36,907 bases of DNA from a bacterium. Its GTDB lineage: Bacteria; Planctomycetota; Planctomycetia; Planctomycetales; Planctomycetaceae. Of this stretch, positions 1-36,907 are shown piece after piece. Numbering within the stretch: position 1 is the first letter of the stretch; each line of letters opens with the position of its first letter. The translations under genes and the position numbers were made by a program. The notes under the pieces were generated by a model. That model saw only the letters and a list, made by a program, of their open reading frames with translations. It was not told the origin of the DNA and ran no database searches. Location: the NCBI GenBank assembly GCA_016124895.1, contig WGMU01000126.1:1-36907 (forward strand). The letters are read 5' to 3'.

Positions 1-79
1 AAAATCGTCCACCGTCAGCATCCTTCGGCTCCGAAACCCCAGGCCAAATTAGCTCAAAGATTCCAGAGACCCCGGCAGC

Positions 80-137
80 GGGTCCATTTTCGACGCCGAT
101 CAGTCCCCCGATGTGGGTCCGTTTTGAACGCCTATCT
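80..137. repeat. Two direct repeats resembling an IS21-family end
   Basis: Two related units lie 35 bp apart. The first starts at 80 (GGGTCCATTTTCGACGCC) and the second at 115 (GGGTCCGTTTTGAACGCC). Paired copies of a GGGTC(A/C)GTTTTGAACGCC-like sequence are typical of the multiple terminal repeats at the ends of IS21-family elements. No istA or istB coding sequence can be seen within the window, so if this is an IS21 end, the element's body lies to the left of base 1. The assignment is from memory of the terminal-repeat style and is moderately secure. Confidence 0.45.
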
Positions 138-765
138 CCACTCAACCTCGTCGCTGCGGACATTCTCAGTGAGAGCAACGTCCACTCTGCCAACATGCTC
201 CAGCGATCACGACCGACGCGTCGAATTCCGCTGCAGGAATTGCACCAGGTCCGGCACACCGACGCGAATTCGCGTAAAAAAGCCCCGCTGATTCATGTAA
301 GGCGTGGCCGCATCGCAGAAGGCAACGTTTCTTGAGACTGACGATGCCCTGCTTTGCCGTTCTGGACGCGAGAATGCTCTCCGCCACTGGCTCTCGATCG
401 CGTCATGATCGAGCCAGAAATCTCGGTAACTCGAACGATTGCTGCAATACTCCGGCGTAAGGGACAGTTCTTGAGGCAACTCCGGCGCATTAGAAACCCT
501 CGATCGACGAGATTCTGCGACGGGATCTCGCCGCGTTGGTGTTGTCGACCACCCCCCTCCGGCCGCATCAATGGCGAGCAAAAGTCAACAAGCCTCAGAC
601 GGACACGGAAGTGGCAGCCCTGAGGCACTGCATTCGCAGTGGTTGCCCGTTTGGTGCCGCCGCCGCGTCGTCCCACTGTGCTTCCGAAAGCACGCTAAAC
701 ACGCTCCGCCCACGAGGAAGGCACTGCGTTCTTCCCTCCACCCGCGACTTGAGGACCGGCGTCTG
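138..765. other. Region without a recognisable gene
   Basis: About 630 bp between the IS21-like repeats and the stop codon of the last gene of the left operon. Several overlapping open frames of 70 to 155 codons exist on both strands. None has a convincing ribosome binding site, a recognisable motif or sensible amino-acid composition. They are rich in Arg, Ser and Pro, as expected for chance frames in GC-rich DNA. The stretch may hold decayed mobile DNA, but I could not identify it. No strong terminator hairpin is visible just beyond the operon end at 766. Confidence 0.5.
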
Positions 766-2877
766 TCAGCCACTGATGCGAAGACGAATTTTCTCCACAC
801 CCTCGATCATCTCAAGCGCGAACTGGCTTGGCGAAAGAGTGCCCACATTGAGCCCAAGCTCGTTCTCGATCATGCCCTTGAATTTCGCAAGGTCAACGAT
901 CAGTTGGTTCTTCGAGTTCCTGAATGGAACATCGTCGATTGCTGTTGACGCAACCTCTTCGCCTTTGTTGTTGCGCAGCTCTTTGCGGAACCGGCCCGGC
1001 TGACCTGCCAAGCGGTCAAGCCCGAAGTGGATGGTCTCCGGCCGCAGGTGCAGGTCAGTGGTCATCACGACCCCGTCGAAGACACAGATCATGGTGTCGG
1101 GCGCCAGCCGGTCTTTCCGGACGATGTCGAGCCGTTCCTGCGACGGGACAAAGTGGTCGTGCTCGATCGTGTCGCGGTAGCCGTCGATCTGAAACTCCGG
1201 CCAACCGGCGACCACGTGTGAGCGCAGTAGGAAACCAGTCCTCGGCGTGTCGTCCCGCCAGTACGACTCGAGTTCTCGGTCGCGCTGGAGATCGGCAGGT
1301 GTGACGCGTCCAATGCTCATGACCCCGTCGAGCATTGCGCGGATCCAACCAGCATCGATCTGAAAGAACCGGATCGATTCGACAGGGAGCATGCGCTCGT
1401 CAGGGATCAGGTACCAGAATGGCACGCCGTGGAGCAGACGCAATCTGTTTAAAGCGCCTTCAAGCGGCTTGGGCACGCCCAGCTCATCGGCTGTGTACCC
1501 TCGCTGCAGCGGCAGGTGTCTGGCTTTCGTATCGGACTGGGCGACCTGGTGCTGTGCGTGGCGTGTTTTCCAGAGAGCAACCGGCTCGTTGATTGTGGGA
1601 TCGGTGATGGCTAATAGACGCCCGAGTTCCCACGCTGCGGCGTAGGTCGCGTCAAACATCCCGATCTCCGGGTTGTAGTGCAGGAGCTGGTCAGCGGTCT
1701 GTGCGGGGAGCGGATTATCGACTTCGACCGGCCCGGGCGCGAGGGGACCGCGGTACCATGTCTGCAACTGGTCACCTTGCCGCGTGAGGTGTGGCAGGAT
1801 GGTCGAACCCAATCGCAGGTACTGGCCCAGGACGCCCGACTGCTCACTGCCGACCCCGGGTGAGGAGGGCTGCCGATCGAGATTGAGAATGAGGCCCTTG
1901 AAACTCTCTCGGGTATGAGCAGCGCTGGATGCGATTTCAACGAAGAATTGATCCGATCGCTTCTTGCCAATCGCGCGCTTCAGAGCGTCTTGGAAGTTCT
2001 TCGCGCCTATGATCTCGCCCGCGTCAGCAATCTTCGTAACCGCCTTGAGTTCTTCGATGCTCAGGTCGGTCTTCCTGCCGATCGCCTGAACGACCGAGGG
2101 AGTGACAAGGTAGGCCTCGTCGCTGGGGCAGGAGAAACTCCAGTTGTACAGAGACACAAGCCTGACTGGGTCAACGCGACTGTCAAGGTGCTCGATCGAG
2201 ACCAGGTGGGCGGTGGTCGTGGCACCTGGCCTGGGTAGCCGGGTCGCGATTACGACCGCCTGGTCGAGCCCGTCGGGCTCCGAGTTGTCGTTCATGGGGC
2301 GGCGAACATGCGCGGTGAGCGCCCTGACCTGCTCGGGCGGGATCAGGGCGTTCGCATACGATCTTGGCATTGAGAGCACACTGATGCGGGCATCCGGGTC
2401 GTCGCCGGGTTCCGCCACGTACCCCGGAAGCACCATGCCGTCGGTCGAGCTGCCAGTCGCGCGTTCTGACCGCAATGCAGAGACGTTGTGGGTTGATAGT
2501 TGGACCGGATCGCCCTCATGCACAACCAGCAGTGCGAGCCAGGGTTCGGTCTCTGGAGCTCCGGCGCGACACCGTTCCCACGGCAGGGTGCTGCGTTTGA
2601 GGATCACATGTGGGATGACGTTGCCGTGATCGCCGTTATTGCCGCGCGGCGGGAAGACCGACACGACCTCGGTGGGGTCGAGCACAAACCGCTCACCTGC
2701 GATGAAGAAATCATGCTCAGCGCTGTACGGGCGAGAAACAGTCGGAGCCGCGGACCGTTTGGTCGTGACGGATTGGCTGACTGACACCGTGTAGAGCCCG
2801 CTCTCCAGCGAGGGGATATGGCTGTCGATGAACTCGATCTTGCCTTTCGGCATTGTGCTGACAGTGAGGGCGGGCAT
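766..2877 (-). CDS. Conserved hypothetical protein, last gene of left operon (703 aa)
   Basis: This is the last gene of the six-gene minus-strand operon. The ATG at 2877 is chosen because GGAGG sits 4 nt upstream; an upstream in-frame start at 2934 would overlap the previous gene by 29 bp and has no comparable site. The chosen start leaves a 28-nt gap after the DUF6603-like gene. The N-terminus (MPALTVSTMPKGKIEF) has no signal peptide or membrane helix. A segment around residues 55-100 has the pattern F-LDPTEVVSVFPP followed by VIPHVILKRSTLPWER and PWLALLVVHE. I recall this pattern from uncharacterised proteins encoded beside similar giant proteins in other bacteria, but no function is known to me. 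The predicted protein is soluble and probably beta-rich at the N-terminus, and the remainder is unassigned. That it is a real gene is secure; its role is unknown. Confidence 0.85.
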   Translation of the reverse strand: MPALTVSTMPKGKIEFIDSHIPSLESGLYTVSVSQSVTTKRSAAPTVSRPYSAEHDFFIAGERFVLDPTEVVSVFPPRGNNGDHGNVIPHVILKRSTLPWERCRAGAPETEPWLALLVVHEGDPVQLSTHNVSALRSERATGSSTDGMVLPGYVAEPGDDPDARISVLSMPRSYANALIPPEQVRALTAHVRRPMNDNSEPDGLDQAVVIATRLPRPGATTTAHLVSIEHLDSRVDPVRLVSLYNWSFSCPSDEAYLVTPSVVQAIGRKTDLSIEELKAVTKIADAGEIIGAKNFQDALKRAIGKKRSDQFFVEIASSAAHTRESFKGLILNLDRQPSSPGVGSEQSGVLGQYLRLGSTILPHLTRQGDQLQTWYRGPLAPGPVEVDNPLPAQTADQLLHYNPEIGMFDATYAAAWELGRLLAITDPTINEPVALWKTRHAQHQVAQSDTKARHLPLQRGYTADELGVPKPLEGALNRLRLLHGVPFWYLIPDERMLPVESIRFFQIDAGWIRAMLDGVMSIGRVTPADLQRDRELESYWRDDTPRTGFLLRSHVVAGWPEFQIDGYRDTIEHDHFVPSQERLDIVRKDRLAPDTMICVFDGVVMTTDLHLRPETIHFGLDRLAGQPGRFRKELRNNKGEEVASTAIDDVPFRNSKNQLIVDLAKFKGMIENELGLNVGTLSPSQFALEMIEGVEKIRLRISG

Positions 2878-2905
2878 GTGGCCTCCAGCGGGGTGGACGG
2901 GGGGA

Positions 2906-5900
2906 TCAGGAGGCGGTAACGACGGGGTCGGCAAGCAGCACGTCAGCCAGCGACTCCCGCGCCGTCACCGCATCCGACGCGTTGGCGATGCCGAACTCTT
3001 TGAGTATCGCGGCTCGAGCGTTGGCAATTTCTGTCTGGTTGATCGATGCCTGCACTTCATCGCGCCCGGCCTTCTGCACTGTCCGAATGGTTGTCGGCTT
3101 CTCAAAGTGATAGGCGTGGTCGACGGCAGAGATCGCAAACTGAAGATTTCTCCGATCGATCGGTGCCGACGCCCCAGGCCGGGGAGGGGACTTCGCTTCC
3201 AGCCGCAAGCCCCAGACCGTGTTCGGGATCAGCCGGTCGGAAGACAGCGATGGCTTAAGCTGCTTGCCCCACAAAGCTGCGGGCGCCGGTTTCAGGACGG
3301 GTGTGAGCTTAAACCGGTGCGTAACATCGACGCCCTGCTCATGCACAGAGACCGTGAGATGAGTATCCACGTCGCTGGGCGAGGAGATGCCCATCGAGCC
3401 GACCGCAATGCTGCCGACGGTGATGGTCTTTTCGCCGCGAGGCTGTTTGTAGGTAGCGCCGTCGTCCTCGCTGAGGTATTGGCGCACGGCCCCGCCCCCC
3501 GATACTTGAAGCATGTCGAGTGTCACCCGCTGTCCCTTACCGAATGTCACCGCGTTCAATGGGATTGCGGAACCCGCATCGATCGCCAGGTCCTTCCGGT
3601 TGAATTTCCAAACCTCGCGTTGCGGACCGCCGGCTTTGCCGGGCTTGATGGACCCAATCATGCCGGAGATTGAAGCGATCGAGCAGATTTCGGCGGGCCT
3701 GGGCAGGAAGGATGCCTCGAACTCGCTCCATTTCAGGGGGACCGGTGGTGTCGGCAGTCGGCTGCCAAAGTGAACCGTGAAAGTCACGATCCAGAGGTGG
3801 ACACGGGCGGTGCCAGCGAAATCCGGCCCCCAGATGGTCAGGTCCGCCCCAACATTCACCGAGATGTGATGGGTGCCAAAGAAGTGGTAGGTGTAGCGTA
3901 CGCCGACGCCGACTGAGATCGACGCCTCATAGTGGTAGGGCTTCCACGACATGAGGAAGTCCGCGCGAGCACGGAACCAGGCCTCGAGCGAGCCGTCCCG
4001 CCAGGTCGCTTCGAGCATTCCCCCAGCCATCACGGCGCTGGGCGTGAGTGCGAAGAATGCCTCTCCCTTGATCATCAAGTGCGAGTTGAGCCGCCAGGTG
4101 AACCCAAGCCTCGGAACGACCGGGTAGTGCGATGGGGGTTTGAAGTGGTTGTGGTACCCGCCGACGGTAAGGACAAAGTCGCCGGCGTGTTCGTTTGGAT
4201 CGAACCACGTGACGAACGCGAAACCGCCAGTCAGGTGGCAGTCGTGTGAAAGCAGGTAAGAAGCACGGGTCAGTTGGGCACGAACCGAAAGAATACCCTG
4301 GCTGGGAGCAAACACGGCCTCGAACGCCATTTGCACTTCGGCAACCGGTGGCACACTCTTGCCTGCCTCGGGCGTCGGGATCACTGCGGTCGAGATGCCC
4401 AGCACGTCGATGCGGAACTCGTGGCCGAAACTCACCGCAAGCAGCGCGAACGAATCCACGAGCTTGAAGGATGTGAACTTGACTCCGACGGCCGCGAAGT
4501 ACTGGCCGGGAGCGACGCGGATCGCGTCGGCGAGCCCGTTGACAAGTTCGTCCTGGCTGGCTGTGGAGTCCGAGCCCGGCTCGGCTGCCGACGCGGATGT
4601 CGCCACGCGGATGAGCGGAAACTCCTTGACACCCTCGATCGGCGGGGCAATGAACCTGCGGTTGTAACCGAAGCCCAGCGCCAGGCCCGTCACAAAGAAG
4701 AATGACGGCCCCCCGAGCGGCGTGTTCAGGACCGCGTAGACGAACAACGACGGCTGGTTCTGCACATAGGCGAATGAGCCAATGGCAGCGAGTGACCAGC
4801 TCTTTGCCCGCACCGTCGCCGATCCGTCGTACTCATCGAAAGCTTCCAAGCCCTCCCGCGCTGGGACATGTTTGCGGACCAGAGCCCCGCCGATCTCGAT
4901 TGCGTCGTTTGAAAAATCAATCCCGACGCCGTTGAGCCCGAACGAGGGATGCAGCGAAATGGGCGGCTTCAGATCATCCAGCTTCAGCTTTGCCGTGAGA
5001 CCGTCGAGCGTGAGCGTCAGGCCAGCCGCACTGAACGACCCATCAATCAGCACACCGACCTCGCCGTCCTGATACCGGACACCCACGCGCCCGAAATGCA
5101 CCGGGCCCAGCTTCTTCTGGATGCTGAACCACTTGGGCTCGCCGGGCGCCGCCGCTGTCGCAGCCCCCCCGCCGCTCTGCCCGCTGGTTTCCACCAGCTC
5201 GCCCGTGTCTTTGGACGCGCCGATGGGCAGGGCCAGCTCGATCTGCTTGTCGCCGATCTTCATCGACGTGTGAAGCGTCAGCCCCTGCGCGATCTCCTGG
5301 CCTGGGAAGCGGGCTCCACCTTGCGGCAACAACTGGGAAAACGCGGACGACTCGTCAGCGGTGAATGTGCCAATCGCGATCAATGGAGATAATGCGATCC
5401 GCACCGACTGGTCTGGCGGGACCAGCTTCCCAACCAGCGGGAGGTTGGACAGGTCGATCCCCGCGTCAATGTCCATTGCGAGCAGCAGCCGGTTCCCGGT
5501 TTTCTGGCGACGATCAAACGCGAGCGCGGCGTCGCGCACGGTGAAGCTGAACCGTCGTCCCAGATCGATAACCTCTTTGGAGTCGGTCAGCTGCGCGATC
5601 ACGTCGCCAAGGTTGATCTGCTTGCCATTCGGGTCGCTGTATCCGGCAACGAATGCGGTGAGCGCAGGCTCTTTAGCAAAGGCAACATCGAACTTCAGGC
5701 CACCGACGGTCAATTGGCCCGTGAACAACGCGCTGTAGTCCTTCTCACCCGTCCGTTTCAGGGCAACTGACATTGCAAGCTCGACGTGGGAACTCCCGGC
5801 GGGAAATGCGATCACACCAGACAATGCCAGGTCGCGCGCTCCCGTGTCGAAGCGCCCCGTGATCTTCGAGAGTTCCAGTCCCTCTAGCGGCGCGGGCAGC

Positions 5901-7450
5901 GCTGGCGTGAAGCCCAGACGCTTGGCGAAGTTGTCGATCACATGCCCGACCTCGATCGCGTGTCCCTGAGCGGCGGACCCGATCATCTTCATGCCGACAC
6001 CGGTCTCGTACTCGCCGGCCAGCCAGAGATCGATGCCGCCGATGTCCAGCTGGCCCTGGACGGCGATGGTACCCGCGCCGGGCTGGTGTCTGGCATCAAC
6101 CGCAAGTGTGTGCAGTTCAAGACCTGGCGTGATAGCCCATTCACCTTCGGCTACTGTCAAAAACTCATAGTTGGATTGGCTAAGGCTGAATTGAAGACGT
6201 CGAAGCGTCGTTGATGGCATGCCAGTGGGGCGGCCGACAAGGTCGTCGAGCAAGACATCCAAGTGGACTTCTGAACCATCTTTGATCTCGCCGTGCGCCT
6301 CGAAATCCGGCGCCAGAGCACCAACCACCAGCCTGCCGTTGCCCGCCAGGTCGATCTCACCTTCTATCGAAACCGATACGGAGCGGCTGCCGAAGGGGTC
6401 GAAGATGATGATCAGCGCATCGGCCTGTTCGATAGCGATGTCTTTACGCGGCGGGTCGCGTCGCACGATCGGCAGCGGCCTGCCGGTTTTGATCTCCAGG
6501 CCGACCTGGGAAACGGAGAGGCCGCCTTTGGTGTCGATCTCAACGAAGAAGCGTTTTAGCGAGACAGTGTCGGAGAGCTTGAGATTATCGGGCATCGCGG
6601 CAGCAATACCCACGCCGTTGACGAGCGCCTTAGCAATCTCAGTGATCCCTGCATCGATCAGTTGCTCCGGCTCGGCGGTAAATCGCAGTGCCTGCCCGAG
6701 GTTGAACGCGTCGGCGCGGACGGGCACGTCCGCCCGCCTGCCGCCGATGGTCAGGGGGATCGTCGCCATCAGCGAGACGTAGGGCAGCAGCGTCTGCTTC
6801 TTATCGAACGCGTTGTTTAAGGCTGAGGCGCCAATCGCGATCTGCGTATCGACCATCTCAAAGAGCTTGAGGTCGATCGTACGAAATTTCGGCCCCAGCA
6901 GCTCGAATGAGAGAACCTTCGACCCCTGTTCGGCGAGTATGATCTCTCCATGCAGCGCCACGCTGGGCAATCCCTTGCCATCAGGCTTCAGGATCGTGGC
7001 GAGTGGGCCACCAATCGCATCAAGGTCCAGTTCGAAATCGAGGGTCAGTGTTGTTTTGCCTGCCGCAGAGGTGATCCGCACCTTCGGCTTCGAACTCGAC
7101 GCGATCTTCATCGCTTCGGAAACACCCGCGGGTACCGAATCGAATGCTGACCTCAGCGTCCAGCCGTTAACCGCTTCGGCGGTCAACTCCAGCGACACCG
7201 GATCCGTATCGGTAAAAAAATCCGCGGTGACCACGGTCGATGCCAGCACCCCATCTACACCGCTGCCGATGACGCGGATGCCTTCTCGCTCGGCGATCGT
7301 CTGTTCAGAAGAACCCGAAAGTTTGAGCAACCCGCCAGGGAAAATGTCTGCGACGACCCGATCGAGGTCCGGTGACGCGACAGTCTTGAGATCAATCGAG
7401 CCCACTCGCAGCCCGGCATCAATCGCTTCGCGTAGGTATTGTTTCGACAT
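2906..7450 (-). CDS. Giant DUF6603-like protein (1514 aa)
   Basis: This very large protein is the fifth gene of the left operon. The ATG at 7450 has GGAG six nt upstream, whereas an in-frame ATG 12 nt earlier has none. The gene begins inside the end of the metallo-beta-lactamase gene (32-nt overlap including the stop), which suggests translational coupling. The first roughly 800 residues consist of repeated beta-strand-like segments (patterns such as LxLxGxIxLAGxG and GVIAFPAGSSHVELAMSVAL). From about residue 780 comes a region with HFGRVGVRYQDGEVGVLIDG, then GGPSFFFVTGLALGFGYNRR near residue 925 and many amphipathic beta segments. The GxxFFFVTGLALGFGYNR motif is what I associate with the DUF6603 family. 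No signal peptide or transmembrane helix is evident. Family biochemistry is unknown to me. The beta-rich, repetitive make-up suggests a structural or shell/fibre component, which is inference. The DUF6603 assignment is moderately confident. Confidence 0.82.
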   Translation of the reverse strand: MSKQYLREAIDAGLRVGSIDLKTVASPDLDRVVADIFPGGLLKLSGSSEQTIAEREGIRVIGSGVDGVLASTVVTADFFTDTDPVSLELTAEAVNGWTLRSAFDSVPAGVSEAMKIASSSKPKVRITSAAGKTTLTLDFELDLDAIGGPLATILKPDGKGLPSVALHGEIILAEQGSKVLSFELLGPKFRTIDLKLFEMVDTQIAIGASALNNAFDKKQTLLPYVSLMATIPLTIGGRRADVPVRADAFNLGQALRFTAEPEQLIDAGITEIAKALVNGVGIAAAMPDNLKLSDTVSLKRFFVEIDTKGGLSVSQVGLEIKTGRPLPIVRRDPPRKDIAIEQADALIIIFDPFGSRSVSVSIEGEIDLAGNGRLVVGALAPDFEAHGEIKDGSEVHLDVLLDDLVGRPTGMPSTTLRRLQFSLSQSNYEFLTVAEGEWAITPGLELHTLAVDARHQPGAGTIAVQGQLDIGGIDLWLAGEYETGVGMKMIGSAAQGHAIEVGHVIDNFAKRLGFTPALPAPLEGLELSKITGRFDTGARDLALSGVIAFPAGSSHVELAMSVALKRTGEKDYSALFTGQLTVGGLKFDVAFAKEPALTAFVAGYSDPNGKQINLGDVIAQLTDSKEVIDLGRRFSFTVRDAALAFDRRQKTGNRLLLAMDIDAGIDLSNLPLVGKLVPPDQSVRIALSPLIAIGTFTADESSAFSQLLPQGGARFPGQEIAQGLTLHTSMKIGDKQIELALPIGASKDTGELVETSGQSGGGAATAAAPGEPKWFSIQKKLGPVHFGRVGVRYQDGEVGVLIDGSFSAAGLTLTLDGLTAKLKLDDLKPPISLHPSFGLNGVGIDFSNDAIEIGGALVRKHVPAREGLEAFDEYDGSATVRAKSWSLAAIGSFAYVQNQPSLFVYAVLNTPLGGPSFFFVTGLALGFGYNRRFIAPPIEGVKEFPLIRVATSASAAEPGSDSTASQDELVNGLADAIRVAPGQYFAAVGVKFTSFKLVDSFALLAVSFGHEFRIDVLGISTAVIPTPEAGKSVPPVAEVQMAFEAVFAPSQGILSVRAQLTRASYLLSHDCHLTGGFAFVTWFDPNEHAGDFVLTVGGYHNHFKPPSHYPVVPRLGFTWRLNSHLMIKGEAFFALTPSAVMAGGMLEATWRDGSLEAWFRARADFLMSWKPYHYEASISVGVGVRYTYHFFGTHHISVNVGADLTIWGPDFAGTARVHLWIVTFTVHFGSRLPTPPVPLKWSEFEASFLPRPAEICSIASISGMIGSIKPGKAGGPQREVWKFNRKDLAIDAGSAIPLNAVTFGKGQRVTLDMLQVSGGGAVRQYLSEDDGATYKQPRGEKTITVGSIAVGSMGISSPSDVDTHLTVSVHEQGVDVTHRFKLTPVLKPAPAALWGKQLKPSLSSDRLIPNTVWGLRLEAKSPPRPGASAPIDRRNLQFAISAVDHAYHFEKPTTIRTVQKAGRDEVQASINQTEIANARAAILKEFGIANASDAVTARESLADVLLADPVVTAS

Positions 7451-8699
7451 AGTGCGCTCCATCGGTGTTTAGCGTGTAATGCTGCGACCCGTGGGCCGTC
7501 ATTCGAATCGCGGCATTCCCAACCTCGCGAAACAAAAACCAAGGTACTTGACCTTGCACCTTGTAACCAACACAGTCCTGCGCTTTGGTGCTTTCGGCGT
7601 ACGAGAACGATGATGGGAATCCCGGCTTGGTTTCACCAAACCTACCGTACACCTCATTCCAGTGTGCATGCAGCTTGTTCCTGGATGGCTGCTCATTTGT
7701 TTCGTCGCCATCAATCGTCTGTGTCCAATAGTCGAATGGGTGGGGATTGTCGTGTATATTGCCGCGTCCTTGTACATTCCCGTCTTCATCCGTCTCGTAC
7801 ATTTTCTCCAGCCAGTTACTAATCGGTCGCGTGTAGCGGGGCAGCCTGTTGACGTGCTCCAGGAAGCCGACACTAACCACAACCTCGGTCGGGTTGGTCA
7901 AGCCAACAAACTCCGCAGTCGACGAGGACTCACTGCCATGGTGGGGAATCTGCACGAGATCCATATTTTTTAGTCGGGACTTTTGTTGATCTACGAGAAA
8001 AGCCTCCGTGGACTCTGTCGCGTCTCCCATAATCAATGCCCTCCTGCCTCCGATACTGAAGCGGGTAACAATACTTCCCGCGTTGACCTGGTTAGACAGG
8101 TGCCCATCTACATGCAATACATTTGACGCAAGTATCTGGACAGACCACTTATCCGTACCTACCGTGCCGGAAAATACCTCATGGTATTTCGATATGATCG
8201 AGGTTGCACCTGAAGTAGCGTAGACTGGACGAGTTCCAGAAGCATCAAGGTTCCATATAGTCTGCTCCTTCTTGGCGAAGTTGATCGTAATGTCGTGAAT
8301 ACGATTCACGGTAACAACGTTAGAATATACGTTGGCGCCAAAGGCAGTTCCGGCCCCGTACATCGCGAGTGGGCCATCGGGAGTTCCAGCACTGACATAC
8401 AGATCCTCGACACTCAGTGCTGGCATAGGTTTGGCAGGGTCATGACTGCCCTGCAGCAGATCGAGAGCCTTGTTGTGATGGTCCCCATCTGGGTGCGTAA
8501 GAATCATCGCGTCAATGTTGGTCCTCCCACACAGGAAGTCGGCACCCCGCAGCCACTCCTTAAACGTGCCAAAATCCCCCGCGCCCAGCGCATCGCTTGT
8601 GCGACCGCAGTCCACGACGACGACTCGACCGTCCGGACACCGGACGAAGCAACAGTCGCCCTGGCCGATCTCGAGAAAGAGGAAATCAAACTGAGACAT
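7419..8699 (-). CDS. ComEC/Rec2-type metallo-beta-lactamase-fold hydrolase (426 aa)
   Basis: This is a stand-alone metallo-beta-lactamase domain of the type found at the C-terminus of ComEC. Visible motifs are the N-terminal strand ending in VVVDCG (residues 27-32), the metal-binding THPDGDHH (68-75), GDATE (225-229) and IPHHGSESS (251-259). These give the set of His and Asp ligands expected for a binuclear zinc centre, so it should be an active hydrolase, possibly on nucleic acid or phosphoester substrates. That last point is family knowledge, not shown here. ComEC-like membrane segments are absent. The ATG at 8699 has GGAGG five nt upstream. The gene follows the LamG gene by 27 nt and overlaps the next gene. 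An extension of about 130 residues after the catalytic part (from about residue 290) has no recognised domain. It is the only apparent enzyme in the operon. Confidence 0.9.
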   Translation of the reverse strand: MSQFDFLFLEIGQGDCCFVRCPDGRVVVVDCGRTSDALGAGDFGTFKEWLRGADFLCGRTNIDAMILTHPDGDHHNKALDLLQGSHDPAKPMPALSVEDLYVSAGTPDGPLAMYGAGTAFGANVYSNVVTVNRIHDITINFAKKEQTIWNLDASGTRPVYATSGATSIISKYHEVFSGTVGTDKWSVQILASNVLHVDGHLSNQVNAGSIVTRFSIGGRRALIMGDATESTEAFLVDQQKSRLKNMDLVQIPHHGSESSSTAEFVGLTNPTEVVVSVGFLEHVNRLPRYTRPISNWLEKMYETDEDGNVQGRGNIHDNPHPFDYWTQTIDGDETNEQPSRNKLHAHWNEVYGRFGETKPGFPSSFSYAESTKAQDCVGYKVQGQVPWFLFREVGNAAIRMTAHGSQHYTLNTDGAHYVETIPTRSD

Positions 8700-8726
8700 A
8701 TCGCCCTCCGCGTGGCGGGGTGGTTG

Positions 8727-11147
8727 TTAGAAGTTCGATCCCTTGATCGTGGCGGTGTAGTGCTTGCCGGTGTTGTCTTTCCAGTAGAAGTAGATCTGGT
8801 CGAGCCAGGGGCCACCGATGATCAGTGAGTGGGCGGGCATCGCGTTGTCCTGCAGCAGCTTCTTGGCCTCTTCGTTGTTCGCGGCCTTGGAGAGGACCAT
8901 GTAGTGGCCCTGGACGTGGAACCTGGTCTTGGGCGTGGTGGTGCCGATCCCGACATAACCGTTCTTCTGCACGGTCAGCCGGGGGGCGTCGTCGGTCTCG
9001 ACGACGAAGCCGCCGTTCGCGTCCTGGCCGATGTCGATGAAGCCGCTTCCCGCGCCGGTGTAGCGCACCTGCGCGCCCGCGCCCCCGCCGTGCCACTCCC
9101 CGACCAGGCGGGTGCCGGCGATCGAGCCCTCGCCCTTGGGGAAGTTGTAGACACGGAAGAACGAGCTGTTGGGGTTGGTGACGTCGAAGAAGCCGAAGGC
9201 ACGGCTTGAGCCGACGACGACCGCGCCGTCCTTCTGCACGACCAGCCGTGGGATGTCATCGCTCTCCACGACGAATCCGCCGTGGCGGTCCTGGCCGATG
9301 TCAATGAACCCGCTGCCCGCGCCGGTGTAGCGTACCTGTGCACCCGCGCCCGCCCCGTGCCACTCGCCGACCAGCCGGGTACCCGCGATCGAGCCCTCGC
9401 CCCTGGAGAAGTTGTAGACGCGGAAGAACGCGCTGTTCTGGTTGGTGACGTCGAAGGTACTGCTCGGGACTGCAACGCCGACACCCACAGACGAACCGGA
9501 GAAACAGACCGGGCTCTTCTCGACAGTGGTCGTGAGCGTGCCGTCCCTGTACCCCGGAATGTTTTCATAGTGCAGATAAACCGCAGTCGGACCAGGCTGA
9601 AGATCGGTGTAGACGTTGCGAAGTTCGATATCGAAGAACTCCGCCGGGCCGAGTTTGGTGACTGCGGGGTGCAGGCTCCACTCGGGCGATCGCCCCTCGA
9701 CGCTCTCGGCGGGAACCTGCCTGCCGTTGTGGAAAACGCCGAAGCCGATCGCGTGGTCATTGCTGGCGATCGCCCAGGGGACTGACCTGCCGTTGGGCTG
9801 TGTGTCAAACGCGAGGATGGCCTTCGACGGTGCATCCTGCTGGGCACTGTTGAAGCGGATGGTGTTGTTCTCGCGTTCGGCGGGGTCATCGGGCAGCGTG
9901 TTTGTGACACGGAGCCTGAGCGTGTTAGCGGTCACTCCGTTGTTCTGGATCCGCCGTGAGCCGACGATATCCAGACGCAGCGGGATCGAGACTCTTCCGC
10001 GCTCGTTTACGATCGAAACGTGCCGCAACCTCGTCCGCGTCAACGCCTGGCCGCCCGCGGTTGCGAGCCCGCGATACCTGAACAAGACGCGTGTACCTCG
10101 GCTGCCGCCGCCGGGGACGACGACCACGTTCGTGATCGTCAGCCGCTGGAACGCGCCCGGCTTGATCGAAACCTCCTGGTCGGAGTGAAAATGAAGCGTC
10201 ACACACCCGTCTGCGGACTTTGAGTACGAGACGCGCCAGCCCTGCTCCGTGATGCACAGTTTGTCGAGCGCCGCGTCCTCCAGCGTACCCGGTCGGAAGC
10301 ACAAATCGAATAATGCGCCAGATCCTTTAGTGTCGGTGGCCGCTGCGTCGGCAGGCACAAAGCGGACGGGCTTGCTGGTCTCGTTGAGGATTTCCAGATA
10401 GTACGTTGCCGGACTCTCACGAATCGCGAGCACGTCGTGCTCGTGGTCGTCGTAGATTCGGAACCCGATGGGGTGGGCTTGATGGAAGGCGCTCAGCGCC
10501 GTCTGGTCGCTGTCCATCGTGCGAACGATTTCATCCGCGGCAAGCGCCCGGGAATAGACCCTCAGATGGGCGATCCCGCCGATCATACCTGCCGCGTCCC
10601 CGCCCCCGGCCACAACGATCGGCCCGTCCGCCGCCGCCACCGTGTCCTGCGTGGCCTCTTCACGGTTGCTCAGGCGGCCGTTGAGGTACCAGGAGATTGT
10701 CCTGGCCGACAGGTCGCGGACAACGGAGATATGTGTCCAGACGTCTGTCTCAATCGGCTCGCGGGCACCGACCTCCCCGGTGCCCTCCCCTGCTGCTTGA
10801 TCACCGCTGTAGCGGTAGGCCAGCATGCCCCCGGCGTCGAGCATGATTGCCCCTTCGCCCGCCGGTGTCTTGTTGAACACGACACGACGATCGCCGAACT
10901 CGCTGGGCCTGATCCACATGGCGATCGTTTGATCCCCTGTGAGCGAGGGTGTCCCTTGCTGCGGGCTCTCAACACCCTGGTCTGGCGCCGCGAACACTAT
11001 CGAAGCTCCAACGATCGCGTCGTGTGAGAGCCGGGGTTTACCGACAATCGTCCCATGTCTGTGCGCACCGGAATGGTCGGGGGTTGACCCGGCCTGGAAT
11101 TCCGAAAACGGAAGATACAAAACAAGATCGTTGATTTGCTTAGCCAT
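8727..11147 (-). CDS. LamG-domain protein with tail-fibre-like C-terminal repeats (806 aa)
   Basis: This is the third gene of the left operon, starting at an ATG with GAGG six nt upstream and overlapping the 69-aa gene by 8 nt. Residues 8-212 look like a LamG / concanavalin-A-like jelly roll, starting LVLYLPFSE with DHSG, then AMWIRPSEF, WTHISVVRD, WYLNGRLS and IGGIAHLRVYSRAL. Residues 215-560 are a beta-rich middle of unknown type. Residues 565-653 and 654-742 are two near-identical 89-residue repeats (FDVTN-NS-FFRVYNF, GSIAGTRLVGEWHG, GSGFIDIGQD). The second ends in YVGIGTTTPKTRFHVQG, a signature seen at the distal end of many phage tail-fibre and pyocin-type proteins. A 60-residue C-terminal cap follows. 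There is no signal peptide. The layout suggests a carbohydrate- or surface-binding fibre. Its place in a phage-like particle is inference, because no sheath, tube or capsid gene is present here. Confidence 0.88.
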   Translation of the reverse strand: MAKQINDLVLYLPFSEFQAGSTPDHSGAHRHGTIVGKPRLSHDAIVGASIVFAAPDQGVESPQQGTPSLTGDQTIAMWIRPSEFGDRRVVFNKTPAGEGAIMLDAGGMLAYRYSGDQAAGEGTGEVGAREPIETDVWTHISVVRDLSARTISWYLNGRLSNREEATQDTVAAADGPIVVAGGGDAAGMIGGIAHLRVYSRALAADEIVRTMDSDQTALSAFHQAHPIGFRIYDDHEHDVLAIRESPATYYLEILNETSKPVRFVPADAAATDTKGSGALFDLCFRPGTLEDAALDKLCITEQGWRVSYSKSADGCVTLHFHSDQEVSIKPGAFQRLTITNVVVVPGGGSRGTRVLFRYRGLATAGGQALTRTRLRHVSIVNERGRVSIPLRLDIVGSRRIQNNGVTANTLRLRVTNTLPDDPAERENNTIRFNSAQQDAPSKAILAFDTQPNGRSVPWAIASNDHAIGFGVFHNGRQVPAESVEGRSPEWSLHPAVTKLGPAEFFDIELRNVYTDLQPGPTAVYLHYENIPGYRDGTLTTTVEKSPVCFSGSSVGVGVAVPSSTFDVTNQNSAFFRVYNFSRGEGSIAGTRLVGEWHGAGAGAQVRYTGAGSGFIDIGQDRHGGFVVESDDIPRLVVQKDGAVVVGSSRAFGFFDVTNPNSSFFRVYNFPKGEGSIAGTRLVGEWHGGGAGAQVRYTGAGSGFIDIGQDANGGFVVETDDAPRLTVQKNGYVGIGTTTPKTRFHVQGHYMVLSKAANNEEAKKLLQDNAMPAHSLIIGGPWLDQIYFYWKDNTGKHYTATIKGSNF
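8922..9455 (-). repeat. Tandem 267-bp repeat inside the fibre-like gene
   Basis: Two in-frame copies, 9189-9455 and 8922-9188, encode consecutive 89-residue units of the fibre-like protein. Long stretches are identical at protein level (for example GSIAGTRLVGEWHG and AQVRYTGAGSGFIDIGQD). Their similarity points to a fairly recent duplication or to continuing gene conversion. Confidence 0.85.
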
Positions 11148-11349
11148 GGTTGGCCTCTTCAGTCTGGATCGAGCGGTCGTGTGATTCTCCCGGTGCCTGC
11201 TGGCCCGGCCTGTCCTGGCCCAGCGCCGTGCTCACCTGGTCCTGAAGGTTACTCATCAGCTCGAACACCTCGCGGAACGGCCTGTAGCCGAGCGCATCGA
11301 GCACGAGGTTGATTTCATCTACAGTGAGTCGGATCGGTATGGTTTGCAC
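11140..11349 (-). CDS. Small hypothetical protein (69 aa), operon-embedded
   Basis: This short gene is squeezed between the 1294-aa and 806-aa genes. It starts at a GTG whose GAGG Shine-Dalgarno, six nt upstream, lies inside the last codons of the preceding gene; the preceding TAA ends one nt before the GTG. It overlaps the next gene by 8 nt. The N-terminal half (IRLTVDEINLVLDALGYRPF, then EVFELMSNLQDQ) looks like a helical pair. It resembles small proteins of unknown function found among phage structural genes, with a pattern of LT-DE-N-VL-ALG-PF--V-ELI. The C-terminal third is polar and probably disordered. It may be a chaperone or adaptor for the fibre-like protein encoded next, but that is a guess from position only. 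Confidence 0.75.
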   Translation of the reverse strand: MQTIPIRLTVDEINLVLDALGYRPFREVFELMSNLQDQVSTALGQDRPGQQAPGESHDRSIQTEEANHG

Positions 11350-11350
11350 G

Positions 11351-14300
11351 TTACGCCTCTTGAGTCTGAGTCGGTTTTGGGTTCGTCGTAGTCAGGCGCA
11401 GCCAGCCATCCTTGAGTTTGAGCTGCGGCGGGAACTCCACCTGCATTGGCGGAAGCTGGATGTCCTGTTCCTGAGTTTCACTGAGTCCGTCGGTGTGTCG
11501 CTCAATCCACACCCACTCCTGGCCGGGGGAGTGCGGAACCATGACGGCGGTACGGTCGCCCGCGGTCAGGATGGGAGTGGTGAAGAAGAACGCGTGTATT
11601 CGACTGAGCGCCGCGGCGTACTTTTCAGGTGGGATCGAGATCTCTTTGGTGGGAAGCAAACCCGTCGTCGCGTGGACGCTGCCCCTGGGGTCCAGCAGCA
11701 TCGCCACCCTTAAGGGGGCCGCCGCAAGCGAATGGACCAGCCCCGAGCCGTTACCACCGGCACGGATGCGGTCGTCCTGGTCGTCAGCCGACGCATTACC
11801 CGGCGGGACCCAGAACACATCGGGCTGAGAATGGCCTTCGATCCAATATCCGATGAGCCCGTCGTTGAGCTGACCGTGCTCACCGAGGCGTATTGGTATC
11901 TCGACACGCTGGAACGCGTTGGTTTCGCGCGTCACGCCCTGCACATCACCGAGCAGCGCCAGCCAGCCGTGGTGGACTGCGGGGTCACCAAGCAGTTCAA
12001 CTCCCAGCTCACCGCGCACAACTGCAAGGGGTCTGGAAACAAGGAGCGCGACACCCGAGTGATGGGCTGCGGACTCGGGATGAATGCCATCGATCGCAGA
12101 TTCCAGTGCTCCGAGAAATCGACCGACGTACTCCGCACCAAGCCGGGTCAGCCTGCCTGCGATGAGGCGGAGGTGCGGGTCGGCGATCGTGCCCGGTGAG
12201 CCGCAGCCGCCATCGCCGGGGGGAGGTTCCCAGCGTGCCTCGGCCCCAGTGCGAGCCTGGAGCGCGAAAATCGACCCGAGCGGGTGGCCGTCTGTGTCAA
12301 AAAACACAAGGCTCTTGTCGAGATAGTTGGGCATCACCCACCCGCAGATCGGCGAGTCGATGCGCTGAGAGCCCGCATGAGCGTCGGCCTGGCTGGCCGA
12401 GAGAAAACGGAAGCTCATACGGGCAGGCTGGGTAATTGCCGGCTTGAGAAAGATCGGATAGGTCGACGTGGGGTTGATCATCGAATTCGAAGCAACGATC
12501 TGTTCGCGATGCAGGGCAAGGTTATCCGAAGCCCTGCCGAAGCTGTCCAGCAGGCGCATCGAGGTAATGGTCATCGCGCCGGACCGGATCGGATTAAAGT
12601 CATTCAACGGCTCGGGCGCGACGCGGTTAAAACGGCCAACCGCTTCACGCACCCGCTGGTCGGTAAACTCGCGGTACTCCTCAAAGCCCAGCGGATCGGC
12701 GATATGTAGCTGATATGTCTGACGGTGCATCAGCAGCGCATCATTGAAACCGCTGAGTGCCTGCGAGAGTCCGGTCGTCTCAAGCAGTCTGCGATAGGCT
12801 CGGATTGCCGTATACAACCCGTCCTGCGCACGCTCCTGCTCGCCCATCTCGGCCAGATACACGGCAGAGTACCACTTCTCGATGCCTTGAGCCTCACTTG
12901 CGCTGATCCTGTGGGGCCGGGTCGACCCGTCCAGCTCGGGAATCTTCTCGGACGGATTATCTTTGTTATACAGAGGGACGAGCCGCTTGCTCAGAAATGC
13001 CCCGACTGCGTCGCGCAGCACATTCCCCGACTGGGGGCTAAGAATGCTCTGACCGCGGTAGGTGTTTGCCCCTTTGACGGTTCTGCCACCGCCCTCACGC
13101 AAGGCATACTCACAGGCGTCGCCGTCAATCCTGTAATTCGCAGTGATAAAACCGGGGTCGTAGTCCGCCGAGTCGCCGTGAATGTTACCCCGTTCCAGGA
13201 GCGGGAAGACTTCAACCTGCCATTCGAGGATGAGCGGGTGCCAGTCCCCGGACTGCTGGATCCGGCGTCCGAGCGTCCACGCTTCGGTCTCAATCAGTTC
13301 CTGCGAAAGCCGATCGCGAACCAGCGCAGTATCACCGGCCGTGGCAGGCGGAAGCTCGGCCTGAAAAGCCCCGCAATCCACGGGCGAATTCGAGTATCGC
13401 GGTGTCGCCTGCATCTGCTCACCGGTCAGGAACGCAACCGGCTCGTTTGGACGCCAGTACCTCGGCCCCGGCACGCGTTTGACGGTCAGACGCCTGCCGG
13501 GGACCGTGTCATCGTCGTGGGCCGCTTCAATCTCACCGTTGTGCGCCGCAGCCAACCGGACCAGCTCCGTAACCGCAGAAGCGAGACTCGATGCAATGGA
13601 ACCTTCCGCAGATCCCGGCGCGGCAGCGCCGGTTACGCCCAGGTCGGAGGCGGTAACCACCAGGGTTCCCCGTTCCTGCTCAGCGTTCTTGATGTCGTTG
13701 AGTGTGCGAATCTCGATGAAGGTGCGCAGCTCATCGAGATCGGGGTACTGATCGCGTGAGCCCTCGGGCGGGTAGGCCGCGCTCATGTATTTGTACCAGT
13801 CGGCAAAGAGCAGTTTCCGGAGGCTGTCGAGCCGAGCCGAAGCACTGTCATAGTCCCTTTGAAGCCGGTTGGCCTCGCGCTCGGCAGCAAGCAGCGCGGT
13901 CTCGTAGGCAGTGGGCAGGTCGTCGTCGACCTCGTCCGCCTGGGCCGGACGCTGCGGGTCGGCGACTTTGCGGAGCACCCATAGCTCGCTGCCCGTCTCG
14001 GCCGAAAACGCGTTGCTGTGCCGCGACTCTCTGAACTTCAGTCCCACGTCCAAGCGCCGGTTCTCGAATTCGGATTCCAGTTGAATCGCTTCGAGCTGGT
14101 CCTCAATCACATTCTTCAATTCGGGATCAATCTCGCTGGCTATGAAGGTTGAGATCGCTTCAACACCTGTGTGCCCGATCGCCAGCCGGACATGGTCGGG
14201 GTTGGGTGTTGCGACTTGCTCTGCTCCGCCGCGAACATCAATCCGACCGCAACACATACACCGGTCAGGCAGCGCCGCATCGCTTGGCCAGACGCATAAC

Positions 14301-15235
14301 AACTCCTCGGTGAGGTACTTCCGCAGCACTTCGTCACCGGGGGCCTCGCCGGCATCCCGAGCAAACCTCGCGACATATTCAGCAATGCCGCACCCAATAA
14401 AATCATCCTCGCCGTCGCTGTACCAGCCGATCACGTCATACTGAGCGTCCTGCATGCCCAGACAAGCCGGCAAAGGGTCATAAAGTCCGAAGACACTGTG
14501 GGAGTTAGGATAAAGCGCCGCGAACGTCGGCGTGCCGAAGCCTGCTGACGTCAACGGGGAAAAACGGTCGGCATCGGGGTCCTCGGCCCACGCCTCAAGA
14601 GGCACGCATCGACCGAGCGTACGAAACGGTGCCCCGACCTGGGCATCGATCGGTATGGAGACGCCGCCATTGCCTTTGCCGTCGATGCACTGCCCGACGT
14701 AGTCGCTTTCAACAACCCAACTCTGGTCGCGACCACTGGATCGCCTTGTGACCAGCCAGCGGTTTGGCACTGGGAAGAAATCGCCGCCGACCGCCGATGC
14801 AAGTGACTGATTGAGCGTCGCTGCATGTCGCGCATAGCGGCCGGAGATCGGCTTGAGCGCGGTCGGCATGATCGAATACCAGCGGTCATTGAGCCGGACC
14901 AACAACCCGATTTCGACAAGGTGATTGATAAAATCAGCGTCGCCCCCGAATACTCGCAGCAGGTCCTCGTGCCTTGCTCGCCGCCCACCCGTGGTCCGGG
15001 ACAACGCCGTGGGCAAAGCCCAGTGCAGATGCACGCCTGCCTTAAGTGTGCCCGTCAGGTCCTGGTATGGCTGAGAAACAAGATTCTCGCTCAGGTTAGC
15101 GACATCGGGCTGATGATCACAAAATCCATCAGAATAGGGCGTGCGGCGAAAGTCCGTGGTCGCACCAGACACCGCGATATCATGATCCAGCAAGAGCGCA
15201 TCCACATGGATTGGTATAACCGCAACCATCCTCAT
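11351..15235 (-). CDS. Giant GVHLHW-motif protein (1294 aa), first gene of left operon
   Basis: This appears to be the promoter-proximal gene of the operon. The ATG at 15235 and a GTG one codon earlier (15238) are both possible; an AGGGGGA stretch lies 10 and 7 nt upstream of them respectively. The N-terminus has IPIHVDALLLDHD and, at about residues 63-76, LTGTLKAGVHLHWALP, a motif I recall from a widespread family of very large uncharacterised bacterial proteins. PDRCMCCGRIDV near residue 325 contains a CxCC cluster that could bind metal. A helical, charged segment at about residues 375-530, including the stretch LLAAEREANRLQRDYDSASA, is probably coiled coil. The rest is mixed alpha/beta with no motif I can name. 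No signal peptide or membrane helix is visible. It is probably a large structural or scaffold component; its function is unknown. Confidence 0.85.
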   Translation of the reverse strand: MRMVAVIPIHVDALLLDHDIAVSGATTDFRRTPYSDGFCDHQPDVANLSENLVSQPYQDLTGTLKAGVHLHWALPTALSRTTGGRRARHEDLLRVFGGDADFINHLVEIGLLVRLNDRWYSIMPTALKPISGRYARHAATLNQSLASAVGGDFFPVPNRWLVTRRSSGRDQSWVVESDYVGQCIDGKGNGGVSIPIDAQVGAPFRTLGRCVPLEAWAEDPDADRFSPLTSAGFGTPTFAALYPNSHSVFGLYDPLPACLGMQDAQYDVIGWYSDGEDDFIGCGIAEYVARFARDAGEAPGDEVLRKYLTEELLCVWPSDAALPDRCMCCGRIDVRGGAEQVATPNPDHVRLAIGHTGVEAISTFIASEIDPELKNVIEDQLEAIQLESEFENRRLDVGLKFRESRHSNAFSAETGSELWVLRKVADPQRPAQADEVDDDLPTAYETALLAAEREANRLQRDYDSASARLDSLRKLLFADWYKYMSAAYPPEGSRDQYPDLDELRTFIEIRTLNDIKNAEQERGTLVVTASDLGVTGAAAPGSAEGSIASSLASAVTELVRLAAAHNGEIEAAHDDDTVPGRRLTVKRVPGPRYWRPNEPVAFLTGEQMQATPRYSNSPVDCGAFQAELPPATAGDTALVRDRLSQELIETEAWTLGRRIQQSGDWHPLILEWQVEVFPLLERGNIHGDSADYDPGFITANYRIDGDACEYALREGGGRTVKGANTYRGQSILSPQSGNVLRDAVGAFLSKRLVPLYNKDNPSEKIPELDGSTRPHRISASEAQGIEKWYSAVYLAEMGEQERAQDGLYTAIRAYRRLLETTGLSQALSGFNDALLMHRQTYQLHIADPLGFEEYREFTDQRVREAVGRFNRVAPEPLNDFNPIRSGAMTITSMRLLDSFGRASDNLALHREQIVASNSMINPTSTYPIFLKPAITQPARMSFRFLSASQADAHAGSQRIDSPICGWVMPNYLDKSLVFFDTDGHPLGSIFALQARTGAEARWEPPPGDGGCGSPGTIADPHLRLIAGRLTRLGAEYVGRFLGALESAIDGIHPESAAHHSGVALLVSRPLAVVRGELGVELLGDPAVHHGWLALLGDVQGVTRETNAFQRVEIPIRLGEHGQLNDGLIGYWIEGHSQPDVFWVPPGNASADDQDDRIRAGGNGSGLVHSLAAAPLRVAMLLDPRGSVHATTGLLPTKEISIPPEKYAAALSRIHAFFFTTPILTAGDRTAVMVPHSPGQEWVWIERHTDGLSETQEQDIQLPPMQVEFPPQLKLKDGWLRLTTTNPKPTQTQEA

Positions 15236-15238
15236 CAC

Positions 15239-15579
15239 GGACGATTCCCCCTGGATCCCAAAGTAGCAGTGCGTCCTGAGTCAGCAGTGTAGACGGGCTT
15301 AGCTCCCTCGCGTCTTCGGGTACCTGAATAGAATTGACTCTGCTTCAGGTCGCCAACTGCTCAGGAATTTCGCGCCAACACGTATCGTAGTGAACGGCAA
15401 CGAATTGGACAGCCAAAACAGCGGAGCTTACGCTGACAAAAACACGTTCTCAGGTGTTGGGGCCGGCGCACGGTGGCATCAGCACGATACCCGTGTTCGG
15501 GGAGCGACTGAAGTTGGCGAAAGCGATTGAACCTGAAAACGACCGCTAAGTACATGTCCCGCGAATTAAGGGTTGGAAT
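15239..15579. other. Intergenic region upstream of left operon, no gene seen
   Basis: Bases 15239-15579 separate the start of the left operon from the IS630 remnant. The part next to the operon carries an inverted repeat, described separately. On the minus strand, TTGGCG near 15351-15356 and TCTATT near 15327-15332, about 18 nt apart, form a weak possible promoter. Short open frames on both strands have no recognisable product. Bases 15540-15579 may belong to the edge of the IS630 remnant, but no terminal inverted repeat can be proved because the other end is lost. Confidence 0.4.
15322..15350 (-). promoter_or_regulatory. Inverted repeat, possible operator for left operon
   Basis: A perfect 7-bp inverted repeat, ACCTGAA and TTCAGGT separated by 15 nt, lies 87 to 115 bp upstream of the first gene's start. 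It has no U-tract on either side, so it is unlikely to be a terminator. Its right arm as read on the minus strand overlaps the weak -10-like TCTATT, as expected for a repressor or activator site. No regulator gene is adjacent. The regulatory role is inference. Confidence 0.3.
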
Positions 15580-16196
15580 TCAGGCTGCGACTTCGAGGCA
15601 GGGATTCTGGGAGTTTTCGCATCTGGCCATGATCTTGACGAACGACTTTGTCGTCCACTGGAAGGGATGAGCGATCTCGTTCCACTCGGCGATGAACTGC
15701 TGCAGGCTCTGCTGCAGGTGGGCCAGGTCGCGAAAGTCCACGATCCGCAGACGCTTGCGACGCAGGATCGAAAACCACTGCTCCACCCCCTTTCGTTTGT
15801 GAAGACGGTTCAGCCACGAACAGTGCATCGGCGGGAATGAGAAGCGGAAACGCTCATGCCCGGACAGCCACTGCCTGGCCAGTTTGCCATGGTGCGTCGA
15901 CACATTGTCCAGAACGACGTGGATCCGGGTCTTCTCTGCCGGAACCTCGCGGTCGATCTTTTCCAGCAGTTCGATCAGCTCGACCTGTCGTGTCGCTTGC
16001 GGCGTGCCGTCGTGCCCCACACATGGCCGGTCCGTGTGTCGAACGCCGCAAACAGATTCACCGCTCCGCACCGCGAGTATTCGTGTTCGTACTCCACCGG
16101 ACGGCCCGGAACGGCCGGTCGAGTTTCGCTGCTTCGCGGACGCGGCTGACCCGTGCCGAAGTGTACGGCAGGTATATGACACCACCGCCGTGCGGC
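15580..16196 (-). pseudogene. IS630-family transposase remnant, 5'-truncated and frameshifted
   Basis: The C-terminal half of a DDE transposase is visible in two frames. The upstream piece (about 16160 to 16010) contains GRPVEYEHEYSRCGAVNLFA, the usual IS630 segment before the second catalytic Asp. The downstream piece contains VELIELLEKIDREVP, IHVVLDNVSTHHGK (catalytic Asp), FPPMHCSWLN and GVEQWFSILRRKRL (with the final Glu), ending near 15580. The frame changes between about 15985 and 16025, around the bases AAGCGACACGACAGG; a 5-nt insertion there would explain it, but programmed frameshifting cannot be excluded. The N-terminal helix-turn-helix half and the first catalytic Asp region are missing. 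The gene is fused at about 16196 to another broken mobile gene. It is almost certainly inactive. Confidence 0.8.
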
Positions 16197-17228
16197 CTTC
16201 ATCCGGTGTTTCACCCGCGCTCCCGGGTAACGCTTCTGCTTCATGTCCGTGAGCACTTCACCCTGGAACCGCCCGTGCAGTTTTCGACCGAGGAAGGTCA
16301 AAACATCCTCGGCCCCGAAGCACAGCGTGGCGTGCTTCAGGAGTTGTTGATACGGAACTTTCAGAGCGTCGGCGTCATGGAACATGACATCCGTGGCGTA
16401 CTCGGCCTGATCCATGACCCAGTAGTACTCGAGTCCTGCGAGCACATCCTTCAGCAGTGGATTCACACGCCGGGCCAGCGCGCCGAGCACCCGCGGCCAG
16501 TTCTTTTTCTCGAACCGGTCGGCGAACTTCTGCGCCCGAGGACAGTCACTGATCCACAGGAACGCGTTGTCCTGTTTGCGGTACTCGATGCCGTGCTGAT
16601 CCATCTTCCGGGCCGGCACGGCCGGTTTGTTGCAATAACGTGGCAATGCGTGAGCGGCGTCGACTGCCATCAGCCGCCGTGCCGTACAAACCGCCCACGG
16701 CGGCCATTCGTGACCGTTCAGGCAGACCTGAATCACCAGCGGGAACCAGGACTGAATGCGGACATGCATCAGCCCGAACTCGCGGTCAATGCCCGTTTTC
16801 AATATCAAAGCCGGGAAGTAGAAACACAGGCACTTGCGTGTGGCATTGACCAGCCGCGGCCGGCCTTCGCCGGGCACGAGCTTGAAGCTCTGACAGGGTT
16901 CGAGCACCCGCAACACGCAGACCAGCCCCTGCGTGATGCCGTCGTCCTCGGCGAGCTGCCGGGCGAAGTCATCCTTGCGCAGGCGGCCGTAGACGTAATG
17001 AAACGGCCGGTTCGCCCGGGCCGCGATGGCTTCGGCATGCTCTTTGATCCGCGCGGAGTGCTTCAGAACAAACGCTTTGAAGTCCTTGATCCGCAGTCCC
17101 TGCCGGGTCAGCAGACCTTCCATCGCATCGCCCCATCCCAGCGGCAGATAGCCCTTGAACAGAATCCGATCGAAGCAGGAGATGACTCCGGAGATGCGAT
17201 CGCTAAACTGACGAATGAACTTTTCCAC
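16197..17228 (-). pseudogene. C-terminally truncated gene of a repetitive planctomycete family
   Basis: The GTG at 17228 is chosen because GAGGAG lies six nt upstream and because family members begin with this residue pattern (M-[DE]-[RK]-FI--F-DRI-GVISGFDR). About 344 codons remain. Visible blocks are KFIRQFSDRISGVISCFDRI, DDGITQGLVCVLRVLEPC, RKCLCFYFPAL, FGLMHVRIQSWFPLVIQVCL, CPRAQKFADRFEKKNWPRVL and YYWVMDQAEYATDVMFHD. I recognise this as a high-copy family of uncharacterised proteins in planctomycetes and some other phyla that behave like mobile-element genes. The frame breaks off after RVKHRMK, where family members normally continue for a few dozen residues, and continues into IS630 sequence to a stop at 15975. 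About 30 residues around VDAAHALPRYCNKPAVPARK may be an insertion relative to the family. The function of the family is unknown to me. Confidence 0.7.
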
Positions 17229-17281
17229 GGCGTTCTCCTCGCGATGGCGGTGTGACAACACCATCGTGACGGCAGAACGCC
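17229..17281 (-). promoter_or_regulatory. Hairpin overlapping the start of the truncated mobile gene
   Basis: Read on the minus strand, GGCGTTCT and AGAACGCC form an 8-bp stem that encloses a second stem built from CGATGG and CCATCG, with a small bulge. The inner pairs of the outer stem reach the last bases of the GAGGAG Shine-Dalgarno, and the base of the stem abuts the GTG start. Such a structure would hold translation down. Self-limiting translation by a 5' hairpin is known from several transposase genes; here it is inference. Confidence 0.4.
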
Positions 17282-17617
17282 GTGTCCCCCCCCCTGAGCC
17301 CTCGACTCCTGGCCCTCCCCACTTTGGTTGCAGCCGTCGGGCCGCGCCAGGCGCCTCCTGACACCAGCGCATCATGAACTGGGAATCTGTTTCAGGCAGA
17401 GCCACTCCATTCCGGAGGCCATTGTCAGGCCGCCGGGATACGCCCTGAAAGTGCTGGTCCAGCCTCCGCGGCGCTGAAACTCCGGCGGGATTGAATCGGC
17501 AGGGTCTTGTCGCCAGAATACCCGCCCGATTCAGACGTTGTAATCGTCGAACCTCGGTCGAAGTACCTGAGAATCGCCGCTTCTCCCGAATTGCCAATGA
17601 CTTACAGGTAGTACGAA
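17282..17617. other. Region without a recognisable gene
   Basis: About 340 bp upstream of the truncated mobile gene and before the 82-codon plus-strand gene. A C-rich run lies near 17284-17295. The minus-strand frame stays open through here, but its composition (Arg- and Pro-rich, no motif) and the well-placed GTG at 17228 argue that it is not coding. No repeat or promoter is convincing. Confidence 0.5.
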
Positions 17618-17866
17618 ATGCCACTCAAAACGGACACTCTCCAGCGTCAGCTTGCTCTGGCAACCGAAGATCTTCAGAAACGAGTGAAGGTACTTGACGA
17701 AAAGGGTGTCGACGCGAAAGGCCGCAGCCGCGATTCGCAATGGCGCAGCTTGAACGCCAAATGCCGCAGAATCCGTCATCGCATCGCCGTCGTCGGCGAG
17801 ATTGCTGAACGTGACGCAGAATGCGAACGCCGCAAGCAGGAATCTGCCGAAGATTCCGGCGAATAA
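17618..17866 (+). CDS. Small helical hypothetical protein (82 aa)
   Basis: Starts at ATG 17618 with only a weak AGG about ten nt upstream. The product is highly charged and predicted helical throughout (for example TLQRQLALATEDLQKRVKVL and SQWRSLNAKCRRIRHRI). It resembles short planctomycete proteins of unknown function with a KWR-LNAKCR-I--R pattern, so I think it is a real gene and not a chance frame. It has no signal peptide or cysteine motif beyond one Cys in each half. It sits alone, upstream of tRNA-Ser. Its function is unknown. Confidence 0.6.
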   Translation: MPLKTDTLQRQLALATEDLQKRVKVLDEKGVDAKGRSRDSQWRSLNAKCRRIRHRIAVVGEIAERDAECERRKQESAEDSGE

Positions 17867-17963
17867 GTGTTGCGTGAGCCTGCTCGCCACGCGAGTGGTT
17901 CTCCAGGCAACGATCTGTTCCGGCAGCTTCGCCTGCCAGCTCGGCCACGGGGACAGATGATCC

Positions 17964-18050
<87 letters not shown>

Positions 18051-18062
18051 CCTTCACTGACA

Positions 18063-18105
18063 TCGCCCTCGTAAGCCCTTGAAAACAAATGGCTTACGGG
18101 GGCGA
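18063..18105 (+). terminator. Hairpin downstream of tRNA-Ser
   Basis: A 15-bp stem (TCGCCCTCGTAAGCC with GGCTTACGGGGGCGA, one G-U pair) closes a 13-nt loop, 12 nt after the tRNA. The following bases TTCTC are only weakly U-rich, so it may act as a terminator or as a 3' processing barrier. A second small hairpin (ATTGGCAC / GTGCCAAT, 18111-18134) follows. Confidence 0.6.
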
Positions 18106-18137
18106 TTCTCATTGGCACAGGCGAGTGTGCCAATGAT

Positions 18138-18329
18138 CCTGGGGTTCCGGGTGCTCCGCAGTTCCGTCCTCAAGTAGCCGGATGCTCAGAGTAGAAAAGC
18201 GAGCGTAGCCCGGAGACGAAGCCGTAACGGAGGCGCGTAGCGAGGGACGAGCGAAGATGCCGGAGTGGAGAGCGAAGTCGGCGTGGCGTAGCGAGCGGCG
18301 CATGGAGAACAAACACATTTCGTTTGTCC
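18138..18329 (+). repeat. 192-bp dispersed repeat, copy 1
   Basis: This block aligns without net gaps to 24451-24642. Shared stretches include GTGCTCCGCAGTTCCGTCC with TCAAGTAGCCGG directly following, GAGCCGTAACGGAGGC (A for G in this copy at one position) and GTGGAGAGCGAAGTCGG. The first bases read LGFRVLRSSVLK-stop in plus frame, the end of an FGE-type gene whose upstream part is absent here. The reverse strand stays open through both copies but shows no protein-like features. It is probably a mobile or recombinogenic 3'-end cassette. Confidence 0.85.
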
Positions 18330-18454
18330 AGTGGCACACCAGCGATGGCATTAGGATTCCCCCGTCCGGCCTGCCGAAGAGGCAGTGATCTGACCGGACT
18401 TCTGAAGATTGCACGCGCCTCACCTCAACATGTCCGGCTCTGGTTGCCCCGGCT

Positions 18455-18589
18455 TAGTTGGACAGTGCCACTTTTGCATGGTGTCATAACCCGAAGCGTC
18501 AGCGAGGGAACGGGTTATGAGAAATTCCTCGCTGACGCTTCGGGTTATGATTTCGGGGCGTTTCGCCGCAAAGTGGCGCTGTCCAATTA
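18455..18589. mobile_element. MITE/REP-like nested palindrome
   Basis: Outer inverted repeats TTGGACAGTGCCACTTT (18458-18474) and AAAGTGGCGCTGTCCAA (18570-18586) differ at one base. Inside lies a perfect 24-bp inverted repeat, 18484-18507 against 18527-18550, with a 19-nt loop that carries a further copy of the half-site CGGGTTATGA. The inner arms (CCCGAAGCGTCAGCGAGG) are a repeat I recognise from many planctomycete genomes. It carries no coding sequence. The structure suggests a REP-like palindrome sitting inside a small non-autonomous element. Confidence 0.7.
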
Positions 18590-18764
18590 GGAACGCGTCC
18601 AAAACAAGTTCCTTATTTTCTTTAATTCCCAGGAAAATCAGGACCGGGCGCGCAACGGTTTTCGATCGAGACGTCTGACGTCAGCACGCGGGACTTCTGG
18701 TCAGAATTGGTCGGACAAACGCTGCGAGATTTCCCGGAATCCTCACGTTGCCAGAGAGACGACG
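18590..18764 (+). promoter_or_regulatory. Leader region of the caspase gene cluster
   Basis: The 175 bp between the palindrome and the first caspase gene hold the only obvious space for the promoter of the plus-strand caspase cluster. An AT-rich patch (TTATTTTCTTTAATT) lies at about 18612-18626. A direct repeat GACGTC(T/A)GACGTC-like occurs near 18670-18683. No promoter matches consensus well enough to be called. Confidence 0.3.
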
Positions 18765-20381
18765 ATGAATGATCACAGTTCGCTGCAACCGTTTCGTGTG
18801 ATCAATGCTGGGATCAACGCTGGACTGGCGTTGCTGCTGACGACCGCGTCTGTTCACGGTCAGGATGGGTCAGGGGATGTGTCGACCCTCCGGCAGGACA
18901 CACCCAGCTTCCTGGTTCGTGCTGAGGTGAACCGCGAGTCTCGCGACTACCGTGAAGGCGACACGTTCTCGCTGAAAGTCGTCTCGGAGAAGGACGCGTA
19001 TCTGTACGTGATCTACCAGCAGGCTGACGGAGCGACGTATCAGGTCTTCCCGAACTCCGCTCAGCCGGACAACCGCATCCGGGCAAAGCAGGCGGTGCAG
19101 ATTCCCGCTGAGGACGACCTGTTCCGCTGGCGCATCGCTGCTCCGTTCGGAACAGAAACCGTCAAAGTCATCGCCGCGGAACAGCCGCTGAAAGGCCTGT
19201 CCGATCCGCGGCTGCGGTCGAAGCGGTTCAACCCGGTCAGCTCGGAAGTCGTCAAAGGCATCAGTTTGGAACTGGGGGCCGAGACGCCGGATCAATCGCC
19301 GACGAACAATGGAACGAACAACGTGCCGGTCATCCCCGTCAGCACCGGAGTCCACTGGGCGGAATGTGAGATCACGGTCACAACGTATCCCCGGAACCAG
19401 GAACTGGAAGCTTCGGGTGCGAAGCGGTTCGGTGTCTTCTTTGGCGTCTCCGAACACAAGTACGCGCTGCTGCAGGAACTGTTTTCCGGCAGCAATTCCA
19501 ATCTCTCCAGTCCCCACCGCGACGCGCGATATCTGGCCGAGCAACTGAACGACATTGGAGATTTGAATGGCTCGCGAGTCTACACCAACGACAAAGCCAC
19601 GCGAGCTAATCTGGAAGAAGCCATCACAAAATGGCTGCCCGAGAAATCTCGGCCAGGCGACACGGTCATCATCTACTTCTCCGGGCACGGCGGGCAGATT
19701 CCGGACGACAACGGCGACGAAAGTGACCACGAAGACGAGTTCCTGATCCCCAACGATTACTTTGGTCTGGCCGAATTGCTGGGCCTGCTGAAACAGGCGA
19801 AAGAAGGTAACGTCCAGGAAAGCCTGCGTTCGCTGCTGGAATTCGGACGACGGCTGCTGCAGCGTGTCAGCGCTCCTGAAAAAGCGTCGGAACTGCTGGC
19901 TCGTTCAACGGGCGTCACAGACGACCTGTTCGGACACTGGCTACAGTCGCTCGATGATCGGCAGGTCATTGTCATTCTGGATATCTGTCACGCTGGCGGG
20001 TTCTCGACTCAGGAGAAGGACATTGATGAGACGGAGAGGCCAGCAAAGGGCTTCGATTTCCTGGATCGCGAGGTCTCGCGTCTGAAGGACATCGGCCAGG
20101 GCAACATTGTCCTGCTGACCTCCAGTACGACCGAGGAGCTGTCACTGGTTCGGCCGGACGGAGAACTCAGCGTGATGACTTATCACCTGCTCAACGTGCT
20201 GAAAGAGGCACGGGGACCTCTGGACATAGACACCGCCTACGAACGTGTGAAAGCTCAAATGCAGGCCTACTTCGAGTCGGAGGAGTTTCTGGCCAGGAAC
20301 CGCGAGCGTAAGAAGCCGGCAAAGCCGCATCACCCGGTACTTTACAAGCAGACGACCGAGCGCGTCTGGCTGAAGCCGTGA
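18765..20381 (+). CDS. Exported caspase-like peptidase with DUF4384-like domain (538 aa)
   Basis: This is the first of three consecutive plus-strand caspase-fold genes. The ATG at 18765 is preceded by AGAGAGACG. Residues 1-32 form a signal peptide (GINAGLALLLTTASVHG). Residues about 48-142 match the DUF4384 pattern: YREGDTFSLKVVSEKDAYLY, VFPNSAQPDNRI, then APFGTETVKVIA. The peptidase C14 (caspase/metacaspase) domain spans about 220-520. It has the catalytic His in YFSGHGGQ (H308) and the catalytic Cys in ILDICHAGGF (C408), so the dyad is intact. An insertion of about 60 residues after DEFLIPNDYFG separates the two catalytic motifs more widely than usual. Metacaspase-type enzymes cut after Arg or Lys; substrate preference here is unknown. 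It probably acts outside the cytoplasm. The next gene starts 26 nt downstream. Confidence 0.93.
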   Translation: MNDHSSLQPFRVINAGINAGLALLLTTASVHGQDGSGDVSTLRQDTPSFLVRAEVNRESRDYREGDTFSLKVVSEKDAYLYVIYQQADGATYQVFPNSAQPDNRIRAKQAVQIPAEDDLFRWRIAAPFGTETVKVIAAEQPLKGLSDPRLRSKRFNPVSSEVVKGISLELGAETPDQSPTNNGTNNVPVIPVSTGVHWAECEITVTTYPRNQELEASGAKRFGVFFGVSEHKYALLQELFSGSNSNLSSPHRDARYLAEQLNDIGDLNGSRVYTNDKATRANLEEAITKWLPEKSRPGDTVIIYFSGHGGQIPDDNGDESDHEDEFLIPNDYFGLAELLGLLKQAKEGNVQESLRSLLEFGRRLLQRVSAPEKASELLARSTGVTDDLFGHWLQSLDDRQVIVILDICHAGGFSTQEKDIDETERPAKGFDFLDREVSRLKDIGQGNIVLLTSSTTEELSLVRPDGELSVMTYHLLNVLKEARGPLDIDTAYERVKAQMQAYFESEEFLARNRERKKPAKPHHPVLYKQTTERVWLKP

Positions 20382-20407
20382 CGGTTCCACGTGAGAGGAC
20401 AGATACG

Positions 20408-21943
20408 ATGACCAAGTGGTTGCAGTTTTACAGACAACTCCCTGCCGCTCTTTCGATTGTCGTTGCGCTGACGTTCGTCGCCACAGCCTCGGCCTTCGAC
20501 CAGGAACGGAATCCCGATTCAGAAAACACAGAGCAGGCACAGGACACTGGCCGTTTCCCTGGATCGGCGCTGATCAACTCGCGTCCTCCTTTTCTGGTGG
20601 GTGTCGTGGTGAACCACGCTGACGGCAAATATCGCGAAGGCGAGACGCTGCAGATTTCTTTCATGGCCGAAGAAAAGGCCTATCTGTACCTGCTGTACCA
20701 CCAGGCGGACAGCCAGAGTCTGCTGCTGTTTCCCAACGCTGCTGCCCCGGACAATCTGGTTGCCGCGGGAAAGCCAGTGCGTGTCCCACCAGACGGCCTG
20801 CCTCCCGAACGCCAGTACCGATTCCGTATCCAGGCTCCGTTCGGCCAGGAGGTGCTTCAGGTGCTGGCCGTTCGGCAACCGATTGCGGAGCTGAACAAAC
20901 TGGCCGCTGGCTCGCAGAAGGCGGCTTCCGTCGATCCGGCGTTGATCGAGCAGCTCGCTAAGACGCTGGTCAGCGATCCGACGATGTGGACCGAACACCG
21001 CGTTCGAATTCAGACGACTTCAAAAGACGGTCGTGTTCGCCCCGAAGTTCGTCCGGAACGGCCCACTGAACCAGATCGGCCTCAGCGACCCCATGGCAAT
21101 CCCAACCGAGCGACACCAGAAGCCATCGCGTCAAAACGGCGACTGGGGCTGTTCATCGGGATCGGGCAGTACCAGGAACCAGCTCTGGCAGCAACTCATA
21201 AGGAACTGGCTGACTCCGCCCATGTGATGTACGACCTGATGCTCAAGCAGGGTCAGCTTGATGCCGAACGGACAAAGCTTGTGTTGAATGAGCAGGCGAC
21301 ACGAGCGTCACTCGAAGAACTGTTTCTGAAATGGCTGCCCTCAGTATCCGATCCAGGCGACGTCGTCTTTATCTACTTCTCCGGACACGCGGGTCAGTTT
21401 CCGACAGATGATCCCAGAGAACCGGATGGTCTGGATGAAACGCTCGCGCCGTACGACCTGACTGCCGGCGAGGAGCAACTTCCGGTTGAACAGCGCCGGA
21501 AACTGCTGCGGGATTCCAGCATTCTGGACGACACACTGGCCCGCTGGCTGGAAGAACTGTCCGGCCGCCAGGTAGTGCTGATACTCGACACATGCCACAG
21601 CGGAGGGATCGTTACCAGCAAGCGACTGCGGGCGGATTCATTCCTGGTCGATGAGGCCGCACGGGTGAAAGACGTCAGTCAAATGAACACACTGATTCTG
21701 ACCTCGTGCGCGGCCGACGAGCAAAGTCTGTTTGAAGGTACTCCCAACGGGACCATGTGGTTCACTTACTGTCTGACCGAAGCGATCAGCAAGCGCGAGG
21801 CAAACAGACCGCTGACAGTCCAGGCTGCCTTTGAGCATTCAGCACGACGAATGAAAGAACTGCTGCTTGAAGGGAACGCTGACCGGGAACAGAAGCCTTC
21901 GATGTCTGACCGGATTCTGCTGCCCGTTGCTCTGGCACCTTAA
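20408..21943 (+). CDS. Exported caspase-like peptidase with DUF4384-like domain (511 aa)
   Basis: This gene is paralogous to the one before it, in the same domain order. The ATG at 20408 is preferred, with GAGG nine nt upstream; an in-frame GTG at 20378 would overlap the previous stop. A signal peptide covers about residues 1-30 (LPAALSIVVALTFVATASAF). The DUF4384-like domain is at about 60-160 (YREGETLQISFMAEEKAYLY, then LLLFPNAAAPDNLV). A Pro/Arg-rich linker (about 207-237) leads to the caspase domain from about 243, with the catalytic His in YFSGHAGQ (H327) and the Cys in ILDTCHSGG (C396). The lack of a long insertion between the motifs distinguishes it from the first paralogue. It was probably generated by tandem duplication, is co-transcribed with its neighbours and is exported. 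Confidence 0.93.
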   Translation: MTKWLQFYRQLPAALSIVVALTFVATASAFDQERNPDSENTEQAQDTGRFPGSALINSRPPFLVGVVVNHADGKYREGETLQISFMAEEKAYLYLLYHQADSQSLLLFPNAAAPDNLVAAGKPVRVPPDGLPPERQYRFRIQAPFGQEVLQVLAVRQPIAELNKLAAGSQKAASVDPALIEQLAKTLVSDPTMWTEHRVRIQTTSKDGRVRPEVRPERPTEPDRPQRPHGNPNRATPEAIASKRRLGLFIGIGQYQEPALAATHKELADSAHVMYDLMLKQGQLDAERTKLVLNEQATRASLEELFLKWLPSVSDPGDVVFIYFSGHAGQFPTDDPREPDGLDETLAPYDLTAGEEQLPVEQRRKLLRDSSILDDTLARWLEELSGRQVVLILDTCHSGGIVTSKRLRADSFLVDEAARVKDVSQMNTLILTSCAADEQSLFEGTPNGTMWFTYCLTEAISKREANRPLTVQAAFEHSARRMKELLLEGNADREQKPSMSDRILLPVALAP

Positions 21944-22012
21944 ACGTCACCACTCAATTCACCTGAGTTCCTGTATCTAATAACCGCCAGCCATTCCACG
22001 GGAATCTGAGCC

Positions 22013-24112
22013 ATGCACTCCGCAAATCATCGACAGAATCTGAAGCATCGATATTGGTGGAACCTTTTTGTGTCGACGATCCTGGCGGCCGTAACAGTCG
22101 TTCTGGGTTTGTCGCAATGTACGGCAGCCGATGAAGGCGAGCAGTGGGCGCTGCTGATCGGCGTTGAAAAGTACGAGAACGTCGTGCCGCTGCAGTTCAC
22201 GGTCAATGACGTGCATCAGTTACGCGATACATTATGGACCTACGGAGGCTACGGCCACCGGAATGTCATGGAGCTGACCGATGATCGTTCGGAAAAGGAA
22301 CTGCAGCCTTACGCGGCATCGTTGAAGGAACAGTTGCCTAAGTGGCTCGCCCGCCCAAAGGCAGGAGACCGCGTGCTGGTCTTTTTCAGCGGTCACGGTT
22401 TTCAGGCGGCAGACGGTCGGATGTACCTGGCTCCGCTCGACTTTCAGAAAGATCAGCCGGAAGAAACCGGACTGTCGGTGGACTGGTTACGGCAGCAGAT
22501 CGAAGGCTGCAAGGCTGAATTCAAACTGCTGGTAATCGATTCCTGCCATGCAGGCTCCGAGAAGGACGCTGACAGCAAAGACGACAATCTGTCAGCCAGC
22601 GCTCTTGGCGACGAGTTCAAGAGCGTTGAAGGAGTCGTCACGCTGGCCAGTTGCAAAGCCGACGAGAAGAGTCAGATCTGGCGGGAAAAGCAGCGTTCGC
22701 TGTACAGCTACTGGCTCAACGAAGGTCTGAAGGGGCATGCCGACCGCGACAGCGATGGCCGCGTCGACATCGACGAACTCCACAAATACGTCAGTCGCCG
22801 AGTCACTCACACAGCAGATGTGCGATTTCCACGGCCGCAGACTCCGGTACGAATTATTGGCCCGCGTGTGACCGGTGTGCCGGCGATCGTTTCACTGAAC
22901 CCTCAACCTTTGCGGAAGCTGCTGTCCAACATGGCCGAACATGTCGCGAATCTACTGGACGAGCACCGTCTGGCGCGCGTGGGTGTTCTGGAGTTCTCAG
23001 ACGACAGCCGACTGCAGGAAGTGCTTGGCGGAAACTTCGGACTGCTGGGAAAATTCTGCGGCGATGAACTGGAACGTCAGCTTACAGAGCTGAGCCTCGA
23101 CAGCGACTTTCGCATCGTTGACCGCAATCAGATTCGCGAAGCCATGCTGAAACAGGGCGGCCTTGAACTGGCGGACCTGTCTTCAAAAGTGCGACTCGTC
23201 AGCCTGTCGAAGGGTGTCGGCGACATGCCGGTGATGGCTCTTGGCTCGATTCGTGGCCGGGATGGCGCCGTCCTGCGTCTGCAGTGTGAGCTGAAAGATA
23301 CCAATACCGGAGACCTGATCGGCATCACGGGCGGTTCGGCAGCGCTCAGTGAAGACGACTGGGCGATGCAGGGGCAGAGTGTCGTGGTCCGCCCGGAAGA
23401 TCGTCGCCCGGAGTTTCTGACAAGTGGCGAACAGCCCCGACCTGAATCCGAACAGGTGATTGAGCGTCTGGATCAACGGGTTCAGGGCGGCCATGCTTTG
23501 CGGGATCCCGTGTTTCGGGAAAAATTCAACGTGCAACTGAAAGTCAACGGCGAAGTCCGCGAAGGATCGTTTCGAGGCAACGACTATTTCGTTCCGGTCC
23601 GCAAAGGTGACGTCTACAGCGTTCGCATATCCAACAACAGCGGCCAACTGGCCATCATGCGGATGCTGGTTGATGGTCTGGATACGACGCTGAAAGTTGC
23701 CGAAAAGGGGCTGGCCACGGACCTGTGGGGGCAGCCGGTTACGCATCTCGATCAGGCGGGCATCCGGTATCTGGATCCCAAAGGCGAAGAGCTGCGCGGC
23801 GGCCCTCCTGTATGGGAAGTCATGGGCTTTACCACGAAAACCGGAACGAAGGGTAAGATCCGGCAGTTCGAGATTGTTGACGCTGCAGAATCTCTGGCGG
23901 GCCGACAGGGATTCACGGACCAGATTGGACTCATTACGGTCGCCTTCTATGCCCCGGCTGGTGGCACGCGGGGCTCTCTGGGAACGGCCGCTGGGCAGGA
24001 ACGTGACCGCGAAATACTGACGCGCGAGGGGCCGAAACCAGGTAACCTGCTGGGCGTTGTTCATATACGGTACGTTGACGCTGATGCCCTGGCTGTCGCC
24101 GGGAACAACTGA
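22013..24112 (+). CDS. Exported caspase-like peptidase with CsgG/FlgO-like middle domain (699 aa)
   Basis: Third caspase gene, 69 nt after the second. The N-terminal membrane segment (STILAAVTVVLGLSQCTAA) is a signal peptide, with a Cys at 36 that could be lipidated although the preceding LSQ is not a standard lipobox. The caspase domain occupies about residues 43-285: WALLIGVEKYEN, FFSGHGF (H128) and VIDSCHAG (C178), an intact dyad. Residues 244-255 (DRDSDGRVDIDE) match an EF-hand calcium loop. Residues about 300-455 (RVGVLEFSD, LERQLTELS, FRIVDRNQI, then LQCELKDTNTGDLI) resemble the CsgG/FlgO-type fold of envelope lipoproteins. The C-terminal about 200 residues are beta-rich (FNVQLKVNGEVREGSF, YFVPVRKGDVYSVRISN) and unassigned. 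It has no DUF4384-like domain. It is probably an envelope-associated protease. Confidence 0.92.
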   Translation: MHSANHRQNLKHRYWWNLFVSTILAAVTVVLGLSQCTAADEGEQWALLIGVEKYENVVPLQFTVNDVHQLRDTLWTYGGYGHRNVMELTDDRSEKELQPYAASLKEQLPKWLARPKAGDRVLVFFSGHGFQAADGRMYLAPLDFQKDQPEETGLSVDWLRQQIEGCKAEFKLLVIDSCHAGSEKDADSKDDNLSASALGDEFKSVEGVVTLASCKADEKSQIWREKQRSLYSYWLNEGLKGHADRDSDGRVDIDELHKYVSRRVTHTADVRFPRPQTPVRIIGPRVTGVPAIVSLNPQPLRKLLSNMAEHVANLLDEHRLARVGVLEFSDDSRLQEVLGGNFGLLGKFCGDELERQLTELSLDSDFRIVDRNQIREAMLKQGGLELADLSSKVRLVSLSKGVGDMPVMALGSIRGRDGAVLRLQCELKDTNTGDLIGITGGSAALSEDDWAMQGQSVVVRPEDRRPEFLTSGEQPRPESEQVIERLDQRVQGGHALRDPVFREKFNVQLKVNGEVREGSFRGNDYFVPVRKGDVYSVRISNNSGQLAIMRMLVDGLDTTLKVAEKGLATDLWGQPVTHLDQAGIRYLDPKGEELRGGPPVWEVMGFTTKTGTKGKIRQFEIVDAAESLAGRQGFTDQIGLITVAFYAPAGGTRGSLGTAAGQERDREILTREGPKPGNLLGVVHIRYVDADALAVAGNN

Positions 24113-24147
24113 GATTCGACGCTTTCTCAGTCAGAGAAGAGCGGACC

Positions 24148-24325
24148 ATGCTGAGTTCCCGATGTATCTCCACGGTCTTGCTGTTAACTGCCTTTTGCTC
24201 GATCAGTCGTGTTGCCGCTGGAGCTGACGAATTCTCTGGTCAACGCTGATTGGGGTTGATGACTACGCTCAGGCGACTGACCTGAAGTACTGTGGGGCCG
24301 ACATGCTGGCCCTGCGGGATCAGCC
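24148..24325 (+). pseudogene. Truncated fourth caspase gene
   Basis: An ATG at 24148, with AGAGAAGAG upstream and 35 nt after the third caspase gene, opens a 33-codon frame with a signal-peptide-like sequence (CISTVLLLTAFCSISRVAAG), ending at a TGA at 24247-24249. In another frame the sequence continues TLIGVDDYAQATDLKYCGAD and MLALRDQ, the start of a caspase domain (compare WALLIGVEKYEN in the intact gene). The bases lost around GGTCAACGCTGATTGG account for the frameshift. Similarity stops at about 24320, before the catalytic His and Cys, where FGE-type sequence begins. It is non-functional. Confidence 0.8.
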
Positions 24326-24490
24326 GATCCACAGGGGCCGTCGTCACCGGGCTCGAGCCGGGTGTACCGGGGCGGGGGCTGGAGCGACGCCCCGCTGAGC
24401 TGCCGGTCGGCGATCCGCCTCTGGAACGCGCCCGGCTCCCGGTTCAGCTTCCTGGGCTTCCGTGTGCTCCGCAGTTCCGTCCTCAAGTAG
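24326..24490 (+). pseudogene. C-terminal end of an FGE-type (SUMF1) gene, DGR variable-region-like
   Basis: From GAT at 24326 to TAG at 24488-24490 a frame reads DPQGPSSPGSSRVYRGGGW, then SDAPLSCRSAIRLWNAPGSR and FSFLGFRVLRSSVLK. RVxRGGxW, CRSAxR and GFRV are the hallmarks of the C-terminus of the formylglycine-generating-enzyme / sulfatase-modifying-factor fold. The N-terminal roughly 80 percent of such a protein is missing. Its codons at positions that are usually Asn (AAC) are TAC, AGC, GAC, AGC, ATC, CTC, TCC, TTC and similar NNC codons, the pattern left by adenine-directed mutagenesis in diversity-generating retroelement (DGR) targets. No reverse transcriptase or template repeat is present in the window. 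Confidence 0.7.
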
Positions 24491-24642
24491 CCGGAGGCTC
24501 AGGGCTGGGAAGCGAGCGCAGCTCGGAGACGGAGCCGTAACGGAGGCACGCAGCGAGGGACGAGCGGAGATGCCGTAGTGGAGAGCGAAGTCGGAGCGGC
24601 GGAGCGAGCGGCAAGCGTTGAACAGGCTCATTTCCTTTGTTC
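24451..24642 (+). repeat. 192-bp dispersed repeat, copy 2
   Basis: Collinear with 18138-18329, at a constant offset of 6313 bp. It begins within the last codons of the FGE-type fragment (CTGGGCTTCCG) and runs about 150 bp beyond the stop codon. The two copies bracket the caspase cluster in direct orientation, so recombination between them would delete all three intact caspase genes. Confidence 0.85.
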
Positions 24643-24680
24643 ACTGCACCCTTGCGGGTCGCACAGCCACGCGACGAGAC

Positions 24681-27677
24681 TCATTTCGTCCCCACCAGTA
24701 CGAAGCTGCCCCAGAAGTGCGGGGGCGACCACTTTTCCTGATCGCGGACCCACTTCTGAGCCACATGCAGCGACTTCGCGTAATCAGCGGGCTTGTCGTC
24801 GCCGATGGCTTGAGCGACGCCGGCTGAGAAGTAGCTGACCAGCGACGCGGCGGCTTCGTCGTCAACGACCCAGTCTGTCGCCACCACGCGGCGAGCGCCC
24901 GCTGTCAGGAAGCCACGGGACAGGCCCCAGTGGCCTTCGCTCTGCTGATTCGGGCCGGCATTCGTCGAGCAGGCTGACAGAATCGCCAGTTCGCACGACG
25001 TCAGGTCCAGTGACGGAATCTCCGCCAGCGACAGGAAACCATCGTCGTCGGGGTCCGTGGGATCGGAGCCTGGCTTGAGCAGCAAGCCGCCGAACAGATT
25101 GCCGTAGTTCTGGCTGGAGGTGCCGTGCGTGGCGAGATGGACGATCAGCTTCCCCGCGACGCTGTCCCGCAGATTACGTTCGGTCGCTGATGACTCGCGC
25201 AGAACTCGCGTCGTCATGCCGGCGTACTTGTCGAACACCTGCTGGATGTAGTTCGACTCAGTCGCTGTGTGGTGCAGCCGGTCGAACTGGCCTCCGTACT
25301 GTTCGAACTTCCGACTCATGGAAACGGACTGCAGAAGGCCGTCACTGGAAGCGTTAGAGCCAAAGTCTGAAACCGACACAGACAGTGCCGTGCCGGCTCC
25401 TCGGTTTGGCGCCGGACTGGCACCTGACGCCAGATTCGCGAGCACGGTCGCGGACGGGCAGTACAGGATGGGAGGACCAACGTCGAGCAGATAGAGAGGG
25501 TCCTCACCTGGCTGAACAACCAGCGTCGAGAACGGGATGTTCGCCATCGGGCCGTCAGTGCTTACGACCAGCAGATCAAAGTCACCGTTCTGCAGACGCT
25601 CCTGGACATCTTCCGGGATCAGCAGTTTCCACAGATCATGAAGCCGGTCGGTCACAGCCGCAGTAGTAGCCGGCCTGGCAAGCAGTTGCGGAAGGCTGGT
25701 TCCATCAATCTGAGTCGCCTTTGCCACGGTTTCCAGCACGACTCTCTCACCCTGCCAGTCAATCTGCCTGGCCAGGTCGGCCGGAAGAGGCAACGGTTCT
25801 ACTCGCGACGGCTGATCGTGCTGAATGACGACTCGAGCACTGTGAGCCTGTCCAAACGAGTATTCCAGAAACAGAGCACGATGCTCACGCACCCAGCTCT
25901 CAAGCTCTGAAAGTGAGACCGGCTGCTGATCTCCCGACAGCGCTATCCGGAATGCCCGACTGGAGCTGCAGATATCACGTTCGATATTCACCAGTTCCTT
26001 CTGGACATCCTGAATGTCAGTCTGGATTTTATTAATGTCGATCGAGGTCTGATCCGCGCGAGAGATTCGATGACGCAGCCCGGCCAGCCGGCTGCGGGCG
26101 GCGTCGCGTCGAGCCTGCAGTCGTCTGGCGTCGACGGGGTCCAGGGTCGACATCAGGTCTGAGCCGCTGACCTGCAGTTCCGCCATCAGGACACGTGCCC
26201 GCGATTTCTCCAGTGCTCGAAAAGCTTCCTCGACGTTCCCCAGTTGCGACTGCCAGGCGACCATGCGGTCGTAAGGATGTCGAAAGGCGCTGAAGACCCG
26301 CGCCACGTCAAAGCCGGTTCCGGCTGAATTGACGGCCAGTTGATCTGACGTTTCGATCGCCTTCCGTAAATCCTGCAGGGCAGTCTCTCTGTCGCCGCGA
26401 GCCCAGCGCAGGGTGGCTCTGGTCTCATAATCACTGCTCGAGGCGAGACTACCCGATCGTGAAGCCATCGCGCGATCGATCAGCCTGTCGGCGATGTCCA
26501 GAGCGTCTTTCGGTATGGGAATGTTATCCGAGAATCCGGCAATCACCGTGGCTGCGATTGATGACAGAGCGATCAGGCTGGGATCATCAGCGGGCCTCGA
26601 CTTTTCCAACTGAGCAACCGTCTGTATCAGGGTTTGAAGCCCGCGATCAAATTGCTTGCGCTCCTGCAGAGATTTCATGAATACGATGACACCCAGCCAC
26701 GCTCGAAGCCGGGTCGTCGTGTCATCCGATTTCCCACTGATCTGCGCCGCTTTTCGAAATAGCGCTGTCGCCTCATCGGAACGTTCCGTGCCAAGACACA
26801 CGACAGCGAGCCCCACCACGCAGTCCACGATCTGAGGCGACCGACCGAGCCCGTTTCGTTCAGCAACTTCGATCGCCTTCCGAAAGTATTGTTCTGCATC
26901 GTCTTCTCGTAACTGTCCGACACAGATGGTCCCCAGCTGCGAGAGAGCATTGATTAAGGCGGGAGCTGAAGATATCTGGCCAAAAGACATGTTTTCCAGT
27001 GATCTGACGGCTTCTCTCAGCATCGGCTCCGAATCGGCCGGACGTCGCATCTCGGAATACAGCTTGCCCAGCTGGACACGAGCTGCGGCCAGCGCCTGAT
27101 CGCGAAGCTGCGGGGGACTCTGCCGGGCCAGTTGCAGAGACTGCTTCAGGATCGGTTCCGCCCGAGCGTAGTCACGCTGCCGCATGTAGAGCTGCCCGAG
27201 AGAGACCAGGCTGGCCGTTCGCTGAACGCTTTGAGGCTCGGTGTGTTCGAGACTGGTCTGCAGGGCCTTCTGCATCCACTGATCCGCCTCTCGAAAGCGA
27301 TCCTGCTGCATCAGTGCATCACCGAGCATGTTGTAGCTCATCCAGCGAAACTGACTGGTCGACGGCAGACGCTGCTCACAGATCTGCGTGGCCTCGCGGT
27401 AGTACTTTTCAGCTTCCGTGAACTTGCTCTGCCACAGCAGCGCCATACAGAGGGAATGGATCGCCATCACTCGCGATTCCGGGTTCCGGTTCCCATCAGT
27501 CTGTCGCATCATCTGTCGCGCTGTCGACTCAGCGTTTGCGTACTGACTACTCCCAAGTTCCAGAAAGAACTTTCCCTGAAGCTGTGAGAAGTCCTGAGCA
27601 CTGAGAACCTGACACTGAAGACTCACAACTGCAGAGAGCAGAATTCCGAAGAAACCGACGACTGGATTGGACGTCAT
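24681..27677 (-). CDS. Exported TPR-CHAT protease (998 aa)
   Basis: Last gene of the minus-strand operon, convergent with the caspases. The ATG at 27677 has GAGGG six nt upstream. Residues 1-28 are a signal peptide (VVGFFGILLSAVVSLQCQVLSAQ, signal-peptidase site after LSA). Residues about 30-470 are tetratricopeptide repeats (for example FREADQWMQKALQTSLEHTE and YARAEPILKQSLQLARQSP). A coiled-coil stretch with RRLQARRDAARSRLAGLRHR lies at about 515-580. The C-terminal CHAT domain (about 680-998) holds HLATHG (His about 851) and LSACST (Cys about 903), so the dyad is complete. It ends HFWGSFVLVG, as CHAT domains do. A DPDDDGFLSLAE loop at 875-886 fits an EF-hand pattern. CHAT proteases are separase relatives of the caspase clan, usually switched on by a partner bound to the TPRs. 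Export of one is unusual. Confidence 0.93.
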   Translation of the reverse strand: MTSNPVVGFFGILLSAVVSLQCQVLSAQDFSQLQGKFFLELGSSQYANAESTARQMMRQTDGNRNPESRVMAIHSLCMALLWQSKFTEAEKYYREATQICEQRLPSTSQFRWMSYNMLGDALMQQDRFREADQWMQKALQTSLEHTEPQSVQRTASLVSLGQLYMRQRDYARAEPILKQSLQLARQSPPQLRDQALAAARVQLGKLYSEMRRPADSEPMLREAVRSLENMSFGQISSAPALINALSQLGTICVGQLREDDAEQYFRKAIEVAERNGLGRSPQIVDCVVGLAVVCLGTERSDEATALFRKAAQISGKSDDTTTRLRAWLGVIVFMKSLQERKQFDRGLQTLIQTVAQLEKSRPADDPSLIALSSIAATVIAGFSDNIPIPKDALDIADRLIDRAMASRSGSLASSSDYETRATLRWARGDRETALQDLRKAIETSDQLAVNSAGTGFDVARVFSAFRHPYDRMVAWQSQLGNVEEAFRALEKSRARVLMAELQVSGSDLMSTLDPVDARRLQARRDAARSRLAGLRHRISRADQTSIDINKIQTDIQDVQKELVNIERDICSSSRAFRIALSGDQQPVSLSELESWVREHRALFLEYSFGQAHSARVVIQHDQPSRVEPLPLPADLARQIDWQGERVVLETVAKATQIDGTSLPQLLARPATTAAVTDRLHDLWKLLIPEDVQERLQNGDFDLLVVSTDGPMANIPFSTLVVQPGEDPLYLLDVGPPILYCPSATVLANLASGASPAPNRGAGTALSVSVSDFGSNASSDGLLQSVSMSRKFEQYGGQFDRLHHTATESNYIQQVFDKYAGMTTRVLRESSATERNLRDSVAGKLIVHLATHGTSSQNYGNLFGGLLLKPGSDPTDPDDDGFLSLAEIPSLDLTSCELAILSACSTNAGPNQQSEGHWGLSRGFLTAGARRVVATDWVVDDEAAASLVSYFSAGVAQAIGDDKPADYAKSLHVAQKWVRDQEKWSPPHFWGSFVLVGTK

Positions 27678-27731
27678 GAGGAACCCTCGAATTGTCGTGC
27701 CTGAATTCACTTAAGAGTCGAGAACTTCTGG

Positions 27732-28259
27732 TTATTCCTGACCTGGCCGATGTCGAATGGACCGTCTGGTCCCTGAAGTTTTCCGAATGTCACCCGACCG
27801 TTCACTGAGACGTCCGTGACGCTTCGATCCAAAACTTATTCGATCCTCGTAAACACAGACCTTCTTCTGCCCCACCGGCCTGAATGGTTTGTCGTCGGAG
27901 TGCGGTGCAACCACTGCAGGAACCGTCGTTCGCTGTTCGGGGCGAATGGATGTCGATGGTGAGGAAGTGAGAGGTACCCGGCCAGTCTGAGAAGTGGCGG
28001 GCTTCTCCACAACAACTGCGACTAAAGGCAGAATCCGAAGTGGAGGGCGAGGACGGAACGTCGCAGCGGGCGACGTTTTGATCGCGGCGATGACCCACTG
28101 TGACTGCTGTGGCTGGTTCTCATTCAACATGACAGGATAGATGCAGCTAGTGAAGTATGGGCTTCGTCGCGTCTCGTGTTCACGTACTTGTGTTTGCCGC
28201 GGACGTGGCGTCCCGACAACGTCTGGCACCTTTCCGTCGCAACAAGCTCTCAACTCCAT
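27732..28259 (-). CDS. Hypothetical protein (175 aa)
   Basis: Fills the space between the Hsp70-like gene and the CHAT gene. The ATG at 28259 has GAGAGA six nt upstream, overlapping the Hsp70-like stop region (10 nt between stop and start), and 54 nt separate its stop from the CHAT start. The product has no recognisable domain. A block at about residues 45-90, including QWVIAAIKTSPAATFRP, could be one or two beta strands, and the rest is polar and basic with many Arg, Ser, Thr and Pro. There is no signal peptide. Position and ribosome site favour a real gene; composition argues for caution. It could be a linker or adaptor protein, or a degraded frame. Confidence 0.45.
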   Translation of the reverse strand: MELRACCDGKVPDVVGTPRPRQTQVREHETRRSPYFTSCIYPVMLNENQPQQSQWVIAAIKTSPAATFRPRPPLRILPLVAVVVEKPATSQTGRVPLTSSPSTSIRPEQRTTVPAVVAPHSDDKPFRPVGQKKVCVYEDRISFGSKRHGRLSERSGDIRKTSGTRRSIRHRPGQE

Positions 28260-28269
28260 TTTCAATCTC

Positions 28270-29760
28270 TCAATTCAGGATGCGAACGGTGCTGTACCGC
28301 TCGCGCTGAGCTGCATCGATCGTCTCGGTTGCTGCCATCAGATGACCAGCCGTAACGACTGACTTCTCGTCAGCGACTGTGATGGTTCCGTCCGCTGAAT
28401 ACTCAACATCGACCGTGAGCGCCTCGCCTGCAAACGGCATCCGCACCGGATTCAGGGGAACGGTATCGCCAGTTTCAGGGCGTATCGCAACGAGCGCCAG
28501 AACGGCACTGTCCTGAGTCGAACGCGACCGGAACAGTGTTTTCGAGGCCCGCGCGGGCAGTGGCCATTCCGCCTGAATGAGTATTTCTGTGGTCGTCTGC
28601 CCGCTGGCGTGTCGGACCAGCAATCCGATTGAGAATGACGCGCACCGATTCTCATGAAGGCACGGCTGAAGCCAATCGCCAGTCAGACCGGGATTCGCCG
28701 CAAGGACTGATGCGCCGCAGGCGGCGAGGCCATCCGTATCTGAATCTGCAAGCGTCAGTTGGTGTGGCGATGGAAAGCTCCGGGACAGGAAGTTCGCCAG
28801 CTCACGAACCCAGGCGCTGCTGCCAGTTGCAATCACACGATCGATCGACGCTGCAGTCAATCCGGCCGACAGGGCGGCTTGAGCTGAGATCGTCTGTAAC
28901 TCGCGAAGCAGCCAGTTGAGGACTGGTTCGAGATCTGCCTTTGTCATTCGGACCGTTTGAACGCGTCCTCCCAGCAGCAGAGACCGCTGTACGGAGGCCG
29001 CGTTCTGCGACCACAGATCACGAATCAAGGCATCAGCATGACGCTTGAGAGCCACACCTGCTGCTGGGTCGGCCTGCGGGTCGTACCCGGAATGCTGAGC
29101 TGCAAACTGCTGAGCAATGATGTGCTGGACTTTCTGATTGACGTTCGCACCAGCGGCCTCGTTCGAACTCTCGCTGGCGATCAGTCGCAACTGGCCGTTG
29201 ACTGCCGTGACAACCGAAGCCGTCAGGCGGCCGTCGTGGATATCTGCGATCAACGCCGTCTTTTCACCGCTGTGCTCGTGCAGTCCGCTGCCGGCCGCAA
29301 TGGCGACCGCTGCCGGGACCAGTCTGCAATCTGTGAAACCTGCAAGTTCTGCCGACTCCAGCAATGCGGACTGGTCTTCTGTCGCCAGTGTTTCAGAGAC
29401 CGCGATTGCGGTCCTCTGCGGAAACCTGTCGTGAAGAGCGATGATATCTCGCCGGAGTTTGGACAAAACCATCGCACCGAGGGACGCAACACGCCATTCA
29501 CGCTGGAGTTCGTCCGTCAGAACGACATCCCTGCTGGCCGGCCGCGCGAACAGATCCTGAGCGACTGGCAGGTCGGGGCGCTCTTCAAGCAGGTCAAGGA
29601 CCGCGTGTCCCACGAGGGCTCCGCTACGGGCAACATGGACGATTGCCGGAGTGGTCAGTTCCGCCGGCTCGCGTGCATCTCCGACCAGACGCGGGACACG
29701 ATCGACACCGTGACATGCCAGCCGCAGCGATGATGTCCGAGTATCAATTCCAGCGCTCAT
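28270..29760 (-). CDS. Degenerate Hsp70 (DnaK-like) protein (496 aa)
   Basis: The ATG at 29760 is chosen because the protein then begins MSAGIDTRTSSLRLA, aligned with the GIDLGTT start of Hsp70; a TTG at 29805, 3 nt after the previous gene, is an alternative. The overall Hsp70 order is kept: phosphate-1 region at 4-12, AIAVSETLATEDQSALLESA and ELAGF (the VPAYF...A...AGL block), LVPAAVAIAAGSG (usually NEPTAAALAYG), LIADIHDGRLTASVV (usually DLGGGTFDVS), IDRVIATGSSAWVREL, then GLAACGASVLA. A short beta substrate-binding-like part (VDVEYSADGTITVADEKS) ends the protein, with no helical lid. Glycines of both phosphate loops (GTT and GGGT) are replaced, so ATP hydrolysis is doubtful. It is probably a scaffold or peptide-binding partner for the neighbouring membrane proteins. 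Confidence 0.85.
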   Translation of the reverse strand: MSAGIDTRTSSLRLACHGVDRVPRLVGDAREPAELTTPAIVHVARSGALVGHAVLDLLEERPDLPVAQDLFARPASRDVVLTDELQREWRVASLGAMVLSKLRRDIIALHDRFPQRTAIAVSETLATEDQSALLESAELAGFTDCRLVPAAVAIAAGSGLHEHSGEKTALIADIHDGRLTASVVTAVNGQLRLIASESSNEAAGANVNQKVQHIIAQQFAAQHSGYDPQADPAAGVALKRHADALIRDLWSQNAASVQRSLLLGGRVQTVRMTKADLEPVLNWLLRELQTISAQAALSAGLTAASIDRVIATGSSAWVRELANFLSRSFPSPHQLTLADSDTDGLAACGASVLAANPGLTGDWLQPCLHENRCASFSIGLLVRHASGQTTTEILIQAEWPLPARASKTLFRSRSTQDSAVLALVAIRPETGDTVPLNPVRMPFAGEALTVDVEYSADGTITVADEKSVVTAGHLMAATETIDAAQRERYSTVRILN

Positions 29761-29808
29761 GGCAGCCTGGTCCGGAGAGCGATCTCTGTCAGCGAGCGTT
29801 GCCAAACA

Positions 29809-31080
29809 TCAGGACAACTGGCGTTTGAGGCCGACGACTGTCTGTCTGAGTGATTCGAGTTCGCGGATCTGCCGATCGGCTGATTGTCGCCGCTCGTTCA
29901 TTTCAGAGGCCATCAGTTCGAAGTCTCGGCGGCTTTGGTCCTGAGTGCGTTGCAGGCATCCGTCGAGCTGATTCCTGATGGCACTCTGCAGCAGCCGGTT
30001 ACGAGCATTCAGACGATCCAGCCACTCCTTCTGCAGTGACTCGTAAAGACGCTTCAATTCCGCTCCCAGTGTATCTCGCAGCCGGATCAGTTCACGTTCA
30101 ATTCGAGCGTCGCGTTCGTCGCGGAAACTGCGGAATGTCCAGACCGTGCCGATGATAAACAGGACGAACATGACCGGAAGCAGCCAGCCAACGAGTCCGC
30201 CCTTGATCCCGAGTGCCGAACCCGCCAGAGAAGCCGTCATCATGATGACGAAGACAGGCCGCCGACCAGAGCTGATACGGTCCATCCACGTTCGCCGAGG
30301 GAGTTCGCCGTGATATCTCGAATTCAGATGAACCAGATCGCAGAGCCTGGCCAGTTCGGTCGTGGAGTCGAAGTCGGGCAGAGCAGACGATCCGAGGCAT
30401 TCCGTATCGTTGAGCAGCTTCGAGACTTCAGTCATGGCTTCACGCTCGGCGGCGTTAAGGAATCCAGCATCTTCCCGCAGATCAATCGCGATCGCGTCTT
30501 CCAGGAGTGATTCAGCCCGCTTCAGAAATTCAGGACTGACGGTAAGACGTGTGACTCGATAGGCGTGTTCTTCTGAGATATCTCCTGGGGACAGATCTTC
30601 CATCAGATTACGGATTCGATTCATCACGGCAGATGCGGGTCGTGCGCGTTCGCGGATTCGATCACTCAGCCTCGCCTGGATGCTGCTCAGCCGTTCGTCC
30701 AGTTGATCTTTCAGTTCAACACAACGTCGCTGAACGGACGCGTCTTCCGGCGAGAGTCCAGCAGGATTCAGCAGCAGTCGTCTTCGCAATTGATATCGCA
30801 GTTTCTGATCGATGACGTCATCCAGCAGGCTGATATCCATTTCCACCTGCTCCGGCAGACTGACACCGAGTGATTGGCCTGCAGTGGAACCGCTTTGCTC
30901 TGCCACGGTTGAGGAGCTGTCCAGCAGTCTCTGAAAGTGTGATGTTAACGGCATCGTGACCTGGCCCTGCTCAAGTCGCTGAGCGACGGACTTTGCAGAG
31001 AGCAGGATGGATTGACAGTTGCGGATCACGTCAGAACTCAAGGGCAGAGAGACTGCTGCAGTGGTCATGGCATCAATCAC
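29809..31080 (-). CDS. Two-TM coiled-coil membrane protein (423 aa)
   Basis: Lies between the kinase-like and Hsp70-like genes, with gaps of 54 nt before it and either 3 nt or 48 nt after, depending on the Hsp70 start. GTG 31080 and ATG 31068 are both possible starts; neither has a strong Shine-Dalgarno. The N-terminal about 270 residues are helical and charged (KLRYQLRRRLLLNPAGLSPE, then VELKDQLDERLSSIQARLSD). Two hydrophobic segments at about 282-300 (VFVIMMTASLAGSALGI) and 305-326 (GWLLPVMFVLFIIGTVWTF) form a hairpin. The last about 95 residues are again a charged coiled coil (ELIRLRDTLGAELKRLYESL to the end). Both long helical parts should face the same side, probably the cytoplasm. No GTPase motif is present, so it is not a dynamin despite the similar shape. 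Family unknown to me. Confidence 0.8.
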   Translation of the reverse strand: MIDAMTTAAVSLPLSSDVIRNCQSILLSAKSVAQRLEQGQVTMPLTSHFQRLLDSSSTVAEQSGSTAGQSLGVSLPEQVEMDISLLDDVIDQKLRYQLRRRLLLNPAGLSPEDASVQRRCVELKDQLDERLSSIQARLSDRIRERARPASAVMNRIRNLMEDLSPGDISEEHAYRVTRLTVSPEFLKRAESLLEDAIAIDLREDAGFLNAAEREAMTEVSKLLNDTECLGSSALPDFDSTTELARLCDLVHLNSRYHGELPRRTWMDRISSGRRPVFVIMMTASLAGSALGIKGGLVGWLLPVMFVLFIIGTVWTFRSFRDERDARIERELIRLRDTLGAELKRLYESLQKEWLDRLNARNRLLQSAIRNQLDGCLQRTQDQSRRDFELMASEMNERRQSADRQIRELESLRQTVVGLKRQLS

Positions 31081-31134
31081 TTTGATCGGGAAGCACGGCT
31101 GGTCCAGTGACGATTATCTGTTTCGCTGTTTGAT

Positions 31135-33795
31135 TCAATCCACCGTCAGCCGCATGGCAACCTGATAGTCATGCTGAGCGGCTTCCGATTCGCCGTGTCC
31201 GAACTTCGCCCGGGCTCGAATCCGGTAACACCACGCGGAGTCCGGACACTTTGAGATCGCGAGCGTGGCATCCTGAATCGCGGACTGGAAGTCGTTTCGT
31301 TCCACTTGAGCTGCCGCCCGGTATGCGTATGCCATGCCGCACTGAGGCTCGACATCAATCAGCCGGCTGCAGTCCTCAATCGTCTTGTCAAAGTGACCGA
31401 GTTCAAAGTTGGCAATCATGCTGATCTGCCAGGCAGTGGAGATGGCGGCGTCGTGCATCAGAACGAAACTGCAGTCTTCGAGTGCATCGGCCCAGTTCTG
31501 TTTCTGCATGGCAACCGTGGCGCGTCCCAGCCGAGCATCAAGGCGATCCGGGCGACGTTCCAGAGCCCATCCATATCGAGCGAAGGCCAGTTCATGCTGA
31601 TTCTCGCTGACATACAGCTCTGCGAGTTGGACCGCAATGTCGACCTGGTTGTGATCGAGCGAGATGGCCTGCTCGCAGTCCTCAATGGCACGCGGTGTCT
31701 CACTCAGCGACATCCACACGGTCGCGCGTTGTGCGTAAAGGTCTGCATTGTCTGCATCGAGTTTGATCGCCATGGTCAGGTCCTCAGCAGCCTGCTGAGG
31801 CCTTTGCAGGTTCAGATGGAGAGTCGCGCGGCGCTGAAGCGCTCGTGTTCGTCGTACGCGGTCTTCCTTTTCCGAGAGTTGAACCCGAAGAATTTCGTCG
31901 ATCAGATGCAGACCCTGGTGTGGATTCTCAACGGCATCCAGCATGGAAAACAGCGACTCGACGACTCTGGCCGGCGCGCCAGCGTAGCGAGTTTCCGCCT
32001 GAGAATAGTATGTGGCTGCATCAGTCGGTTTACCCTGGGTGAGCAATTCGTCCCCCGACAGCAGCAGCGTGTCGATGTCGCTGTATTCCTGCTGAAGTTC
32101 AGGCAATTCGCCGACAACTGCCGGACGCTGCCGCAGCGATTCCACCTTTGTCCGCGTCGGCATCAGCTTGTCAACGGAGTCAATCAGAGTCTTTGCCTGA
32201 CGCAGTGTGTTCTGAGACTCACTGCCATCACCGGCCAGTAACTGCCGGTGGACGGTCTGCAGCAACTCATTCGGGCGACTATACGGATCGAAATCCAGTT
32301 CCGGGTATTTGTGAGATCGCTCGTCGAGCTGTGTCTGCACCAGGTCGTGATCCGCAAGAATGCTCGCCACATTCCCGTGCCAGGCGACGATGCTGTTGAA
32401 GGCCGCTTCGGCCGAATTGAGATTCTCGACAGCGTCCTCATAGGCTCCATCTTTGCCCAGTGTCTCTGCGGCAGCCAGATGTCCCGCCGCGGCCGTCTGC
32501 CATTCCTGTCGACTCAGATGCCGGTCCCAGATTTCCGCAATTCGCTCAGCGGTCTCCAGCTCAGGCCGGAGACCATTCAGTTTCTGCCGAGCATGAGTTG
32601 CCTGTGTCGCCTTTCCGCTGTCTTCTGCATTCGCGAGTTCTTTTTCCCATTTCTCAACTTCACGCGTCAGTCGCTGAGGTTCCGCTGTCAGCCACGCCAG
32701 CAGGCTGTCGGACTGCTTTCGAAGTTCGTTCACCATTCCGAGACGCCGGGCAAACTCGGGCTTCTGTGCCTGTCGCTGCATTTCGATCGCTGCCTGGCGA
32801 TTCTGGTGATTGCGAACTCCGCAGATGAGCAGAGCCGTTGAAATCCCGACGGCAGCAACCGCAGCAATCGTGACTGCCGGATGCGTCTTCGGCGCTGCTG
32901 CTCGCTGTAGCTGCTGATGCAATCTGTGGATGCTCACATTCCGGGATGCAGCGTCGGATGACATCGACCGCATAATGACGCGAGACAACCGTTCGGGAAC
33001 TGTGGACCGGATTTCGCGCGGCGATCGAGCGTCATCGTCTGGTTTCTGGCCGGTCAACAATTCATAGACGACTTCTGCAACCGCCTTCACGTCGTGATGT
33101 CGTGCGACCTGGGCTCGTGACGCGTTCTGCTGGCAGTCATTCTGAACGATCAGTCGGGCAACGCCGTAGTCCGTCAGGACAGCAGAGCCGTTACTGGCAA
33201 GAACGATTGTTTCGGGGCAGACGTTGCCGTGGGCAGATTGGCCATGACAGGCCGCCAGGCAGCGGCAAAGGTCTCCGGCAATCCTGAGTACTTCTTCGAC
33301 GCTGAATCTCTGATTTCGTGTCGTTCGGGAATTCAGTTCGTCACGTAACGTCGTGCCGGTCACAGCTTCAGTGACGATAAAGGCATGGCCGGCAGTCTGG
33401 TGAAATCCCAGAACGCGGGCCAGCAGCGGATGAGAAAGACGACTCGATTCGGCAGCGGCATCCGCAAGCTCGCTCAAACGAGCGGAGTCACCTTTTACAA
33501 ACCGCAAACACACATCCGTGCCCAGAACGTGGTCGGTCGCCAGACAACGGTCCTGGTCCAGAACCTTGCGGATCTCGTAACGCTCGGCCACTCGAGCACC
33601 GACCGCAGGAATCAGTCTGGTCGCCGCTGGACTGTTCATGGTGTCACGAAGGTTCCGGCCGTCAGATGGCATAAGAACGGGGCATTCGAGTCCCGGAAGG
33701 TCCATCTGTTCGGATTCGCTGAGATGACCGTGATTGCCGTCTGCCTGACATTTGTGACTGGCATTCACTGGCTGGCGTACGTTCTCGAAAGTCAT
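31135..33795 (-). CDS. Membrane pseudokinase with C-terminal TPRs (886 aa)
   Basis: The ATG at 33795 has GGGGAG eight nt upstream; a TTG five codons earlier lacks one. The kinase-like domain spans about residues 73-297: RYEIRKVLDQDRCLATDHVL, HPLLARVLGFH, FIVTEAVTGTTLRDEL, AHGNVCPETIVL, VLTDYGVARL and DVKAVAEVVYELLTG. The glycine-rich loop has no glycines. The VAIK lysine position reads CLR. HRD is HGN at 189-191 and the following Lys is Cys. Only the DFG Asp survives, as DYG. Phosphotransfer is therefore unlikely. One transmembrane helix (about 308-326, VTIAAVAAVGISTALLICG) is followed by a coiled-coil region (about 340-540) and about six TPRs (655-886). Planctomycete kinases commonly have this cytoplasmic kinase / external TPR layout. 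It may sense or relay signals across the membrane to the exported CHAT protein; that is inference. Confidence 0.9.
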   Translation of the reverse strand: MTFENVRQPVNASHKCQADGNHGHLSESEQMDLPGLECPVLMPSDGRNLRDTMNSPAATRLIPAVGARVAERYEIRKVLDQDRCLATDHVLGTDVCLRFVKGDSARLSELADAAAESSRLSHPLLARVLGFHQTAGHAFIVTEAVTGTTLRDELNSRTTRNQRFSVEEVLRIAGDLCRCLAACHGQSAHGNVCPETIVLASNGSAVLTDYGVARLIVQNDCQQNASRAQVARHHDVKAVAEVVYELLTGQKPDDDARSPREIRSTVPERLSRVIMRSMSSDAASRNVSIHRLHQQLQRAAAPKTHPAVTIAAVAAVGISTALLICGVRNHQNRQAAIEMQRQAQKPEFARRLGMVNELRKQSDSLLAWLTAEPQRLTREVEKWEKELANAEDSGKATQATHARQKLNGLRPELETAERIAEIWDRHLSRQEWQTAAAGHLAAAETLGKDGAYEDAVENLNSAEAAFNSIVAWHGNVASILADHDLVQTQLDERSHKYPELDFDPYSRPNELLQTVHRQLLAGDGSESQNTLRQAKTLIDSVDKLMPTRTKVESLRQRPAVVGELPELQQEYSDIDTLLLSGDELLTQGKPTDAATYYSQAETRYAGAPARVVESLFSMLDAVENPHQGLHLIDEILRVQLSEKEDRVRRTRALQRRATLHLNLQRPQQAAEDLTMAIKLDADNADLYAQRATVWMSLSETPRAIEDCEQAISLDHNQVDIAVQLAELYVSENQHELAFARYGWALERRPDRLDARLGRATVAMQKQNWADALEDCSFVLMHDAAISTAWQISMIANFELGHFDKTIEDCSRLIDVEPQCGMAYAYRAAAQVERNDFQSAIQDATLAISKCPDSAWCYRIRARAKFGHGESEAAQHDYQVAMRLTVD

Positions 33796-33979
33796 CGGTG
33801 TTCTCCCCAAATCAGAGTCCGAAGGTTTCCAACGCTCTGATTCAACGACGCAGGAATGGCCATGCGTTGCGCGAGATTCTGCCAGAAAAAGATTCTCTGA
33901 CTGCTGGGAGATAGCCCCGAGGGCTCTGCGTCACTGTTTTTCGGCTGAGAACCGAGATCCCGGGGCCGGCGTCTCTGGC

Positions 33980-35290
33980 TCACGGGATCTGAATTGAAGC
34001 GGTAGCAGCGACCGTGCCTGGCTGCCGGCGAGCGACAGCGGGGACAGAAGAGGTCTGCGATGCTGAAATCACGGACATTCCGTTCGTCGTACCCGGATGT
34101 CCGGGAATTCGATTTCCCTGCCAGTCGTAGTAGCGGACCCCGTCTTCATTTCCGATCCGGTAATAGTCACCGGGCCGAGATTCATCGGACGCATGTCGAC
34201 GTGGCGCAGAATCGGCAAATTCACTGTTGGTCGCCGATGTCGAGTCGCTCGGCTGTGACGCAGTTGCACTCACATTCGAGTTCCCACGAACAGCCTGCAG
34301 CAGGCGATCCTGCGGAGACTGTGGATCGCGAGTTCCGGAGGTGGCGACTGGACTCCCGGATGACCGAGCCTGAAAGAGTTCTTCGACGCGACGAGCTGAG
34401 TCCGCAGCAACGCGGTTGACGTCGGCAATTGTCGGCCTCTGTCCGGATTGGTTGCCGGGCTGCACGGCTGGAACTGTCGGGAGTGAGGTGTTCCCGGTTG
34501 TTGCATTGCTCGATCCGGCTGGCGACGTCTGGCCCGGTTGGGATTCAGAGCCTGGTACCTGGCCCGCAGGGCGCGTGAATACACTGGCGGCTTCTCGCCA
34601 CTCACGTTCGTCCTGCATTCGCCGATCAAACTCCTGGTAAGTCGGAAGCGGGTCTGGCGGCAGCAGGTTCGGGTCGTATGTTGCGCGGCCAATCACGGCC
34701 GCACTCGCTCCAGTCCGTCCCCAGCCCGGGCCGGCAAAGTAGCTTTCACGACCAGAATTCAGGTTGTAGCTGACTCCGCCAGTCACTCCGAAGCCAGCCG
34801 GTGTGAGCGGTTGAGTGAATGAGCCGCTGACCGATGTCGACCCGTCGCGGTTATTATATCGAAGGCCGATCGAACCGCTGGGGCCACGAACTCCACTTCC
34901 GGGGTTGCCGCTGACTGAGGCGTTTGGGCCCAGACTTGAGCCGTCCGTCCCGGAATAGAAACTCATGGGACCGAGATTGGCCGAAACGCCACCGGCGAAC
35001 CTCCAGAGATCGGGGTTCAGCCGCGATGGCTGCGGGCGTTGTGCGGGGTCGCGAAACCCGCCATTCTCGACCTGCTGCTGCCATTGCGTACCTCGGTATC
35101 GGTAGTAATCCCGTTCTGCCTCCGACAGGTCTTCCCAGGTCAGACCGGCACGCAATGCGTCACCGATAGTTCGATAACGAATCAACTGGCCTGATTCCTG
35201 AGCTGGCAGACCGGCTGTTGAGACGGCTCCGATGCAAAGTGTCAGAATCGCAATCAGAACTGCATTGATTCGATTGTGGCGAGGTTTCAT
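33980..35290 (-). CDS. Secreted Gly/Ser/Pro-rich protein (436 aa)
   Basis: The ATG at 35290 has GGAG nine nt upstream and opens directly on a signal peptide (RINAVLIAILTLCIGAVSTA, cleavage near AGLPAQES). An upstream in-frame start 57 nt earlier would bury it. Residues about 35-75 (TIGDALRAGLTWEDLSEAE, then RDYYRYRG) are a short ordered segment. Residues about 90-205 are Gly/Ser-rich with alternating strands (FAGGVSANLGPMSFYSG, GLRYNNRDGSTSVSGSF, VTGGVSYNLNSG), resembling a fragment of a beta-barrel or beta-helical surface protein. Residues about 240-380 are Pro/Ser/Gln-rich and probably disordered. The end has DYYRIGNEDGVRYYDWQGNR. First gene of the operon, 184 nt before the kinase-like gene. 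Family not recognised; likely envelope or surface. Confidence 0.8.
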   Translation of the reverse strand: MKPRHNRINAVLIAILTLCIGAVSTAGLPAQESGQLIRYRTIGDALRAGLTWEDLSEAERDYYRYRGTQWQQQVENGGFRDPAQRPQPSRLNPDLWRFAGGVSANLGPMSFYSGTDGSSLGPNASVSGNPGSGVRGPSGSIGLRYNNRDGSTSVSGSFTQPLTPAGFGVTGGVSYNLNSGRESYFAGPGWGRTGASAAVIGRATYDPNLLPPDPLPTYQEFDRRMQDEREWREAASVFTRPAGQVPGSESQPGQTSPAGSSNATTGNTSLPTVPAVQPGNQSGQRPTIADVNRVAADSARRVEELFQARSSGSPVATSGTRDPQSPQDRLLQAVRGNSNVSATASQPSDSTSATNSEFADSAPRRHASDESRPGDYYRIGNEDGVRYYDWQGNRIPGHPGTTNGMSVISASQTSSVPAVARRQPGTVAATASIQIP

Positions 35291-35436
35291 TGGACATTGC
35301 TCCAGACAGCGTGGCTGATTCCTTTGCGACGCGACCAATCGCGTCACAGGTCAGAAACTGGACGCACCGGACAGAGGCCATTGCGCAGAATTCGCGGAGA
35401 TTCGCCGAGGTGAGGAGATTCCTGCCGTGACAATTG

Positions 35437-35470
35437 AAAAGGCTGCACCGGAATGAGTTCCGATGCAGCC
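35437..35470 (-). terminator. Rho-independent terminator of the coiled-coil gene
   Basis: Read on the minus strand, GGCTGCATCGGAA and TTCCGGTGCAGCC pair in a 13-bp stem with one mismatch around a 4-nt loop, followed at once by TTTTC. It lies 30 nt after the stop at 35500, so the coiled-coil gene is transcribed separately from the operon that starts at 35290. Confidence 0.85.
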
Positions 35471-35499
35471 CCAGAGTGTCGATCAAACGGAGGGATGAG

Positions 35500-36907
35500 T
35501 TAGTACATGGCTGCGGCTGCTCGCGACGCTGCGGCCTGAGCTTCATTGGCTGCGTAGTTCGCCGTCTGTGCAGAGCCAGACGCGTCACTGGCAGAGAACT
35601 GCGAATCACTGGCCGACTGCTGAGAGTCCTGAGCGGCACGGCTGGAGTCCTGGGCAGACTGCTCGGACTGCTGTTGAGCATCCTGGCTACTGCGGGCGGC
35701 GTCCTGTGCATCCTGCATCGCCTGCTGAGCGTCTTCCCGCATCTGCTGAGCTTCCTGGGCTGCTCGTTCCGCATCCTGCCGCATCTGCTCGACTTCCTGT
35801 CGCAGCCGATCGATTTCATCCCGCTGCTCCTGAGCTTCGTTACGCAGCCGTTCCGCTTCATCACGCTGCTCCTGAGCCTCCTGTCGCAGCCGCTCGGCTT
35901 CGTCACGGTGCTCCTGAGCTTCATTCCGGAACTGTTCGGCCTCCTGCCGGAGACTGCTCACGTCATCTTTCAGGGAACTGGCTTCATCTTTCAGCCCGGA
36001 TGTGTCGTCCTTCAGCCCCTCTGTTTCATTCCTGAGGTTCTCTGTGGAACCCTTCAAATCTTCGGTTTCGTTTTTCAGCGAGTCCGTCTGATCCTTCAAT
36101 CCGGACGTTTCGTCCTTCAGTCCTTCCGTCTCGCCTTTCAGCGAGTCTGTTTCGTCCTTCAGGCCAGAGGTTTCGTTCTTCAGGCCCTCCGACTCACTCT
36201 TGAAACCGTCCGTTTCGTCTTTGAGCCCTTCGGCTTCCCCCTTCAAAGAGTCCGTTTGTTCCTTGAGCCCTTCAGTCTCATTCTTGAGGCCTTCGGTTTC
36301 ATCTTTGAAGCCCTCCGTGTCGCCCTTCAGAGACTCCGTTTCGTCTTTCAATCCAGAGGTTTCATCCTTCAGACTTTCCGCTTCTCCCTTGAAACCTTCC
36401 GTTTCACCCTTGAATCCCTCGGCATCATTTTTGAGGGACTCGGTTTCGTCTTTCAGGCTGGACGTCTCGTCCTTCAGATCAGAGGTGTCCGACTTGAACT
36501 GTTCGGCTTCGCCCTTAAAGGATTCTGCCTCGTCCTTTGACTGCTGGGCGTCGGAACGATGCTGATCCGTCTCGGCGGCGCTCTGCTCGGCGGCACCGCG
36601 ATGCTGATCGGTCTCGGTGGCACACTGCTCGGCAGCACCTCGATGCTGATCTGTCTCGGCGGCACTCTGCTCGGCGGCACCTCGATGCTGATCCGTCTCG
36701 GCGGCACTCTGCTCGGCCGCACCGCGATGCTGATCCGTCTCGGCGGCGCTCTGCTCGGCCACACCGCGATGCTGGTCCGTTTCGGCGGCGCTCTGCTCGG
36801 CCACACCGCGATGCTGGTCCGTTTCGGCGGCGCTCTGCTCGGCCACACCGCGATGCTGGTCCGTTTCGGCGGCGCTCTGCTCGGCCACACCGCGATGCTG
36901 ATCGGTT
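35500..36907 (-). CDS. Heptad-repeat coiled-coil protein, 5'-partial at window edge
   Basis: The frame is open to the right edge, so the start lies beyond 36907; a GTG at 36888 is an internal repeat codon. From the edge come 14-residue repeats of the form VAEQSAAETDQHRG (eight units, to 36553). Then 36 uninterrupted heptads (35779-36534) of the form DETEGLK or GEAESLK follow, with Thr/Ala at the third and Leu/Phe at the sixth position, changing to NEAQEQR and DEAERLR types. A C-terminal part of about 90 residues is rich in Gln, Ser and Ala and ends AAAAMY. This predicts one continuous rod-like coiled coil. No transmembrane segment, sorting signal or enzymatic motif can be seen in the part present. 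It could be a stalk, filament or spacer. It has its own terminator. Confidence 0.85.
   Translation of the reverse strand, partial: TDQHRGVAEQSAAETDQHRGVAEQSAAETDQHRGVAEQSAAETDQHRGVAEQSAAETDQHRGAAEQSAAETDQHRGAAEQSAAETDQHRGAAEQCATETDQHRGAAEQSAAETDQHRSDAQQSKDEAESFKGEAEQFKSDTSDLKDETSSLKDETESLKNDAEGFKGETEGFKGEAESLKDETSGLKDETESLKGDTEGFKDETEGLKNETEGLKEQTDSLKGEAEGLKDETDGFKSESEGLKNETSGLKDETDSLKGETEGLKDETSGLKDQTDSLKNETEDLKGSTENLRNETEGLKDDTSGLKDEASSLKDDVSSLRQEAEQFRNEAQEHRDEAERLRQEAQEQRDEAERLRNEAQEQRDEIDRLRQEVEQMRQDAERAAQEAQQMREDAQQAMQDAQDAARSSQDAQQQSEQSAQDSSRAAQDSQQSASDSQFSASDASGSAQTANYAANEAQAAASRAAAAMY
35779..36534 (-). repeat. Tandem 21-bp repeats (36 heptad units)
   Basis: The DNA is divided into 36 consecutive in-frame 21-bp units encoding heptads such as DETSGLK, DETESLK, GETEGLK and NETEGLK. 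No unit is missing a base, so the frame and the heptad register are held throughout. Units near 36000-36500 are most alike; those near 35779-35950 have diverged towards Arg/Gln-rich heptads. Confidence 0.9.
36553..36907 (-). repeat. Tandem 42-bp repeats, continuing past window edge
   Basis: About eight 42-bp units encode the 14-residue motif AEQSAAETDQHRG(V/A). Units nearest the edge (36700-36907) are almost identical in DNA, whereas the innermost (ending QHRS at 36553) has drifted, which suggests recent expansion at the outer side. The array continues outside the window. Confidence 0.9.

What the first reader, a model, noticed from the sequence alone, without database searches (positions are those of the whole stretch)
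766..15238. Candidate undescribed six-gene system: GVHLHW giant / 69-aa / LamG fibre / MBL / DUF6603 giant / 703-aa protein
Six consecutive minus-strand genes overlap or lie within 28 nt of each other, most with good Shine-Dalgarno sites, so they look like one unit. Products include three very large proteins of unknown function, a fibre-like lectin with phage-tail-type C-terminus, a small phage-like protein and one enzyme. No signal peptides, membrane helices, sheath, tube or capsid genes are visible. It could be a secreted particle, a non-contractile adhesion device or a conflict system. The unit is flanked by mobile-element debris on both sides, consistent with transfer as a block.
Basis: partly seen in the sequence, partly recalled or inferred. 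Interest (0 to 1): 0.78.

Follow-up and report, generated by a model that had tools for sequence, protein, structure and literature searches.

The report
Widespread undescribed fibre-and-enzyme gene system
Bacteria of many unrelated groups share an undescribed set of three large-protein genes that travel together with an exchangeable binding-fibre gene and often an enzyme gene, which may be a new kind of protein machine for recognising and attacking other cells.

Summary
The six minus-strand genes are real and closely spaced. The key test, recurrence together in unrelated phyla, is met: of 80 GVHLHW-baited loci 70 also carry DUF6603 and the 703-aa protein; of 63 loci of 18 kb or more, 60 do. 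In reverse, 20 of 22 DUF6603-labelled regions carry a 703-family protein and a giant; three weaker DUF6603 hits carry neither. At least eight phyla are represented.

Usual order: DUF6603-703-GVHLHW; the window's is a cyclic permutation. Accessory slots: a fibre/lectin gene (LamG, discoidin, PLAT, propellers, tail collar) and, directly before DUF6603, often an enzyme (ComEC-type MBL; elsewhere subtilase, peptidase M64).

GVHLHW and 703 match no Pfam, PHROGs, NCBIfam or PADLOC family. The confident GVHLHW model (pLDDT 90.6) has no significant PDB or viral fold match. DUF6603 is modelled as a giant amphipathic beta-meander, like ApoB and porins in kind only.

No core gene was found in phages; no sheath gene lies near. 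Best guess (0.4): a non-contractile complex that binds targets by its fibre and carries an enzyme. Complex, release and delivery are inferred. Two searches found no paper naming DUF6603.

The parts
11351..15238 (-). GVHLHW giant protein (1295 aa), core gene; AF2 model of a 39%-identical relative (L012) is confident (pLDDT 90.6, pTM 0.90) with no significant PDB or BFVD match
11140..11349 (-). 69-aa protein; conserved small protein at the GVHLHW-to-fibre junction in a subset of loci
   Evidence: 8 loci by HMM; 6 of them in the called gene order GVH-s69-LamG
8727..11147 (-). LamG fibre protein (806 aa): recognition slot. Lectin domain residues 56-207 (absent from several relatives), shared middle domain about 215-560, fibre-like C-terminus
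7419..8699 (-). ComEC-type metallo-beta-lactamase-fold protein (426 aa), enzyme slot directly upstream of DUF6603; HPDGDH and HHG motifs intact
2906..7462 (-). DUF6603 giant (1518 aa), core gene; residues 371-1518 modelled as a long amphipathic antiparallel beta-meander
766..2877 (-). 703-aa core protein (S703), no family in any library scanned; ORF open upstream to a TTG at 2934

Best explanation
The unit encodes a large multi-protein complex. DUF6603, the 703-aa protein and the GVHLHW protein form its invariant body. The LamG protein is an exchangeable fibre that binds a target surface. The MBL protein, probably a nuclease, is an exchangeable enzyme tied to DUF6603. I think it most likely acts outside the producing cell: it assembles in the cytoplasm (no signal peptides), is released by lysis as tailocins are, docks through its fibre, and uses the amphipathic beta-structure of DUF6603 to engage a membrane or lipids so that the enzyme reaches its substrate. 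Shown: the linked three-gene core, the two variable slots, the predicted folds, and the absence of nearby sheath genes and of the core from phage records. Inferred: that the products form a complex, release, membrane engagement, nuclease activity and enzyme delivery.
For: Core linkage in both directions. Tight spacing: DUF6603-to-703 median -1 nt over 72 pairs, 703-to-GVHLHW median 4 nt over 57, MBL-to-DUF6603 median -4 nt over 11. Correlated divergence of the three core proteins, r 0.74-0.80, 0 of 999 permutations as high, 63 loci. Genes downstream of or inside the core include LamG, F5/8 type C, PLAT, 7-bladed propeller, Kelch, Sortilin/BNR and Tail Collar proteins, with two to four fibre copies in some loci (L018, L029, L050, L079, L087). 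A conserved middle or N-terminal part carries changing outer parts. Directly before DUF6603 lies MBL in 14 of 48 cases (of 16 MBL-labelled proteins 15 keep the HxDxDH or HxHxDH motif and 16 keep HHG), and elsewhere Peptidase_S8 and M64 and Exo_endo_phos. No signal peptide or membrane helix in the window proteins. Patchy presence of DUF6603 (2 of 59, 3 of 294, 9 of 296 and 5 of 201 genomes, each count including the centre genome) and 19 phylum changes on the GVHLHW tree against a minimum of 7 fit lateral transfer.
Against: No lysis, holin, ATPase or assembly gene was recognised in the unit. No experiment shows a complex or its release. Many genes upstream of DUF6603 have no recognisable domain and some look unrelated (acyl-CoA dehydrogenase in L048, VanZ in L086), and so do some downstream ones (recombinase, FAD oxidoreductase and glycosyltransferase matches; a polyketide synthase in L063), so neither slot is universal. 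The PhoD match in L099 is below Pfam's cut-off. A Paenibacillus sonchi plasmid has 703 and GVHLHW without DUF6603 in a 31-kb stretch (L004). DUF6603's fold matches have rmsd of 9 to 25 Angstrom, so porin or ApoB likeness is a matter of kind only. The 703-aa protein was not modelled. Type II units have a different giant in place of GVHLHW, so GVHLHW is not indispensable to DUF6603.
Confidence: 0.4

Rival explanations
1. An intracellular conflict (immunity) system: the fibre/lectin/propeller protein is a sensor of an invader, the giant proteins form a scaffold, and the MBL, protease or nuclease acts inside the cell, killing it or the phage.
For: No export signals. The MBL resembles defence MBLs (NCBIfam 6A-MBL 5e-12, Avs1a 2e-7; PADLOC LmuA 2e-14, RTasMBL 1e-10). 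The window also holds caspase and CHAT genes. Variable effectors around a constant core are a theme of conflict systems (PMC7159879, passages seen).
Against: No NTPase or known switch recognised in the unit. Fibre-like C-terminus, PLAT, discoidin and tail-collar domains fit surface binding better than sensing in the cytosol. The MBL's NCBIfam scores are all far below the curated cut-offs, and ComEC scores as well as the defence families do.
Confidence: 0.25
2. A lipid-handling complex: DUF6603 is a lipid-carrying beta-structure (ApoB- or bridge-protein-like), and the other proteins coat or target it.
For: Top Foldseek matches include ApoB100 (E 7e-6) and LptD (E 8.5e-5). Strand residues alternate strongly in hydrophobicity (2.52 against 1.52 when shuffled, 0 of 2000 permutations as high).
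Against: Query-normalised TM-scores are 0.15 or less in the 50 rows shown and rmsd is large. Lectins, tail-collar proteins and proteases are odd partners. No AsmA, VPS13 or lipid-transfer Pfam hit in the unit.
Confidence: 0.15
3. A surface adhesion or matrix apparatus without enzyme delivery; the enzymes are chance neighbours.
For: Binding domains are the commonest recognisable accessories. 50 of the 80 GVHLHW-baited loci read DUF6603-703-GVHLHW with or without a LamG-family gene and no MBL label.
Against: No export signal by a crude test. MBL is tightly coupled to DUF6603 (median -4 nt over 11 pairs) in several phyla with an intact active-site motif.
Confidence: 0.12

Closest known systems
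DUF6603 (PF20248)
   Same: The window giant matches it far above cut-off (E 7e-148)
   Different: The domain has no assigned function in Pfam, and two searches for the name found no paper
Extracellular contractile injection systems and tailocins
   Same: Works-like only: exchangeable fibres, possible enzyme cargo, release by lysis for tailocins (PMC10598620, passages seen)
   Different: No sheath match in the window's genome and none beside the core in 12 other carriers; no tube, baseplate or ATPase family recognised in the unit
Tc (ABC) toxin complexes
   Same: Works-like only: a few very large proteins with a receptor-binding part and an enzymatic part (PMC7264150, PMC11067744: start of abstracts in a search listing)
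   Different: No Rhs-repeat shell or other Tc domain in Pfam scans of the six proteins; no significant fold match of GVHLHW in PDB
ComEC-type MBL-fold enzymes
   Same: HxDxDH and HHG motifs, ComEC NCBIfam match E 1e-12 over part of the protein
   Different: No membrane part; part of the DUF6603 unit; score far below the ComEC cut-off
VMAP/vWA-MoxR ternary conflict systems
   Same: Constant core with exchangeable effectors (PMC7159879, passages seen)
   Different: No vWA, MoxR or other NTPase domain found in the unit

Membership tests
DUF6603 family (PF20248) | Profile match above the curated cut-off | tested here: met
   493.7 bits against a cut-off of 27
Contractile injection system (eCIS/tailocin) | Tail sheath gene in the cluster | tested here: not met
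   PF04984: no match in the window's genome; in 12 other carriers the matches lie on other contigs or more than 250 kb from the core
Contractile injection system (eCIS/tailocin) | Tube, baseplate and ATPase genes in the cluster | tested here: not met
   No such family among the Pfam, PHROGs and NCBIfam matches of the six proteins; PHROGs does match the MBL protein to a family named 'tail protein' (7.6e-15, residues 204-278) and the LamG protein to tail-fibre families
Tailed phage | Core genes found in phage genomes | tested here: not met
   tblastn of GVHLHW, DUF6603 and 703 in 50,697 phage records: no match; pattern scans of viral contigs for DUF6603 and GVHLHW: no relative; 703 not scanned there
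Tc (ABC) toxin complex | Rhs-repeat TcB/TcC shell | tested here: not met
   No such Pfam domain in the six proteins
Tc (ABC) toxin complex | TcA pentameric translocation pore | tested here: inconclusive
   Only a weak row for a TcdA (Z 4.0, 114 residues) in the GVHLHW fold comparison
ComEC-type MBL | HxDxDH and HHG metal-site motifs | tested here: met
   THPDGDH and HHG in the window protein; 15 of 16 labelled proteins have the first motif (two as HxHxDH), 16 of 16 the second
ComEC-type MBL | Nuclease activity | not testable with these tools
   needs an assay
Outer-membrane beta-barrels | Signal peptide and closed barrel | tested here: inconclusive
   No signal peptide by a crude test; porin-like matches at Z about 14 with rmsd about 13.5 Angstrom; closure not checked, no coordinates to hand
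AsmA/VPS13 bridge-like lipid-transfer proteins | Repeating beta-groove fold | tested here: inconclusive
   Repeats of about five or six strands plus a helix in the model; no such protein among the 50 rows shown, which does not exclude it
VMAP/vWA-MoxR ternary systems | vWA and MoxR components | tested here: not met
   No such Pfam family in the six proteins

The most novel reading that the evidence does not exclude
A previously undescribed class of bacterial delivery particle, unrelated to phage tails and Tc toxins, built from DUF6603, 703 and GVHLHW proteins, with exchangeable recognition fibres and enzyme cargo, spread by lateral transfer across bacterial phyla.
Probability: 0.35. Interest if true: 0.93.

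Novelty: categorically new. Interest (0 to 1): 0.75.

Why it matters
Two of the three core proteins belong to no family in the four libraries scanned, and one has a confident predicted structure with no significant match among solved or viral protein structures, yet the trio is kept together in bacteria from at least eight phyla. If it is a delivery particle it would be a new class beside contractile injection systems and Tc toxins; if a defence system, a new architecture. Either way it offers a route to a function for DUF6603 and hosts in which to test it (Herpetosiphon, Streptomyces).

Tried and rejected
Phage or prophage origin: rejected for the core (the viral-contig scans were by short patterns and did not include 703). 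The LamG protein gave one short phage match (12% covered). The 69-aa protein gave none. The unit's DNA has no near match in E. coli genomes.

Contractile injection system: rejected. Fusion of DUF6603 and 703 in L074: a first reading, rejected because the two matches lie in different frames.

Relatedness of the type II giant to GVHLHW: not found. Relatedness of the two fibre-base families: weak, E 3.7e-4, probability 36%, left open.

Fold identity: GVHLHW, searched as one 1152-residue model, has no significant match in PDB (best Foldseek E 0.46; best VIA Z 5.1, 126 residues, rmsd 4.4) or BFVD (best E 0.084); single domains were not searched alone and could be missed. PDB profile searches by sequence: 703 and GVHLHW nothing up to E 10, DUF6603 only rows at E 1.7 or worse. 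No AsmA or VPS13 protein appeared in the rows.

Literature: 'DUF6603' gave no paper. Six other searches gave none describing this unit among the titles and abstracts listed; in one listed paper, PMC12419801, two passages were seen and neither bears on it. The library lacks most subscription papers and all preprints.

Limits: the best 80 of 125 loci were kept, favouring relatives near the window. Family HMMs were refined on hits from the same loci. Type II models were partly built from the loci they then label; L101, L113 and L117 are the independent ones, though the gene succession was seen before the models were made. L107-L113 are further copies in genomes already chosen as carriers. L114, L118 and L119 carried weak DUF6603 Pfam matches (E 1e-11 to 8e-4) and no partners. 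L103 ends at a contig edge. The correlated divergence is confounded by shared ancestry. The tree is a quick one without bootstrap. One search scored at most two candidates per genome. Genes were called by a simple longest-ORF rule. Alignment-wide Pfam scans took 58 of 70 listed upstream genes, and 67 of 119 listed downstream or internal ones plus two from L003; which members matched Trypsin, M91, one Exo_endo_phos and most of the binding domains was not shown by the tool.
Full report
What is there. The six minus-strand ORFs stand at the coordinates given, with gaps or overlaps of 1 to 44 nt and mostly purine-rich sites before the starts. Only three of the six have Pfam domains above cut-off: DUF6603, Lactamase_B and Laminin_G_3. 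The GVHLHW and 703-aa proteins match nothing at E 0.1 in Pfam, PHROGs, NCBIfam or PADLOC.

Does the unit recur? A first look in plasmids found DUF6603, 703 and GVHLHW side by side in Paenibacillus polymyxa, Streptomyces and Embleya; a Paenibacillus sonchi plasmid has 703 and GVHLHW but no DUF6603 in the 31 kb read (L004). A scan of 84,980 species genomes with GVHLHW as bait gave 125 relatives, of which the best 80 were kept. By six-frame profile search, 73 of the 80 also hold DUF6603, 71 hold 703 and 70 hold both; of the 63 loci at least 18 kb long, 60 hold both. The three exceptions are L034 and L053, where DUF6603 runs up to the edge of the locus, and L059, a GVHLHW fragment. Organisms named include Chloroflexota, Cyanobacteriota, Actinomycetota, Pseudomonadota, Acidobacteriota, Bacteroidota, Bacillota and Myxococcota, besides KSB1 and SAR324 bins.

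The reverse test. With DUF6603 as bait, 25 regions of up to 20 kb were taken, some of them further copies in genomes already known as carriers. Twenty-two carry a gene labelled DUF6603 by my profile; 20 of these carry both a 703-family protein and a giant (in part fragments at edges), L113 carries the giant only, and L103 is cut by a contig end. The other three (L114, L118, L119) were weak Pfam matches with no partner. With 703 as bait in 24 chosen carriers, 20 match; the long matches lie beside DUF6603, and the only isolated ones are three short fragments. The four without a match are carriers found by DUF6603 alone. With GVHLHW as bait in the same 296-genome draw from the phylum of L016 (Actinomycetota), 4 genomes match and all 4 have DUF6603 on the same contig within 7 kb; one of them, G343, was the centre of the draw. 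Nine of the 296 have DUF6603.

Two types. Of the 22 DUF6603-labelled regions, 11 are type I, with GVHLHW, and 10 are type II: a longer 703-like protein (cut or missing in some) and a different giant of about 1560-2150 aa where complete. The 703-like proteins of the two types share an N-terminal region (hhalign probability 97.5%, E 6.9e-12, 226 columns); the giants show no similarity. Herpetosiphon and other hosts carry more than one copy.

Order and coupling. In the 80 GVHLHW-baited loci the order DUF6603-703-GVHLHW appears in 38, followed by a LamG-family fibre in 12 more; in 15 GVHLHW comes first and DUF6603 later, as in the window. These include Herpetosiphon, Microcystis, Micromonospora and Actinoallomurus, and the window's order GVHLHW-69-LamG-MBL-DUF6603-703 is found complete in two (L021, L024). 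Neighbours are tightly spaced. Pairwise distances of the three core proteins correlate at 0.74-0.80 over 63 loci, with 0 of 999 permutations as high, though shared ancestry contributes. The quick GVHLHW tree needs 19 phylum changes where 7 would do; for example Undibacterium sits inside a starred group with Lewinella.

The fibre slot. The gene beside GVHLHW is often a LamG-family protein (27 members in one similarity cluster) or a second family (23 members). The outer parts differ: LamG, F5/8 type C, PLAT, 7-bladed propellers, Kelch, Sortilin/BNR and phage Tail Collar matches occur among genes downstream of or inside the core; so do some unrelated matches such as a recombinase and a glycosyltransferase. 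The window's lectin domain is missing from several relatives that keep the middle domain. Some loci hold two to four fibre copies. The bases of the two fibre families show a faint resemblance.

The enzyme slot. Of 48 genes directly upstream of DUF6603 on the same strand within 300 nt, 14 are MBL. Others match Peptidase_S8 (L098), Peptidase_M64 (L100), a sub-threshold PhoD (L099) and Exo_endo_phos (L041). By eye, L011 and L095 carry GDSG and look like trypsin-fold proteases, and L108 looks like an EEP nuclease (sequences; motif meanings recalled). Trypsin matched 2, Exo_endo_phos 2 and M91 1 of 58 upstream genes scanned. Against this, many have no known domain, and a few are plainly metabolic or membrane genes.

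Structure. DUF6603 residues 371-1518 fold in silico into long antiparallel strands with helices between sets (pLDDT 83, pTM 0.64). Foldseek's best matches are ApoB100 (E 7e-6), LptD, S-layer porins and ushers, with query-normalised TM-scores of 0.15 or less; VIA gives Z of 12 to 15 with rmsd of 9 to 25 Angstrom. The strands are amphipathic well beyond chance. I read this as a giant lipid- or membrane-competent beta-structure, not as a proven barrel. GVHLHW, modelled on its Herpetosiphon relative, is confident (pLDDT 90.6, pTM 0.90) but matches nothing convincingly in PDB or BFVD. The 703-aa protein was not modelled because only two jobs were allowed.

What it is not. No core gene was found in phage records, and pattern scans of viral contigs for DUF6603 and GVHLHW found no relative (703 not scanned there). 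Tail sheath is absent from the window's genome and not near the core in 12 others.

How it probably works. No window protein has an export signal by a crude test, and the same holds for nearly all relatives: signal-like starts in 1 of 89 GVHLHW, 1 of 87 DUF6603, 0 of 74 703, 0 of 34 LamG and 0 of 13 MBL proteins; membrane-like stretches in 11 DUF6603, 1 703 and 1 MBL. Together with exchangeable surface-binding fibres and exchangeable hydrolases this suggests an assembled complex that leaves by lysis, docks, and brings an enzyme to the target. A cytosolic conflict system, a lipid complex and an adhesion apparatus remain possible and are scored as rivals.

Novelty. No paper with the name DUF6603 was found, nor one on this unit among the listings of six further searches; preprints and most subscription journals are not in the library. 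I call it categorically new as a gene system, with its function open.

Noticed in passing
window 18765-24112 (+): Three consecutive caspase-like (Peptidase_C14) genes, two with DUF4384, right of the unit
   Followed up: no
window 24681-33810 (-): TPR-CHAT protein, Hsp70-like protein and kinase-like TPR protein in one direction
   Followed up: no
window 15580-18052: DDE_3 transposase remnant and tRNA-Ser(GGA) at the right edge of the unit, a possible island boundary
   Followed up: partly
window 35500-36888 (-): Protein with many coiled-coil family matches
   Followed up: no
L095, L097-L101, L106, L111, L113, L117 (also plasmid loci L010, L011): Type II units: DUF6603 with a longer 703-like protein and an unrelated-looking giant; upstream genes include subtilase (L098) and peptidase M64 (L100)
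   Followed up: partly
L057, L063-L066, L074, L090, L105, L110: Subtype with a much longer DUF6603 protein (2200 to over 3200 aa, some cut by the locus edge); in several of these the 703 protein is split in two genes; the extension has no Pfam domain in L110
   Followed up: no
L057 (and same gene cluster c9 in L064, L066): Hydrogenophaga units lie a few genes from yhdP (for L057; for the cluster)
   Followed up: no
L004: Paenibacillus sonchi plasmid with 703 and GVHLHW side by side and no DUF6603 in the stretch read
   Followed up: no
L114, L118, L119: Very long ORFs with weak DUF6603 Pfam matches and no partner genes
   Followed up: no
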